From NCBI GenBank assembly GCA_003553445.1, contig PWEK01000095.1, positions 1-54,944 of the forward strand: a stretch of 54,944 bases of DNA, read 5' to 3'. The notes under the pieces were generated by a model. The model did no database searches. It worked only from the letters and a program-made list of their open reading frames with translations, and was not told the DNA's origin. The stretch is from Elusimicrobiota bacterium (GTDB taxonomy: Bacteria; CG03; SLGR01). Shown in pieces: positions 1-54,944 of the stretch. Made by a program: the position numbers and the translations under genes. Numbering within the stretch: position 1 is the first letter of the stretch; every line of letters starts with the position of its first letter.

Positions 1-1166
1 AAATAAGCTGATAAAAAAAGAATATTCGCGCCGGCGGAATAAAGGGCTTTCAGTTTTGAGGTTGTAAATAAAGCAAAAACACCCGCAAGAAAAATTATAA
101 GAAGGCCCGGTATATTGCCGACAGGGATGAGATAATCCCCCTCAAGCATATTGGAAACGGCGGAAGCGAGAAACCCCACCATGGGAAATATGGGGGAATA
201 CGGGGTAGGCCTTAAATCGGATGTTCCGGTGGCGGTAAGCCCCAGAAAGACAATGCGGTCTTCAAGATTATGAAGGTCATAAAGCGGCTCACTACCCGAG
301 CGTATAGAATCATACGAACTTACTATTCCCATAAAAGAAGCCATATCAATATTTTCGGGGCTGAAACCCCCAGGATGGTTGACCAGCATGCGGCATTTCT
401 CATCAACCGGGATATCAACTTCACCGTCTTTAGTCTTTATAGAAATCTTCCTTCCCGGCTCAATTATTACATCGCCCCTTGAAGCTCCGAGATAATTCAC
501 CACAACATCAAGCGCGACACTCGGAAGAATATAATCTCCATACCTCATCACAAGGGGCACTCTTCTGGTAACACCATCGGTATCGGGCTCCACGTTCACA
601 TACCCCGAACCCTTTGCCGCCTCCGCAAGCTCTTGAATAGGAAGAACCGCTCCATCGGCTTCAGGGATAGGCGTATTTTCAAGAGCGGATGAATCCCCAA
701 CGCTTATTCTCTCCAGAAACTCACTGCATTTTAGCTTTCCGAACCTGTCTTCCAGAATTTCCTCCGGCGCGCCGGTTTTCTTAAAAAGGTAAAAAGGGAA
801 ATAAACACTTCCTGCAGCCTGCGACTGACTGGCCAGAAGAATATCATCTTCGGGAAAATCACCCGAGGGTTCGGTAAACAAAACATCAAAAACAACATCC
901 GAAGGAGAAAACGGCTTCATCCAGTTTACAAAAGAGGCCATGTATCCCCGCCGCCAGGGCCACCTGCCGAGCCCGTCAGAAGAGACACTTTCATCTCCCA
1001 CAGCGACTATAAACACCTTATCGGATGCCGGGCTGGGCCCCCTTAACCTGAAGCGCCAGTCAAGGGTTTTCAACTCCAGGGTCTCCCATATCCCCAGAAA
1101 AGCCAAAAGAGAGACCGCAAGAGGAAGAAAAGTAAAATATAAAATTATGTTTTTTCTCTTTTTCAA
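1..1166 (-). CDS. CHASE2-domain membrane sensor protein (partial, C-terminus cut by window edge)
   Basis: Read from the reverse complement; the frame is open from a stop at about 1206 to the window edge. The protein starts with a short basic segment (LKKRKN), one hydrophobic helix, then the CHASE2-type signature after the first membrane pass (ELKTLDWRFRLRGP). An extracytoplasmic domain of about 280 residues follows, including FIVAVGDESV, WPWRRGYMASF, DVVFDVLFTEP and a second block ending LEDRIVLLGLTATGTSD. Hydrophobic helices begin near the cut (IPGLLIIFLAGVFALF). In the family, CHASE2 is an extracellular sensing domain joined through two or three membrane helices to an adenylate/guanylate cyclase or a kinase; which one applies here lies outside the window. 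The start is uncertain: TTG at 1166 is the best in-frame choice and has no clear ribosome site. The ATG at 1171 is out of frame and hits a stop at once. Confidence 0.8.
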   Translation of the reverse strand, partial: MKKRKNIILYFTFLPLAVSLLAFLGIWETLELKTLDWRFRLRGPSPASDKVFIVAVGDESVSSDGLGRWPWRRGYMASFVNWMKPFSPSDVVFDVLFTEPSGDFPEDDILLASQSQAAGSVYFPFYLFKKTGAPEEILEDRFGKLKCSEFLERISVGDSSALENTPIPEADGAVLPIQELAEAAKGSGYVNVEPDTDGVTRRVPLVMRYGDYILPSVALDVVVNYLGASRGDVIIEPGRKISIKTKDGEVDIPVDEKCRMLVNHPGGFSPENIDMASFMGIVSSYDSIRSGSEPLYDLHNLEDRIVFLGLTATGTSDLRPTPYSPIFPMVGFLASAVSNMLEGDYLIPVGNIPGLLIIFLAGVFALFTTSKLKALYSAGANILFLSAY

Positions 1167-1192
1167 TACATAATTATAATAATATGGTTTTA

Positions 1193-1813
1193 CTATATAT
1201 TCAACTCAAGTATCTTTTTTATCTTACCGGCCGCATCTGCCGGGTTCTCAGAAAGATTAACAGCAGAAGATACGGCTGCTATTGAAGAAACCGCCGAGAC
1301 ATCCCGAATATTTTCCGCGTTTATCCCCCCCACCGGCACCACCTGAATACCCGCTCTGCCGGTGACCCTTTTAAACCCTTCAATTCCGATTATGTCCCTT
1401 TTCATAGATTTCGTTGAGGTATGAAACAGGGGGCCGCATCCGATGTAACTGGCCCCTTCCTTTTCCGCTTTAACTGCTGCTTCGGGGGTATGCCCGGAAA
1501 GGCCCAATATCCCGGAAAAGATTTTTCTTGCTTCCCTCGCCGGAATATCCTCTCTGCCGAGATGAATACCGTCAGCGCCTGCGCAGAGCGCTATATCAAC
1601 CCTGTTGTTTATAATCAGGGGTATCCCTGAAAATTCCAGCTTTTTCTTTAAAAAAAGCGCTGCCTTAAAAAACTCCCTGTCGAATAAGTCCGGAGAGCGC
1701 AGCTGCAGAGCGCTTATATGAGGAAAGATATCAGTTATATTTTCCCGCCAGGGTTTTTTTTCCCATGAGAGAGGGTCAAAAAGAAAATATACTCCCTTTT
1801 GAGGAAATTTCAT
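1193..1813 (-). CDS. thiE: Thiamine-phosphate synthase / TenI family protein (ThiE-like)
   Basis: A 206-residue TIM-barrel protein. The family joins HMP-pyrophosphate and thiazole phosphate to thiamine phosphate (ThiE), or tautomerises the thiazole (TenI). Visible blocks: ADGIHLGREDIP (family GVHLGQ-D), GHTPEAAVKAEKEGASYIG, then CGPLFHTSTKS (family GPIFPT-TK pyrophosphate loop) and VVPVGGINAEN. Two normally conserved active-site positions differ: the family QLREK is QLRSP here, and INDRVD is INNRVD (loss of a metal-binding Asp). It ends the his cluster, 53 bases after hisI, on the same strand. I favour a member of the ThiE/TenI superfamily with uncertain activity. ATG start at 1813; an AAAGG lies about 12 bases upstream. 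Confidence 0.72.
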   Translation of the reverse strand: MKFPQKGVYFLFDPLSWEKKPWRENITDIFPHISALQLRSPDLFDREFFKAALFLKKKLEFSGIPLIINNRVDIALCAGADGIHLGREDIPAREARKIFSGILGLSGHTPEAAVKAEKEGASYIGCGPLFHTSTKSMKRDIIGIEGFKRVTGRAGIQVVPVGGINAENIRDVSAVSSIAAVSSAVNLSENPADAAGKIKKILELNI

Positions 1814-1866
1814 TAAAAAAGAAGCCTTTCTTTTTCCATTGTCCCTTATTTAAAAAAAACGTGGGT

Positions 1867-2256
1867 TCAGCTTTTCTTTTCCCCGTACATACTTTCTGGG
1901 TCTTTTATCTTTTCCTCTCTGTCCTTCCACTCTTTTCCTTCCCAGACCCGGTAAAAACAGGAGCGGTTCCCCGTGTGGCACGCGCATCCGCCCTTCTGCT
2001 TTACCTTAAGGAGTATCGTATCCATGTCGCAGTCGGTTCTTATCTCTTTGACTATCTGAACATTTCCGGAGGTTTCCCCCTTAAGCCACAGTTTATTGCG
2101 GCTTCTTGAAAAGTAACAGGCCTTTCCCTCTTTCAATGTCTTTTCCAGGGATTCCCTGTTCATATACGCCAGCATTAAAACACTGCCGTCTGAGTAATCC
2201 TGGGTAATACAGGGGACAAGCCCTTTTTCGTTAAATTTTATTTTACCTGAATCCAT
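1867..2256 (-). CDS. hisI: Phosphoribosyl-AMP cyclohydrolase HisI
   Basis: Third step of histidine synthesis: opens the adenine ring of phosphoribosyl-AMP. 129 residues, the size of a single-domain HisI without the fused HisE pyrophosphohydrolase. Family motifs are clear: [17 protein letters not shown], the metal-binding DCDMDT and the zinc cysteines in [11 protein letters not shown]. The ATG directly follows the hisA stop (TAA-ATG) and is preceded by GAGGAG, so hisA and hisI are translationally coupled. A separate hisE is not seen nearby. Confidence 0.97.
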
Positions 2257-2988
2257 TTAGTTCTCCTCTTTTAGTGTTCTTAGTGCCTTTGGCATAAAAC
2301 CCTCATCTGCATAAAGGGCCTTCCCAACAATAACTCCTGTCAGGTTTGAAAGCTTCAGCTCCTTCAAGCTTTTTAAGTCTTCGACGCCCGAGACGCCTCC
2401 GGAAGCTATAACAGAAATATCAACCTTCCGTGCGACTTTTTCAATCCACCTGACATTCGGGCCTTTCATTGTGCCGTCTTTTTTAATATCAGTGACAATA
2501 ATCTCCCTTACCCCCATCTTCTGAACTTCCTGCGCAAAATCACAGGCATCTTTTATACTTACTTCTTTCCATCCTGCAGTTGCCACCTTTCCTGACCTTG
2601 AATCAATCCCGACAATTATTTTTTCAGGCCATTCGGATACCGCCTTTTTTAAAAAGCCCCTGTCATACAGGGCCGATGTTCCCAGAATTACGCGGCTTAT
2701 CCCTCCCGCCAACAGCCTCCTAACTGTCTCATAATCCCTGATACCCCCGCCTGTCTGCACCGGAATATCAAGCTCTTTTGCAATCCGTAAAATTACCCCG
2801 GCATTCTTTGTTTTCCCTGAAAAAGCGCCGTCTAAATCCACAACATGAAGCCTTTTCGCCCCCATATCCTGCCACTTTTTTGCCATCTTCAGAGGATCCG
2901 GGGAATAAACAGTTTCATCTTCCGCCCTGCCCTGCAAAAGCCTTACACAATTCCCCCCCCTTATATCTACAGCCGGAATCAGTATCAT
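2257..2988 (-). CDS. hisA: HisA, 1-(5-phosphoribosyl)-5-[(5-phosphoribosylamino)methylideneamino]imidazole-4-carboxamide isomerase
   Basis: Amadori isomerisation of ProFAR to PRFAR in histidine synthesis. 243 residues, the normal length of this TIM barrel. The catalytic Asp residues sit in IPAVDIRGGNCVRL and IVTDIKKDGTMKGP; HVVDLDGAFSG and ASGGVSGVEDL are the phosphate-binding repeats. A GAGGAG ribosome site stands 8-9 bases before the ATG. In most his operons hisH precedes and hisF follows hisA; here hisB is directly upstream (54-base gap) and hisI directly downstream. Confidence 0.97.
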   Translation of the reverse strand: MILIPAVDIRGGNCVRLLQGRAEDETVYSPDPLKMAKKWQDMGAKRLHVVDLDGAFSGKTKNAGVILRIAKELDIPVQTGGGIRDYETVRRLLAGGISRVILGTSALYDRGFLKKAVSEWPEKIIVGIDSRSGKVATAGWKEVSIKDACDFAQEVQKMGVREIIVTDIKKDGTMKGPNVRWIEKVARKVDISVIASGGVSGVEDLKSLKELKLSNLTGVIVGKALYADEGFMPKALRTLKEEN

Positions 2989-3042
2989 TACACTCTCCTC
3001 ATATGCACATTTCTATGGCGTCAAGCCTTCGAAAACCGCAAA

Positions 3043-3627
3043 TTATATTACCCCTTTTGTGGAGGGAAGGCCCTTTCCTGAAACCTTTACAGCTTTTCCG
3101 ATTGATTTTGCAAGAGACTTAAATACACTCTCCGCAATATGATGGTTGTTTTCACCGTAGGCAAGGTTAATGTGAAGCGTGGCCCTCAGGGCCCTTGCAA
3201 AAGAATACATAAACTCCTTTATTAGAGAATAATCAAAATCACCCTTCGGGTCCCAGGGAACAGGGTAGTCAACATTATAAACAAGAAAACTCCGCCCCCC
3301 CAGATCAACGGCGGTATCGCATCTTGCCTCATCCATCGCAAGCATGGCCCATCCGTAACGCTCAATTCCCTTCCTCTCTCCCAATGCCTTATCAATCGCC
3401 TTTCCAAGAACCGATGCGGTATCCTCAACTGAATGATGCGCATCGACCTCAACATCCCCACCGGCCCTTATCCTCATATCTATCCCTGAATGCCTGGAAA
3501 GCTGGTTGAGCATATGATCGAAAAATCCATAAGGCGTCTTTATGTCGGCGTCGCCATTACCGTCAAGATTTACAGAAACCTCAATATCTGTCTCCCGGGT
3601 CTTCCTTTTCTCTTTTGCTTTTCTCAT
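3043..3627 (-). CDS. hisB: Imidazoleglycerol-phosphate dehydratase HisB
   Basis: Dehydrates imidazole-glycerol phosphate to imidazole-acetol phosphate. 194 residues, matching the monofunctional enzyme without the phosphatase domain of E. coli HisB. Metal-binding motifs are complete: GFFDHMLNQLSRHSGID, DAHHSVEDTASVLGKA and GENNHHIAESVFKSLAKS. The ATG overlaps the hisC stop by four bases (ATGA), so the two are coupled. No separate histidinol phosphatase is seen in the window; the PHP protein at 47241-48095 belongs to another PHP branch. Confidence 0.96.
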   Translation of the reverse strand: MRKAKEKRKTRETDIEVSVNLDGNGDADIKTPYGFFDHMLNQLSRHSGIDMRIRAGGDVEVDAHHSVEDTASVLGKAIDKALGERKGIERYGWAMLAMDEARCDTAVDLGGRSFLVYNVDYPVPWDPKGDFDYSLIKEFMYSFARALRATLHINLAYGENNHHIAESVFKSLAKSIGKAVKVSGKGLPSTKGVI

Positions 3628-4688
3628 TCTACCTCCACATTATATCCTGAAAATGATTCTATTACCGCTTTCAGAAACCTCTCGTTTTCTTCAGGCCTGC
3701 CTACCGTAACGCGCAGTTTGTCGCGCATACTCTGTGACTTAAACCTCCTTACTTTAATATTCCTTTTTCTTAGGGAATCTAAAACCCGCCGGATTTTCTC
3801 TATTTTCATAAGTATAAAATTCGCTTCGGTATTATAAGGTTTAATGAACGAAACCCCCTCCAGCTCCCTGTAGAGTTTTTTTCTGGATTCAACAAGCTCA
3901 TTTACAGTATAAAGAATAGACTCCCTGTTTTTAATCACCTCCTCAACTACAACCTGGGCAACCGAACTGAAATTGTAAGGAAGCTGGGCTTTTCTAAGCT
4001 CGCGGGCAAGATTTTCATTTGTAATAAGGTACCCGGCCCTGACACCCGCCAGCGAAAAAGCCTTTGAAAAAGTCCTCAAGACAACCAGGTTTTCCCGCTC
4101 CTGTACGGAGCTGATGAAACTTTTCCCGGAAAACTCATAATACGCCTCATCCAGAACAGTCAAAACCGAATCGCTCGAAAGTATTCTGTTTATCTTTTCT
4201 TTACTGTAGCAGTTTCCGGTAGGGTTGTTCGGGTATGCCATAAAAACAATATCCGGAGAAACCGAGAGAATATCTTTATCGGGAAGACTGAAGCCCTCTC
4301 CGTGCGGTATCCCTTTGTAGACGGTTCCGGTAAGTTCTGAAAGAATTCTGTACATCGAAAAAGTAGGTTCGGCCGCCGCGGCCTTTTTCCCCTCTCCGCC
4401 GCAGGAAAATAAAAGAAGCATTATCAGTTCATCCGAACCGTTACCCAGAACTATATTTTCCGGCGAAACACCGCAGTAATCGGCAATGTATCTCTTTAAT
4501 GCAGCATTGTCCGGGTCGGGATACCTGTTCATCCTGATCCCATAAATTCTTTCTTTTATCTTATCCTTTATTTCCCCGGGTATATCATAAGGATTCTCCT
4601 GCGCATCAAGTTTAATCTCCCCCTCATCAACATCCTGCACTTTGTACGGCTCCATCGCGGATATTCTTTTCTTTACATACCTGTTCAA
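3624..4688 (-). CDS. hisC: Histidinol-phosphate aminotransferase HisC
   Basis: PLP enzyme (fold type I, class II) that converts imidazole-acetol phosphate to histidinol phosphate. 354 residues, the usual length. Motifs: VLGNGSDELI (PLP phosphate region), AYPNNPTGN, VLDEAYYEF and the PLP lysine in FSKAFSLAGVRAGYL, followed by LRVTVGRPEENERF near the C-terminus. The start codon overlaps the hisD stop (4685-4688). No separate aromatic aminotransferase is seen nearby, so it may also serve Tyr/Phe, as in some bacteria (inference only). Confidence 0.95.
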   Translation of the reverse strand: MNRYVKKRISAMEPYKVQDVDEGEIKLDAQENPYDIPGEIKDKIKERIYGIRMNRYPDPDNAALKRYIADYCGVSPENIVLGNGSDELIMLLLFSCGGEGKKAAAAEPTFSMYRILSELTGTVYKGIPHGEGFSLPDKDILSVSPDIVFMAYPNNPTGNCYSKEKINRILSSDSVLTVLDEAYYEFSGKSFISSVQERENLVVLRTFSKAFSLAGVRAGYLITNENLARELRKAQLPYNFSSVAQVVVEEVIKNRESILYTVNELVESRKKLYRELEGVSFIKPYNTEANFILMKIEKIRRVLDSLRKRNIKVRRFKSQSMRDKLRVTVGRPEENERFLKAVIESFSGYNVEVE

Positions 4689-5857
4689 TCTTTTAAAACT
4701 CTCCTTTTTACCGAAAGAGAATGATACTTCATCCCCTCTTCCTCCGCTATCCTCATAATCTTATCTCCGGCTTCCTTCAAGGCGCTCTTACTGCATTTTA
4801 TAAAAGGAATTCTCTTTAGAAAACTCCTTACTCCCAATCCCTCGCTGTATTTTGCCGCGCCGCCCGTAGGCAGCGTATGAGAAGGGCCTGCCCAGTAATC
4901 CCCCAGGGCTACCGGGGAGTTCTCCCCCACAAAAACCGCGCCGGCATTTCTCACTTTCTTTTTGATTTTTTTAACGGAGTCGTTCATGCACATCAGCTGC
5001 AGATGCTCGGGAGCTATGAGATTAACTTCCTCAACCGCCTCTTCAATGTCTTTTACAAGAGCAAGGTTAACCTGAGAAGCCAGATCACCCGGGATTCCTT
5101 TTCTGACCTCCTCAAGAAGCTTCTCATTAAAGGTGAAAAAAAATGATCTCGAATCGGGAGAATGCTCGGCCTGAGCAGCAAGATCCCCCACTATAACATT
5201 AACATCCTGGAATTCATCAGCAATAACGGCAACCTCGCTTGGGCCCGCAAACATATCAATACCAACCCTGTCTGAAAGAAGGACTTTCGCCTTCTGAACG
5301 TAGCTGTTTCCCGGGCCTGCTATAAAATCAACCCTGTATACGGTCTGGGTTCCGTAGGCCAGGGCTGCCACTGCCTGAGCCCCCCCGACCCTGTATACCC
5401 TGTCAACGCCGGCAATCTCGGCAGCCGAAAGGACCCCAGGAGTAAGTTTGCCCGGGGGCGTAACCATAACTATTTTTTTTACGCCCGCAACTCTCGCAGG
5501 CACCGCCCCCATTAAAACAGAAGAAGGGTAGCTGTACCTGCCCCCGGGAACATATAAGCCCGCGCTTTCAACCGGCTCAAAGATGTCTTCTATGTCAATG
5601 CCTTCCTTCGAAACCGAGGCGCCCCGGCACCCCTCCAGCTCCTTTAGTGAATATCTCTCAATGTTTTCAGCAGCCTCTTTAAGGGCATCATACAACTTTT
5701 TATCCACCCTGGCGGCCTGGCGGCGGCGTTCTTTTAAAGAAACCTCTATCTCATCCGGGGACAACCTCACACCGTCAAACTTTTTTGTATACTTTATAAG
5801 CGCCTTATCACCCTTTTTTTTGACGTCTTTTATTATTTTACTTACTTTCCTAATCAT
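4685..5857 (-). CDS. hisD: Histidinol dehydrogenase HisD (short N-terminus)
   Basis: Last two steps of histidine synthesis, zinc-dependent oxidation of histidinol to histidine. Zinc and catalytic positions are present: AAQAEHSPDSR, IAPEHLQL (the Glu-His pair), GDYWAGPSHTLPTGGAA and EGMKYHSLSVKRR. NAD-binding and structural blocks include GPGNSYVQKAK and FAGPSEVAVIAD. At 390 residues it lacks roughly 30-40 N-terminal residues of the usual ~430, starting almost directly at the IIKDVKKKGDKAL helix. The only plausible start is the ATG at 5857, which overlaps the murA end by 8 bases. The missing part is a peripheral helical segment, so activity is likely. Confidence 0.93.
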   Translation of the reverse strand: MIRKVSKIIKDVKKKGDKALIKYTKKFDGVRLSPDEIEVSLKERRRQAARVDKKLYDALKEAAENIERYSLKELEGCRGASVSKEGIDIEDIFEPVESAGLYVPGGRYSYPSSVLMGAVPARVAGVKKIVMVTPPGKLTPGVLSAAEIAGVDRVYRVGGAQAVAALAYGTQTVYRVDFIAGPGNSYVQKAKVLLSDRVGIDMFAGPSEVAVIADEFQDVNVIVGDLAAQAEHSPDSRSFFFTFNEKLLEEVRKGIPGDLASQVNLALVKDIEEAVEEVNLIAPEHLQLMCMNDSVKKIKKKVRNAGAVFVGENSPVALGDYWAGPSHTLPTGGAAKYSEGLGVRSFLKRIPFIKCSKSALKEAGDKIMRIAEEEGMKYHSLSVKRRVLKD

Positions 5858-7139
5858 TATTCAGGCTTTCCCCGTTAACTTCTTCCTCTTCCCTAATGTC
5901 AGCCCCGAGGCTTCTCAAAATATGAACAATATTATCATACCCGCGTTCAATGTGGGATATCCCTGTAATTTCAGTAAGCCCCTTTGCAGACAGGGCCGCG
6001 ATAATCAAAGCAGCGCCGCCTCTTAAGTCACAGGCCTTTACCGGAGCCCCCGTAAGGTTTTTAACCCCCGTTACAATAACGGATTCACCCTTAACCTCAA
6101 GGTCCGCCCCCATCCTCATAAGTTCGGCGCAGTGAAGAAACCTGTTTTCAAAAACCTCCTCGCTGACCACGCTTACCCCCTTTGTCCGCGCCAGGTAAGC
6201 GCAAAAAGGGGCCTGAAGGTCTGTAGGAAACCCCGGATACGGCGCCGTTCTTATTTCAGAAGGCATGGGGCGCGAAGGCCCGCAAACCCTTATTTTGTTC
6301 CCGTCCACATCCACATCCGCGCCGCTTTCCTCCAACTTATGAATAAGGGCTTCCAGAACATGCGGATGGGAGAAGTCTATTTCAACCTTTGACCCTTTCA
6401 GAGCCCCCGCAATAAGGTATGTGCCCGCCTGTATCCTGTCATCCATAACTGTAAAATCAACCGGCCTGAACTCTTTCCTTCCCCTTATCTTAACTGACCT
6501 CGAAGAAGGCTCTATCTCCACACCCATCGCTTCCAGAAAAGCCAGCATTTCTTCAACCTCGGGCTCCCTGGCAATATTTTCCAGGACCGTCTCCCCCTCC
6601 GTACGGCTGGCGGCTATCGCAAGGTTTTCCGTAGCCCCCACAGAAGGGTAATCCAAATTTATAACCGCGCTCCTGAGCCCGGATGAATTTAAGTTCACAA
6701 AACCCTTAGAAACCTTAATATCCGCCCCCATTTTTTTGAATCCCTTGAGATGAATATCTATGGGCCTCGTTCCAATTGCGCATCCTCCCGGCAGGGCAAC
6801 CCTTATATTTTTTTTCCTGGCGGCCAGGCCTCCCATAACAAGAACCGAAGCCCTCAATTTTCTAACCAGCCTGTAGGGAGCTTCGCCCGTAAGCCCATCA
6901 GACTTCCTTACAGTAACCACGCTCCCGTTTCTCTCAACAGTTTTACCCAGCACCCTAAGCATAGCTATCATCACCGTTATATCGGTCATATCGGGAACAT
7001 TTCGGATTATGCTTTCCTCATCGGATATAAGCGTAGCTGCCAGAATAGGAAGTACGGCGTTCTTCGAGCCCCCCACATTAACTTTTCCTTTTAACGAAGC
7101 AGGCCCCTTTACACATATTTTTTTTGTTTTTTTATTCAC
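5850..7139 (-). CDS. murA: UDP-N-acetylglucosamine 1-carboxyvinyltransferase MurA
   Basis: First committed step of peptidoglycan synthesis: adds enolpyruvate from PEP to UDP-GlcNAc in the cytoplasm. Two-domain inside-out barrel. The substrate lysine is in VGGSKNAVLPILAA. The catalytic cysteine is present in LPGGCAIGTRPIDIH, so a fosfomycin-sensitive type is expected. The general-acid Asp is in GFPTDLQAPFCAYLA. The frame opens at a TTG at 7184, but I choose GTG at 7139 because a GGAAAT lies 8-13 bases upstream and the protein then begins VNKKTKKICVKGP, like other MurAs (429 residues). It heads the his cluster, a common arrangement, and is 137 bases from prmC. Confidence 0.95.
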   Translation of the reverse strand: MNKKTKKICVKGPASLKGKVNVGGSKNAVLPILAATLISDEESIIRNVPDMTDITVMIAMLRVLGKTVERNGSVVTVRKSDGLTGEAPYRLVRKLRASVLVMGGLAARKKNIRVALPGGCAIGTRPIDIHLKGFKKMGADIKVSKGFVNLNSSGLRSAVINLDYPSVGATENLAIAASRTEGETVLENIAREPEVEEMLAFLEAMGVEIEPSSRSVKIRGRKEFRPVDFTVMDDRIQAGTYLIAGALKGSKVEIDFSHPHVLEALIHKLEESGADVDVDGNKIRVCGPSRPMPSEIRTAPYPGFPTDLQAPFCAYLARTKGVSVVSEEVFENRFLHCAELMRMGADLEVKGESVIVTGVKNLTGAPVKACDLRGGAALIIAALSAKGLTEITGISHIERGYDNIVHILRSLGADIREEEEVNGESLNND

Positions 7140-7276
7140 TCTTATATTTCCATAATAAATTTTTCCGGAGCGTAAAAACAGCAATCAGATTAATTTTCGC
7201 CATTATAACAAATTTAACCGCAACTTTTCTATTATGCGGACCGTCCGTAAGCCAGAATACCTGTTCGCATTCTCAT

Positions 7277-8128
7277 TTATTGCGGGCCCACCTCGCTGAT
7301 AAAAACCCTGTCTATGCCGGAGTAATCCTTCACTAAAAAAGGTTTGCTAAGATTCTTCATCTGCCGTGCATACCTAATTACCGCCTCACCCTGATCATAC
7401 CCTATCTCAATAAAGATTCTTCCGCCTCTCTTTACATACCTTCCGGAGCGAGAGAGTATTCCCTTTATAAAACTCATTCCGGAGTTTCCCGCTTTTAATG
7501 CACCGGCAGGTTCCCTTCTGACCTCATTTGAAAGCGCCTCGTAATCAGTTTCCGACACATAAGGGGGGTTGGAAATAAGAATATCAAATTTGCTCTTTAT
7601 AATGTCTTCATCTGAAAACATGTCCCCCTGGATAAAATTAACCCTGTTCTCAACTTTATGGATTTGAGCATTACGCCGTGCGACTTTCAATGCAGAAGGG
7701 GATTTTTCCAGAGCCGTCACTTCCGCGCCTTTAAGCTTTGCAAGCGCGACAGCAATATTGCCGCTTCCGGCGCCAAGTTCAACCACTGAAGGTTTTTTTT
7801 TCATTCCGTCTATATACTCCATGCATTTTTCAACCATTATTTCAGTTTCCGGCCTCGGTATGAACGTGGCGGGAGTAACCGTAAATTTCATCCCCATAAA
7901 ACAGGCCTCGCCTGTTAAATAAGCCGAAGGGACCCCCTTTTTTCTTTTTTGGATAAGATTTCTGTAGAGCCCGACAGCTTCACTATCAGGCGTACTTTTT
8001 GATTCCAGAATTAAAAAACTTCTCTTAACCTTAAGTATGTGCCCCAGAAGAAACTCGGCTTCAACCTTATCTCCGATAACCCTTCTGCCCTCATCAAGAA
8101 GTTCACTGACAGTCGGTTTCTTTACCAT
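7277..8128 (-). CDS. prmC: Peptide chain release factor N5-glutamine methyltransferase PrmC
   Basis: SAM-dependent methylation of the GGQ glutamine of release factors. Helical N-terminal domain (residues 1-75), then a Rossmann methyltransferase. The SAM loop is VVELGAGSGNIAVALA and the catalytic NPPY is in ILISNPPYVSETDYEAL. GEACFMGMKFTV and IPRPETE are family hallmarks. The ATG at 8128 overlaps the prfA stop (TGATG), coupling the enzyme to its substrate RF1. 283 residues, normal length. Confidence 0.95.
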   Translation of the reverse strand: MVKKPTVSELLDEGRRVIGDKVEAEFLLGHILKVKRSFLILESKSTPDSEAVGLYRNLIQKRKKGVPSAYLTGEACFMGMKFTVTPATFIPRPETEIMVEKCMEYIDGMKKKPSVVELGAGSGNIAVALAKLKGAEVTALEKSPSALKVARRNAQIHKVENRVNFIQGDMFSDEDIIKSKFDILISNPPYVSETDYEALSNEVRREPAGALKAGNSGMSFIKGILSRSGRYVKRGGRIFIEIGYDQGEAVIRYARQMKNLSKPFLVKDYSGIDRVFISEVGPQ

Positions 8129-9189
8129 CAAAGCTCTCTTAACTGCTTTTCTCTGATTCTTTTCTTTATTTCTTCCAGGAATTCGGCTAAATTTCCATCG
8201 ATTAATTCTTCGAGTTTATGAACTGTAAGGCCCGCCCTGTGATCTGTCACCCTGTTTTGAGGGAAATTGTATGTCCTTATTTTTTCGCTTCTATCTCCCG
8301 AACCAATCTGATTCCGCCTTCGGGCCCCCTGCTCTTTTTCCTGCTGGATTTTAACATGCTCTTTTATTCTGGCTCTGAGCATATTCATGGCTTTTCTCTT
8401 ATTCTGCATCTGCGAGCGCTCATCCTGACACTGCACAACAATTCCCGTAGGCAAATGAGTTATCCGCACTGCCGAATCGGTTACATTAACATGCTGTCCG
8501 CCCTTCCCGGAAGCCCTGTAAGTGTCAATCCTCAAATCATCTTTACTTATATTTATCTCCACCGGATCGGCATGAGAAAGCACCGCCACACTGCATGCGG
8601 ATGTATGTATCCTGCCGCCGGATTCTGTCTCGGGCACGCGCTGAACCCTGTGAACACCGCTTTCCCATTTCAGATTTCCATACACATTTTTTCCTTCAAC
8701 AGAGAAAATTATTTCTTTAAATCCCCCCAGGCCGGTTTTATTCGAACTGTATATATCAATATTCCATCCGGAACTTTCGGCAAACCTTGCATACATGCGG
8801 TATAATTCATAGCAAAACAGCGCCGCTTCGTCACCGCCTGTTCCGGCCCTTATCTCAATTATCACATCTTTATTCTCGTCCGGGTCCTTAGGCAGAAGAT
8901 AATTTTTCAATTCTTTTTCAGTTTTTTCAATTTTTTCAGATAAGATTTCCATCTCTTCGGCAGCAAGGTCTTTCATATCGGCTTTTTCCTGCTCAAACAG
9001 ATTCTTTGCCTGCTCGTATTCTTTTTTGAGTTTCAGGTATTTCCGGTATGTTTCCACCTGCTCTTTTAGCTCGCCATACCGGCGGCCGAGTTCTTCAATT
9101 TTTGACGGGTTATCAGCTATCTCCGGAAGGGTCAGCTTCTTTTCAACTTCTTTATATTCCTTTTTTAACTTTTCAAATTTTTCAAACAT
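8128..9189 (-). CDS. prfA: Peptide chain release factor 1 (RF1)
   Basis: Decodes UAA and UAG and triggers peptide release. 353 residues, full length. The tripeptide anticodon is PET in [19 protein letters not shown], the P-x-T form that marks RF1 rather than RF2 (SPF). The peptidyl-hydrolase motif is [20 protein letters not shown]; its glutamine is the PrmC target. The N-terminal helical bundle spans residues 1-95 or so. An AGGAAC ribosome site precedes the ATG. rpmE lies 710 bases upstream, separated by repeats. Confidence 0.97.
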
Positions 9190-9222
9190 GTTCCTGTAAA
9201 CCCCATTTTATCTATAAAACAT

Positions 9223-9627
9223 AAGCTTGCAACTCTCTTGAATAATTCCCGCCCTAAGTTTTTCCTGCTTCAAATAATAAGCTCGCGGCTCCCTTAAATA
9301 ATTTCCCACCATGTTTTTCTTGCTTCAAATAATAAGCTCGCGGCTCTCTTAAATAATTTCCCCCAAGTTTTTCTTCCTTTAAATAATTTATCCCGCAGCA
9401 TATCCTGTTTTCTATATTCAAGGCAACAAACCACTGCCTTAAGCTTGCAACTCTCTTAAATAATTCCCCACCATGTTTTTCTTGCTTCAAATAACAAGCT
9501 CGCGGCTCTCTTAAATAATTCCCCTCCAAGTTTTCTTGCTTCAAATAATAAGCTCGCGGCTCCCTTAAATAATTTATCCCGCAGCATGGCCTGTTTTCTA
9601 TATTCAAGGCAACAAACCACTGCCTTT
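9223..9627. repeat. Tandem array of ~55-base modules between prfA and rpmE
   Basis: Six copies of a ~55-base unit begin near 9223, 9279, 9334, 9441, 9496 and 9550. Each starts AAGCTCGCGGCTCTCTTAAA (or AAGCTTGCAACTCTCTT) and continues with a TTTTTCTTGCTTCAAATAA tail. A second ~54-base module (starting TTATCCCGCAGCAT and ending CAAACCACTGCCTT) occurs twice, at about 9387-9440 and 9573-9625, so the higher-order pattern is three short units, long unit, three short units, long unit. A minus-strand frame of 117 codons runs through it, but its repeated peptide (REPRAYYLKQEK) is the direct result of the DNA repeat, and one copy-specific indel changes its frame. I treat it as non-coding. Confidence 0.85.
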
Positions 9628-9796
9628 ACTTTTTACTTCGATTTGTACAGCCTCTAAGCGGTTCGGAAAATATTATAATTAGGAATTTGATTGTTAAAAC
9701 GTTTAAAAAAAGGCGGGATTGAAAAATGGGGTCAATTTGTCCAGTATCTTATTTTTTAAAAAGCACCATCAATTATGGACTGGAACAATCCATTTT

Positions 9797-9887
9797 GAAA
9801 AGCTGATTTTTCAGTTTGTATCTTCCCGGATTGAACCACTCTGACAAGCTGTTTTTTCAGTCTGAACTTTCACGGATTAACCACTCT
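9797..9887. repeat. Adjacent ~45-base direct repeat downstream of rpmE
   Basis: Two back-to-back imperfect copies: 9797-9842 and 9843-9887. Both have the layout AAGCTG-N6-CAGT...CGGATT(G)AACCACTCT. Each carries a small CTG(T/A)TTTTTCAG palindrome-like core. They sit just after the rpmE stop codon on the minus strand and may form part of its 3' end; no strong U-tract terminator is evident. The rest of 9628-9796 holds no gene I can see. Confidence 0.65.
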
Positions 9888-9899
9888 GAAAACAGGTTT

Positions 9900-10100
9900 T
9901 TATTTTTTTCCGTACTTTCTTTCAAACTTTTCAACTCTGCCTGCTGAATCGACTAATCTCTGTTCTCCGGTATAAAAAGGATGGCATGCAGAACACATCT
10001 CCACTCTTATCTTTTTCTGTGTTGAAAGCGTAGTGAAGTTTTCGCCGCACGCGCATTCAACCTCTACCTCATACATTTTTGGATGTATTTTCTTCTTCAT
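9900..10100 (-). CDS. rpmE: 50S ribosomal protein L31 (zinc-binding type)
   Basis: 66 residues, full length. It shows the family pattern [19 protein letters not shown] ... [19 protein letters not shown] ... [11 protein letters not shown]. Four cysteines (CAC and CSAC) are those of the zinc-containing C+ form, as opposed to the zinc-free paralogue used under zinc starvation. GGGAGCTGATAAAT precedes the ATG. rpmE next to prfA-prmC-murA is a widely conserved order. Confidence 0.96.
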
Positions 10101-10198
10101 ATATTTATCAGCTCCCTTTTTCTAATGTTTTTATTGTTTTTAAACTCTCACTTCTTCTATTTTTCAGCGTACTTAAACCCTCTTTTCACACTGAATTA

Positions 10199-10274
10199 TG
10201 GTGAGCCAGGAAGGACTCGAACCTTCGACTAACGGCTTAAAAGGCCGCTGCTCTTCCAACTGAGCTACTGGCTC
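10199..10274 (-). tRNA. tRNA-Lys (anticodon TTT), CCA encoded
   Basis: Cloverleaf on the minus strand: acceptor GAGCCAG/CTGGCTC, D arm GCTC-AGTTGGAA-GAGC, anticodon loop CTTTTAA (TTT), T loop TTCGAGT, discriminator A and encoded CCA. Its first ten bases overlap the 3' end of serA: the serA stop codon TAG is bases 8-10 of the tRNA. Confidence 0.97.
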
Positions 10275-11824
10275 ACTTTTATGTTTTTCACATCTTCTAT
10301 ATATTCAACTTTTTTCAGTTTTTCTACTACCTCTTCGGGAATATCTCCATCCACTTCTATTATTGTAACCGCTTTTCCGCCAATCTTCTCCCGCCCCACT
10401 TCCATAGATGCAATATTTATTTCATAATCCGCCAGTATGGTTCCTATGTGCCCTACTATGCCCGGCCTGTCTATGTTACATATTGCAAGCAGATTTCCGG
10501 AAAGCGGTATATCAAATATATACCCGTTCAACCCGGTAAGTCTCGCCTTTTTGCCGATTATCCCCCCTTCAATAGAAAAATCGCCATTAAACTCAATCTT
10601 AATTTCCCCGTACATGTCATTGTCGGAAACCACCTGTTTTGCAACTCTCATTCCCTTCTCGGTTGCTAACATCTGAGCATTTACCAGGTTTACCCCTTCA
10701 TTAAATTGAGAAAGATACCCCATTAAAATGAACCTGCTTACTGATTCACCGCTTTTTCTGATTTTGTCTTTATAGCTTATTACTGCCTTTTTTGTCAACT
10801 TTTCAGTATATTGGCCTGCAAATACACCCAGTTTTTCTGCAAGTTTTTTCAGTTCCACTTCTATGTCAGCACCAACAGCATTTACCGCATTTACAATTTT
10901 ACCCGTTTTAAGAAAAACTGAAACCTGCTCGGCGATTTCAACGGCAACCCTCTCCTGGGCCTCAGAGGTTGCAGCCCCAAGGTGGGGGGTATGAATAACA
11001 TTGTTCAGACCCAGCAGCGGCGAATCGCTTGTCGGTTCCTCTTTGTAAACATCTACAGCAGCTCCGGATATTCTCCCCTCTTTTACAGCCTCTGCAAGAT
11101 CCTCTTCATTAACAATTCCGCCCCTGGCGCAATTTATCAAAAAAGAAGACTTTTTCATCTTCTTTATCGTATCTTCATTTATAAAGTTCTTTGTTTTTTC
11201 GTTTACGGGCATATGAAGAGTGATTACATCGGACTCCTTCAGGAGTTCTTCCAGTTCTACCATATCGGCCTTAACCTCTTTAGCCTTATCGGCGCTTGTG
11301 TATGGGTCATGAACGAGCACATGCATTCCGAATGCATTTGCTCGCTTTGCCACCTCATACCCGATTTTTCCAAGCCCCACAACCCCCAGCTTTTTTCCGT
11401 ATAACTCCTTGCCCTTGTACTTTTTCTTCTGCCATTTTTTTTCCGAAAGAGCCTGATGCGCAAAAGGAACATTCCTGAGCAAACTAATTATCAGGGCCCA
11501 TGTATGCTCACATGCCGAAATTGTATTTCCGGCAGGTACGTTCATCACAACTATACCCTTCCTTGTGGCAGACTCCAAGTCAACATTATCAACCCCGACC
11601 CCTGCCCTGCCAATGATTTTCAGCTTATCCGCATTATCTATTATCTCTTTTGTAACGTTTGTTCCGCTTCGTATTATTAACCCGTCATAACCCCTTATTT
11701 CTTTTTCAAGATTTTTTCCGTCAAGCGAGGAATCCATCTTAACCTCAAAACCGCTTTTTCTTAAAATTTCCAAGCCGCTTGAAGAAAGATTGTCAGTAAC
11801 AAGCACTTTCAATTTATTTTTCAT
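10265..11824 (-). CDS. serA: D-3-phosphoglycerate dehydrogenase SerA
   Basis: First step of serine synthesis, NAD-dependent oxidation of 3-phosphoglycerate. 519 residues, the long form with an intervening domain and a C-terminal ACT domain. Motifs: GRAGVGVDNVDLESAT, Rossmann loop GVVGLGKIGYEVAKRA, catalytic Arg and Glu regions in INCARGGIVNEEDLAEAV and DVYKEEP, and the His in THLGAATSE-like HTPHLGAATSEAQ. The ACT domain begins near residue 448 (ICNIDRPGIVGHIGTIL) and could bind serine for feedback control. AGGAGG precedes the ATG. The last codons (VSQ, stop) lie in the acceptor stem of tRNA-Lys. Confidence 0.96.
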   Translation of the reverse strand: MKNKLKVLVTDNLSSSGLEILRKSGFEVKMDSSLDGKNLEKEIRGYDGLIIRSGTNVTKEIIDNADKLKIIGRAGVGVDNVDLESATRKGIVVMNVPAGNTISACEHTWALIISLLRNVPFAHQALSEKKWQKKKYKGKELYGKKLGVVGLGKIGYEVAKRANAFGMHVLVHDPYTSADKAKEVKADMVELEELLKESDVITLHMPVNEKTKNFINEDTIKKMKKSSFLINCARGGIVNEEDLAEAVKEGRISGAAVDVYKEEPTSDSPLLGLNNVIHTPHLGAATSEAQERVAVEIAEQVSVFLKTGKIVNAVNAVGADIEVELKKLAEKLGVFAGQYTEKLTKKAVISYKDKIRKSGESVSRFILMGYLSQFNEGVNLVNAQMLATEKGMRVAKQVVSDNDMYGEIKIEFNGDFSIEGGIIGKKARLTGLNGYIFDIPLSGNLLAICNIDRPGIVGHIGTILADYEINIASMEVGREKIGGKAVTIIEVDGDIPEEVVEKLKKVEYIEDVKNIKVSQ

Positions 11825-11876
11825 TTATATTTCCTCCTATATTCACCAGGTGATATACAGTTTATTTTCAGGTATT

Positions 11877-13148
11877 TCATGCAGTTTTAACTACAGGAGC
11901 AGACCTCTTTTCAACCACTTCGCCGTTAACGATGCACTCAACAACATCTTCTCTGTCAGGAATATCATACATTATATCCAGCATAATATTTTCAATTATC
12001 GTCCTCAGTCCTCTTGCCCCTCTTGATTGTTCACTGGCCCGGGTTGCTATTTTATGCAGAGCGTCCTCCGTAACAGTTAGCCTTATTCCCTCTAATGCAA
12101 ATAATTTCTTATATTGCCTTACAAGAGAATTTTTCGGCTCCTTTAATACCCTTACCAGATCATCCCGGTTTAAATCATTAAACGGGCCTATCACAGGAAG
12201 TCTTCCAACAAGCTCCGGGATCAATCCGTACTTTGTCAGGTCCTGCTGCTGGGTCTTGCTGAACAACTCCCCAATATTTTTTTTCTTTCCCCTAACCAGC
12301 CTGGACCCGAAGCCGACCTGTTTATCACTGATTCTACTTGAAATTATACTCTCCATACCGTCAAAGGCACCACCGCAAATAAAAAGTATATTCGTGGTGT
12401 CTACTTTTATGAATTTCTGATTTGGATGCTTTCTCCCCCCCTGTTTATGCACATTTGCTACCGTTCCCTCCAAAATTTTCAGCAGCGCCTGCTGTACCCC
12501 CTCACCCGACACATCCCTTGTAATTGAAGGTGTTTCCGACTTTCTGGATATTTTGTCTATTTCATCTACGTATATTATTCCCCACTGCGCCATCTCAACA
12601 TCAAAAGCAGCGTTCTGCAACAGGCGCAAAATTATATTTTCCACATCCTCACCTACGTATCCCGCTTCTGTCAGAGTGGTAGCGTCTGCTATTGCAAAAG
12701 GCACGTCAAGTATATCCGCAAGCGTTCTCGCCATAAGTGTTTTCCCGGAACCGGTCGGGCCCGCAAGGAGAATATTAGACTTTTCCAGCTCTACGTCATC
12801 TTCTAATTCTATAGCATCTCTTCTGTTTTCAAAAGAGAAGGGCCCCTTGCCCGTCAAACCCGCCCGTTTATAGTGATTGTATACAGCAACAGATATAATT
12901 TTTTTAGCCATCTCCTGTCCTATCACATACTGATCCAGAATATTTTTTATTTCGCTCGGACGGGGCAATTTCCTGGTCGCAGCCTTTCTCTCCTTATCCG
13001 CCACCCTGTTTATTAATTCATTGGATTTTTTTATGCATTCATCACATATGAATGTGCCCCTATCTCCTACCATTTTGAAGGCTTCATTTTCACCTTTTCC
13101 GCAAAATACGCATTTTTTCATATCAAACTTAAAAATATCGTCACTCAA
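11877..13148 (-). CDS. clpX: ATP-dependent Clp protease ATP-binding subunit ClpX
   Basis: AAA+ unfoldase that feeds ClpP. The N-terminal zinc finger has two CxxC pairs (CVFCGKGE ... FICDECI). Walker A is [15 protein letters not shown], Walker B is [10 protein letters not shown]; pore loops GYVGEDVE and GRKHPNQKF are present, and the C-terminal domain has the sensor-2 region SRGARGLR. The frame starts with TTG at 13148, which has GGAG nine bases upstream; the next Met (residue 10, just before the zinc finger) has no ribosome site, so I keep TTG. Lies 13 bases after clpP. Confidence 0.96.
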
Positions 13149-13161
13149 TGCTTTAACTCCG

Positions 13162-13779
13162 TTATTTTATCTCTTTTCTGCTTTTAATAACTTCATCTAC
13201 AATACCGTAATCTTTCGCCTCTTCCGGAACCATAAAAAAATCACGCTCGGTGTCCTTCGCCACCTTCTTTATCTTCTGTCCCGTATGGTCTGCCATAATT
13301 CTGTTTATGGTTTTTTTAATTCTCATGATTTCCTTCGCCTGAATACCTATATCCGTGGCCTGTCCCTGAACCCCGCCAAGCGGCTGATGTATTAAAACCC
13401 TTGCATTTGAAAGAGCATATCTTTTTCCTTTATCTCCCGCCGCCAGTATAACAGCGGCCATCGAGGCGGCCTGCCCCATGCAGATTGTGGAAATTTTAGG
13501 CGTTATATACTGCATTGTATCATATATTGCCAGTCCCGCCGTTACTGAACCACCCGGAGAGTTTATATAAAGGGAAATCTCCTTATCTGGACTTTCGGCT
13601 TCAAGAAACAGCAGCTGAGCAATAATCACATTTGCAATATTGTCGTTAATCGGGGTGCCGGCAAAAATTATCCTGTCCTTTAACAGCCTTGAATATATAT
13701 CATAAGCCCTTTCTCCCCTCTGGCTTTTTTCAACCACCATAGGAATAAGCTGCATTAATTCATCTTTTTTTTCAGACAT
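13162..13779 (-). CDS. clpP: ATP-dependent Clp protease proteolytic subunit ClpP
   Basis: Serine protease of the ClpXP complex. 205 residues, usual length. The nucleophile Ser is in [18 protein letters not shown] and the His in [16 protein letters not shown]. The N-terminal region has the family pattern [14 protein letters not shown] and [19 protein letters not shown] strong AGGAGG precedes the ATG. Order tig-clpP-clpX on one strand is the classic arrangement and suggests one transcript. Confidence 0.97.
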
Positions 13780-13797
13780 TCTTTATAAACCTCCTGT

Positions 13798-15069
13798 TTA
13801 GTTCTTTTTTAACTCTTCTTCCACTTTTACTTCTTTTATTTTCGCATGTCTTTTTATAAATTCAAACACCTTATTTGTTAATATTGAGTTTTCATTCACA
13901 AAGTTTTTTACTTTATCCGGATCATTTGTTCCGAACATTTCCATCATTCTCTTTTTTTCTTTTTCCCGGTCTTCATCTTTTACTTCAATTCCTTCCTGCT
14001 GAGCTATCTTAGATAATATTAATCCAGCCCTTATTTCCCTGACTGTTTTTTTCTTCATGGATTCGACATCAATTTCAGATGGGTCCCCCCCCTGCTGCTG
14101 AATATACGCCTTGCCTCTCTGAAGGTTCTCCTCTGTCTTTTCTTCAACAAGTCCTTCCGGTACTCCAAACTCGTTTTTACTTAAAAGCTGCTCTACAATC
14201 TTATTCTCAAGCTCATTCTTTGCATTTCCATCCAACCGTTTTTTCATATTTTCTTTTATGTGTTTTCTCAGTTTCCTTTCATTTTCAAAACCCATACTTT
14301 GAGCAATTTCCTTTTTAGAAGGAACCGACTTTTCTTTAACCTCTTTTACAGTCAATTTGCAGACCGCTTCTTTTCCCGCAATCTCTCTGTTCTCATAATT
14401 TTCAGGGAACTTGTACTTTACTTCCTTTTCTTCATTCTTTTTCATTCCAATTATATTCTTATCAAATCCCGGCAGAACATTTTCTCCGCCTATTTCAAAG
14501 TAGCTAAGCCGCGGATTATTTAAATTTATTTCCTCATCCCCCATAAAAACCCTCAAATCAACAAAAACATGGTCTCCATTTCCGGCAACACCATCCCTGC
14601 TTTTCAAAGTGCTGTTTTTTTCCCTTAAGTTTTCAATTGTTTCCTCTATGTCTTTTTCACTTACTTCATAAACAGGCTTTTTCAACTTTAGTTTTTTATA
14701 TTTCTTAACCTGTATATCAGGCATCACTTCCACTTCAGTAGTTAAGTGAAACGGGCTTCCCTCCTCGAGTTTAAAGTCAGTAATATTTGGTGTGTTTGCC
14801 GGATTAATCTCCTCTTTTGTAAAAACATCTGTCAGTATATCGGGAATGTAATTATTTAGAAAATGTCCTTTTGCTTCTGATTTAAACCTTTCCTTTACTA
14901 TCCGCAGCGGAACCTTGCCCTTTCTGAATCCGGGCATAGAAACCTCTTTTGCTATATCTTTATAACATTTCTTTAAATACCCATCTACCTCTTCCCAGGG
15001 CATTTCTATTTCCACTTCCCTTTTGCATTCTGAAATATCGTTAATTTTATAATTTATCTCTTTTTCCAT
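13798..15069 (-). CDS. tig: Trigger factor (ribosome-bound chaperone and prolyl isomerase)
   Basis: 423 residues. The N-terminal ribosome-binding domain carries the signature MPGFRKGKVPLRIVKERF (residues about 46-63; the family has GFR-GK-P). A middle FKBP-like isomerase domain (about 150-235) contains GDHVFVDLRVFMGDEEI and ALPGFDK-like VLPGFDKNIIGMKKNEE. The C-terminal part is a helical chaperone domain rich in Lys/Glu. GAGAGG lies upstream of the ATG. It heads the tig-clpP-clpX group and follows three tRNA genes. Confidence 0.95.
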   Translation of the reverse strand: MEKEINYKINDISECKREVEIEMPWEEVDGYLKKCYKDIAKEVSMPGFRKGKVPLRIVKERFKSEAKGHFLNNYIPDILTDVFTKEEINPANTPNITDFKLEEGSPFHLTTEVEVMPDIQVKKYKKLKLKKPVYEVSEKDIEETIENLREKNSTLKSRDGVAGNGDHVFVDLRVFMGDEEINLNNPRLSYFEIGGENVLPGFDKNIIGMKKNEEKEVKYKFPENYENREIAGKEAVCKLTVKEVKEKSVPSKKEIAQSMGFENERKLRKHIKENMKKRLDGNAKNELENKIVEQLLSKNEFGVPEGLVEEKTEENLQRGKAYIQQQGGDPSEIDVESMKKKTVREIRAGLILSKIAQQEGIEVKDEDREKEKKRMMEMFGTNDPDKVKNFVNENSILTNKVFEFIKRHAKIKEVKVEEELKKN

Positions 15070-15099
15070 CTATTCTTACCTCTCACTTTACTTAAATCC

Positions 15100-15184
15100 T
15101 GGTGTCGCGGGCGAGAGTTGAACTCGCACTCCCGTGGGAACCAGGTCCTAAGCCTGGCGCGTCTGCCAATTCCGCCACCGCGAC
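15100..15184 (-). tRNA. tRNA-Leu (anticodon TAG), CCA encoded
   Basis: Minus-strand cloverleaf with acceptor GTCGCGG/CCGCGAC, anticodon loop CTTAGGA (TAG), a long variable arm typical of class II tRNAs, T arm GAGTTCAACTC and CCA. It is the last of three tRNAs that share a promoter. Confidence 0.96.
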
Positions 15185-15192
15185 AACTAATT

Positions 15193-15268
15193 TGGTGAGC
15201 CGCCAGGGACTTGAACCCCGAACCCAGTGATTAAGAGTCACTTGCTCTGCCAGTTGAGCTAGCGGCCC
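15193..15268 (-). tRNA. tRNA-Lys (anticodon CTT), CCA encoded
   Basis: Acceptor GGGCCGC/GCGGCTC (one G-U pair), D arm GCTC-AACTGGCA-GAGC, anticodon arm GTGA-CTCTTAA-TCAC (CTT), T loop TTCAAGT, discriminator A and CCA. With the TTT isoacceptor at 10199-10274 it gives two Lys tRNAs in the window. Confidence 0.96.
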
Positions 15269-15277
15269 GTTTTTATC

Positions 15278-15353
15278 TGGTACCCTCGGGGCGATTCGAA
15301 CGCCCAACCTACGGCTTAGAAGGCCGTTGCTCTATCCATTGAGCTACGAGGGT
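15278..15353 (-). tRNA. tRNA-Arg (anticodon TCT), CCA encoded
   Basis: Acceptor ACCCTCG/CGAGGGT, D arm GCTC-AATGGATA-GAGC, anticodon loop CTTCTAA (TCT), T loop TTCGAAT and CCA. First gene of the three-tRNA cluster. Confidence 0.96.
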
Positions 15354-15406
15354 ACATTAATTACCCTTACTTTTATTCTTTTTCCAATTTATTTCTTTGA
15401 GTGCCT

Positions 15407-15436
15407 ATGTTAGTAAAATTTTCAAGTTATTGTCAA
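15407..15436 (-). promoter_or_regulatory. Sigma-70-type promoter for the tRNA cluster
   Basis: On the minus strand: TTGACA (15431-15436), an 18-base spacer, then TAACAT (15407-15412). It lies 54 bases upstream of the tRNA-Arg 5' end and may also drive tig-clpP-clpX. Confidence 0.6.
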
Positions 15437-15484
15437 ACTTGATAACGCAAGTCTTTTCTAATGTGGGTTCTCTATAAGGTTAGA

Positions 15485-15859
15485 TTACATTAACTCATTT
15501 ACTTTTGCAAGTAATTTGCTCGGCACAACGGGTTTCATGATAAAACTGTCCGCCCCCATATTGAAAGCTTTTTTAACTTCTTTTCCTTTTGATGCGCCGG
15601 TGCACATAAGTACCTTGATTTTTTTTGTTGCCGCAGTTTCCTTTATTATTTTACACGCCATCCATCCATCTATTTCAGGCATACGCGCATCCATAACTAC
15701 AACTTTCGGTTTTGATTTGCGCGCTATTTCTATAGCTTCCTTGCCCGAGGTTGCCTTCAACACATTGTATTTCGCCGCAAGAATGTGAGACAGCATTTCC
15801 ACTACAGTGGGTGAATCATCAACTATCAAAACATAATCTTTCTTTTTTCCGAATATCAA
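15485..15859 (-). CDS. Stand-alone response regulator receiver (CheY-like)
   Basis: 124 residues made up of one REC domain and nothing else. The acidic pair is in VLIVDDSPTVVEML, the phospho-acceptor Asp in VVVMDARMPEIDGW, the switch Thr in MCTGASKG and the conserved Lys in FIMKPVVPSKL. No output domain, so it probably acts by protein contact, like CheY or a PilG/PilH-type regulator. The start is a TTG at 15859 with GGGGAGG about ten bases upstream. It follows the HPt gene by 37 bases, so a phosphorelay pair is likely. Confidence 0.9.
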   Translation of the reverse strand: MIFGKKKDYVLIVDDSPTVVEMLSHILAAKYNVLKATSGKEAIEIARKSKPKVVVMDARMPEIDGWMACKIIKETAATKKIKVLMCTGASKGKEVKKAFNMGADSFIMKPVVPSKLLAKVNELM

Positions 15860-15896
15860 ATCAGCTAAACCTCCCCGGTTATTTAAAAAATCCCAT

Positions 15897-16265
15897 TTAT
15901 TCTTTTATTTTTCTGAGTACATCTGAAAGCTTTTTCTCTATATCGCCGCACCCCCCGTTGTCTTTTTCAGTATTTTTTTCAACCACATCAAGCCCTTCCA
16001 GCAACAAATCCAGATAAGAACCATTATTACAGGATTTGTCATCATCTATTTCAGTTAAAATACTTTCAATAAGATTTACTACTTCAGGGAGATTATCATA
16101 TCCAGCAATAGAAAGAATTCCCTTTAAGGAGTGAACTGTTCTGATGGTTTCATCAAGAGAAAAACCGTTACACGAATTTTCTTTCATTTTTTTAATATCG
16201 TTTTTTATTATCTTTAAGTTCTGACTTACTTCGCTTTTTATGATTTTCAGCGTGTCATCATCCAT
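15897..16265 (-). CDS. Stand-alone histidine phosphotransfer (HPt) protein
   Basis: 122 residues, all helical in character. The phospho-accepting His is in the motif TVHSLKGILSIAGYDNL (family H-x-LKG). An AAGGAGC lies just before the ATG. Together with the receiver gene it could relay phosphate from a hybrid kinase encoded elsewhere; no kinase is in the window unless the cut CHASE2 protein is one. Confidence 0.85.
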   Translation of the reverse strand: MDDDTLKIIKSEVSQNLKIIKNDIKKMKENSCNGFSLDETIRTVHSLKGILSIAGYDNLPEVVNLIESILTEIDDDKSCNNGSYLDLLLEGLDVVEKNTEKDNGGCGDIEKKLSDVLRKIKE

Positions 16266-16375
16266 AGCTCTGCTCCTTTTAAAGATGAATGTTGTTATCC
16301 TCTACTATAAATTAGTAAGTGAAAAGAACGAAAAAGTCAAATATTTTGCGATACTCCCGCTTTTTATTATCATAA

Positions 16376-16996
16376 TTAAGGCTTTTCCAGGCTAATTTTT
16401 TTTAAACCTATTATAGAATTTGATACATATACCTCATCTGCAGATAATAAATCTTCATAAAAAATATTTTTCTCTTTTACTTCACCCGATTTTACCAGAT
16501 TCCTTCTAACAGTTCCATTGAGCAATCCGCACTCCAATTCAGGTGTATATATGCTCTCCTCTTCCTTTATATATACATTGGATATGGCTCCTTCCGTGAG
16601 TTGCCATTTTTTGTTAAAAAACAACACATCATAATATCCGCTCTTTCTAACCCTTTTCAGCTCTCTGGCATATAGATTTCTGTTTGTGGTTTTATGGTAA
16701 AGAAACACATTACCGGGATCCGTTTTTTTATCTGAAATAACCGCTCTTTCATCCGCAAACTCTCCGATGGCCTTTTTTTCAATGCGGATATACCCGTTTT
16801 TCGAAAGAAGAATTCGCAGCTTAAAGATGCCCTCCGGATATTTTTCTTTTAATTCCTCCAGTATCCTGTAAATTTTCCGTTCATCGTAATCAAAATTAAA
16901 GTATTTTGCGGATTTTTCCATTCTAGCCAAATGGGCCTTTATGTTTACGGGTACGGAGTCGTAAAGCACCGTTTCAATTATTCTGAAACTTTTCAT
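16376..16996 (-). CDS. pabC: Aminodeoxychorismate lyase-like PLP enzyme (PabC)
   Basis: Releases pyruvate from 4-amino-4-deoxychorismate to give p-aminobenzoate for folate. Branched-chain-type (class IV) aminotransferase fold. The PLP lysine is in LYHKTTNRNLY; LTEGAISNVYI and CGLLNGTVRRNL are the family cofactor loops. At 206 residues it is shorter than free-standing PabC (about 270) and matches the C-terminal half of PabB-PabC fusion proteins, lacking much of the small N-terminal domain. It starts inside the end of pabB (23-base overlap) after AAGGAAA. Confidence 0.85.
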   Translation of the reverse strand: MKSFRIIETVLYDSVPVNIKAHLARMEKSAKYFNFDYDERKIYRILEELKEKYPEGIFKLRILLSKNGYIRIEKKAIGEFADERAVISDKKTDPGNVFLYHKTTNRNLYARELKRVRKSGYYDVLFFNKKWQLTEGAISNVYIKEEESIYTPELECGLLNGTVRRNLVKSGEVKEKNIFYEDLLSADEVYVSNSIIGLKKISLEKP

Positions 16997-18173
16997 TTTC
17001 CTTCATAATCAGAAACCTTGCTTTGGTTTTCAGTTCTTCATACTCATCTTCGCAGTTGGAATCATTTACAATACCTCCCCCGACTCCCATTTCACCCTTT
17101 GAGTTTTTCAAGAGCAACGTTCTTATCGCCACATTAAATCTGCTCTCTCCTGCAGGGGTCATAAATCCAAGGGCTCCACAGTATATTTTCCTGTCATTTT
17201 CTTCAAGCTCTCTCAATATTTTCATGCTGTTTATTTTAGGGGCACCGGTGACCGAACCGGACGGGAAAATATTTTTTAAAATGTCAAAGAGAGATACATT
17301 TCTCTTTAGCTTGCTCTCTATTGTGGAGGTCATCTGAAAAAGGGTTTTATACTCTTCAATCTCAAATAAGTTTTTCACACTTACCGTACCGTAATTCGAT
17401 ATGCGATTTAAATCGTTTCTCAGTAAATCAACAATCATCACATTTTCACTTTGATTTTTTCCGTCATTTTTCAAAAACACCCTGTTTTTAAAATCTTCTT
17501 CAGGGTTCATCCCCCTGCCGACAGTTCCTTTCATAGGCTTTACTTTTATAAAATCCCTGTTTCTGTAAAAAAACAGCTCGGGAGAAATTGAAACAATGGA
17601 ATAGTCTTCAAATCTCATAAAAACATTATAAGAGGCCCCCTGCTGCCCTTTTAAATCCCGATATAAATCAAGAGGATTTCCATTAAAATCAAACATATAC
17701 TTTGAGGTAAAATTCAGCTGATAGGTGTCCCCTTCGACTATATGGCGCTTTATTTTCTTAAGCTTTCTGCAGTAACGCTTTTTATCAATCATCAGTTTCA
17801 TTTTTTTCATCTCGTACCCTGAATAGTCAGGATAGCTGAAAAACCCTCGAACGAATTTTTCTTTCCGATGGTCATATACGGCAGGTTCATCGAAAACCAT
17901 CATTACCGCCAGAGGAAACGAGCTTCTTGAGCTGAAACCTTTTAAGTTAAAGGCTTTCTCCATTACATAGCCCAGTTCATAGGAGAAAAAACCCGCCAGG
18001 TAATACTTTTTTGAAAAATGTTCAATCTCACTGAAAAACTTATGCACATCCTGATTCTTCCTGAGATAAAAAATTCTCTTTGGTTTTGTAAAATAATAGG
18101 ATAGATAAGAATCAGCGTTTACTTTATTTGTTTCAAATATAAAAATTTCTGTTCCGTCTCTATCTTGATTCAT
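16974..18173 (-). CDS. pabB: Aminodeoxychorismate synthase component I (PabB)
   Basis: Converts chorismate and ammonia to aminodeoxychorismate. 399 residues of the chorismate-binding fold. The motif VKPMKGTVGRGMNPEED carries the Lys of the PIKGT signature that marks PabB; anthranilate synthase has Ala there. The C-terminal block SGSVTGAPKINSMKILRELE and CGALGFMTPAGES bind chorismate and metal. No pabA glutaminase is adjacent. It lies 15 bases downstream of the PilT fusion on the same strand and overlaps pabC. Confidence 0.93.
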   Translation of the reverse strand: MNQDRDGTEIFIFETNKVNADSYLSYYFTKPKRIFYLRKNQDVHKFFSEIEHFSKKYYLAGFFSYELGYVMEKAFNLKGFSSRSSFPLAVMMVFDEPAVYDHRKEKFVRGFFSYPDYSGYEMKKMKLMIDKKRYCRKLKKIKRHIVEGDTYQLNFTSKYMFDFNGNPLDLYRDLKGQQGASYNVFMRFEDYSIVSISPELFFYRNRDFIKVKPMKGTVGRGMNPEEDFKNRVFLKNDGKNQSENVMIVDLLRNDLNRISNYGTVSVKNLFEIEEYKTLFQMTSTIESKLKRNVSLFDILKNIFPSGSVTGAPKINSMKILRELEENDRKIYCGALGFMTPAGESRFNVAIRTLLLKNSKGEMGVGGGIVNDSNCEDEYEELKTKARFLIMKENEKFQNN

Positions 18174-18188
18174 TTTGAAAAAATCTAT

Positions 18189-20243
18189 TTATTCTTTAAT
18201 ATTTTGATTTTTAAAAGCCTTTTTATTTGCGGCCTTTTTGTAAGCGCTCCTGGAATCTATTATACCTTTCTCAACGAGGCTTTTAAGATGTTGTTCTAAT
18301 GTCTGCATGCCTTCCGCCCTGGCAAGCTGGATGGTTGAATACATCTGGGAAATTTTTTCTTCTCTAATCAGGTTTCTGATGGCATCATTGGCAATCATTA
18401 TCTCAAGCGCCGCAACCCTTCCGCCTGTTTTCTTTTTAATCAAGGTTTGGGAAATAACCGCCTGCAAAGATTCTGCCAGCATAAATCTCACCATCCCCTT
18501 TTCATTGGCTGGAAATACATCGATTATTCTGTCAATTGCCTGCGGGGCGCTGTTGGTATGAAGTGTTGCCAAAACCAGGTGCCCCGTTTCTGCTGCGGTA
18601 AGAGCCAGTTTTATTGTCTCTAAATCCCTCATCTCCCCTATCAGAATAATATCCGGGTCTTCCCTCAGGGCTGAACGCAGCGCAGCGCTGAAACTCCGTG
18701 TATTTTTATGCACTTCACGCTGATTTATTAAACACTTTTTACTTTCATGCAGATATTCAACAGGGTCTTCAATAGTTAAAATATTCAAATAATTTTTCTT
18801 GTTTTTGTATTCAATCATTGCTGAAAGAGTTGTGGTTTTTCCCGACCCCGTAGGCCCCGTTACCAGGATAAGCCCGGAAGGACTGTCAACTATTCTTTTT
18901 ATAACACGATCATGACCGATATCCTTTAAACTCATTAACTCTGCCGGTATAGCCCTGAATGCAATGGCCGAACCCCTGTATTGATGAAATGCATTTACCC
19001 TGAACCTTGCCCCGTGCGAAAGTTCATACGAAAAATCAATCTCATAATCCCTGTTGTAAATTTCCCTCTGCTCATCATTCATTATCATTTCAATCATTTT
19101 TTTTAAAATAGCACCGTCTATAGGTGCAATGCCTACTCTGTAAATATCACCATCAATCCTTAATATTGGAGGCATGCCGGCTGACAGATGCAAATCCGAA
19201 GCATTTTTTTTAATCGTAAACCTGAGAAGCTCATTCATGGAAAGCGGCTTAGCCTGTTCGGAAAAAATCACATATAAAAAATCCATGATTTTTTTATACT
19301 CTTTAAAGCCCTTGCTATTAAATTCTTCCGAAGAATCTGAACTGTAGCCAATATTGTAATCCACAAGATGCTTTCTGTATGAAAGTATCTTATCCTCAGA
19401 TTCGTTATCTGCTTTACAGGAACCGGCTGTTTCGATATGAGACAGCCTGTTGTGCAACTCCCGGAGACCCGTAAAAAATTTATTAAAATAACTTTTTTTA
19501 TCTACCCCCAGAACCGACAGCGCTTCTTCCAGGCTTTCTTTTTCAAGCGACACCTTAATAACATCCCGCATTTCTTCATCCCCGACAGAGGAAAGTTCTT
19601 TCTCCGTTATATATTTTCTGCCTGAAAGCTTCCCGGAAATGAGGTTAATTAAAATAAAAAGGCGGGCGGGACTTTTTTCTTCAAAGACTGTATTTTTCAA
19701 ATTTTTAATGGCTCTTAAAAATAAGTTTTCAAAATCCTTTTTATCTTCTGAAATCAACTCCGCCCAAAAACCCATATCAAATGGCTTTTGAAAACTCAGC
19801 AAAAGAGCTTTTCTCTCTCTGCCGGGGCTGATTTTATTTATACATTTTAAGAAGTACTTTCTAATAACCTTTAAATAAACAGAGTTCTGTGGATCTGTAT
19901 TTATATTCCCCACATTTTCATATTCCCATTGAATCACATCATGCTTTTTCCTGGCATTTTTTCGGGTTAAATCCGACAGATACCCCTCCAAAACATCCCT
20001 GCTCCATTTTATATATGTAGTTTCTTTTGGATTATAAACATGAAGATTTTCCGTAATGAACTTATGCGCCTCTTCAACAACACCCTCAAAATAACGACCT
20101 TCCTCAACACCCATCCGGGAAACGAGAGAAAACAAATATTCTCTCGTTTCCTCACAAAAACTACTGTAATTTTTATAATTTCCCGTTCTTATCTGAATAA
20201 TTACCGGAAGGATATTCTTCTGGCTTAAAGATTCTCCTGTCAT
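18189..20243 (-). CDS. Fusion: sigma-factor-like N-terminal region plus PilT-type ATPase
   Basis: 684 residues from the ATG at 20243, chosen because GAGAGGAG lies just before it; an upstream TTG at 20318 has no ribosome site. The C-terminal ~340 residues are a complete PilT, the hexameric motor that retracts type IV pili: NASDLHLSAGMPPILRIDG, Walker [15 protein letters not shown], Asp box LTIEDPVEYLH, Walker B DIILIGEMRDLETI, His box GHLVLATLHTNSA and the PilT-specific AIRNLIREEKISQMYSTIQ. The first ~190 residues resemble an ECF sigma factor in pattern: a region-2-like stretch (YLFSLVSRMGVEEG ... VVEEAHKFITENL ... YIKWSRDVLEGYLSDL) and a region-4-like stretch (INKISPGRERKALLLSF ... FENLFLRAIKNLK). 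Residues about 190-330 are unassigned. The sigma resemblance is inference; the PilT half is certain. No other pilus genes are in the window. Confidence 0.88.
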   Translation of the reverse strand: MTGESLSQKNILPVIIQIRTGNYKNYSSFCEETREYLFSLVSRMGVEEGRYFEGVVEEAHKFITENLHVYNPKETTYIKWSRDVLEGYLSDLTRKNARKKHDVIQWEYENVGNINTDPQNSVYLKVIRKYFLKCINKISPGRERKALLLSFQKPFDMGFWAELISEDKKDFENLFLRAIKNLKNTVFEEKSPARLFILINLISGKLSGRKYITEKELSSVGDEEMRDVIKVSLEKESLEEALSVLGVDKKSYFNKFFTGLRELHNRLSHIETAGSCKADNESEDKILSYRKHLVDYNIGYSSDSSEEFNSKGFKEYKKIMDFLYVIFSEQAKPLSMNELLRFTIKKNASDLHLSAGMPPILRIDGDIYRVGIAPIDGAILKKMIEMIMNDEQREIYNRDYEIDFSYELSHGARFRVNAFHQYRGSAIAFRAIPAELMSLKDIGHDRVIKRIVDSPSGLILVTGPTGSGKTTTLSAMIEYKNKKNYLNILTIEDPVEYLHESKKCLINQREVHKNTRSFSAALRSALREDPDIILIGEMRDLETIKLALTAAETGHLVLATLHTNSAPQAIDRIIDVFPANEKGMVRFMLAESLQAVISQTLIKKKTGGRVAALEIMIANDAIRNLIREEKISQMYSTIQLARAEGMQTLEQHLKSLVEKGIIDSRSAYKKAANKKAFKNQNIKE

Positions 20244-20372
20244 CTTTCTCCTCTCTACAGGGTGCTTACAACCTTGAAAATGTTCTTTCCCAAATTCTGC
20301 GCCGCTATTGATTATCAAATTTCAATTAATAAAATTAATACGGTCAAGCAGTATTAGTAATGTTAACATTTA

Positions 20373-21506
20373 ATGACTGAAAATTCCAATTTAATCATAA
20401 AGGATATAAAAAAAAGCCTTAACAGGGCTTGCCACGTAAAATTCCCTGAAATAAGGGGTCTTTTTCATAACATAAAAATAATTTCATCTTTTTCTCATTC
20501 GAACATAAACCTGCCCATCGATGAAATATACGGAAACCTGCTTCTTATAAAACTTAGAGAAAAAGCCAATTTAAAAAATTCAAATTTCCTTAATATTCTC
20601 TATGACAATTCAATCCCAGAAAAAGATTCCCCAAAAGGGTTCAAAATAGAATATGGCTCAACCAGCCCCGTTGTTCTTTCCCCCGGCATTCCCTATTCCT
20701 ATCAAAAGATGATTACGTATGATGAAAAAACCCTTTTTAAAAACAACAATAACATACTTCATAGCATTCCTGATGAAAACCAGAGAACTTTCCAAAAAAG
20801 AATAGACCGGATAAATAAAACGATAAAGGAGGCTTTGCAGAAGAACGGTTTAAACACAGTAGAAAAAATAACTGCCATAAGAAAAGAGTTCTTCTCATTA
20901 TTAAAAATTGATCCTATAAAGGAAAACCCTTTTTCCAAACTACCCACAGCCCTATGCGCCAGAACGCTGGAGTTGCTTTACCAGAAAGGCTACCCTTTCT
21001 GGGATATCACGCTTCCGGAAAACTACTCAAAATATAAAAAGCAGACATATCTCATTGAAGGAATAGACTGCAATAATCTCAGAACCCCGGTCAGATTCGA
21101 AAAAGATTATTTCATATTCAAATACTCGGACACAGAAACCAAAAGAATTAATAAAAACAATATTTTTAGTTCATTGTTAAAAAGAGAAACAATTCCAACA
21201 ATGCCTCTTGTAATAATGTGTTTAATGGTGGCGCCGCAGATAATTCATATTGGGGGCGCTTTCTGGCCCAAATACGCTAAGCCTATCGCATATAAATTAA
21301 TAAAATGGCTGGGAGTAAAGAGCGATGTAGATGACCTTCTTAAATCAACTAAAGGCTTAAAGCCTATAAGCATATATAAAAAAAGCAGGTTTTTCTACGG
21401 GTTTCCTTTGATATACAGTGTCTTTGGTAGAAAAAAAATACTTGAGCATCTCGATTCCCTTAAACCGGAAGAAGTTGAACTGCAAAGGCGTGTATTCAAA
21501 GATTAA
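20373..21506 (+). CDS. Orphan protein, 377 residues, divergent from the PilT fusion
   Basis: I do not recognise a family. The frame is long, uses normal codons, and is one of only two sizeable plus-strand genes in the window. The product is Lys/Asn/Ile-rich, has no signal peptide, and has one hydrophobic stretch near residues 275-300 (PLVIMCLMVAPQIIHIGGAF) that could be a membrane contact. There is no clear ribosome site before the ATG. It is transcribed away from the PilT fusion; the 129 bases between the two starts could hold both promoters, which hints at shared control. Confidence 0.75.
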   Translation: MTENSNLIIKDIKKSLNRACHVKFPEIRGLFHNIKIISSFSHSNINLPIDEIYGNLLLIKLREKANLKNSNFLNILYDNSIPEKDSPKGFKIEYGSTSPVVLSPGIPYSYQKMITYDEKTLFKNNNNILHSIPDENQRTFQKRIDRINKTIKEALQKNGLNTVEKITAIRKEFFSLLKIDPIKENPFSKLPTALCARTLELLYQKGYPFWDITLPENYSKYKKQTYLIEGIDCNNLRTPVRFEKDYFIFKYSDTETKRINKNNIFSSLLKRETIPTMPLVIMCLMVAPQIIHIGGAFWPKYAKPIAYKLIKWLGVKSDVDDLLKSTKGLKPISIYKKSRFFYGFPLIYSVFGRKKILEHLDSLKPEEVELQRRVFKD

Positions 21507-21520
21507 ATTTAAAAGTATTC

Positions 21521-22135
21521 TTATATTCTTCCTCTTATACCAATACAGATAATATTTGACCCCTGCCTCTCCCTTATAACCCCAAAAACCCCCGAACGGT
21601 GGTGAATCCTCAGAAAGGCGCTCACTTCAGGAAAAAAAGCCAACCTGCCTTCCGCTTCAAACATCATATAAAGAAGAAACCTTCCCGGTTTCGGCTGCCT
21701 CCGCCTTTCTTCAATAACCGGTGTTCCAAAAGCATATGAAGGCCCTATGCCATAAGCGACTGAAATATCAACCATATCATCCCACGGAAACCTATTCCAC
21801 CTGATTGCAGCAAGCCCGTTTATTTCAAAATGCTCCTGTATTCCTGAATGCTTACCAATATTAACTTCTCCTTCTAATACAAGATTCGGCCTGAGCTTAA
21901 GAATATTTCTGCAGGCAGAAACCGCAGTAAACCACGAATCCCTGTAATCGGTCTCCATCCTAAAAAGTATATCAACAAACCTTGTTCTGCTCCATCTTCC
22001 GTGATAAACTGAATATCTCCAGTTTTTTAAGCTCTCTTCTTTTAAAGCTGAATTTAAACTGCCTTCGCATTTTGTAGATGATAATGATAGCATTAAAATT
22101 ATCCAAAATCCGCAATGCAATAATTTATTATACAT
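21521..22135 (-). CDS. Outer-membrane protein, PagL/acyloxyacyl-hydrolase-like (lipid A 3-O-deacylase candidate)
   Basis: 204 residues with an N-terminal signal peptide (FWIILMLSLSSTKCEG). The body alternates polar and hydrophobic residues as in a beta-barrel. The C-terminus RIHHRSGVFGVI ... GSNIICIGIRGRI matches the conserved end of the acyloxyacyl hydrolase / PagL group, where a His-x-Ser pair in the last strands is catalytic; here the candidate is HHRS. If active it would remove an acyl chain from lipid A, which supports an LPS-bearing outer membrane. A glutamate partner cannot be fixed by eye. Convergent with the orphan at 20373-21506, 14 bases apart. Confidence 0.65.
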   Translation of the reverse strand: MYNKLLHCGFWIILMLSLSSTKCEGSLNSALKEESLKNWRYSVYHGRWSRTRFVDILFRMETDYRDSWFTAVSACRNILKLRPNLVLEGEVNIGKHSGIQEHFEINGLAAIRWNRFPWDDMVDISVAYGIGPSYAFGTPVIEERRRQPKPGRFLLYMMFEAEGRLAFFPEVSAFLRIHHRSGVFGVIRERQGSNIICIGIRGRI

Positions 22136-22602
22136 AATAGATAAAACTAATAGATAAAACTAAAGAATATTTTTTTCAGTTTATAACAGTTTTTCCTGAC
22201 TCACCTCAGTACCGTAGAATTCTGCAAGGAGTTATTTTTCTTAATCGATTTTTGCACAGAAAAATTTTTCCACTCTACGGCACCCCGAGAACAGTCATTA
22301 CTGCTTTTTGAGGTTTTTTTCATGATTTTCACATGTATTAGCAGTTTACTTTTATTTATAAATCCATTAAAAAGCTTTTTTCGCAAATTCCTTACACCTG
22401 TTTCATTTCATTAAATATTTCAGGTTGTGTCAAGAAGAAGAAAAAAATTTTTAGCTTTATTTTTTTAGTTATAATAGATGGAAGATAGTAAAAGAACACT
22501 GTTAGTCAGCGTTTATTAAAGTATTTTTTTCACGGACTGCCCGGATGGCTATGCCGTAGTATATCTAAAAGCGCACATTATATGCCCTATAAGTACCCTA
22601 AA
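22136..22602. other. Intergenic stretch without a recognisable gene
   Basis: AT-rich. It holds a short direct repeat (AGATAAAACTA twice, about 22139-22163) and a 7-base inverted repeat (CCGTAGA at 22212-22218, TCTACGG at 22274-22280) with a 55-base loop. A 61-codon minus-strand frame at 22201-22386 has no ribosome site or family likeness, so I do not call it. Confidence 0.6.
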
Positions 22603-22953
22603 TGGTGGAGGCGGCGGGAATCGAACCCGCGTCCAGAAATCATGAAACAGGGTATCTACAGGCTTAGCCCCGTCTTTTTTTCTTCCGCACTGTTACGAGA
22701 CAAACAATATGCGGAAGGTTTCCCCTTAAGGTTTCGCTTCAGAAGCCAGGGGTTACTTCTGAAACTATACCGTCATTATGGCACTCTCGACGGCATGACG
22801 ATCAATGACCGCCGGAGCGGACTGCTTTTCTTTAAGCAGCCAGTGCTAGACTATCGTCTGCGTTTACTTAATCACCGGAGTTTTTAAGTGGTTCCGGCGA
22901 ACACTGCCTGCTGCCCTAATCTCTCTGATTCCTGTCGAGCCCTAATCGCCCCC
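22603..22953 (-). ncRNA. ssrA: Transfer-messenger RNA (tmRNA), one-piece form
   Basis: Rescues stalled ribosomes with SmpB. The tRNA-like ends are clear on the minus strand: 5' GGGGGCGATTAGGGCTCGAC, 3' GGTTCGATTCCCGCCGCCTCC then ACCA. The acceptor GGGGGCG pairs with CGCCTCC. Length 351 bases. The tag frame is at 22832-22861: the resume codon GCA follows TAAAC, and the tag reads ADDSLALAA then TAA. Its ALAA end is the usual ClpXP degradation signal, and clpXP is encoded at 11877-13779. Pseudoknot stems fill the remainder. Confidence 0.96.
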
Positions 22954-22979
22954 ATATGCTATTTCAAGGTTCTATTGTA

Positions 22980-23008
22980 ATTCTATGCTAAATAAACTAC
23001 TATGTCAA
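22980..23008 (-). promoter_or_regulatory. ssrA: Sigma-70-type promoter for tmRNA
   Basis: TTGACA at 23003-23008, a 17-base spacer and TAGAAT at 22980-22985 (minus strand). It lies 26 bases before the mature 5' end, leaving a short leader for RNase P to remove. Confidence 0.75.
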
Positions 23009-23072
23009 ATAAAATTTGTAAAATATTATGTTCCATGTTAATATTTAAAAAAATTTGTAAAGGGAGGTTTTC

Positions 23073-23807
23073 ATGAAAATATTTATTATCTTAACAGCGG
23101 CACTTTTGATTCCCGCTATCGGACACAGCGGATGGATTGAAGAGGTAATTAGAACAGAAGCAGAAGACAAACTGGAGCCCGTGGTTTCAGATGTCGGGAC
23201 CGCTATAAGCGGTGGAATGTATCAAAAAGCCGGAACACTGGGATTTCCGGGAATTCAAGTATCAGTCGGAGGGAGTGGAATACCCGTATCAAGCGATAAT
23301 GAATTTATAGATCAAGATTTTGTAGCTATTCCCTGGGTTACTGCTAAAACCGGACTGCCGATGGGTTTTGACGTATTTGCAAGAGGTTTTCAGTATAAAA
23401 TTGCCGGCGCGGATACTTCCATAGGAATACTAGGCGCGGGTGTAAAGTACAGTATTCACGAGGAATCGGTACTTAACCCGTTTCCCGGCGTCTCCGCTCT
23501 TATAGCCCACAACAGGCTTAGCGTCTCAGATTTCAACGTAAACACCACATCTTTAGGCTTATTAGCCGGTAAAGACCTGGTGATTATAACCCCTTATGCC
23601 GGAGTTTTTTACGATATTATACGCTCTGAGATAGACACGGACACACCGGTTGGCACCTTGAAACCTTCAAAAAACTTAATGCGTTTTGGAGGCGGAGTTG
23701 AGTTTTCTCCTCTGCCTTTTCTTGTGCTTAATGCTTCTTTTAATATAATTGAGGGAGATATTGCCTATGAAGCAGACGCAGGGGTCAGGTTTACGCTTCC
23801 TTTTTAA
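23073..23807 (+). CDS. Secreted beta-barrel outer-membrane protein
   Basis: 244 residues. Cleavable signal peptide (MKIFIILTAALLIPAIGHSG), then a short helical stretch (about 22-45) and a region of alternating beta-strands with many glycines (PGIQVSVGGSG, TSIGILGAGVKYSI, FGGGVEFSPLPFLVLNASF). The last residues GVRFTLPF end in an aromatic Phe, the usual sorting signal for barrel assembly. I cannot name the family more closely; it resembles the small DUF6588-type barrels. A GGGAGG ribosome site precedes the ATG. It overlaps the 3' end of tsaD on the other strand by 17 bases. Confidence 0.75.
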   Translation: MKIFIILTAALLIPAIGHSGWIEEVIRTEAEDKLEPVVSDVGTAISGGMYQKAGTLGFPGIQVSVGGSGIPVSSDNEFIDQDFVAIPWVTAKTGLPMGFDVFARGFQYKIAGADTSIGILGAGVKYSIHEESVLNPFPGVSALIAHNRLSVSDFNVNTTSLGLLAGKDLVIITPYAGVFYDIIRSEIDTDTPVGTLKPSKNLMRFGGGVEFSPLPFLVLNASFNIIEGDIAYEADAGVRFTLPF

Positions 23808-24741
23808 GATAGAAGCCGCCGCAGGCGGCAACCATGGAAGCATTATCCGTACATAAACGAACACCGGGGAAATAGGCTTTTATGTTTTCAGGGGATTTTT
23901 CATCAAAAAGCTCCCGCAGCCTGCTGTTTGCTGCAACTCCGCCGCATACAAATATCCAGTCTGCTGAATAATCCTCAGCCGCCTTTATGGAATTTTTTAC
24001 AAGGGGGGTCAAAGCCGCTTTTTGAAAGGAGCTTGCCAATTCTTTAAGCTCCTTTTCCCCGGAAATTTCTTTCAGGTCATATTTAATTTTGTACAGAACA
24101 GCCGTTTTTAATCCACTGTATGAAAAATCATAACTGTTGCCCAGCTTAGACACCGGAAAATTGAATCTGTTTTCTCTTACTCCCCTTGAAGCCTTTTCTA
24201 TTGAAGGCCCCCCTGGATAGGGCAAACCCAGAAGCGAAGCCACTTTATCAAAGGATTCCCCTACAGCGTCATCTCTTGTATCTCCGATGATTTCATAATC
24301 GCCCCACTTTTTTATATAAAAAAGACGCGAATGTCCGCCTGAAATCACCAGCCCTATACCGGGAGGAGGCGGCAGCTGGGTAAACACATGTGAAAAAAGA
24401 TGCGCCTCTATATGGTCAACTTCTTTTATAGGAATATTCAATAAATAGGACAGCGTCCTGGCAGAAGTTAACCCCACTAGCAAAGATCCCTCAAGGCCGG
24501 GGTAGGCGGTAACCGCCACGGCATCAATATCTTCATAATTTATTCCGGCCTCCGTCAAAGCCTCTTGAATTAATAAATTAAGCTTTCTTAAATGTTCTCT
24601 TGAAGCCAGTTCAGGAACAACCCCGGCATATTCGGAATGAAGGGATACCTGCGAAAATATTTTTTCGGAAACTATATTTGTACCCTCTACAATTGAAACA
24701 GCCGTCTCGTCGCATGATGTTTCTATTCCCAGTATTTTCAT
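23791..24741 (-). CDS. tsaD: tRNA N6-adenosine threonylcarbamoyltransferase TsaD
   Basis: Transfers the threonylcarbamoyl group to A37 of ANN-decoding tRNAs, with TsaB, TsaE and TsaC. 316 residues of the ASKHA fold. Signatures: MKILGIETSCDETAVSIV, the metal-binding His pair in VDHIEAHLFSH, GLVISGGHSRLFY, DAVGESFDKVASLLGLPYPGG and FVCGGVAANSRLRE. Last gene of the block that starts with the coiled-coil proteins. The other Tsa genes are not in the window. Confidence 0.96.
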   Translation of the reverse strand: MKILGIETSCDETAVSIVEGTNIVSEKIFSQVSLHSEYAGVVPELASREHLRKLNLLIQEALTEAGINYEDIDAVAVTAYPGLEGSLLVGLTSARTLSYLLNIPIKEVDHIEAHLFSHVFTQLPPPPGIGLVISGGHSRLFYIKKWGDYEIIGDTRDDAVGESFDKVASLLGLPYPGGPSIEKASRGVRENRFNFPVSKLGNSYDFSYSGLKTAVLYKIKYDLKEISGEKELKELASSFQKAALTPLVKNSIKAAEDYSADWIFVCGGVAANSRLRELFDEKSPENIKAYFPGVRLCTDNASMVAACGGFYLKKEA

Positions 24742-24766
24742 CTGACTATTTAATTACTATCCCTGT

Positions 24767-25825
24767 TTAATGGAGCACTTCTTCAACCTGAACAAACTCC
24801 ACTCCCGCTATTTTTAATTCCGGAATCATCTTTTCAAGAGCGGAAACGGTATTTAGTCTTTGAGCATGACATATAGCCACCATTGTTTCTCCGGGATCAA
24901 CCCTTTTTTTTATCAGGCGAAGCCTTCCCTTGATGTAATCCAAATCGTCTTTATTATCCAGAAAGAGAGTATTAAGAGCAGTTTTCACACCGTAATCCCG
25001 GGCCATTTCATATCCAAGTGTTCTCCCGGTAGTCCAGGAATCAATAAAGAAAAGATTTTTGTCTTTTGCAATTTTTAAAAATCTGCTCATTGACTCAGGG
25101 TTTGAGGTAAAAGAAGATCCCATGTGATTATTCAAGCCATTAATGCCCGGCACATCTTCCATGGCTTTTTTTAATGCTGACCTCATCTCCGTTTCATTCA
25201 TTTCATTTAAAAGCACGGGTCTTCCCGGGTTTACTTCCGGATATCTTTCAGGCTCCATCGGCATATGAAGAATGTAGGGGATGTTTTTTTCATTAAACTT
25301 TTCGGCATAATAGGTTGATTTTCTAAGCCCCGGGAGTATGGCATAAGTTAAATCTATACCCAGTTCAAGAAAGCGGCCGATATCGCTGTTCTGACCCAAA
25401 TCATCAACAATTATTGCGACCTTATATCTTTCCGGGACCACAGTTAATTCAATGCAGCTTAAAACTGCTCCGTGCAGACCAACCTCTATCTTCTGCGACT
25501 TTTCCTCTTCATGGATATCAATTACATCGTATCCGCTTCTCCCGGCTACTTCCCTTAACAGCCGGCCTACAAGATCCATCCGTTCAGGCGTTGTTTCAAT
25601 CTGCCTGTAAAGCTCTACCCATATCATTCTGTCCTTTTCTTTTTCGGTCTTTACAGCGGAAGATATTTTTTCTTCTTCCTTTCCCGCCTCAATCAGATAC
25701 TCAGTTAATATATTATCTATCTCATATGCCTTTTCCGTCAGGTCTTTTACCCTTGTCCTGATAAAGATTATTCCGGAAGCTATAACTAAAGCAAGAATTA
25801 AAAGAATAACTTTATTTTTCTTCAT
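24767..25825 (-). CDS. Divergent polysaccharide deacetylase family protein (YibQ-like)
   Basis: 352 residues. The N-terminal membrane anchor (KVILLILALVIASGIIFI) is followed by a linker and, from about residue 135, a NodB-like barrel: VAIIVDDLGQNSDIGRFL, ILHMPMEPERYPEV, GLNNHMGSSFTSNPE and FFIDSWTTGRT. These are the marks of the COG2861 branch, found next to envC in many Gram-negative genomes; its substrate is not settled. The start lies inside the ctpA end (14-base overlap). Role inferred from context: envelope or murein remodelling. Confidence 0.9.
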   Translation of the reverse strand: MKKNKVILLILALVIASGIIFIRTRVKDLTEKAYEIDNILTEYLIEAGKEEEKISSAVKTEKEKDRMIWVELYRQIETTPERMDLVGRLLREVAGRSGYDVIDIHEEEKSQKIEVGLHGAVLSCIELTVVPERYKVAIIVDDLGQNSDIGRFLELGIDLTYAILPGLRKSTYYAEKFNEKNIPYILHMPMEPERYPEVNPGRPVLLNEMNETEMRSALKKAMEDVPGINGLNNHMGSSFTSNPESMSRFLKIAKDKNLFFIDSWTTGRTLGYEMARDYGVKTALNTLFLDNKDDLDYIKGRLRLIKKRVDPGETMVAICHAQRLNTVSALEKMIPELKIAGVEFVQVEEVLH

Positions 25826-27080
25826 GCAGTTCTTTAGGGCTGTTTCTCATAAATATTTTCCTTGCCATAAGCAAATCATGTGCCCTGGCCAACTGGGGGT
25901 CGAGAATTTTTTCACCCGGCTTTTCTTCCTCTTCATCTTCATCTTCATCCGGATAGTAAATCTTTTGCTGCTGCTCAAAGATTTTCCTCCGTTCATCTTC
26001 TGTAACAGAGACCAGAATATCCGGCTTTATTCCCTGTTCATGTATCTTCTTTCCGTTGGGTGTAAAGTACTGCGCGGTTGTAAGACGAAGTGAAGAGCCA
26101 TCCTCCAGATCGATAATACTCTGGACAGATGCTTTCCCGAAACTCGTTTCACCGATTATTATTCCGCGCGCATGGTCTTTTATAGCGCCTGCGACAATTT
26201 CAGAACCGGAGGCGGAGCCCTTGTTTATGAGAACCACCAGAGGAATATCGGGGGATACCGGCTGCCTGGATGTGCGGAATTCTCTTGTCTGATCCGACCG
26301 TCTTCCTTCCGTATATACAACCAATTCGTTCCTTTTTATAAAAATATTGGCAGTTTCAACCGCAGAACTCAACAGGCCGCCCGGGTTGTTCCTAATGTCA
26401 AAAATCAGACTGTCAGCGCCTTTCTCTATGAGTTTATTCAACTCTTCCTCCATTATCTTCGGGGAGTCCTTTGTGAATTCCACAAGGCGCAAATACCCAA
26501 TGTCATTATCCATCATTCTGGTGTAAACTTTCTGGGGGACAATTGAAGCCCTTGTTATTTCATATTCTATTAAATCATCTTTATCTTCTCTTTTTATACC
26601 GATTTTAATATCTGTACCCACCTCACCCCTCATCTTGCTGACTGCCTCTCTTACGGTCAAGCCTACGGCAGATTCCCCGTTAATCTCCACAATCCTGTCA
26701 CCCGGCATTATGCCAAGCTCATAGGCGGGGGTTTCGGGCAACGGACTTACTACGGTAATATACCCGTCTCTTTCCGTGATTCTAATTCCCAGGCCTCCAA
26801 ACTTACCTTCCGTATCTTCCTCCAGAATTTTAGCATCTTCCGGCTCCATAAACTGTGAATACGAATCCAGTGTTTCAACCATCCCTTTCAAAGCCCCGTA
26901 TATGAGTTCCCTCGTATCCACTTCCTCTACATAATTTTCTCTTACCAGAACAAATGCGTCAGAAAAAATACGCATCAGCTGCTCAATGTTTTCACTGTTT
27001 TTGCTGTATATTGGTTTTATCACCAGCAAAGAGCATATAAAACCGACAAATATGACTAATAGAGTTAATTTTCTTTTCAT
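25812..27080 (-). CDS. ctpA: C-terminal processing peptidase CtpA (family S41)
   Basis: Periplasmic protease that in several bacteria trims peptidoglycan hydrolases and other envelope proteins. 422 residues: N-terminal signal/anchor (KLTLLVIFVGFICSLLVI), PDZ domain (about 90-170, with GLGIRITERDGYITVVSPLP and MPGDRIVEINGESA) and the S41 core. The catalytic Ser is in NKGSASGSEIVAGAI and the Lys in IGETSFGKASVQS. An acidic run follows the core (DEDEDEEEEKPG). AAGGAG precedes the ATG. A partner here could be the EnvC-like protein or its amidase. Confidence 0.95.
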   Translation of the reverse strand: MKRKLTLLVIFVGFICSLLVIKPIYSKNSENIEQLMRIFSDAFVLVRENYVEEVDTRELIYGALKGMVETLDSYSQFMEPEDAKILEEDTEGKFGGLGIRITERDGYITVVSPLPETPAYELGIMPGDRIVEINGESAVGLTVREAVSKMRGEVGTDIKIGIKREDKDDLIEYEITRASIVPQKVYTRMMDNDIGYLRLVEFTKDSPKIMEEELNKLIEKGADSLIFDIRNNPGGLLSSAVETANIFIKRNELVVYTEGRRSDQTREFRTSRQPVSPDIPLVVLINKGSASGSEIVAGAIKDHARGIIIGETSFGKASVQSIIDLEDGSSLRLTTAQYFTPNGKKIHEQGIKPDILVSVTEDERRKIFEQQQKIYYPDEDEDEEEEKPGEKILDPQLARAHDLLMARKIFMRNSPKELHEEK

Positions 27081-27140
27081 TTTTTTCTCCTTTATTTTTT
27101 AACTATTTATTATCTGCGCTATAAATATCTTAATGCATTT

Positions 27141-28292
27141 TTATTTAAGCCACTCGATAGGGTTCTCGGGCTGAGAGCCCCTGCCCAATTCAAAGTACAG
27201 GTTTTCTAAAGATAATTCCCCTATTTCCTGGGCGGGTTCAACCTCTTGAGCTACTTCTACCCCTACATTTTTTAAATTCCCATATATAGTATAATAATTC
27301 TTTCCGTGTTCAATTACAACCATATTACCCTTGCCGCTGAAATAGTCAGCATAAACAACCTCCCCGAAGCCAACGCTTTTCACAGTCCTTTCGTCTTCGG
27401 GTTTTATCTCAATCCCCCTGTTATAAATAACTGTATCCAGCTGTGAATGCCTCTGTCTGCCGAATTCTATTACCACCTCCCCCTTTAACGGCCATGGAAG
27501 ACCCCCCTTTGCCTTCACAAAATCCTCAGCAAGCCTGTCTAACCGCTCAATATTCTCAGCTTTTTCTTTAAGCGATGTCACCAGGCTGCTTAATTTTTCT
27601 TTTTCCTTCTTAACGCTTAGCAGCTCTCTCTCCTTTTCCTTTCTGTCTTCTTCAATTTCTTCTAGTAGCTCCATATGCTTTTTGTTTTTCTGAATAAGCC
27701 TTCCCTGAAGTATAAAAACCTCTTGCTTTCTATCCAGCTGCTTTCTCTTCTGTTCCTGCAAACTGTTTTTGAGTTCTCTCTTTTCCCTTATTGATTCTTC
27801 GCTTTCTTTATACCTGTTTGTTTCATAATCAAGATATTTTGCTTTATAGAATTTCATTTTATTGTTCTCTTTAGACATAATCTCAACATACCAGGGCAGC
27901 TCTAAATTTTTTTCATAAAAATATCCCTTTAAGGCTTTATCAAGCCGCATACCGTACTGTTTGCCCTTTCGCATTTCATAATCTAATTTATCTTCAATAA
28001 TCTCAATGTTGCGTTCCGCATAATTAATATCTTTTTCTATATCATCCACCTTTTTCCTCGTGGATATCATCTGTGTCTCAAGATTCTCCAAACTTATTAC
28101 TATCTCTTCTTTTCTTTCATCGAGATGATTAAGCGTTCTGTCAATCTGATTGATGCTCTTTTTGTATCTTTCAAGCTCAGACTCCTGCTTGCGGATTTTT
28201 TCATTTATTGAATCCAGATCCTGCTCAAAACCGGAATATACCCTCTCTGAAACAAAAAAAACAAGCACTGTCAAAACAAGTTTAGTTTTCAT
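27141..28292 (-). CDS. envC: EnvC-like murein hydrolase activator (coiled coil plus degenerate LytM domain)
   Basis: 383 residues. A signal peptide (LVLTVLVFFVSERVYSG) is followed by a coiled coil of about 220 residues and a C-terminal M23/LytM domain (about 265-383: GLPWPLKGEVVIEFG ... GFGEVVYADYFSGKGNMVVIEHG ... YTIYGNL). The zinc ligands of M23 enzymes are gone: NRGIEIK replaces the H-G-D strand and LYFELGRG replaces HLHFE. This is the pattern of EnvC, which is not itself an enzyme but switches on cell-separation amidases when FtsEX moves it. The ATG overlaps the ftsX stop (ATGA). Confidence 0.92.
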   Translation of the reverse strand: MKTKLVLTVLVFFVSERVYSGFEQDLDSINEKIRKQESELERYKKSINQIDRTLNHLDERKEEIVISLENLETQMISTRKKVDDIEKDINYAERNIEIIEDKLDYEMRKGKQYGMRLDKALKGYFYEKNLELPWYVEIMSKENNKMKFYKAKYLDYETNRYKESEESIREKRELKNSLQEQKRKQLDRKQEVFILQGRLIQKNKKHMELLEEIEEDRKEKERELLSVKKEKEKLSSLVTSLKEKAENIERLDRLAEDFVKAKGGLPWPLKGEVVIEFGRQRHSQLDTVIYNRGIEIKPEDERTVKSVGFGEVVYADYFSGKGNMVVIEHGKNYYTIYGNLKNVGVEVAQEVEPAQEIGELSLENLYFELGRGSQPENPIEWLK

Positions 28293-29059
28293 TTTCTTAA
28301 TTGCAAATAACCGATCACTCCCGGCACAAAACCGCTTAATAATATAACCGCCAGTGATCTGAATGTCCTTAACCTCATTGCTATACCCAGATAACCGCCT
28401 ACAGCATGGAGTAATGTATAAGCAGCTATTGCGCTAAATACCCCTTTGAAAAAAATAATCATAACTTCCCTGATAATCGCATACTCAACTTCAGATGCGG
28501 CATTGAGAGCAATATTCTTCTTTGCCCCGGCGGAAATAACATGTCCGGACGACGCTGAATATGAAAGGAGCACAAAAAGAAAAGCAGATAAAAACAAAAC
28601 AGATGAAGAAATACCACCCAGCTTATCTATAATTTCCTCTGCTTTTTGAGCAGCAGAGTATGAAAAGTCCACATTATCTATAATCTTCAGGTTCTCCATA
28701 GCTCTTGATATATTAATCATATATGGTAGATTAATCTCATTCATTTTTAAAGTCAAAGTAGCCGGCAAATTAAATCCTTCAGGAATATCTCTTTCCCCTG
28801 AAAAAATTTCCAAAGCCTGCTGAGAGGTTAAATAGCTTTCAACGGTAAAATAATCATTTCCGGAGATGATATCTTTAAACCCCTCGATCCCGGATTCGCT
28901 GTAACCGGACTGCAGGTAAACTGTCATCTTTATTGAGGAGGATAACTCGCGTGCGAAATCTTTCGCTAATGAAAAAAATTCAATGCCGAACACCAGGGCA
29001 AAGGCGGCGGCAGTTATACAGAAAGAAGATATTAAAGTGGACCTACGTGATTTCCCCAT
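28289..29059 (-). CDS. ftsX: Cell division protein FtsX
   Basis: Membrane half of FtsEX. Four predicted helices: one near residues 12-30, then three after residue 165 (SSSVLFLSAFLFVLLSYSA; EVMIIFFKGVFSAIAAYTLL; SLAVILLSGFVPGVIGYL). A periplasmic domain of about 130 residues between helices 1 and 2 is where FtsX holds EnvC. The frame opens at TTG 29065, but the ATG at 29059 has GAGG at good spacing and is chosen. It overlaps the ftsE end by 17 bases. Confidence 0.92.
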   Translation of the reverse strand: MGKSRRSTLISSFCITAAAFALVFGIEFFSLAKDFARELSSSIKMTVYLQSGYSESGIEGFKDIISGNDYFTVESYLTSQQALEIFSGERDIPEGFNLPATLTLKMNEINLPYMINISRAMENLKIIDNVDFSYSAAQKAEEIIDKLGGISSSVLFLSAFLFVLLSYSASSGHVISAGAKKNIALNAASEVEYAIIREVMIIFFKGVFSAIAAYTLLHAVGGYLGIAMRLRTFRSLAVILLSGFVPGVIGYLQLRK

Positions 29060-29696
29060 TTTCAAGCCTCAACACCTTCACTGCCTTTCTATCTGCTTTT
29101 ATTCCGGGTCGCGCAGAGAAAACAACCACGGTATTTTTGCTTGCGTAATCCGCCAGCATGCGCAAGGCTGTTTTCTCATCTGAAAACCCCCCGTAATTAA
29201 AATCACATATAATAATTTTCGGCTTCCAGACCATAACCATTGAAAGGGCGAGGGTTTTTTTCTCAATAAAGGATAATTTAGAGGGGGATACTTCCCTTTT
29301 GGCCATCAGCCTGCTTTTTTTTAATACACTCATAATGTTGTCGAAATAATCATTTTTCTTGTGAGCCTTAAGTTTGAGAATATATTTCATGTTTTCAAAA
29401 ACACTTTTTTCTTCAAGAAAATAAAAATCTTCTGACATATATCCGGTCTCTCTCATTCTATTTTTTATCTTCCGGCGCTTAAAATCAAATATCTCTTTAT
29501 CTTCGATAAAGACCTTTCCCGATGTCGGAAATATCTGCAGGGCCAGAATTTTGAGAAGCGTGCTCTTTCCGCTACCGGCCGGGCCCTCCATTTGGAGAAA
29601 ATCCCCCGGGTGCAAATCAAGATTGATGTTTTTTAAAATCTCATGCTTATCCGGTTGCCTTAAAAATACGTTTTCTAATTTAATAAGTGAAGTCAA
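29043..29696 (-). CDS. ftsE: FtsE-like ABC protein with degenerate catalytic motifs
   Basis: 217 residues in the FtsE position and of FtsE length. Walker A is intact (GPAGSGKSTLLKIL) and the overall fold aligns end to end with FtsE. The other ATPase motifs are lost: the Q-loop FQD is SED, the signature LSGGEQQRV is LSFIEKKTL, Walker B LLADEPTG is IICDFNYG (catalytic Glu replaced by Phe), and the switch-His region ATHD is FSAR. In E. coli, ATP hydrolysis by FtsE is needed to activate EnvC, so this protein should bind but not split ATP, or work with a different logic. Start is TTG at 29696; no ATG fits. Confidence 0.88.
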   Translation of the reverse strand: MTSLIKLENVFLRQPDKHEILKNINLDLHPGDFLQMEGPAGSGKSTLLKILALQIFPTSGKVFIEDKEIFDFKRRKIKNRMRETGYMSEDFYFLEEKSVFENMKYILKLKAHKKNDYFDNIMSVLKKSRLMAKREVSPSKLSFIEKKTLALSMVMVWKPKIIICDFNYGGFSDEKTALRMLADYASKNTVVVFSARPGIKADRKAVKVLRLENGEIT

Positions 29697-29773
29697 CTGC
29701 GAAAATCTCTTAAATGTTTTTCCGGAAATATTTAACCGGCAAATGATAAATAAACTTTTTTTTCACTAAAAAC

Positions 29774-30448
29774 CTATATGTTTTTTATATTCTTTTCCTG
29801 CATTTTTAATCCGGGAAAATCCAGTCTGCTGCCGGGAATTTTATAACTGAACAAATCTGCGGAAAAACATCCCTCTTTCCTCTCCACCCCGATTTCCTGC
29901 GGGCAGGACTTGTAAGAAACAGATTCCCCCCTGTTTAACAAATACCTTCCTCCGACAAGCACGAGTGCAGAAGCCACTCCTACCGCAAGGGCTGCCTTAA
30001 TCTCGGGAATTCCCCAAAGATGTACCACAGCAACCAAAACAAGGGTGAATCCCCAGATAAAAATCAAAATCCAGGCCAGCCTGGAGCTGATTATAAGAGA
30101 AAACAACGGCCTGAATACTAAAATCACCGAAATATTCATCTGAATCATAAACAGTTTTCTCATTCTTTTCCTGTTTAAAAGAGATGATGAAACAGGATTT
30201 ACTAAACCAACTACAGCCGCTATTATTAAATCAGCTATAAAAATTAAACCGGCCCACGAAAAAACTAAAAGAGCGACAGAGCATAAAAAATATCTTAACC
30301 CGTATGCAATGCTGAAAGTAGCTACTTCAATATTTCCCGCGATTACCGCCAGCGCAAAAATTATGACAGAAGATACTTTTAACCCGTCTTCTCCTATTTT
30401 CGCTATTTCTTCAGCCGGCTTTATTATTATTCCAATTAATCTTTTCAC
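29774..30448 (-). CDS. Polytopic membrane protein (Yip1-like topology)
   Basis: 224 residues with about five hydrophobic helices (for example VSSVIIFALAVIAGNIEVA, FLCSVALLVFSWAGLIFIA, LAWILIFIWGFTLVLVAVV and ALAVGVASALVLVGG) and a soluble C-terminal tail of about 50 residues. The N-terminus RLIGIIIKPAEEIAKI and the helix layout recall the bacterial Yip1/YIF1 family, but that match is weak. GTG start with AAGGATTG-type spacing. It sits between the second giant coiled-coil gene and ftsE, all one strand, so it may anchor the rods to the membrane (inference). Confidence 0.7.
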   Translation of the reverse strand: MKRLIGIIIKPAEEIAKIGEDGLKVSSVIIFALAVIAGNIEVATFSIAYGLRYFLCSVALLVFSWAGLIFIADLIIAAVVGLVNPVSSSLLNRKRMRKLFMIQMNISVILVFRPLFSLIISSRLAWILIFIWGFTLVLVAVVHLWGIPEIKAALAVGVASALVLVGGRYLLNRGESVSYKSCPQEIGVERKEGCFSADLFSYKIPGSRLDFPGLKMQEKNIKNI

Positions 30449-30489
30449 CTTTTTTCAATCCTTTCTTTACTTTTAATCTCTCTTATGTT

Positions 30490-33400
30490 TTAAATCTTCA
30501 GAATCGTTTCTTTTTCCGAATCCTTCCCGCTTTCACCTGTAAATGCGCCCAGAAGTTTTCTCACAACACCCTTCCTCGTCCGGCGCAGCCTGTGATTAAG
30601 CCTATTAACCTCAAGCTGCTTGTTTCTGTATGCAGTTTTCCACTTAATGTCTCTCTGTGCTATCCTGGCCTTAAGCTCCCTTACTTCCTCTTCCTTATCT
30701 CTTAATGCATTTTTATAAGAGAGCGCTTTGGACTTAAGTTTTCTTAATTCTTTAGTAGCCTCAGAAAACTTCCTCGAAAATTCTGATTCATTCTGGGCTT
30801 TTTCCAGCTGCATTTTCTTAAATTCCTCTTCCTTCTCATGCAACCTTACATTCCATTGTCTTTCACTGCTGTATTTCTCTTTTCTCAAATCTTCTATTTC
30901 TTCCTGAAGGCGGTTACGGTAGTCAAGAAGCTCTTTTTCTCTTGAAGAATAAATGCTGCGCCACTGTGATTCCTTCTGCTGAAGCTTCTCACGCAGAAAA
31001 AGCTTAAGGCGCCTCTCTTTTTCTTTTATTTTACCCCTGTATTCCTCTTCAAGGCTCCGGTTTTCCTCTCTCAGGTTTTTAAGTTCTTCTTCTTTCTGCC
31101 TTAACAGCCTATTTGTATCCTCCCTGATTTTTTCATGATTGCGGACCAGTTCAAGTATTTTTTCTTCTTTGTCGGTTATTACGCTGCCGACATCACCGCT
31201 TTTCCTGCGAACCCTGCTTATCTCGTCCCTCAACCTTTCCGTTTCCTGGATTAATGACTTTCTTTCCCGCTCGTGACCGGATGTCAACCTTTCTATTTCT
31301 CTCTTATAAAGTGAAACCTCGCTCTCTCTCTCAGACTCCGCCGCACGCGAGCGAGCTTCAGCCTCCATAATCCTGAACCGCGCATTGCTGAGCTCCTCCT
31401 GGATAAGTTCAGTCTCGTTCTTAACCTCTATATATTTATCCCTGTACTCTTCAAGCTCTTCCTTCATAATAGCAGATTCGTTCTCTTTTGTTGAGAGCCT
31501 CAACTGCAGTTCGCCTGTTGTATTTTTCAGGGAATTTATTTCATCGATTAATTCTTTTTCTCTTTCGTTCCATCTTGAAATTCTCTTTTCATAATCACTG
31601 CCTATTTTTTCATGTTTTTCTTTCAGTCCCCTAATTTCTTCCTTGAGCCTGTTTATTTCATTTTCCCTGACAACCAGCTTCTCTCTTTTTGATTCAATCT
31701 GAAGGTTTAAATCATATTCTACGTTTTTAAAGCCTTCTCTTATTCTTCTTTCTTTTTCCGCCGCCTTTTCTCGTGCATAGTTGATTTTCCGCTCAAACTC
31801 TTCATCTTTCTTTTTTATTTCGTAATGATACCTGTTTGCCTCATTATTAAAATCCTCTTTATATTCCCGGTTCTTTCTCTCTAATTCTTTATATCGCGTC
31901 CGGTAGTTTTTGAGCGCCGATTCCAAATCCCCGTTTCTTTTTTTCTCCCCTTGAAGCTTTTCCTCCAGCCGCTCAATATTGATTTCAAGAATTTGCCTTA
32001 CACGGGAAGACTCCGAACTTTTCTCCTCTTCCATGAGTTTAATCTCTTTTACTTTATGGAGATATTTTTCTTTTTCCGAAACCTGTTTTTCTCTTAAATC
32101 ATCAATTTTTTTCCTGTAATGCTTTCTTACTGATTCTATTTCTTCAGCCGCCCTCTGTTTTTCTTCCTCCACTTTATCCTTTTTACTGCTTAAGTCTTTT
32201 GAGCGATTTATGTATTCTTCCTGGAGTTCCTTCATCTTTTCAGAGGCCTCTTTTTTCAATAACCTTTTTTCCTGTTTGTAATTGTTTATCTCTTCCTGCC
32301 AGTTTTCTTTCTCCTCGGAAAGTTTATTTCTCAGCCACTGAAGTTCCGATTCAGCCATTGAGCTTTTTAATTTAAGGTCGTATATCCGGTCTTCATATTC
32401 ATAACTTATTTCTTTTCTTATTTCCGCCTTTTTTCTTTCAACATCGATTTTACTGCGGTTAAGCTCTTTCTCCAAGGCAAAAAGCTCATCTTTTAATTCT
32501 CTCTCCCTCTCCTTCAACTCCTCCTCTCTGTTTTTGTGCTCTTTTACAATTTCTTTTTCTCTTCTCTTAAAACCCTCCCTCATGTTTTCTATACGGCGAT
32601 TATGCTCTTCCTCTTTTTCTTTGCTGTGATTAATCAGGTTCTCCTGTTTTTCTTTCAATGCTGAAAGTTCATCGCAAAGTTTTCTCTTTTCGCGTTCAAA
32701 ATCTTCCTGCCTTTTTTTTATTTCTCTGTCCCATTCAAACCGGCTTTCCTTTATTTCCTCAGCCAGCTTCTGTTTGGATTTTCTCTCTTCTTCAATACGG
32801 TGAGACAGCTCCTGCCTTATCCTGTTTTTTTCTGATTCGGCAAATTGAATACTCGCCTTTAATTCCTGAACCTTTTTTGTTTTTTCATTAAATTTTCTGT
32901 GAAGCTCGGCATTTTCACTCTCATGTTCTTTTCTGAGGGCATTCATCTCCTCTTCTTTTTCTCTAATTTTCCTGAAAACACTTATTTTCTCGGAATTGAG
33001 CTCTTCCTGCAGAACTGTAAGCGAATTTTTTATATTGTCCCTTTCATTTTGAAGTTCATTCAGCTTTGCCTTATAATCATACTCCAGCTCCTTTTCCCGC
33101 CGCGCAGTATTTACCCTGTTCTCCCAGTTAGACTTTTTTTCTTCCTCATATTTGCTCTTTAAGTTTTCCAGCTGCTGCTTTTTTTCCGCCTTTATTTCAT
33201 TTATCCTGCCGGTTAACTCTACAATTCTGCGGTTTGCTTCTTCTCTTTTTTCTCTCCAGACATCGTATATTTCATCTTCGCGGGCTTTCATGGAGCGCCG
33301 GGTATTTTCAAGTTCCTGCTCTTTCAAATTAAGCTTATCGGACCAAATTTCCTTCTGTTCCTTTAAGCGGTTTTCCAGTTCAGCCGCATTCTGCTCAAGT

Positions 33401-35448
33401 TCCCTTTCACGCTCTTTAAGGGCACTGATTTCTTTCTCATAATGCCGGCTCAAATCCTGCCGGCGTTTCTCATTCTCCTGTTCAAGGTTCTTAATCTTTT
33501 CATCCTTTTCCTTTAACTGGCTGTACTTCTGCCTTCTTTCTTCTTCCATCCTGTCAGAAAGCTCCTTTAAGGAATTTTCCAACCCGGCATTAACAGACTC
33601 AAGCTTATGCTCTTTTCGCTGATATTCATCCTTTAAAGCCAGTATATCCTGCTGCGACTTTGACCTAATTTTATTTATTTCAGTCTGTTTTTTGGCTACA
33701 AGCCACTCCCAGTGCTCCTTTTTCTGCTGGAGCTGATGTGAAATTTCATTCGTTTCATTATCCAGACGTTCTCTCAGTTTCCTTATTCTGTTTTCCTTAG
33801 ACTCTTTTTCCTGCCTGATTATTTCATTCTGCTGACGAAGCTCCAGAAATCTTTCATTCCACAGGGCTTCTTTCTCTATCAGGTTTTTCTTTAATGAGCC
33901 TATCTCATCCCTTCTCGCTTCGAGTTTCTGCAGGAGGGTTGCAATATTTTTGTCTTTTTCATAAACGAGTGAATTTTTTTCCCTTATATTCTCGTTTAGT
34001 TTTTCAACAAGTTCGTTCTTCTCCTTTTTCCATCTCTCTTTTGAAGAAGCCAGCCGCTCCTTGAGGTCCTCTTCAATCCGGGACAACTCAGCCCTCTTAG
34101 CCTCAAGCATATTGTCCCGCTGGTCCTTTATTTTTTCTATTTCAGTTTTAAGTGAATCAATTTCTTGCTGCTTGTCATAAAGGCGCTTTCTGAAATCATC
34201 CAGCAGTTTTTCTTTTTCTCTTGTGACCCGGTGAAGCTCGCTCTCTGTTTTTTGAAGTTCACTTTGCAGGCGGGAATATTTTTCCCTGCTTTCCTCGGCT
34301 TCTTCTTCCCTTTCAAGATGCAGCCTTGCTGCTTTTACGTCATACTCATTTATCAGCTCCTGCGTTTTACGCTGCCATTTCTCGTTTTCTTCCTGCCTTG
34401 CCTGCCGGGTTTTCTCCAGCTCTTCTTTTAAATTCTGAATATCCTGCTTTAGCTTTCTGCTTTCATCTCTGTATCTGAGCTCTCCCTGCTCTTTCTCCCG
34501 CTTGAGTTCCTTTATATGCCGGTCTTTCTTATTTTCCAGCGATATTAATTTTTCGTTCAGGTTTTCTATGCTCTGATCTTTTCTTTCTATCTTTTCTTTT
34601 AAATCCTGTTCTTTAAGAAGTGTCCTGGAATATAAAACTTCGTTTTCCTCATGCTCTCTTCTTAACTCCGTCTCGAGTCTATCTTTAACTTCACTGTATT
34701 CTTTTTCCAGCTGGCCCTTCTGGCGCTCTTTTTCAGCTATAATGCTTCTTAACTTACCTAACTTTTCATTATTCCGTTCCCTGAGAGCATTTATTTCAGC
34801 TTCATGTATTTCTTCCCGCCTCTTTAGCTGATTTTCCTTTTCATTTAGCTTCCTCTCCAAATCGTCGGTCTTCTCCTCAAGTTTTTCTTTTTTTTCAAGC
34901 AGCTCTTCCTGACGCCTTCTGCTCTTCTCTTCTATTTCCGCTTTTTCTTTTTCGTAAAAAACCTTGATATTCTCCAGTTCATTTTTATTTTTACGATTCT
35001 GATGAACAAGAGTGTCTTTTAAATCAACCGACCGGGTTTTGTATTTATGACAGAGAGCCTCGAGATCATTTTTTTCCCTTTCCAGCTCCGCCGTTCTTCT
35101 GTCATAGTCCGCTTTTTTTTCCTTCAGCTTAAGGCTGAATTCTTCAGATATTTCCTGCTTTGCGCGAAGCAGATCCTCAACCCTCTTTTCTTTTAAAGAT
35201 ATTTTGCGTTCGTATTCCTCTTCCATCTTTTTCATCCGGGATTCGTTTTCGCGCTTCAAATGCGCCAACTTATTCTTTAAAGAGGCTATCTCGTTTATCA
35301 GGGTTGCCTTGCGGGTGTGATACTCCTGCTTTATACTATAATTCTCTTTTTCTTTAAGGCGTATCTTCTCTGCGCATTCCTTTTCCTGTTCCTGAAGTTT
35401 TTCTATAAGCAGCTCTATTTTTCTTTTCAGTTCTTTTTCTCTATTCAT
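30490..35448 (-). CDS. Giant coiled-coil protein, 1652 residues, no proline seen
   Basis: Almost the whole chain is charged heptad repeat, dominated by Glu, Lys, Arg, Leu, Asn and Ser. I see no proline from end to end, so an uninterrupted rod is possible; at 0.1485 nm per residue it would be about 245 nm. No signal peptide or membrane helix, so cytoplasmic. A 15-residue motif recurs irregularly: Trp, then hydrophobics at +4, +11 and +14, with Lys/Arg at +7 and an acidic residue or Gln at +8 (for example EIWSDKLNLKEQELENTRR, SQWRSIYSSREKELLDYRN, IKWKTAYRNKQLEVNRLNH). The C-terminus changes to a basic amphipathic tail (RRTRKGVVRKLLGAFTG), a possible membrane or nucleic-acid contact. Lies 13 bases after its paralogue. 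Function unknown; a cytoskeletal rod is the natural guess. Confidence 0.9.
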   Translation of the reverse strand: MNREKELKRKIELLIEKLQEQEKECAEKIRLKEKENYSIKQEYHTRKATLINEIASLKNKLAHLKRENESRMKKMEEEYERKISLKEKRVEDLLRAKQEISEEFSLKLKEKKADYDRRTAELEREKNDLEALCHKYKTRSVDLKDTLVHQNRKNKNELENIKVFYEKEKAEIEEKSRRRQEELLEKKEKLEEKTDDLERKLNEKENQLKRREEIHEAEINALRERNNEKLGKLRSIIAEKERQKGQLEKEYSEVKDRLETELRREHEENEVLYSRTLLKEQDLKEKIERKDQSIENLNEKLISLENKKDRHIKELKREKEQGELRYRDESRKLKQDIQNLKEELEKTRQARQEENEKWQRKTQELINEYDVKAARLHLEREEEAEESREKYSRLQSELQKTESELHRVTREKEKLLDDFRKRLYDKQQEIDSLKTEIEKIKDQRDNMLEAKRAELSRIEEDLKERLASSKERWKKEKNELVEKLNENIREKNSLVYEKDKNIATLLQKLEARRDEIGSLKKNLIEKEALWNERFLELRQQNEIIRQEKESKENRIRKLRERLDNETNEISHQLQQKKEHWEWLVAKKQTEINKIRSKSQQDILALKDEYQRKEHKLESVNAGLENSLKELSDRMEEERRQKYSQLKEKDEKIKNLEQENEKRRQDLSRHYEKEISALKERERELEQNAAELENRLKEQKEIWSDKLNLKEQELENTRRSMKAREDEIYDVWREKREEANRRIVELTGRINEIKAEKKQQLENLKSKYEEEKKSNWENRVNTARREKELEYDYKAKLNELQNERDNIKNSLTVLQEELNSEKISVFRKIREKEEEMNALRKEHESENAELHRKFNEKTKKVQELKASIQFAESEKNRIRQELSHRIEEERKSKQKLAEEIKESRFEWDREIKKRQEDFEREKRKLCDELSALKEKQENLINHSKEKEEEHNRRIENMREGFKRREKEIVKEHKNREEELKERERELKDELFALEKELNRSKIDVERKKAEIRKEISYEYEDRIYDLKLKSSMAESELQWLRNKLSEEKENWQEEINNYKQEKRLLKKEASEKMKELQEEYINRSKDLSSKKDKVEEEKQRAAEEIESVRKHYRKKIDDLREKQVSEKEKYLHKVKEIKLMEEEKSSESSRVRQILEINIERLEEKLQGEKKRNGDLESALKNYRTRYKELERKNREYKEDFNNEANRYHYEIKKKDEEFERKINYAREKAAEKERRIREGFKNVEYDLNLQIESKREKLVVRENEINRLKEEIRGLKEKHEKIGSDYEKRISRWNEREKELIDEINSLKNTTGELQLRLSTKENESAIMKEELEEYRDKYIEVKNETELIQEELSNARFRIMEAEARSRAAESERESEVSLYKREIERLTSGHERERKSLIQETERLRDEISRVRRKSGDVGSVITDKEEKILELVRNHEKIREDTNRLLRQKEEELKNLREENRSLEEEYRGKIKEKERRLKLFLREKLQQKESQWRSIYSSREKELLDYRNRLQEEIEDLRKEKYSSERQWNVRLHEKEEEFKKMQLEKAQNESEFSRKFSEATKELRKLKSKALSYKNALRDKEEEVRELKARIAQRDIKWKTAYRNKQLEVNRLNHRLRRTRKGVVRKLLGAFTGESGKDSEKETILKI

Positions 35449-35461
35449 TTTTTTCTAAATG

Positions 35462-38400
35462 TCACTGTTTTTTAATCCTGGCTATTTCTTCTTTGAGTCT
35501 TTTTTCCTCTTCTTTCCACTTTTTCTCAAGTTCCTTCAATTCTTTTCGTATTCTTTTTTTTTCATTCTTTGGGACATCGCGGTGTTCTCTTTCCTTTTCC
35601 TCAAGCTCCCTGCTGTATGACTCCTTCTTCTTTTCCAGTTTTTCCTTAACCGTTTTTATCAGGTTCTTCAGATTGGATTCTCTTTCTTTTCCCTCTTCTT
35701 CATACTTGCGGTTTTTTTCTTCTTCCTTCGAAGTATTTATACTCTCAGTTTTACTTTCATTACCAGCATCCTCATGCTTTAATGATCCGGGGTTTTCCAG
35801 CCCCAACCTGAATTTATCAATATTCTCTTCAAGTCTGCTCCTTATCTGGGCAAGTTCCTGTTTTTTCTCTTTTTTTTCTTCTTTCATTCTTCGGCTGCTC
35901 AAGGAAAGCTCCTTCTTTAATCTTGAATTCTCTTCCTTCATGTTCTTTATATCATTTTCAAGTTTCGAAACAGTCGTCTGAAACTTATCTTCCATTATAG
36001 AAATTTCGTTCTCATACTTGTTTTTCTGAGTAACCAGCTGTGACTCTTTTTCTGAAAACTTAGACTTTAAATCTAAATTCTCCTCCTCCAACTTCTTAAG
36101 CATATCCGAGTGCTCCTTGAGCTGCCGCCGCATATCTTTTTTTATCTGTTTTATTTCATCTTTATGCTCTTTCTTCTCTTTTTCAAGCGCTTTTTTATTA
36201 TTATCAAGTTCTTCATGAAGTTTTTCTATATCTTCTTCTTTTCTTGGCATCTCCGTATTAAGAATGCCTTCAACCCTGTTGAGCTGCTTCTGCAATTCGT
36301 TTTTTTCATTAAGCCACTCTCTTTCCCTGGAAGATACCTCCTCCATAAAATTTCGTTCCTTCTTTTCTTTTTCTTCCATCAGCTCTCTGTATTCTCTTTC
36401 TTTTTCCTTGAGCATTTCATTCCACTTTTTCCTGTCCTCTTCAAGCTGAAGCTGCAGTTTGGAATTTGAGTTTTTTAATTCCTCAAGTCTTTCTTCAAGC
36501 GCTTTTCTTATATTCCCCGAATCTTCCCTGAGCGCCTTTATCTGCTCATCCTTATTTCTTATTTTTTCTTCCCATACCTTCCGCTGAGCCGCAACCCTTT
36601 CTTCAAATTCTCTTAATAAACTTTCCAGTTCCTCTCTCACCTTGTCTACCTCCCAGGTTTTCTTACTGAGCTTTTCCTTCAGCTGCTGAACACTCTTATT
36701 TAATCTTTTCTCCCTGTTTTCAAATTCATTTTTAAGGTGCTCTGCTTCATTTCTTAAGGAAGATATAGTCTCATCTTTTTTTCTCTTTAACTTTTCAATC
36801 TCAGCATTTTTCTCTTCCCTTAACTCCCCTGTTTGAGTAAAAGCCTCTTTAAGCTTCGATTTAAGCTCTTTAACCTCAGCTTCCCTCTCCTGCTGAATCT
36901 TATTTATTTCATTTTCGGAATTATTTTTTATTTTCCTAATATTTCCGACAAGGTCAACTTTTTCCGCTTCATGATCGTTTTTTAGGCGGGTTATTTCTTC
37001 ATCTTTTTCAGCAGCAATTTCGTTATTTTTCACCTTTAATGAATTGATATCGTTTTTTAAGTTTTCAATCAGAAAAAGATTTTCTTTGTTCTCATTTAAA
37101 TATTCCTTTTCTTTCTCTGCCAGGCTGTTTTTCAGGCTTTCAATCAGGGATCTTTTTTCCGACATTTTATTTTCATATCTCTCATCTGCTTTTCTCAAGT
37201 TTGCCAGGAGCTCTTCCTTCTCAGATTCAAATTTTCTTCTGAGACTTTCCTTTATATTTTTTTCTTCCGATAGAAGTTTCTCAAGTTCAGAAACTTTTCC
37301 GGTATATCTTTCCCTCTGGTTATCTACGGATTGCTCCAGAGAAGAGATTTCCTTATGCAATCTTTCTTGCTCAACCCTGTAATTCTTCTCTTTTTCCGCT
37401 ATCTCGGTTTTCATATCAGACAGCTTTTCTTTAGCTAAATCCCTAGACTGCTGAACCCTTGAGATTTCTCTTCTTAACGATTCTACATTATTATGGTTTT
37501 TTCTTTCCGCTTCTCTTAAAATGCGTTCAAGCTCTTTTATCCTAAGCTGTTTTTCCGCTGTCTTTTCCGTCCATAGTCTGTTTTCCTGCCTTCTTTTGGC
37601 CGTCTCAACCGAAAGCTGATTTTTTATTTCATAATTCCGGGATTCAAGCTCATCTATACGTGAATTTTTTTCATTATTTTCTTTCTCATATTTATCCCTC
37701 AAACCGCTTATTTCAGTCTCAAAAGACTGCCTTAAATCTTTTTTCTCTTCATTAATATTTGAAAGATCATTTTCCAGCTGTATGATGCGGCCGTTTTTTT
37801 CCTCTATCAGAGACCTCATGTTTTCCTCAGTCCTTTTATGCGCGTTAATTTCACCGGAAATCTTTTCCTCATACCAGCCGGACTGCTCATCATTATGCTG
37901 TTTCAGTTTTTCATACTCTTTCTCAACCCTGTTTAGTTCTTCCCTGGCCTGATTTAATTCGTTAACAAAAGCGGCGGATTCCTTTTCCTTTTCTTTTTGC
38001 AGAAGACCAATTTTTTCTTCCTTTTGCAGAACTTCCCTCTCAAGTCTATTCTTTTCTTCCTCGTATTTCCTTTCCTTTTCAATCTGCGCCCTGCGTTCCT
38101 CCTGCCTTGCCGCGCTCTCTGCAGCATATCGGTTCTTAATCTCGGCTAATTTGGATTCCAGTTCTTTTATCTGTTTTGATTTTTCCTCTTCCTCAACCTC
38201 ATATTCATCCTTTAAATTTTTTATCTCTTCCTTGTATAAACGCTCCGCCTGCTCATTTTCAGCTTTAGCCTCGGCAAGTTCGGCCTCAAGGTTATTCACC
38301 TGCCTTTCCTTTTCTTCAATAAGATTCTTTAAATGAGATTCTTCCGCTTTAGCCGCCTCTTTCTCTGACGTGAGTTTCTTCTGATGCTCCTTGAGCCTAT

Positions 38401-39853
38401 TTTCGCTTTCACTCTTTAACAAATCATAGTCTTTTTGAGACCGGCTAAGCTCCCGGTTCAGATTTTCCAGCCTTTCATACAGCGTTTGAATTCTGCGGTC
38501 TTTCTGAGCGCGAAGCTTTTTGAGCTGTTTATCTTTTTCCCCTATTTCTGATTTATAGCGCACTCTTTCCCTTTCCGCTTTTGTTTTTACAAGGGATATT
38601 TCCTCTTTCAGTTTATCTATCTCTTCCCGGCTGCGGCCTATCTGAAATTTCAGTTCCGCCTCTGAACTTTCCTTTTTATTTACTAACTCGTTAACCTCTA
38701 TTTTTCGATCCCGCTCCCTGTCAAGAATGTTATTCTGTAATGTTTCAATCTCTGACTCCAGGTTTCCTATCTTCTGTTCATACTCCTGGATTTCAGCGCT
38801 GTGTTTTTCTTTTAAATCTTCTAAATCGGATTCCGCGCTTTTATCTGCAGCCCTTATTTTTTCCTCAAGAACCGCATTGGATTCCTTTAATTTTCTTTCT
38901 TTATTTTCCTTTTCCGCAATCAGCCTCTCATAATTATCGGCAATCTCATCTTTTTCTTTCTTCAGTCTTTCAATTTCATCAGCATACCTTTCCCGAACTG
39001 ATTCAATCTCCGCCTGGAGGGAATCCCTGTCCCGCCTGAGTTGTGATTTAGTAATGCCGAGCTGTTTTTGAAGGTCGATAACCTTGCGCTCTTTTTCATG
39101 TAAATCTCTTCGAAGCTTTTCCAGGCGCGCATCGCTCCGGCGCTTTAAATTGTTCTTTTCTTCCTCAAAAACGGCATTCTGGCTGGCTTTCTCATCTTTC
39201 AACCTGCTTATTTCCTGCTGATACCGGGCGTTAAGGGAGGACTGGCTGGCCTCAAGCGAATTTATTTCTTCCTGTTTTTTAGAAAGGCGCTCGGCCCATC
39301 TCTGCCTTTCTTCTTCGAATGTATTATCTTTTGAGGTCTCTTTTCTTAGGCGTTCTTCAAGTGAGTTTCTTATTTCTTCAAGATCGTTCTTTTTTAACTG
39401 ATATTCAGATCTTAGCTGAGCCTGGCGCAGGTTCATCTGGGCCTTAAATGTGTTTATTTCCCTCTGTTTTTTTGAGAGCTTTTTTTCCCAGCTTTCACGC
39501 TCTCTGGAGATATTTTCTTTAAGGTTTTCCATTTCTTTCTGAAGAGCCCTTTTGTCGCTGTCAATTTCTTTTATGGATTTTTCCCGGGATATGTCCTTAT
39601 TTTTTGGGGGGGCTTCTTCGCCGGTTTCGTCCAACTCATTCCCGGAGGGTTCTTCATTTTGGCCGGACATGCTTTCAATCTCGCCGGAGAGCTGCCTTAT
39701 TTCAGCATTTATCTTTGCAGCAGCTGATTTTATTTTTTTTACTTTTTCTCTCTCTTCTTCCGGGTTCAATTTATCCAGCACCTCCAGAAGTCTCTTGCGG
39801 GCATCTTTTTTAGCCGATACTAATATTTTTTTATCTTTTAATTCATTTTCCAT
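35462..39853 (-). CDS. Giant coiled-coil protein, 1463 residues
   Basis: Same composition as its downstream neighbour and sharing its Trp motif (RESWEKKLSKKQREINTFK, RQRWAERLSKKQEEINSLE, NRLWTEKTAEKQLRIKELE, RKVWEEKIRNKDEQIKALR). The N-terminal ~90 residues differ: a short helical part, then an acidic linker with most of the protein's few prolines (NEEPSGNELDETGEEAPP). The next prolines appear only near the C-terminus (TEMPRK, ENPGSL, RDVPKN), so about 1,150 residues run without a break. Predicted rod about 200 nm. No signal peptide. No clear ribosome site before the ATG; it starts 58 bases after tRNA-Asp. It opens the block that continues to ftsEX-envC-ctpA. Long antisense frames here are shadows of its skewed composition. 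Confidence 0.9.
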   Translation of the reverse strand: MENELKDKKILVSAKKDARKRLLEVLDKLNPEEEREKVKKIKSAAAKINAEIRQLSGEIESMSGQNEEPSGNELDETGEEAPPKNKDISREKSIKEIDSDKRALQKEMENLKENISRERESWEKKLSKKQREINTFKAQMNLRQAQLRSEYQLKKNDLEEIRNSLEERLRKETSKDNTFEEERQRWAERLSKKQEEINSLEASQSSLNARYQQEISRLKDEKASQNAVFEEEKNNLKRRSDARLEKLRRDLHEKERKVIDLQKQLGITKSQLRRDRDSLQAEIESVRERYADEIERLKKEKDEIADNYERLIAEKENKERKLKESNAVLEEKIRAADKSAESDLEDLKEKHSAEIQEYEQKIGNLESEIETLQNNILDRERDRKIEVNELVNKKESSEAELKFQIGRSREEIDKLKEEISLVKTKAERERVRYKSEIGEKDKQLKKLRAQKDRRIQTLYERLENLNRELSRSQKDYDLLKSESENRLKEHQKKLTSEKEAAKAEESHLKNLIEEKERQVNNLEAELAEAKAENEQAERLYKEEIKNLKDEYEVEEEEKSKQIKELESKLAEIKNRYAAESAARQEERRAQIEKERKYEEEKNRLEREVLQKEEKIGLLQKEKEKESAAFVNELNQAREELNRVEKEYEKLKQHNDEQSGWYEEKISGEINAHKRTEENMRSLIEEKNGRIIQLENDLSNINEEKKDLRQSFETEISGLRDKYEKENNEKNSRIDELESRNYEIKNQLSVETAKRRQENRLWTEKTAEKQLRIKELERILREAERKNHNNVESLRREISRVQQSRDLAKEKLSDMKTEIAEKEKNYRVEQERLHKEISSLEQSVDNQRERYTGKVSELEKLLSEEKNIKESLRRKFESEKEELLANLRKADERYENKMSEKRSLIESLKNSLAEKEKEYLNENKENLFLIENLKNDINSLKVKNNEIAAEKDEEITRLKNDHEAEKVDLVGNIRKIKNNSENEINKIQQEREAEVKELKSKLKEAFTQTGELREEKNAEIEKLKRKKDETISSLRNEAEHLKNEFENREKRLNKSVQQLKEKLSKKTWEVDKVREELESLLREFEERVAAQRKVWEEKIRNKDEQIKALREDSGNIRKALEERLEELKNSNSKLQLQLEEDRKKWNEMLKEKEREYRELMEEKEKKERNFMEEVSSREREWLNEKNELQKQLNRVEGILNTEMPRKEEDIEKLHEELDNNKKALEKEKKEHKDEIKQIKKDMRRQLKEHSDMLKKLEEENLDLKSKFSEKESQLVTQKNKYENEISIMEDKFQTTVSKLENDIKNMKEENSRLKKELSLSSRRMKEEKKEKKQELAQIRSRLEENIDKFRLGLENPGSLKHEDAGNESKTESINTSKEEEKNRKYEEEGKERESNLKNLIKTVKEKLEKKKESYSRELEEKEREHRDVPKNEKKRIRKELKELEKKWKEEEKRLKEEIARIKKQ

Positions 39854-39911
39854 ATGAATAAAAAGAACCGCGGAAAAGAAAACATAAAGTTGAAACGTTT
39901 ATTGACAATAA

Positions 39912-39989
39912 TGGCGGGGTGGACGAGACTCGAACTCGCGACCTCTGGCTTGACAGGCCAGCGTTCTGACCAAACTGAACTACCACCCC
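39912..39989 (-). tRNA. tRNA-Asp (anticodon GTC), CCA encoded
   Basis: Acceptor GGGGTGG/CCACCCC, anticodon arm CTGGC-CTGTCAA-GCCAG (GTC), T arm with TTCGAGT, discriminator G and CCA. Transcribed toward the giant coiled-coil genes. Confidence 0.97.
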
Positions 39990-40302
39990 GCACAAATCTT
40001 TATCTGAAAATCACTATTATTCAGCCTGATAAATTTTTTCTTCATCTTATATTTATGGTAAATGCTTTTTATTGTCAGCTGATTTTTCATATTTATCGAT
40101 TTATTGACATATTATAAATCTAAACTGATTATACATAAAAATGCTGAAATGTAAAATTTTCGAACAATTTTATCAGAGATAAAGATTACCTCAAACATTT
40201 ACTTTAAAAGGAGGCTAAAACCCGCTACCCTATCAGAGCCCGCAGAATTTTTGACCCTCCCGCATTTTAGCCGCTGATTACGAAAAGATATCGCTCATTC
40301 AG
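39990..40302. other. Intergenic stretch between btuB and tRNA-Asp, with one long-looped inverted repeat
   Basis: AT-rich, no gene seen. GGCTAAAA at about 40212 and TTTTAGCC at about 40264 form an 8-base inverted repeat downstream of the btuB stop, followed on the minus strand by TCCTTTT. This is at best a weak terminator for btuB. Confidence 0.5.
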
Positions 40303-42213
40303 CTAAAACTTCATTTTCACGCCTGCGCTTACTTCCCTGCCGGGAAGGGGGAACCCCTCCCGCCTTTTGTACCTGGTGTCTGATATGTTATCAATGGCTG
40401 CAAAAATTTCAGCATTAGCAATCTGCTGTGAAACACGGAAATCAAGGAGAGTATGTTCATCTATAGATCCTCCTTCCCATTTTGCTTTATCATTCCATGA
40501 TATCCCGGCATTTACCTTAAGCCCGAACTTAAAATCGCAGCCCAGGCCTGCATTGATTTTGTTGGGTACGGTGTATTGAAGCGTTTTATAATCCGAATCC
40601 CCTTCGCTTTTCCCTTTACTGTCAAGATACCTGTAGGCAACGTTTAGAGTTATTCCCGGAAAGATACTCGCCTTAAGTTCTGCCTCTATTCCCCGGTTTC
40701 GGGCTTTCTCCACATTGACCGGCCGCCACTTTTCATAATCCGGTTCATCGCTAACATTTACCCACTCAATCATATCATCAATATCGCTGCGGAAAAAAGT
40801 TATTCTTCCTAAGGCAATCCCTAATTCTTTCTCTAAACCGACATCATAACCCCAGGCGGTTTCAGGTTCGACTTCCCTGTTTCCTTTTGAATCCCCGGCA
40901 GGGCCCCACTCGCTTGCAGGCCAGCTGGATTCAGGGTAATAAAGGTCGTTGAAAGTGGGAGCCCGGAAAGCTCGGCCGGCATTACCTGATACTTTAATTT
41001 TATCCGAAAGGTTATACACAACGGAAAGCCGGGGGTTGAAGGCGCCGCCCCATACAGAATGGTGGTCATACCTTCCCCCGAAAGTTGCCTGAAGATTTGT
41101 AAAATTCATTCTTTTTTGAAGGTAGATAGCTGCATTCAGCATATTCTCGTCAATTTCCTTTACGCCTCCCTCCTTGTCGGTTTTTATGAAATTATCGTGT
41201 TCCACTTCCAGGCCTAACAGAACATCCTCTGAAACTAAAGCCTGAATATTTCCTCCGTAGCTTTGAGTTTGCATAAGGTCTTCAGTCATCCGGGACGGAG
41301 CCCTGTCGGTGATATCTATAAACGAACCATATAGCCGCGATTTTAATTCAATAGAGTTAAAGAGAGCGTTTACACTCTCAATCTGCAGGTATCTTTTGAG
41401 TGTATCCATGGAGGCTTCCGGCGTAGAGGAAGCCCTTTCTCTTTCCCCGTCGTAATTCTCAACATCTGTGTAGTTCGGCCCCGGAACCCCGCTTTCGCTT
41501 TTATGATAGGAAAAACGTAGATTTAAATCTCCGTAACCATTAATTTTTCTACCGGCGTTAATCATAAAATCATTCCCGCGGTAGGCGCTGTTTTCCCTGA
41601 ATCCGTCCGAACTTTCCTCTGAAACAAAAGTATAAATGCTGTTTTCTCCATAGCTGAAAGAATGATTAAGGGAATATTTCCGGGAATTAAAAGAACCCGC
41701 CCTTGCGGCTAAAGCAGTTTTCGGTAAATCGTTTTTACCCGAACGGGTTATTATGTTTATAACCCCGCCGAGGGCATCAGCTCCCCATACAGCGGAGAAC
41801 GGGCCTCTTGCTATCTCAATTTGTTCAATATGATCTGCAGCTATTTTATCAAGGTCAGCCTCTCCCAATGCTACGTCATTTACAGGCTGTCCGTCCACCA
41901 TAACAAGAACCTGGTTTGCCGTTGCTCCGCCGCTTCTTATCCTTGCGGAGCTTTCCGAACCCCTGGTCCCTCTTATGCCCACGCTTACATAAGCCCCTCT
42001 CTTTTTTAGAGCTTCGGCTGCAGTTAGGGCTCCCGATTCTTCAATATCATGACGGTTTATTACGCTTACATTCGTGGCAAGCTCAGCCAAGGAGCTTCCA
42101 TAACGTGACGGCGTAACCACAACCGTTCCCAAATCACCGATATAATCAGAGGTAAAACCCCTTACCGCTACAAATACCATTAAAAAAACCGCCAACAATT
42201 CACACTTTCTCAT
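40303..42213 (-). CDS. btuB: TonB-dependent outer-membrane receptor, probably for cobalamin (BtuB)
   Basis: 636 residues, near the length of BtuB. Signal peptide (LLAVFLMVFVAVRG), a TonB-box-like DLGTVVVTPSR, plug domain with ARIRSGGATANQVLVMVDG, then IEIARGPFSAVWGADALGG and VINIITRSG, followed by a 22-stranded-type barrel. FNPRLSVVYNLSDKIKVSG and GNAGRAFRAPTFNDLYYPE are family barrel blocks, and the chain ends in Phe. Substrate assignment rests on the cobalamin riboswitch directly upstream and the adjacent B12-type ABC genes. GGGAGGAG precedes the ATG. Confidence 0.92.
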   Translation of the reverse strand: MRKCELLAVFLMVFVAVRGFTSDYIGDLGTVVVTPSRYGSSLAELATNVSVINRHDIEESGALTAAEALKKRGAYVSVGIRGTRGSESSARIRSGGATANQVLVMVDGQPVNDVALGEADLDKIAADHIEQIEIARGPFSAVWGADALGGVINIITRSGKNDLPKTALAARAGSFNSRKYSLNHSFSYGENSIYTFVSEESSDGFRENSAYRGNDFMINAGRKINGYGDLNLRFSYHKSESGVPGPNYTDVENYDGERERASSTPEASMDTLKRYLQIESVNALFNSIELKSRLYGSFIDITDRAPSRMTEDLMQTQSYGGNIQALVSEDVLLGLEVEHDNFIKTDKEGGVKEIDENMLNAAIYLQKRMNFTNLQATFGGRYDHHSVWGGAFNPRLSVVYNLSDKIKVSGNAGRAFRAPTFNDLYYPESSWPASEWGPAGDSKGNREVEPETAWGYDVGLEKELGIALGRITFFRSDIDDMIEWVNVSDEPDYEKWRPVNVEKARNRGIEAELKASIFPGITLNVAYRYLDSKGKSEGDSDYKTLQYTVPNKINAGLGCDFKFGLKVNAGISWNDKAKWEGGSIDEHTLLDFRVSQQIANAEIFAAIDNISDTRYKRREGFPLPGREVSAGVKMKF

Positions 42214-42221
42214 TTCTCCTC

Positions 42222-42336
42222 CCTCGAAGATACTTTTACCGGACGGCAGTAGACCGGGCTGACTGCTTTACAGCAGCATTACCGTTGCGGGGCAGCAGGA
42301 AGAATCTCACTCCCATTTCCTCTGACCGACCTTACT
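42222..42336 (-). promoter_or_regulatory. Cobalamin riboswitch controlling btuB
   Basis: On the minus strand, the B12 box GCTGCCCCGCAACGGTAA is at 42279-42296, preceded by AGAGGAAATGGGAGTGAGAT (core stem) and followed by AGTCAGCCCGGTCTACTGCC. It starts at the btuD stop codon and ends at the btuB ribosome site. There is no U-tract terminator in the short gap, so control by hiding the GGGAGGAG ribosome site is likely (inference). High B12 would then lower BtuB. Confidence 0.9.
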
Positions 42337-43098
42337 TTAAGGCAATATATATGTTTTGCCTTTTACTTTTTCAACCCTTACATCCACACCATATAACTTC
42401 TTTAAGAAATCTCCTGAAACAATTGTATCGGGATTTTCCGGCTTCCCGTGCAGTTTACCGTTTTTCACCGCCGCCGCTTTTTCACAGCAGGCAGAGACGA
42501 GGTTGAGATCGTGGAAAACAGCAACCACCGTAACGCCCGAAAGATTTATTTCCCTGAGAATATCAAAAATGTGTCTCTGGTGATATATATCAAGATGGCT
42601 TGCAGGTTCGTCCAGAAGCATAACTTTCGGCTCCTGGCATATAGCCCTTGCCAGCATAACCTTCTGCCTTTCTCCTGATGAAAGACTTCCTACAGGACGG
42701 TCCTTTAGATCTGTTATCTCAACTTTTTCCATAGCAGCTAAAGCCTTCTCAGAATCATCCTTACCCCAGGAAGAAAACCGGCTGTGATAAGGATTCCTTC
42801 CCATCAAAACAGTTTCAAAAACAGTAAAAGGGAAATTCAAAGGAGATTCAGCAGGCAAATAAGAAAAAACTTGAGCCTTTCTCTTTATTTCCATATCTTT
42901 TATACACTCCTCACCCGCATATACATCTCCCTCTTGAGGCTGCAGAATACCGCAGATAAGCTTCAGCAGGGTTGACTTTCCGCTTCCATTGGGACCAATA
43001 ATTCCAAAAAAGCATCCTTTCGGAATCTCCAGGGATATACCAGACATAACAAAATTGTCTTTATAACCGCCTCTTAAATTTTTAACAGTTAATTTCAT
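42337..43098 (-). CDS. btuD: B12-type ABC transporter ATPase (BtuD/FecE family)
   Basis: 253 residues. Walker A GPNGSGKSTLLKLI, Q-loop in FSYLPAES, signature LSSGERQKVMLARAI, Walker B KVMLLDEPASHLD and switch His in VVAVFHDLNL, all intact. AAGGAT lies just before the ATG. Energises the permease encoded one base upstream. The family also moves iron-siderophores and heme; the two cobalamin riboswitches decide for B12. Confidence 0.92.
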   Translation of the reverse strand: MKLTVKNLRGGYKDNFVMSGISLEIPKGCFFGIIGPNGSGKSTLLKLICGILQPQEGDVYAGEECIKDMEIKRKAQVFSYLPAESPLNFPFTVFETVLMGRNPYHSRFSSWGKDDSEKALAAMEKVEITDLKDRPVGSLSSGERQKVMLARAICQEPKVMLLDEPASHLDIYHQRHIFDILREINLSGVTVVAVFHDLNLVSACCEKAAAVKNGKLHGKPENPDTIVSGDFLKKLYGVDVRVEKVKGKTYILP

Positions 43099-43099
43099 T

Positions 43100-44023
43100 T
43101 TATCCTTTTATAAGAAGATAGAGGAAAAACGGGGCTCCGAAAAAAGCTGTAATTATTCCCGCAGGTATCTCCATAGGTGCAAAAAGCCCTCGCGCCAGGG
43201 CATCCGTAAAGACCAAAAACCCCCCTCCAAAAACCGCCGAAAGAAGTATCAGTCTGCGATGTGTGGCTCCCAGAATAAATCTTACCACGTGGGGAACTAT
43301 AAGCCCCACAAAACCTACGACCCCGGCTACAGCCACACTGCCGGAAACCATAAGAGCCGAAACAGCAAAGAGAACCTTCCTTGTTTTCGATATTTCCACC
43401 CCCAAAGATACCGCAACATCATCCCCCTGGGTCATAACATCAAGCTCCCTCGCATAAAGAAGTGAAAAAACAATCCCTGCGGTTATAAGCACTGCGGAAA
43501 AGAAAAGAGCCCGCTGTGAAACAAACTGAAAACTGCCTGTTTGAAAGAAAAGAATCCTGAAAACCGTATCACGGTTAAAAACCATTATCATAAAAGTAAC
43601 GGCAGAGACCAGAGAGCTCATAACAACACCCGCTAGAACCAGAGATTCCGGGGTTTTCCGTTTAGAATAAGAAGCCATTTTAAAAACAATTCCCGTGACA
43701 ATAAGTCCGCCCGCAAATCCCGCCGGTGTCTCCAGAACAGTCAATCCCGTAACAGCTGCCAGCGCCACTCCCAAACCCGCCCCTGCCGATGTTCCCGCAA
43801 CATAAGGCGCTGCAAGAGGATTCTTCAATATTGCCTGCAACAGCGCGCCGCTGGCGCCCAAACCCGCTCCGGCGACAAAGGCAGCCGCCACCCTGGGAAC
43901 CCTTATATTCCACATTATATAACTGCTGCCCGGCCCCCATCCCGCAGCTCCCGTAAAAAGCGCAAATAAAACTGCAACAGCCGAGAAGAGAAAAAAAAGC
44001 AAAATTGAAATTTTCTTATCCAT
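43100..44023 (-). CDS. btuC: B12-type ABC transporter permease (BtuC/FecCD family)
   Basis: About 307 residues and ten hydrophobic helices. Family blocks: NIRVPRVAAAFVAGAGLGASGALLQ-type start, NPLAAPYVAGTSAGAGLGVA, then GVVGFVGLIVPHVVRFILGA near the C-terminus, the loop that docks to the ATPase. The frame opens at TTG 44032, overlapping the btuF stop; the ATG at 44023 is an equally good start and is used here. Confidence 0.93.
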   Translation of the reverse strand: MDKKISILLFFLFSAVAVLFALFTGAAGWGPGSSYIMWNIRVPRVAAAFVAGAGLGASGALLQAILKNPLAAPYVAGTSAGAGLGVALAAVTGLTVLETPAGFAGGLIVTGIVFKMASYSKRKTPESLVLAGVVMSSLVSAVTFMIMVFNRDTVFRILFFQTGSFQFVSQRALFFSAVLITAGIVFSLLYARELDVMTQGDDVAVSLGVEISKTRKVLFAVSALMVSGSVAVAGVVGFVGLIVPHVVRFILGATHRRLILLSAVFGGGFLVFTDALARGLFAPMEIPAGIITAFFGAPFFLYLLIKG

Positions 44024-44028
44024 ATAAT

Positions 44029-44853
44029 TCAAAAAGAGTGTATTATCTCCGCCATCTTCCTTATCCCCTCTGAGACTCTGGGCCCCGGCCTGACAATACT
44101 CTCTTTTTCTTCAACGTAATATATATCCCCTTTTTCTGCCGCATCCACCTCCCTGCCGAAGACCCTCTTCATTCTCTCTTTTCTTCCCCGGCCAGCTTCA
44201 GAGAGTATCAGGATAACTTCCGGGTTTTTCTCAACTATAAACTCTTCTCCGGACAACACATAACTCCTATCAAACCCGGCAGAAACATTAACACCGCCAG
44301 CTTTTTTAATCACATCGTTGAGAAAAGAATTTTTTCCCGGGCTCATGACAGGGGAAGCTGATATCTCCACATAAACCTTTTTTTTATCTCTGTTTTTTAG
44401 CTTTTTTCCTATACCGGCAATCTCTTTTTTAATTTCCGAAACAAGCCTTTCTCCTTCATCCGGATTTCCCGTAATTTCCGAAATTTTTAAGATATTGTCA
44501 TATATTTCCTGAATTGACCGGGATTCCGCCTCAACGACGTTATAGCCCATATCCGTAAGCCTGGCAGCAAGTTTCTCCTGGGGCTCTCCGGCAGTGAATA
44601 TTGTTTCCGGGTTAAGGTAAGCTATCATTTCAATTGAGGGATTGACCATATCTCCTACAGATTCTTTTTCTGAAACCCCATCTGGATAGTCGCAGTAATC
44701 CGTTACCCCCACAAGCTTATCATCTGCGTTAAGGCGAAACAGGATTTCAGTAACGGCTGGCGACAGAGATATATACCCCTCAGGCGAATCTGAAGAAATA
44801 TCTGACGAACAGGCGGAAATGAATATTAATATTATTGCTAAGTACTTTTGCAT
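44029..44853 (-). CDS. btuF: B12-binding periplasmic lipoprotein (BtuF family)
   Basis: 274 residues. Lipobox IFISAC near residue 15, so a membrane-anchored binding protein. Family blocks: ISLSPAVTEILFRLNADDKLVGVTDYCDYP at the start, then GDMVNPSIEMIAYLNPETIF and the second lobe with SPGKNSFLNDVIKKAGG. The start codon directly abuts the U-tract of an intrinsic terminator, so there is no room for a ribosome site; no other start before the lipobox is available. Confidence 0.92.
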   Translation of the reverse strand: MQKYLAIILIFISACSSDISSDSPEGYISLSPAVTEILFRLNADDKLVGVTDYCDYPDGVSEKESVGDMVNPSIEMIAYLNPETIFTAGEPQEKLAARLTDMGYNVVEAESRSIQEIYDNILKISEITGNPDEGERLVSEIKKEIAGIGKKLKNRDKKKVYVEISASPVMSPGKNSFLNDVIKKAGGVNVSAGFDRSYVLSGEEFIVEKNPEVILILSEAGRGRKERMKRVFGREVDAAEKGDIYYVEEKESIVRPGPRVSEGIRKMAEIIHSF

Positions 44854-44881
44854 AAAAAAAACCGCATAGAATAATATGCGG
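44854..44881 (-). terminator. Intrinsic terminator of the btuF riboswitch expression platform
   Basis: On the minus strand a perfect 7-base stem CCGCATA/TATGCGG with loop TTATTC (44862-44881) is followed by eight T (44854-44861) and then at once by the btuF ATG. It lies downstream of the cobalamin aptamer, so B12 binding probably stops transcription here. Confidence 0.9.
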
Positions 44882-44907
44882 CATTAAAAGGCTTATTTTT
44901 TCACCTT

Positions 44908-45010
44908 CACTTCCCTCGAAGCCGCTTTATAAACTGACAGGTATTCGGGCTGTTTACCGTTGCGGGGCAGCGTCCGTCTGTACGGAACTTCCCCTGTCAG
45001 CCATTTCTAT
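44908..45010 (-). promoter_or_regulatory. Cobalamin riboswitch controlling btuF-btuC-btuD
   Basis: B12 box GCTGCCCCGCAACGGTAA at about 44954-44971 (minus strand). An 8-base stem CTGACAGG/CCTGTCAG closes the core (about 44934-45003), followed by TTCGAGGGAAG. Near-identical box to that before btuB, but with a terminator platform. Confidence 0.92.
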
Positions 45011-45088
45011 AGTACTTTTTAATAAACCACTGTCAAATTAACTTTTAAAACCCGAGCGCAACCCGGAATAATGCTTTTTACTATTTCT

Positions 45089-45543
45089 TTAACGGGCGCC
45101 TTGTTCCCTTAGTAATTCTGCAACCTCATTGTAACCTTCCTGTTCGGCATACATTAAAGGCGTCATCCCTGTTTTGCATCTTGCATTTACATCAGCCCCC
45201 GACTCGATAAGAAATCTTGCTGTTTCAGGGTAGCCCCTCCAGGACGCATATATCAGGGGCGTAAGACCATGTTTGTTTTCTGCATTAATATCAGCCCCCG
45301 ACTCTATCAACACCCTTGCTGTTTCTGAGTAACCCCGCTGCTCGCATATATCAAAGCCGTATTTGCTTCTCTATCCCTCAAATATAAATAAGCTCCAACT
45401 CTTATCCTTAATGAACTAAGAAACCCCACCTCGTCTTCCTTAATTGCTTCTTCAATTTCCCTCACACGACCGATTTCTCCAGCGCACCCCAAAGCAGAAA
45501 AAATAAGTATAACCGCTGTAAAATAAACACCCGATTTTTTCAT
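45089..45543 (-). pseudogene. Ankyrin-repeat lipoprotein gene split by a one-base frameshift
   Basis: The first frame (45307-45543) has a lipoprotein signal (LIFSALGCAG) and the start of an ankyrin repeat (NTALIYA). The second frame (45089-45313) continues with EQRGYSETARVLIESGADIN and two more repeats (TPLIYASWRGYPETARFL, TPLMYAEQEGYNEVAELL). Adding one base near 45343-45345 joins them into one protein of about 150 residues. GGGAG precedes the ATG. Either a decayed gene or an assembly error. Confidence 0.8.
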
Positions 45544-45607
45544 TATTATATCTCCCTGACGATACTAAATTCTTTAAAGCTGCTACAATACATAAATTTC
45601 ATTTTTT

Positions 45608-46765
45608 TCAGGCGGAGGCCTCTCCGGATTTAACCAGAGACAGCTGTGTCAGCAGGGGCCCGAATATCTCACAGACGATTGTTGTCGCTATTATAATTGA
45701 AAGGACCGCCTCACCGCCCTGGGGAAATGCATCTCTTATAATCATCCCCATTCCAAGGGCCACTCCGGCCTGCGGAGCAAGCGCCAGCCCTAAATACTTT
45801 TTATGAATCCTCGGACAGCCCAACAGCCTGCATCCGGCTGACACCCCGGCAATCTTTCCAATAATTCTTGCCAGAACATAGACTCCGATAACCAGCCCCA
45901 TGCTCGTAACTATTTCAAACTCAAACCCTGCGCCTGAAAGAACGAAAAACATAATATACAGGGGTTTATCAATTTCGCCCACTGCTTTAAAAAACTTAAA
46001 ACTTTCCCTGTTAATATTTACCAGGGTCGCCGACATTGCCATACTGGAAAACAGAACCGACAGACCGGTGACAACCGCCAGGCCGCAGTTTAAAAGTATA
46101 AACCCCAGTGTGTACACAAGAAGCTCAGAAGGGTGCTTTATGTACCTGGAGAAAAATGAGAAAAACCACCCGGAAATAATCCCGAGAATTACGGCTCCGG
46201 TCAGCTCATATAATCCGTGCAAAAGACCATCAGCGACACCGCCGCCGCCCCTCATTACAGCAAAAATCAAAGCAAATATAATAACCCCCCAAACGTCAGA
46301 AAAAGCCACCACCCCCAAAAGCGTATCAGTAAATCTCCCGCGGGCTTTCATCTCCCTTACGGCCATCACCACCGCCGCCGGAGCGGTTGCCGCAGCCAGT
46401 GAAGCAAGCATAAAGGACTTAAAGCCGCTTCCGGTGATAATATATACAGCCCCTGCCGTGAATAAGAAGGCACCGACGCTCTGAAGCAAAGATACATAAA
46501 ATACCTCTTTGCCGACCTCCTGAAACCGCTCCCTGGAGAAATTCCTTCCCAGGCTGAAGGATATTATACTTAATACAAAGGTGGATATAATACCGCCGGC
46601 ATCAATTATTTCATTCGAGACCATGTCAAGCAGCAGGGGGCCGATTATAATCCCCAGCAGAAGATAAGAGGTAACCGTGGGAAGACGCGCCCTGTGCAGA
46701 ATGCCGGATAATAACAGCGCAAACAAAAATATTATCCCCAGCGAGAGAAGGGGATGAAGATTCAT
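45608..46765 (-). CDS. Monovalent cation/proton antiporter (CPA2 family)
   Basis: 385 residues, about 12 membrane helices, the membrane part of a KefB/NapA-type exchanger. Hallmarks: RLPTVTSYLLLGIIIGPLLL at the start and LAAATAPAAVVMAVREMKARG (family ATSPA region); LGVVAFSDVWGVIIFALIF carries the ion-site Asp. There is no C-terminal RCK/TrkA-N domain, unlike KefB. Its ATG overlaps the stop of the CBS gene, so the CBS protein may act as its regulatory part. Confidence 0.9.
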   Translation of the reverse strand: MNLHPLLSLGIIFLFALLLSGILHRARLPTVTSYLLLGIIIGPLLLDMVSNEIIDAGGIISTFVLSIISFSLGRNFSRERFQEVGKEVFYVSLLQSVGAFLFTAGAVYIITGSGFKSFMLASLAAATAPAAVVMAVREMKARGRFTDTLLGVVAFSDVWGVIIFALIFAVMRGGGGVADGLLHGLYELTGAVILGIISGWFFSFFSRYIKHPSELLVYTLGFILLNCGLAVVTGLSVLFSSMAMSATLVNINRESFKFFKAVGEIDKPLYIMFFVLSGAGFEFEIVTSMGLVIGVYVLARIIGKIAGVSAGCRLLGCPRIHKKYLGLALAPQAGVALGMGMIIRDAFPQGGEAVLSIIIATTIVCEIFGPLLTQLSLVKSGEASA

Positions 46766-47256
46766 TCCACAACCCCTTTTTGCCTCAATATCGCATATAT
46801 GATATCAAATAGCCCCAGTACCCCATAAAGAACCGAATCTTCATTTAAAACCATTAAAAAACCGACGCTGTGTTTTCTCATAATTGAATAAGCCTTTACT
46901 ATTGAATCCTCGGGAGAGACGGAAAAATAATCTGTAGACATTATTTCGTCTGCGACAACAAGAATCCCCATTTCCGGAGTAATAAACTCAATATCAAGGC
47001 GCGAGTGAGGTATTGAATCCAGATATGGAACTGTTTCCAGAAGTTTATTTATATGGGAGGACTGCGGCTGAAAAACCGAGGTTATATCCTCAAGTGTGAT
47101 TTTTCCCACAAGCCGGTTATCTTTGTTAACCACAGGAAGAATACTATATTCTTTTTCCTTTAATAGCCTTATAATATCTTTTAGGGGCGTACCTCGCTTA
47201 ACAGCATGCGACTTTCCCTCAATACAGTCTTTTACCTTAATCATTTCATTATGCAT
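46762..47256 (-). CDS. CBS-domain protein
   Basis: 164 residues with two CBS motifs: VKRGTPLKDIIRLLKEKEYSILPVVN (about 18-43) with VGKITLEDI, and EDSIVKAYSIMRKHSVGFLMV (about 117-137) with YGVLGLFDI. CBS pairs bind adenine nucleotides and gate transporters and enzymes. Overlaps the antiporter by four bases and the PHP gene by 16, so one transcript. Confidence 0.9.
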   Translation of the reverse strand: MHNEMIKVKDCIEGKSHAVKRGTPLKDIIRLLKEKEYSILPVVNKDNRLVGKITLEDITSVFQPQSSHINKLLETVPYLDSIPHSRLDIEFITPEMGILVVADEIMSTDYFSVSPEDSIVKAYSIMRKHSVGFLMVLNEDSVLYGVLGLFDIIYAILRQKGVVE

Positions 47257-48095
47257 TTGTTCTTTTTTTCCTTATCCGCTTTTAATTTTTTCAGATTTTT
47301 CACGTATCTATAATCAAGTGAGACGCTCCCGACCGGATTTTCCTCTTTTTCCTTTCCGTGAGAATCGGAACCTCCCGTCACAACAAGCCCCAGCTCACAA
47401 GCTATTTCTTTTAATCTTTTTGACTGGGAAGAATCCTGTTCGGGATGATAAACCTCTATCCCGCAAAGCCCCAGTCTTTTCATTTTCTTTAAGAAAGCCT
47501 TATGCCTACCGCCGAATACCGGATGGGCAATAACACTCACTCCCCCCACCCGGTGTATCATACTGAGGGCCTCCTGCGGCGTTATCCGGAGCTTTTTTAC
47601 AAACGCCGGCTTGCCTTCTTCAAGGTACTTTCCAAAACCTTCCGAAATTGTATTAGCGAATCCTTTTTCAACCAGATATCTGGCAAAATGAATCCTGCTC
47701 AGCGAACCCTCGCTGGCCCTGGAAAAAAGTTCTTCTTTGTTAATGTCAATGCCAATACCACTGAACTTTTTTATTATTTCTCTTCCCCTTCTTCGACGGG
47801 CCTTCTGAAATACATCCAGTTTTTCCTGGAACCAGGAATTCTCCCAGTTTATATAAAAACCCAGCATATGAATCTGTTCCCCATTATATTCACAGGAAAG
47901 TTCTATTCCCGGTATTACTTCTATCCCCTGCTTTGCCCCGGCTTTCAGCGCATCTTCTATACCATCGGTTATATCATGGTCAGTAATGGCTATTGCCGAC
48001 AGTCCTTTATTAACAGCCTCGCAAACCACCTCCTCGGGCGTACATGTTCCGTCTGAATTTGTTGTATGAATATGAAGGTCTGCCTTACACACCAT
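47241..48095 (-). CDS. PHP-domain phosphoesterase (RNase AM / YciV-like)
   Basis: 284 residues. The metal-binding PHP motifs are all seen: KADLHIHTTNSDGTCTPEE, IAITDHDITDGIEDA, GIELSCEYNGEQIHMLGFY, GVSVIAHPVFGG and VTGGSDSHGKEKE. This branch has 3',5'-nucleoside bisphosphate phosphatase and 5'-3' exoribonuclease activity in E. coli. It is not the HisK histidinol phosphatase type by pattern. Lies five bases after the TPR/HEAT gene. Confidence 0.9.
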   Translation of the reverse strand: MVCKADLHIHTTNSDGTCTPEEVVCEAVNKGLSAIAITDHDITDGIEDALKAGAKQGIEVIPGIELSCEYNGEQIHMLGFYINWENSWFQEKLDVFQKARRRRGREIIKKFSGIGIDINKEELFSRASEGSLSRIHFARYLVEKGFANTISEGFGKYLEEGKPAFVKKLRITPQEALSMIHRVGGVSVIAHPVFGGRHKAFLKKMKRLGLCGIEVYHPEQDSSQSKRLKEIACELGLVVTGGSDSHGKEKEENPVGSVSLDYRYVKNLKKLKADKEKKNKCIMK

Positions 48096-48099
48096 CTTT

Positions 48100-49506
48100 C
48101 TAATCTTTCTTTTTTTTCTGCTCTTTTATCATCCGCCTTATTTCACTGCCCACATCTTCCTTAATCTCCGCCAGGTTCTCAAAAGAATCCATGGCCCTCT
48201 CCCTTACCGCCTCATCCACATCATCTATTAAATTACGCAGGACGGGAACCATTTCAGGGGTGGCAAGCTCGCCCACAGCCCACGCCGCCGAAATTCTCAT
48301 CCACTTATCGGAGCTTTCCGCCATATTTTTCAGGGTGGAGACTGCAAGCTCGGGGTTGTAATTATGGATTGCCACACAGGCATTTGCTCTCACCCTGTTA
48401 TTGGGATCGCTCAAATAGGGTTTCAGCATTTTTTGCGCTACATCAGGGTCAGTTACCGTCTTCGGAATCATCTCAACACCGTCGGCCCTGGCCCTGACAT
48501 GGGGATTTACATCGGTAATAACCTTTCTGCCCCCGGGGCCTTTGAGTTCAACCTTTTCCGTCTCCTCCGAAGAAAGGGCTTTTGCCTGCTGCTGCAGTAG
48601 TCCCAGAAGCCTCTCCTGCTGCTGCTGAAAATGCATTTTCAGGCTATCTTTAATCTCCTCAATATCCTGCTGAGCCTTTCCCGAAGCCGACATTGAGATC
48701 TCCTTTACAACATTTTTCTGCCCTTCAATCATCTTATTTATGCTTCGCGCCACCCTCTCTTCAAGCTGCTCGGATTCCTCCTCAGATTCATCAAGCCTGT
48801 TTGATATTCTTTCCTGCAATTCCTGTATCTGATACACTCCTCCGTATGATGAAGAATATATCTTTTTAAGCATTATTATGCCGAAAACTCCAAGAAGAAT
48901 AAAGCTTAATCCAAATACTATGCTTGCAATACTCATAAACCTTACATTTCTTGCAGACTGCTCTTCCACTGAGGCGATCTTCTCATTTGCCCTGGCTATA
49001 TCTTCCTGGCTCTTCTCGATAGTTTCTTCCAGGGAGTCTCTTCCGCCGATCAGATTCTGTATCTGGCCCGATAAATTTCTTATGCTGTTTCGCTGGCTAT
49101 TAACCGCCTCCCTTAAACTGCTTATTTCAGTATCCTGTCTTACAGGGGGAGAGGGGCTTTCAGTATCCGGAGCGCCTCTTTCCTCTTCCAGGCGGTTTAA
49201 ATATTCCTGCGCCTTCTCATCGGCAGCCTCTCTCCGGGAGGCCTTTTTAAAATATTCTTCAGCCTTCTCATACTCTCCGGCGTCATATTTTTCCCTTCCT
49301 TTTTCAATAAGGGAGTTGTAAAGCAGCCGATCTGCCCTTTCATCATACCCCCGGTCCAATACCCTCTCAAAATTTGTAATGGCCTCCTCAAAATCACCCC
49401 GAAGATACCATTTTACCGCCCTGTCCATAAGCTCAGAATCCTCACCGTATAGCGAACAAAAGGCTAAAATGAGAAAAACTGCAGCTGCAATTGTTTTTTT
49501 AATCAC
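48100..49506 (-). CDS. Membrane protein with periplasmic TPRs and cytoplasmic HEAT repeats
   Basis: 468 residues. Order: signal/anchor (AAAVFLILAFCSLYG), two or three TPR-like helical pairs (about 25-110, with YLRGDFEEAITNFERVL and YDAGEYEKAEEYFKKA), coiled coil (about 125-185), one strong membrane helix (about 190-215, IASIVFGLSFILLGVFGIIML), more coiled coil (to about 300), then HEAT repeats (about 350-450: NNRVRANACVAIHNYNPE, WMRISAAWAVGELATPEMV, EAVRERAMDSFENL). Topology by inference: TPR part in the periplasm, HEAT part in the cytoplasm. GTG start overlaps the upstream barrel gene by 8 bases. Family not recognised. Confidence 0.82.
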   Translation of the reverse strand: MIKKTIAAAVFLILAFCSLYGEDSELMDRAVKWYLRGDFEEAITNFERVLDRGYDERADRLLYNSLIEKGREKYDAGEYEKAEEYFKKASRREAADEKAQEYLNRLEEERGAPDTESPSPPVRQDTEISSLREAVNSQRNSIRNLSGQIQNLIGGRDSLEETIEKSQEDIARANEKIASVEEQSARNVRFMSIASIVFGLSFILLGVFGIIMLKKIYSSSYGGVYQIQELQERISNRLDESEEESEQLEERVARSINKMIEGQKNVVKEISMSASGKAQQDIEEIKDSLKMHFQQQQERLLGLLQQQAKALSSEETEKVELKGPGGRKVITDVNPHVRARADGVEMIPKTVTDPDVAQKMLKPYLSDPNNRVRANACVAIHNYNPELAVSTLKNMAESSDKWMRISAAWAVGELATPEMVPVLRNLIDDVDEAVRERAMDSFENLAEIKEDVGSEIRRMIKEQKKKKD

Positions 49507-50863
49507 TTAATCTAAGTACCTCCTGAATACGTTCATAAAGCGCTCTTACAACCCTGGAATCCGGATTGATTTTCAAGGCTTCAATCAGCTCTTCTTCCGA
49601 TTTTAAATAATCTCCTTCTTCAAGAAAAGTGCGGGCCCTGAGAAGATGTTCAATATAATCCAGGTCTTCGAAATTAGGTGCAAGCAGTTTTGCGTTTTCC
49701 AGCTCGATCTTTGCCTGTTCAATGCGCCCCTGGTGAAAAAACCTGAGTATTCTGTCTTTAATCTCTTTTGCCCGCCCCAGCTTCTCCTCCCGTTTTTTAT
49801 CAACCCATTCCTGTATATCTTCCATAAGTTTCTGTATTCTTTCTTCTTCCTTAAATCTGCTTACATACTCGCTTGCCTTACTTTCCGCCTCGGCAATTCT
49901 ACCCAGATTGAAAAGCCTTACAGCCTGAAGGTAAGCCATCTCTCTTTCAACATACTCTTCTTTTTCTCTGAGTTTTTTTTCCTTTCTTGAAGGGGTGAGG
50001 CCGAATTTGTATGTATACTGGAAAAAATGAAGTCCCCTGTCCTCTTCATCCATATATGCATAATCAAAATTCATATCACCTGAAACTATTCCGACTCCCG
50101 CGCTCCACTTTTCTTCCCTGAAACCTCCCCTTACCGCCAAAGCAGGATCCAGCATTATTTCAATTCCGTAGGCTATATCAGGGCTTGATTCCTTAAAACT
50201 CTCTTCAAAATCGTCTATATACATATCGGCCGTAAGTGAAACATAGTCTTTGTAAAAAAAACTTAACCCCCCTCTATAGCTGCGCTCCAATACATCTTTC
50301 TTACCCAAATCCTCATACTCAAACTCCGGGTTTGTCAGATTATAACCGACAAAGCCCGCATTAAACCAGCTTAAAGGAGCTATATGCATACCCGCATCCA
50401 AAGAGAAGTCCTGCCCCTGGTCGCCTGCACTGGTATCCAGCAGAGCCTTACCGCTTAAGCCGAGGTTTAAAAAATTTAAAGGGCTGTAAGAAAGACCGAA
50501 CCTGTAAATTTCCGTATGGTTGGAAGAGTCCCTGCTGCGAAATTCCGCGGCGCCGCCCAGGCTGCCAGATGGTGAAAAGGGATAATTGTATTCAATATAA
50601 CCAAGGTGTGTGTTTCCACTTATATTGCCGTAAAAAAGGCTGACTCTGCCATGAGGCTCATACGCGGTAACTGCAGGATTAACGGCCAGAGCCGAAGAGC
50701 ATTCACCCATAGCCGCCCCGGAAGCCCCCATGGCCTTTACTCTGGCGCTCGGGTTAAGAAAGTCATCTACTTTGTAGCGGGAAGACGCTGAAGCTTCATA
50801 AAAACCCCCTCCCGCTGCGGCCAGACATATAAAAACTAACAATGTTTTTAAACTAAGCATCAT
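49499..50863 (-). CDS. Outer-membrane barrel (PorV/UPF0164-like) with C-terminal TPR domain
   Basis: 454 residues. Signal peptide (LLVFICLAAAGGGFYEASA), then the opening of UPF0164/PorV-type barrels: NPSARVKAMGASGAAMGECS and ALAVNPAVTAYEP. The barrel runs to about residue 295, followed by helical TPR-like repeats (about 310-450: RLFNLGRIAEAESKASEYV, FFHQGRIEQAKIELENA, EEGDYLKSEEELIEALKINP). The TPR tail should face the periplasm and could meet the TPR part of the protein encoded next. Start overlaps the carbonic-anhydrase gene by 11 bases. Confidence 0.85.
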   Translation of the reverse strand: MMLSLKTLLVFICLAAAGGGFYEASASSRYKVDDFLNPSARVKAMGASGAAMGECSSALAVNPAVTAYEPHGRVSLFYGNISGNTHLGYIEYNYPFSPSGSLGGAAEFRSRDSSNHTEIYRFGLSYSPLNFLNLGLSGKALLDTSAGDQGQDFSLDAGMHIAPLSWFNAGFVGYNLTNPEFEYEDLGKKDVLERSYRGGLSFFYKDYVSLTADMYIDDFEESFKESSPDIAYGIEIMLDPALAVRGGFREEKWSAGVGIVSGDMNFDYAYMDEEDRGLHFFQYTYKFGLTPSRKEKKLREKEEYVEREMAYLQAVRLFNLGRIAEAESKASEYVSRFKEEERIQKLMEDIQEWVDKKREEKLGRAKEIKDRILRFFHQGRIEQAKIELENAKLLAPNFEDLDYIEHLLRARTFLEEGDYLKSEEELIEALKINPDSRVVRALYERIQEVLRLSD

Positions 50864-51383
50864 CTATGTCCTTTTCAGAAGAGTAAATATCAGCAAGTTT
50901 CTTGTACTCCGATGCGCGTTTTTTTATAACCTTCTCAAGGGATGGGGTTATATCCTTAACCTTTTTTGCCGGGACCCCCGCATAAACACCCCCTGGCTCC
51001 AGAGTTTTTCCCTCCTGAACAACCGCGCCGGCCGCCACGACAGAAAATTCACCTACGCTGCTTCCGTCAAGCAGCACTGCTCCCATACCTATAAGACAAT
51101 TTCTCTCCACTTTGCAACCGTGAATTACAGCCCTGTGTCCGACAGTAACATTTTCTTTAATAATTGCGGGCATTGAATAATTTGTGTGAATAACAACACC
51201 GTCCTGAATATTCGTGTTTTCTCCTACGAAGATTTTTTCCACATCCCCTCTAAGCACAGTATTGAACCACAATGAAGACCCTTTCATCATAACAACCTCT
51301 CCGATGATTGAAACACCAGGCGCTATATACGCCGCCTGTGATATATCGGGCTTCTTTCCCTTAAATGTTTTTATGATACTCAT
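50853..51383 (-). CDS. Gamma-carbonic anhydrase-like hexapeptide protein
   Basis: 176 residues of left-handed beta-helix. The three metal-ligand histidines of the family are in place: VVIHTNYSMP, VGHRAVIHGCKVE. The typical NTNIQDG and GMGAVLLDGSSVGE repeats are seen. Whether it hydrates CO2 or is one of the many inactive relatives (YrdA/PaaY type) cannot be told by eye. Confidence 0.9.
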   Translation of the reverse strand: MSIIKTFKGKKPDISQAAYIAPGVSIIGEVVMMKGSSLWFNTVLRGDVEKIFVGENTNIQDGVVIHTNYSMPAIIKENVTVGHRAVIHGCKVERNCLIGMGAVLLDGSSVGEFSVVAAGAVVQEGKTLEPGGVYAGVPAKKVKDITPSLEKVIKKRASEYKKLADIYSSEKDIDDA

Positions 51384-51419
51384 TTAATTTATAAATACTT
51401 TAAATTCTTCCACATATTA

Positions 51420-52424
51420 TCATAATAAAAACAGATGAATCAGAATATAGCAAAAAACCGCGCCGAAAATAGGTGTCGCAACCCATCCGGCAAAGATACT
51501 TCTAAGTGATTTAAAATTCACCATATTGACTCCCTTAATCAACCCCACACCGGTCACAGCCCCCACCATCGCCTGGGACGTGGATACCGGGACTCCTATC
51601 ATTTTGCAAAAATGAACAGTCAGCCCTGTCCCTATTATGCTTATAAATGCAGAAAAAGGATCCAGAACCGTGATCTTTCTTCCGATAGTACCCATTACCT
51701 TTTTTGAGTAGGTTATCACCCCTAGAGTCATTCCTGCCCCCCCTGCTGCCGCAGCAAAATAAGCCGCCCGGGAGGTGCCGGGGTCGCCGAATACACCGCT
51801 CATAAAAAACGGAGCCGTACATACAGCCGCATGCGAAGCTCCTAAAGCATAAGCTCCGTAAGCCCCCCCCATCACAAGCAAAACCTGAAAAATTCTGTTG
51901 TAAATTATAATGTTAGCGTGCATTAAATAATTTACAACCGGAGCCAGCAATCTGTATAGAATAAAGACAACTATTATAGTTGCAAACGGGTTTATAACCC
52001 ATACAATAAACATCCTGAAAAAAGATTCCCACTGAGCGGACGCTGCCCCCTGAAGAGCTATGCCGACCCCCATTATGCTCCCTATTGAAGCCTGGGAAGT
52101 GGAAGCGGGTATTGACAAATATGTAAGAACTGTGATAGCAAAGGCGGCTGAAAATGAAGAGATAAAAGCAAGATTCACAGAACCGGGAGCGCTTACTACA
52201 AACTCTTTTCCCGCAATACCACCCACATTTTCCATCAAGGCAGGGCCTTCAATTACAGCGCCGGCAAGAACAAATACGGCTGCCAGTATTACTGCCGAGC
52301 GATACTTTATTACATGAGCCGCCACCGCCGGACCAAAAATGTTAGCGGTGTCATTAGCGCCTACGCCCCATCCGAGATAAACGCCGGCCAAAAACCTTAA
52401 CTGCGAAAGAAAGTTAATATACAT
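51420..52424 (-). CDS. Inorganic phosphate transporter, PiT family
   Basis: 334 residues, about ten helices, low-affinity phosphate/cation symporter. The two inverted signature repeats are clear: GWGVGANDTANIFGPAVAA near the N-terminus and GVPVSTSQAMVGAVTGVGL near the C-terminus, with a matching SIPASTSQASIGSIMGVGI. No PhoU-like gene is adjacent. No obvious ribosome site. Confidence 0.93.
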   Translation of the reverse strand: MYINFLSQLRFLAGVYLGWGVGANDTANIFGPAVAAHVIKYRSAVILAAVFVLAGAVIEGPALMENVGGIAGKEFVVSAPGSVNLAFISSFSAAFAITVLTYLSIPASTSQASIGSIMGVGIALQGAASAQWESFFRMFIVWVINPFATIIVVFILYRLLAPVVNYLMHANIIIYNRIFQVLLVMGGAYGAYALGASHAAVCTAPFFMSGVFGDPGTSRAAYFAAAAGGAGMTLGVITYSKKVMGTIGRKITVLDPFSAFISIIGTGLTVHFCKMIGVPVSTSQAMVGAVTGVGLIKGVNMVNFKSLRSIFAGWVATPIFGAVFCYILIHLFLL

Positions 52425-52494
52425 AAGTAATTTTTAAAGTTTTATTAATACTTATAACATACTAACACAATAGATTATATTAAAACAAGGTGGA

Positions 52495-53277
52495 TCAAAG
52501 ATACGGATTAACGGGAACAGCTTCAATCAGCTTTTTAGTGTATTCTTCTTCGGGTGATTTTATTATCTTAACAACATCCCCTCTTTCAACTATACTGCCC
52601 TCTTTCATTACAATAACATCTTTTGATATCATGCCGACAGCCTCTATGTCATGAGCTATAAACATAATTGCAAGGCGGTTTTTTTTATTAATCTCCTTGA
52701 GAAGGTTCAGAATCTGCGCCTGGATGGAGATATCCAGGGCGGAAACCGGCTCATCACAGACAAGTACGGCCGGATTCAAAGCCAGGGCTCTTGCTATTGC
52801 AATCCGCTGCCTCTGTCCACCCGAAAACTGATGAGGATAAGCGTCAGGGTTTACCTTGTTCATTCCAACCTTATCAAGCAGTGCAACCACCTCTTCTTTT
52901 CTTACCGAAGCCATTCTTTTAAATCCCCCATAGGCAAGCGCCTCCCTTAAAGTATATCCCACCTTCAGTTTCGGATTTAAGGAATTAAAAGGGTTCTGAA
53001 AAACCATCTGTGCAGGATGAGATTTTCCCGACGGCTTTACATTCCAGGTGAGCTCACCGCTGCTTAAGTCTTCCAGTCCGCATATTATTTTTGCAAGAGT
53101 TGATTTACCGCTGCCGGACTCTCCCACAACCCCAAGCAAATCGCCCCGGCGCATCTTAATATCAATACCCCTTAGGGCATCCGTAGTTGATTGTCTTGAA
53201 CCAAGAAAACCTTCCCGGACATACTTTTTTCTTATACCTCTCCCTTCGAATAGTAAATCTTTGTTACCTAAAGACAT
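52495..53277 (-). CDS. oppF: Peptide ABC transporter ATPase (OppF/DppF type)
   Basis: 260 residues. Walker A VVGESGSGKSTLAKIICGL, Q-loop MVFQNPFNSLNP, signature FSGGQRQRIAIARALALNP, Walker B VLVCDEPVSALD, switch His MFIAHDIEAV. Lacks the long C-terminal zinc/Fe-S extension seen in OppD. Starts 10 bases inside the oppD end. Last gene of the operon. Confidence 0.93.
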   Translation of the reverse strand: MSLGNKDLLFEGRGIRKKYVREGFLGSRQSTTDALRGIDIKMRRGDLLGVVGESGSGKSTLAKIICGLEDLSSGELTWNVKPSGKSHPAQMVFQNPFNSLNPKLKVGYTLREALAYGGFKRMASVRKEEVVALLDKVGMNKVNPDAYPHQFSGGQRQRIAIARALALNPAVLVCDEPVSALDISIQAQILNLLKEINKKNRLAIMFIAHDIEAVGMISKDVIVMKEGSIVERGDVVKIIKSPEEEYTKKLIEAVPVNPYL

Positions 53278-54224
53278 CTTACGTAATGCCCCCCTGCAAC
53301 CTCTTTCAAGAGAATCTCATTTCTGAAACACTCTTCTCTTGCAAATCTGCAGCGCGGATAGAAACTGCATCCTTCAGTCACATCTACCGGATCCGGCACA
53401 CTTCCCGGAATTGGAACAATTTTTCTTTTAGGCTCTGACAGATCAGGCAGGGCCCTCATTAAGGCAGCTGTATAAGGATGCTTAGGATCCTTAAATATCT
53501 CAGATGCCGGGGCTTCTTCAACAACCTTTCCCGCATATAAAATAAATATCCTGTCCGCAAACCCCGCAACAAGGTTTATATTATGCGTAATAAACACCAT
53601 TGCCAGTTCATACTTTTCTTTAATTCTCAGCAGATTATTAATGACTTTTCTCTGTATCGTTACATCAAGGTTGCTTGTCGGCTCATCTGCTATAAGGACA
53701 GCAGGGTTATTTACCAGGGCGCAGACCAGGCATACCCTCTGAAGCATACCGCCGGATAACTGATGGGGAAATGCCTTGAGAGTGTCAGAGCCAAGGCCGA
53801 CTTCTTCAAGAAGCCTGCTTATAGTTTCTGAAGCATCTTTTTTTCTGTTGTGAAGGGCATATGCTTCCCTGAGCTGACGTCCTATCCTCATCACCGGATT
53901 TAATGTGTTATACGGATCCTGCATTATAAGGGAAATATACCTGCCCCTTATTTTATTTTTTTCTTTTTCGGTTAACTCCAGCAGGTTTAATTTCTTATCT
54001 CCGGCCGGATTCACATCCACCCTCCCCGAGACCTCAGCTTCAGAGCTGTCAATGAGCCCCATCAAAGAAAGCGCAAAAGTGGATTTGCCGCACCCGGATT
54101 CTCCTACAACTCCTACGCATTCTCCTTTATGCAGGTTAAGGTTAACCCCCCTGAGGGCCTTCACACGCAGGTTTTCCCGAATATATGTTGCCTTAAGGTT
54201 TTTTGCTGTAAGCAGGAAACTCAT
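53268..54224 (-). CDS. oppD: Peptide ABC transporter ATPase (OppD/DppD type)
   Basis: 318 residues. Walker A VVGESGCGKSTFALSLMGL, Q-loop MQDPYNTLNP, signature LSGGMLQRVCLVCALVNNP, Walker B VLIADEPTSNLD, switch His FITHNINLVAGFADR. The C-terminal oligopeptide-ABC tail has the cysteine cluster (GCSFYPRCRFAREECF), as in DppD/OppD. The ATG overlaps the oppC stop (ATGA). Confidence 0.94.
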   Translation of the reverse strand: MSFLLTAKNLKATYIRENLRVKALRGVNLNLHKGECVGVVGESGCGKSTFALSLMGLIDSSEAEVSGRVDVNPAGDKKLNLLELTEKEKNKIRGRYISLIMQDPYNTLNPVMRIGRQLREAYALHNRKKDASETISRLLEEVGLGSDTLKAFPHQLSGGMLQRVCLVCALVNNPAVLIADEPTSNLDVTIQRKVINNLLRIKEKYELAMVFITHNINLVAGFADRIFILYAGKVVEEAPASEIFKDPKHPYTAALMRALPDLSEPKRKIVPIPGSVPDPVDVTEGCSFYPRCRFAREECFRNEILLKEVAGGHYVRCL

Positions 54225-54944
54225 TTTTTTTGCTTCATCCTCGGATCAAGAACATCCCTGAGACCTTCCCCGAAAAGATTAAAAGAAAAAACCGTTATCA
54301 GGATGGCAAAAGAAGGAAAAAAGATAAGCCACCAGGCCCTCTGCCCCATATACTCTCTTCCTGCCGTCAGAATATTTCCCCAGGAGGGATCAGGGGGCTG
54401 AACCCCCAGTCCCAGAAATGACAGTATGGATTCAGTTAATACCGCGGTGCCTATTCCAAGCGTTGCAGTTATAAGCACGGGAGCTATCACATTAGGAAGA
54501 AGATGTATAAAAAGTATTCTCATCCTTGACAACCCCATTAGTTTGGCCGCCTGAACAAACTCCCTCTCCCGCACGGCCAGTGTCTCTCCCCTGACATACC
54601 TTGCAAGCCCCGGCCAGGAGGTTATACCGATAACAATCATAACATTCATTATATTCGGTTCAAGAAAGGTGATTACCATCAATATAAGAAATATAGAGGG
54701 AAAACAGAGCATTATATCAACTATTCTCATAATAATCCTGTCTATAATTCCCCCATATAAACCGGCGATAAGCCCCAGGGGAACACCGATTATAAGCGAA
54801 ATCCCCACCGCCACGAAACCGACTGTCATTGAAACCCTGCTTCCAACTATTATGCGGGAAAAAACATCCCTCCCGAGTTCATCGGTACCCATCAAATGCT
54901 GTGAAGAAGGAGGCGCAAGCCGCAGAGAAAGATTTTGCTCCATC
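54221..54944 (-). CDS. oppC: Peptide ABC transporter permease (OppC/DppC type), N-terminus cut by window edge
   Basis: The visible 240 residues begin just before the family block MGTDELGRDVFSRIIVGSR. Five membrane helices follow, with the ATPase-docking loop EREFVQAAKLMGLSRMRILF and the C-terminal LGLGVQPPDPSWG. Full-length OppC has one more N-terminal helix (about 50-60 residues), so the Met at 54943 is probably internal and the gene runs past the edge. The substrate-binding protein and OppB would lie further upstream. Confidence 0.92.
   Translation of the reverse strand, partial: MEQNLSLRLAPPSSQHLMGTDELGRDVFSRIIVGSRVSMTVGFVAVGISLIIGVPLGLIAGLYGGIIDRIIMRIVDIMLCFPSIFLILMVITFLEPNIMNVMIVIGITSWPGLARYVRGETLAVREREFVQAAKLMGLSRMRILFIHLLPNVIAPVLITATLGIGTAVLTESILSFLGLGVQPPDPSWGNILTAGREYMGQRAWWLIFFPSFAILITVFSFNLFGEGLRDVLDPRMKQKK

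Follow-up and report, generated by a model that had tools for sequence, protein, structure and literature searches.

An FtsE-like cassette with degenerate ATPase motifs in a conserved ftsE-ftsX-envC operon, a candidate non-hydrolysing platform for EnvC

The described FtsEX-EnvC/PcsB systems of E. coli, P. aeruginosa, V. cholerae and S. pneumoniae include FtsE, a protein of the ABC fold encoded next to ftsX, an EnvC-type activator and an AmiA/AmiC-type amidase. According to PMC12505981 and PMC11627006, ATP binding drives the change in FtsX/EnvC and hydrolysis resets it in E. coli and Pseudomonas; the AmiA-type insert carries a regulatory helix (PMC11627006). The preliminary description of the locus considered here held that EnvC activation in E. 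coli requires ATP hydrolysis by FtsE. In view of Du et al. 2020 (PMC7343993), this is too strong: EnvC recruitment and cell separation are both performed by ATPase-dead FtsEX once it is uncoupled from FtsA, whereas synthesis of the septal wall, as well as full activity when NlpD is absent, needs hydrolysis. The E. coli ATPase mutant blocks septal synthesis via FtsA (PMC7343993), and the E163Q substitution in FtsE leads to a division defect (PMC11491553). The reason for ATP hydrolysis by FtsEX, as well as its control, is presented as an open question in PMC7343993 and PMC12505981. Degenerate ABC sites are described in PMC7756269 as holding ATP for minutes and possibly acting as a hinge.

The window, i.e., the whole stretch of DNA analyzed (54,944 nucleotides), belongs to a genome of 2.2 Mb from a small bacterial group that has not been cultured. 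All window genes discussed below lie on its minus strand. The FtsE-like ABC cassette of 217 aa, a putative pseudo-ATPase, is encoded at positions 29043..29696, exactly where the preliminary description had placed it, and its reading frame is intact. Walker A (GPAGSGKS, residues 38-45, positions 29562..29585) is retained, as had been read before. The Q-loop is represented by MSED (positions 29427..29438; context YMSED), with Glu89 at the place expected for Gln according to the translation. The signature LSFIE (positions 29262..29276, in the stretch LSFIEKK, residues 141-147) keeps Leu-Ser and has lost both Gly. Walker B reads IIICDFN (positions 29196..29216): Asp165 is kept, the catalytic Glu is replaced by Phe166 and the next Pro by Asn167. 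The D-loop YGGFS (positions 29181..29195) is degenerate, and the switch region FSARP (positions 29106..29120) lacks His, the place of which is taken by Arg196 (or by Ala195 if the gap is shifted). These departures agree with the preliminary reading of SED, LSFIE, CDFN and FSAR. Loss of the A-loop aromatic residue should be added to that list, since the region VFLRQ (positions 29655..29669) has an aromatic residue three residues earlier and none at the canonical place. The complete ATPase set of Gln, LSGG, Glu and His is absent from this protein.

Despite this degeneration of motifs, the window protein is predicted to be an ABC cassette with a fold nearest to that of FtsE. Its AlphaFold model has a pLDDT of 91.5; solved FtsE structures occupy ranks 1-6 in Foldseek, and in VIA-align S. 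pneumoniae FtsE comes first, at a Z of 26.8 and an rmsd of 2.1 over 216 residues; LolD and MacB trail the FtsE chains by about one Z or less in the structural ranking. The best NCBIfam match is TIGR02673, with 111 bits against a curated cut-off of 264.85, which is not reached. Compared with FtsE of the four species named above, the protein differs by the absence of the catalytic Glu, the Gln, the switch His, the A-loop aromatic and the second signature Gly, as well as by this low score; the ABC fold, the adjacency to ftsX, the EnvC-type activator and the AmiA/AmiC-type amidase are common to both.

The end of ftsE is overlapped by a gene for an FtsX-like permease (258 aa, positions 28289..29065; TIGR00439, E=5e-6). 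Taken alone, this sequence falls below the cut-off for PF18075 (E=0.018). With a profile built from 10 FtsX relatives, solved chains of FtsX are retrieved (best E=8e-11), and the top match of the AlphaFold model (pLDDT 84) is P. aeruginosa FtsX; membrane helices and an extracellular domain, as expected of FtsX, are found on the strength of the model matches and the relatives' profile. The ftsX-like gene in turn overlaps a gene for an EnvC-type amidase activator (positions 27141..28292), so that ftsE is accompanied by both an adjoining ftsX and an EnvC/PcsB-type partner. This activator has a hydrophobic N-terminus, a coiled coil and a LytM domain without zinc ligands (N291 and Y366-E368 at the relevant alignment positions), and a profile of 12 EnvC relatives covers nearly the whole length of solved EnvC (E=1.5e-47). 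Two further neighbours conserved by synteny follow, namely a CtpA-type C-terminal processing protease (positions 25812..27080; TIGR00225, E=2.5e-99) and a divergent polysaccharide deacetylase (positions 24767..25825; PF04748, E=8e-60), with tsaD after them in the window.

The rest of the predicted cell-separation pathway is ordinary. FtsA exceeds its cut-off in 14 of the 16 genomes of the phylum, the window genome included; the gene adjoining ftsA there was named from its sequence and is taken by us to encode FtsZ. Amidase_3 is present in 12/16 genomes. The amidase of the window genome has AmiA and AmiC of E. coli as matches, and its alignment with AmiA extends across the insert with the regulatory helix, which makes it a candidate EnvC-responsive enzyme of the AmiA/B/C type.

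The window genome was compared with 15 relatives of the same phylum, and FtsE beside FtsX was recovered in 13 of these 16 genomes; no FtsE was obtained from G001, where the contig ends inside the operon, or from G007 and G013 (66% and 69% complete), and the G009 protein is truncated by a contig end, its first residues being absent. In those loci of the phylum that hold the genes concerned, ftsE-ftsX-envC-ctpA is the conserved order, and the ftsE/ftsX overlap is conserved as well. Many pairs of these FtsE proteins are merely 18-40% identical. The Walker A Lys, the Walker A Ser/Thr, the signature Leu-Ser and the Mg-binding Walker B Asp are nevertheless each kept in 13/13. Neither the Q-loop Gln nor the switch His occurs in any of the 13, with the proviso that the Q-loop alignment of the sister family is uncertain (the stretch is about 16 residues shorter there, and two rows have Gln one place further on). 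The A-loop aromatic is missing from all 12 scorable proteins, every one of which has an aromatic residue three places earlier. Other positions vary: the second signature Gly is present in six proteins and lost in seven, and the place of the catalytic Glu is occupied by Glu in three (G009, G011, G015), Asp in four, Phe in four and Leu in two. All six FtsE of the window's order end Walker B with Asp-Phe/Leu-Asn. As judged from these alignments, motif loss is a trait of the lineage, and the losses look stepwise, with Gln, His and the A-loop aromatic gone everywhere and Glu in part only.

The degenerate ftsE is under purifying selection. A simple counting method gives dN/dS of 0.15 for the pair G004/G006, in which synonymous change is high (1.2), and 0.25 for G008/G012. 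The neighbouring genes give similar values in the same two pairs (0.18 and 0.35 for ftsX, 0.14 and 0.27 for envC). Within the window's order, where FtsE proteins are about 30% identical, 23 of 214 columns are invariant; these comprise 9 of the 17 columns in Walker A, the signature and Walker B versus 14 of 197 elsewhere (p=5e-6 by Fisher's test, with a manual tally of the motif columns). In the tree, the 13 FtsE of the phylum form one branch (100/87). Its sister is the FtsE of the distant genome G220 (99/95), but a branch length of 2.7 changes per column makes common descent and long-branch attraction indistinguishable; weakly supported positions elsewhere are taken by G024, the Desantisbacteria row and others.

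Comparison with FtsE across phyla, which the preliminary description had proposed, was based on 110 FtsX loci of other genomes, i.e., the 30 best matches and 80 hand-picked among the matches listed (205 genomes matched), which is not a random sample. After 14 loci without an ABC reading frame at E 1e-6 were dropped, 96 FtsE were scored, and 86 of them have all six scored motifs complete. The Gln is present in 93, the catalytic Glu in 94, the second signature Gly in 95, the switch His in 89 (one more is masked) and the A-loop Tyr/Phe in 91, so the motifs of the window protein are far from usual. Of the ten incomplete cases, one is a masked row; the other nine are real departures, and in G024 and G220 these reach the catalytic Glu. 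Anchoring on EnvC gave 80 loci; 48 had no ABC reading frame within 2.5 kb upstream, and the 32 with one comprised 17 complete motif sets and 15 incomplete ones. Ten of the latter belong to the window's phylum, three have an N-terminal part that is truncated or does not align, and the remaining two are L163 and L121. Weakening of FtsE thus recurs, yet among the sampled loci the absence of Gln and His throughout one phylum stands out.

Several of the loci sampled deserve a separate description. In G024 (L305, G024:C72, 3641-4321), FtsE is encoded between an MreB-like gene and ftsX, its Walker B Glu is changed to Asp and its switch His is lost. In G220 (L306, G220:C1, reverse complement 3361-7863), FtsE lacks the Walker A Lys, the Gln, the signature Gly, the Glu and the His; it adjoins a good FtsX match, after which come genes for a coiled-coil protein and one resembling CtpA, and is likely a nucleotide-free FtsE. 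The FtsE upstream of EnvC in a Candidatus Desantisbacteria record (L163) has lost the Q-loop Gln, the signature and the switch His, and that of the EnvC-anchored L121 has lost the switch His. The 14 matches to the FtsX extracellular domain without a neighbouring ABC reading frame in the fetched stretch (e.g., L191, L194, L196, L203) possibly represent FtsX without an adjacent FtsE.

Directly upstream of ftsE in the window lie a gene for a Yip1-like membrane protein of 224 aa (positions 29774..30448) and a pair of very long coiled-coil genes (1652 and 1463 aa, positions 30490-39853). The rod pair together with the Yip1-like gene is also found upstream in G003, G004 and G006, the three relatives of the order with a contig reaching that far. 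The window's Yip1-like protein is without the TPR tail of several hundred residues that its relatives in the order carry (L071:8976-11030, L074:7561-9744, L072:128-2305). The preliminary description had proposed the rods as a possible driver of the switch. As the cause of the motif losses across the phylum they were rejected, because FtsE of the sister family lacks Gln and His as well, while no rod-length reading frame is listed upstream of its ftsE in the loci readable there, other genes being present instead. In the window's order, the rods may represent an added input.

The function of the degenerate protein could be explained in the following way. FtsE of this FtsE-FtsX-EnvC-amidase separation pathway has, on balance, probably lost hydrolysis and would serve as an ATP-holding platform for the positioning of EnvC. 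It retains the predicted ABC fold and the residues that contact the phosphates of Mg-ATP (Walker A Lys/Ser, Walker B Asp, signature Leu-Ser), and it is preserved together with FtsX as its partner. The two FtsE subunits would most likely bind ATP and stay clamped, or be controlled solely by binding and release of nucleotide. FtsX would thereby present EnvC so as to open the autoinhibited amidase, and timing could be derived from assembly of the division ring (FtsZ/FtsA) and amidase autoinhibition rather than from an ATPase cycle. This interpretation draws on the change in EnvC driven by ATP binding, on the FtsA-uncoupled dead FtsEX and on degenerate sites that hold ATP. Residual activity could persist in G009, G011 and G015, where the catalytic Glu is kept.

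Two kinds of described proteins come closest to such a state. ATPase-dead FtsE(D162N)X and FtsE(E163Q)X of E. coli are, in the cited parts of PMC7343993 and PMC11491553, an ATP-holding, non-hydrolysing FtsEX able to carry EnvC. They were made by mutation and are harmful to division in E. coli, whereas here the state is natural and fixed in a lineage. The degenerate sites of CFTR, TAP and TM287/288 likewise have an altered signature and Walker B Glu, and ATP is held rather than split there, according to PMC7756269; one of the two sites is intact in those proteins, while the single FtsE gene here would give two degenerate sites. Among the papers listed by searches of open-licence PubMed Central literature, none deals with a naturally ATPase-less FtsE in its title or displayed abstract, and searches on pseudo-ABC proteins provided no parallel closer than the degenerate exporter sites. 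The weaker points of a non-hydrolysing, ATP-holding FtsE are the A-loop and FtsA. ATP affinity may be low because the A-loop aromatic and the signature Gly are lost. Since the E. coli ATPase mutant does harm via FtsA and FtsA is present here, the putative FtsX-FtsA link would have to be altered or absent.

Alternatively, FtsE could use no nucleotide at all and act as a purely structural part that stabilizes FtsX and links it to the division ring. Loss of the A-loop aromatic in 12/12 scorable proteins, of Gln and His in 13/13 and of the second signature Gly in 7/13 fits this explanation, and the distant FtsE of G220, devoid of even the Walker A Lys, indicates that such an endpoint exists. It is nevertheless unlikely: the Walker A Lys and Ser/Thr, the signature Ser and the Walker B Asp are invariant at 18-40% identity, and a purely structural protein would not need them. 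Invariance of the residues in contact with nucleotide speaks for ATP binding.

A canonical ABC ATPase encoded elsewhere could pair with FtsE, or replace it under FtsX, thus providing one working site. The changes in the signature and the Walker B Glu do resemble the degenerate half of heterodimeric exporters, as characterized in PMC7756269, and many other ABC cassettes are present in the genome. The search for a second canonical ftsE, suggested in the preliminary description, revealed none: with the group's FtsE profile the window copy scores 273 bits and the next match 120, and TIGR02673 is above its cut-off in 0/16 genomes of the phylum and in 7/14 control genomes. With the genome estimated at 97% completeness and 5.6% contamination, a missed copy is unlikely but possible. 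Four of the 30 cassette matches were inspected and all have other neighbours, presumably two MacB-like permeases (C21), a LolC/E-like one (C10), a 260-aa membrane protein (C48) and metal-uptake genes (C49). An external ATPase partner is accordingly given a low probability.

Slow hydrolysis with another residue as the base, e.g., Glu at the Q-loop position, is quite improbable. Glu does occupy that position in 4/13 proteins, and the Walker B place holds Glu in 3/13 and Asp in 4/13; the window's order, however, has no conserved Q-loop residue (four Glu, one His, one Pro) and Phe/Leu at the Walker B place. A decaying pseudogene or assembly artefact, suggested by the many motif losses in one protein, is hardly credible and was rejected, as was the hidden frameshift named in the preliminary description as a possible refutation, since the frame is open over 239 codons in the window and open in 13 genomes, relatives from other assemblies show the same losses, dN/dS is 0.15-0.25, the cassette fold is confident and synteny with the ftsX overlap is kept. 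With purifying selection acting and no second FtsE found, the proposal of a pseudo-ATPase FtsE made in the preliminary description is supported at the level of sequence.

It seems somewhat more probable than otherwise that the whole phylum runs FtsEX-EnvC separation without ATP hydrolysis: Gln, the A-loop aromatic and His would have been lost first, with the catalytic Glu following in one order, so that a mechanical platform, held by nucleotide or free of it, would remain under the timing of other inputs of the divisome. As the partners are intact and the ATPase is predicted to be gone, recruitment and positioning of EnvC would be separated here from cycling, which offers a natural system for establishing which step needs hydrolysis. 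Annotation of FtsE as an ATPase by gene order calls for caution. The locus suggests that a switch for daughter-cell separation can work without burning ATP.

Follow-up and report, generated by a model that had tools for sequence, protein, structure and literature searches.

To our knowledge, long coiled coils that serve as organising scaffolds at the poles or division sites of bacteria have come to light in scattered groups only. Crescentin and the intermediate filaments are heptad rods with a stutter and assemble into filaments. HMW2 of Mycoplasma pneumoniae, a protein of 1818 aa, forms a cytoplasmic rod of ~190–200 nm that lies parallel to the cell axis in the polar attachment organelle, and the HMW2 rods set the length of this organelle via the number of residues in the helix (PMC8191905). 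In Scy and FilP of Streptomyces hendecads abound, the cores are rich in Ala and the head carries a DivIVA-like GYDxxEVD motif (PMC9858780). GPR of Agrobacterium has 2115 aa and ~1700 continuous helical residues, and has been proposed to organise the polar membrane and peptidoglycan synthesis (PMC8262873). Our search of the literature on a coiled-coil cytoskeleton in Elusimicrobia found nothing relevant.

Here we describe a pair of giant coiled-coil genes in a contig of 54,944 nucleotides from an Elusimicrobiota bacterium, referred to as the window. A sequence-only reading of the window had noticed two adjoining giant coiled-coil ORFs on one strand, and both are present, encoding 1652 aa (gene A) and 1463 aa (gene B) on the minus strand with a spacing of 13 bp. 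As that reading had also seen, A contains no proline across its entire length and neither protein carries a signal peptide; the N-termini of both are charged. Composition counts of the ORFs give B 7 prolines; its longest proline-free run, earlier put at about 1,150 residues, is indeed long but spans residues 84–1202, slightly shorter at 1119 residues. Between sister species gene A has a dN/dS of 0.10 and gene B one of 0.17, and this purifying selection indicates that both are real genes. The pair, whose lack of conservation in sister genomes would have counted against that reading, is conserved in them, with B orthologs of 1539–1570 aa (G003, G004 and G006). The two proteins had further been called paralogous. 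Their profile score is 148–159, as against 34–127 for block-shuffled or reversed controls, and paralogy is unproven.

Table 1. Features of the giant coiled-coil locus and its neighbourhood, in window coordinates.
Feature	Positions	Strand	Basis
Polysaccharide deacetylase (PF04748), divergent; downstream gene of conserved cluster	24767..25825	-	
CtpA/Prc-type S41 protease	25812..27080	-	Domain matches
EnvC-like coiled-coil and M23 peptidase protein	27141..28292	-	Peptidase_M23 E=1e-15; best NCBIfam match EnvC, below cut-off
FtsX-like permease	28289..29065	-	Sole NCBIfam match FtsX E=5e-6, below cut-off
FtsE-like ATPase	29043..29696	-	FtsE the top NCBIfam match (E=5.8e-32), under the curated cut-off
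Yip1-like integral membrane protein, 224 aa, 41 bp after A	29774..30448	-	
Gene A, 1652 aa, second of pair	30490..35448	-	ORF, orthologs, dN/dS
Membrane-targeting-like helix of A (basic, amphipathic, C-terminal), RKGVVRKLLGAF, residues 1625-1636	30541..30576	-	Tail scan; AlphaFold2
Rod of A (residues 1-1624), stripe period 3.580	30577..35448	-	Stripe analysis; residues 1394-1637 predicted single helix
Gene B, 1463 aa, first of pair	35462..39853	-	ORF, orthologs, dN/dS
B rod, ~residues 89-1345, period 3.575	35819..39589	-	Stripe; start by AlphaFold2, end read from sequence
B linker, predicted disordered, residues 66-88	39590..39658	-	pLDDT < 50
Head of B (residues 1-65), a predicted hairpin of helices	39659..39853	-	AlphaFold2, alignment
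tRNA-Asp(GTC), directly preceding B; conserved in four genomes	39912..39989	-	

The description of A and B as heptad-repeat proteins stands insofar as the hydrophobic stripe greatly exceeds what chance would give (spectral powers of 65 and 63 in the two window proteins, against shuffle maxima of 7–10), but the period is 3.58 residues and not the plain heptad 3.5. All full-length members share this geometry, with periods of 3.565–3.580 and powers of 33–96 (shuffles <10). For reference, the SMC arms and the EnvC coil of the same genome have periods of 3.52 and 3.54, and tropomyosin 3.50. The stripe is phase-coherent over >1000 residues, and the hydrophobic fraction is 0.58–0.60 in the core sector and 0.05–0.14 on the opposite side. 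Indels in the rods are mostly of 7, 11, 14, 18 or 43 residues (mean cos 0.54 for n=38, some of which are not independent), sizes that preserve the phase of the stripe. Profiles built on a 25- or 43-residue sequence repeat gain little over stripe-preserving shuffles, which points to a stripe rather than a residue repeat. The period lies near 25/7 or 43/12, as expected where units of 7 and 11 residues are combined in a regular way, and should give a supercoil much straighter than that of a heptad coil. A single alpha helix requires a helix rich in E, K and R that lacks a hydrophobic face, whereas the core of A and B is ~60% hydrophobic; judged from their sequences, both are genuine coiled coils, neither single-helix nor disordered, two of the outcomes that the sequence-only reading had held against itself. 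The predicted rods measure about 170–245 nm overall (A ~245 nm, B 190–215 nm). In the head of B, AlphaFold2 predicts hairpin helices at residues 2–28 and 35–64, and the alignment shows a conserved motif, A.KDAR.RL.

No fitting family was found for A or B in Pfam, NCBIfam or the PDB. The PDB sequence search returned generic coils only, for example myosin and apolipoprotein, and a weak apolipoprotein E match of A (E=2.5e-4) is typical of generic helical matches. On the likeness of their design, A and B may best be read as analogues of HMW2, Scy or GPR. HMW2 is likewise a giant cytoplasmic coiled-coil rod, a resemblance in design only, but its coiled coil is broken up into 11 segments that cover 1257 of the 1818 residues, its host is wall-less, and it has no FtsEX-linked pair. 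Scy and FilP are comparable as long non-heptad dimeric rods, as related proteins encoded close together and through their tie to cell-wall growth and division. Unlike them, A and B have a core of the Leu/Ile/aromatic type that is poor in Ala (≤7% of that sector) and a period of 3.58 rather than the hendecad ~3.67. Membership of the DivIVA-like superfamily (DivIVA/GpsB/FilP/Scy) was also rejected, as the GYD motif is absent from every A- and B-type protein. GPR, likened here by its description, shares the giant continuous helix but forms a hexameric polar ring, has apolipoprotein-like regions and is encoded by a single gene.

The membrane-targeting sequence of MinD, KKGFLKRLFGG, is a short basic amphipathic C-terminal helix. 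A ends in a similar helix, carried on a giant coiled coil where that of MinD sits on an ATPase, and the predicted helix of the rod runs on through this tail. Another 10 A-type proteins carry the tail in the corresponding place; the C-terminal amphipathic pattern is present in 11/12 A-types and in 0/11 B-type ends. When all 12-residue windows of each protein are ranked by amphipathic-basic character, the tail holds the first or second in 11/12 A-types and ranks 6 in G002. The A tail of G003 is weaker and includes a proline, and that of the G013 A-type protein reads RKGFFSRLFGK. We infer that the A tail is a MinD-like targeting helix with putative membrane binding. The helix of MinD supports membrane binding only at two or more copies (PMC6803595).

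The genes downstream of A suggest where such rods may act. Gene order in the sister families runs tRNA-Asp, B, A, Yip1-like membrane(-TPR) protein, FtsE, FtsX, EnvC/M23 and CtpA, and the order from B to EnvC is kept in G000, G004 and G006, and in G003 as far as it was read. The Yip1-like protein has 685–728 aa with C-terminal TPRs in relatives, and the window copy lacks the TPR half. The FtsX of G003 matches FtsX_ECD above cut-off. With the window FtsX as sole query, hardly any relatives were retrieved, because the family diverges fast, and gene order was used instead. At least one member of the pair occurs in 14/16 genomes of the phylum labelled 'Elusimicrobia'; A and B were not found in G001 and G005, where the contigs end at the operon.

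On the proposal of the sequence-only reading, the two proteins would assemble into a single heteromeric coiled coil or a mixed filament. Their genes are nearly contiguous, their lengths are matched within each genome and they share the 3.58 period, but the charge patterns fit pairing of each protein with itself. Anticorrelation of charge at lag 5 appears only at the g-to-e' geometry (z=-5.9 for A-types and z=-4.7 for B-types, both orders pooled), as expected of parallel in-register homodimers. In the A:A scan, register 0 ranks 1/400 in three independent genomes (G000, G003 and G004), and in the B:B scan it comes first in pooled B, the G000 B alone being weak at rank 38/400. The tropomyosin and SMC controls of this test comprised few pairs each. 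No A:B register recurs across genomes; offset 0 is minimal in G000 and G009 and not in the other eight genomes. It is therefore statistically supported that A and B would each form a parallel, in-register homodimer, and we consider a heteromer quite improbable, although an A homodimer and a B homodimer may possibly associate laterally. The charge-register test draws on sequence only and could serve for other uncharacterised giant coils.

A bulk cytoskeleton of the crescentin or FilP kind that sets cell shape, with the FtsEX synteny incidental, would account for the large alpha-helical rods, and crescentin and the intermediate filaments resemble A and B as cytoplasmic coiled coils with a role in cell shape. 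The Pfam Filament match in B (PF00038, E=6.7e-5) scores 23.1 bits, however, under the 40-bit gathering cut-off, and the rod lacks linker segmentation. Long-period charge banding is absent in A and marginal in some B and sister-order proteins, which leaves a regular staggered filament unsupported. Nor does loss of MreB call for an alternative shape skeleton, since MreB is present in 16/16 genomes. We regard this reading as unlikely. 'Cytoskeletal' is a reasonable label for the pair but unproven, and the better fit is a scaffold or ruler that is anchored at the membrane and linked to FtsEX. Weak NCBIfam SMC matches to coil regions (25.5 vs 567 bits) might suggest chromosome-organising arms whose ATPase heads were lost or never present, but A and B have neither heads nor a hinge, the genome encodes a normal SMC of ~1170 aa with its own period of 3.52, and SMC arms show no homodimer charge signal, albeit with few pairs in the control; this origin is very improbable. 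That A and B are accessory or recently acquired genes placed in the operon by chance is scarcely credible either. Two genomes have no detectable copies, but selection is strongly purifying, such pairs occur phylum-wide and order is conserved across families, and dN/dS and synteny largely refute it.

We give about an even chance to A and B being membrane-anchored homodimeric rods that serve as a scaffold, tether or ruler for envelope work linked to FtsEX and EnvC. A and B would be cytoplasmic and very long, with A held at the inner membrane by its C-terminal helix, two copies per homodimer, and B docked through its own N-terminal hairpin head. Together they could form a scaffold, tether or length ruler that lines the envelope on its inner side. 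Their partners there would be the Yip1-type membrane(-TPR) protein, presumably made from the same transcript, and the FtsE–FtsX–EnvC system for activating cell-wall hydrolases, and the division site or a pole is the most probable place of action. The genes, the helix with its stripe, the conservation, the synteny and the tail motif are read from sequence, and membrane binding, co-assembly, the tie to FtsEX and the ruler role are inferred. More tentatively, and with some doubt, this may be a machine for division or for the pole that is specific to the phylum: two near-straight homodimeric rods, tethered to the membrane, would provide FtsEX–EnvC on its cytoplasmic side with a molecular ruler or a scaffold that bears force. 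If so, this hydrolase system would gain a long-range cytoskeletal partner, and we know of none in other bacteria. In this uncultured phylum the pair is almost universal and its non-heptad geometry is fixed, and in most genomes it lies in or beside the FtsEX wall-hydrolase operon. Should the link hold, FtsEX would acquire a cytoplasmic scaffold, and the 3.58 design, maintained as indels of 7 and 11 residues accrue, would be an example from nature of selection for a long near-straight coiled coil.

A second such pair occurs in the sister order and agrees with A and B in gene order, in the matching of lengths and in period. In comparisons by hhalign and by profile windows, cross-order scores were above reversed and block-shuffled controls, but like-with-like (178) was barely higher than cross pairs (158–174), which leaves homology of the two types of pair unproven. 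The sister-order pair adjoins ftsEX in most f5 genomes. In G009 and G013 the pair is located away from ftsEX. The lengths of A and B co-vary between clades.

The two giant, almost proline-free genes singled out by the sequence-only reading, here called A and B, are present as long open reading frames, with B upstream and 13 bp between them. A contains no proline and B contains seven; the long proline-free run claimed for B is also there, at 1119 residues slightly shorter than had been stated. Between the sister species G004 and G006, dN/dS is 0.10 for A and 0.17 for B, similar to the 0.15 of the neighboring ftsE. Counting LIVMFYW as hydrophobic, every full-length A-type or B-type protein (A, B and their counterparts elsewhere) has a single dominant hydrophobic period of 3.565–3.580, with a power of 33–96 against shuffle maxima below 10. 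In the window proteins, the central 51-degree sector is 58–60% hydrophobic versus 5–14% on the far side. With this period and sector contrast, disorder and a single alpha helix are both excluded, leaving intact the earlier proposal of a dimerizing coiled coil.

The stripe holds its phase across more than 1000 residues of A and B, with windowed medians of 3.576–3.578; control periods were 3.50 for tropomyosin, 3.52 for the SMC arms and 3.54 for the EnvC coil of the window genome, G000. Because the A/B period lies between the 3.63 residues per turn of an undistorted helix and the 3.5 of a heptad coil (PMC9858780), the supercoiling has about 40% of the strength found in a heptad coil. Where orthologs differ in length between anchor blocks, the net difference is mostly 7, 11, 14, 18 or 43 residues, and the stripe is kept (mean cos 0.54, n = 38, not all independent). 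A search for a residue-level 25-mer repeat found none beyond the stripe.

The sequence-only reading had suggested that A and B perhaps form a heteromeric filament. Within one helix, residues five apart on either side of the core are not in contact; in a parallel, in-register homodimer, g faces e' of the other chain, five positions further. At this lag, charge products are negative only for pairs running from the g side to the e side (z = −5.9 for A-types, −4.7 for B-types), and about zero elsewhere round the helix. When one copy was slid against the other through 400 offsets, register 0 was the best for A in each of G000, G003 and G004 and for pooled B; among proteins of the sister order (families f5 and f6) it ranked second in each pool, after offsets 25 and 4. 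SMC arms, which fold antiparallel, gave no signal and tropomyosin a weak one, with few pairs in both controls. Scanning A against B, no offset was repeated between genomes. Because the charge pairs fit homodimers, register 0 scores best for A and pooled B, and no A:B offset recurs, these sequence statistics favor two homodimers over a heteromeric coil. The homodimers may nevertheless associate side by side. Regular charge banding was sought in A and was absent, which argues against a myosin-like staggered filament.

The protein ends were modeled with AlphaFold2 on aligned ends. B is predicted to begin with a helical hairpin (2–28 and 35–64) and a disordered linker (66–88), with a continuous helix from 89; A is predicted to continue as one unbroken helix to residue 1637, with its final 15 residues disordered. 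The last helical turns of A, residues 1625–1636 (RKGVVRKLLGAF), are basic and amphipathic. Equivalent tails are RKNFISRFLNRI (G004), SKKGILKKIFGR (G008), NKGIFRKIFGK (G009), KRSFLSKLFKK (G011) and RKGFFSRLFGK (G013). The pattern is C-terminal in 11 of 12 A-types, four being close relatives, and in no B-type; the remaining A-type, in G003, ends in a related tail that includes a proline. The motif resembles the MinD membrane-targeting sequence. The MinD helix supports membrane binding only at two or more copies (PMC6803595), a need that an A homodimer would meet by providing two tails.

We compared 16 genomes of the GTDB phylum, the named relatives being 'Elusimicrobia bacterium' MAGs. The expected conservation of the pair in sister genomes was borne out within one order, where A and/or B is present in G000, G002 (at a contig edge), G003, G004 and G006. 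The shared gene order is BtuB-like receptor, tRNA-Asp, B, A, Yip1-like membrane protein with TPRs, FtsE, FtsX, EnvC/M23, CtpA, deacetylase and TsaD. Absence from G001 and G005 is uncertain because their contigs end there, the former within the operon and the latter 127 bp before the membrane-TPR gene. G007 has a 46-residue B piece taken from the conserved N-terminal motif (61% identical), which runs directly into a stop and adjoins an unrelated CBS-domain gene; it may be a remnant, a rearrangement or a chimeric contig. FtsE, FtsX and EnvC are the best matches of the window neighbors, all below curated cut-offs, and FtsX_ECD is above cut-off in G003, so an FtsEX-EnvC module is probable. The window Yip1-like gene lacks the ~500-residue TPR half found in G003, G004, G005 and G006 and, with no TPR remnant ahead of ftsE, seems to be a clean lineage-specific shortening.

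The sister order carries a second coiled-coil pair, of ~1160 and ~1200 aa in the same gene order, whose homology to A and B is statistically unproven. These rods share the period (3.58) and the A-type tail, and A–B lengths are matched in both orders (180 and 172 nm here versus 237 and 233 nm). The pair is divergent from the ftsEX operon, three to four genes apart, in G008, G011, G014 and G015; G010 and G012, where contigs end, are compatible with that arrangement, and in G009 and G013 it lies away from the operon. A member of one or other pair occurs in 14 of 16 genomes. Some sister-order B-type genes (G011, G009, G010) look split or show one stop in the matched stretch, which may reflect a frameshift, contig end or assembly error. 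Just past the A-type gene, most sister-order genomes have a convergent pilin- or pseudopilin-like gene (GFTLPEVML...).

Coordinates of features in the window and in extracted loci of relatives (L numbers; positions within the locus)
Position	Strand	Feature
10199-15353	-	tRNA genes Lys, Leu, Lys, Arg, near clpX/clpP/tig
18189-20318	-	PilT/PilU-like ATPase, long N-terminal extension
22603-22953	-	tmRNA, tag ADDSLALAA
29774-30448	-	Yip1-like membrane gene
30490-35448	-	gene A, 1652 aa
35462-39853	-	gene B, 1463 aa
L108:1-162		B piece (G007:C65 contig start)
L105:5444-8907; L104:3289-6753; L107:10106-13498		B-type genes, split or with a stop
L084:3969-4667; L104:10595-11266; L103:1762-2433		pilin-like gene

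A and B reached no family's cut-off in Pfam or NCBIfam searches, and their PDB matches were generic only. DivIVA-like proteins, intermediate filaments and SMC were considered and rejected, the tested defining features of each being absent. We propose that A and B would be membrane-anchored homodimeric rods, acting as a scaffold or ruler on the cytoplasmic face of the probable FtsEX-EnvC module. The sequences show the anatomy, conservation and synteny directly and the homodimer register by statistics; membrane binding, partners and function are inferred. Since MreB is found in 16 of 16 genomes, such rods would supplement, rather than replace, the standard shape system. By analogy, the closest working design may be that of HMW2, whose helix length determines the length of the Mycoplasma attachment organelle (PMC8191905); Scy/FilP (PMC9858780) and GPR (PMC8262873) appear comparable as long helical envelope organizers.
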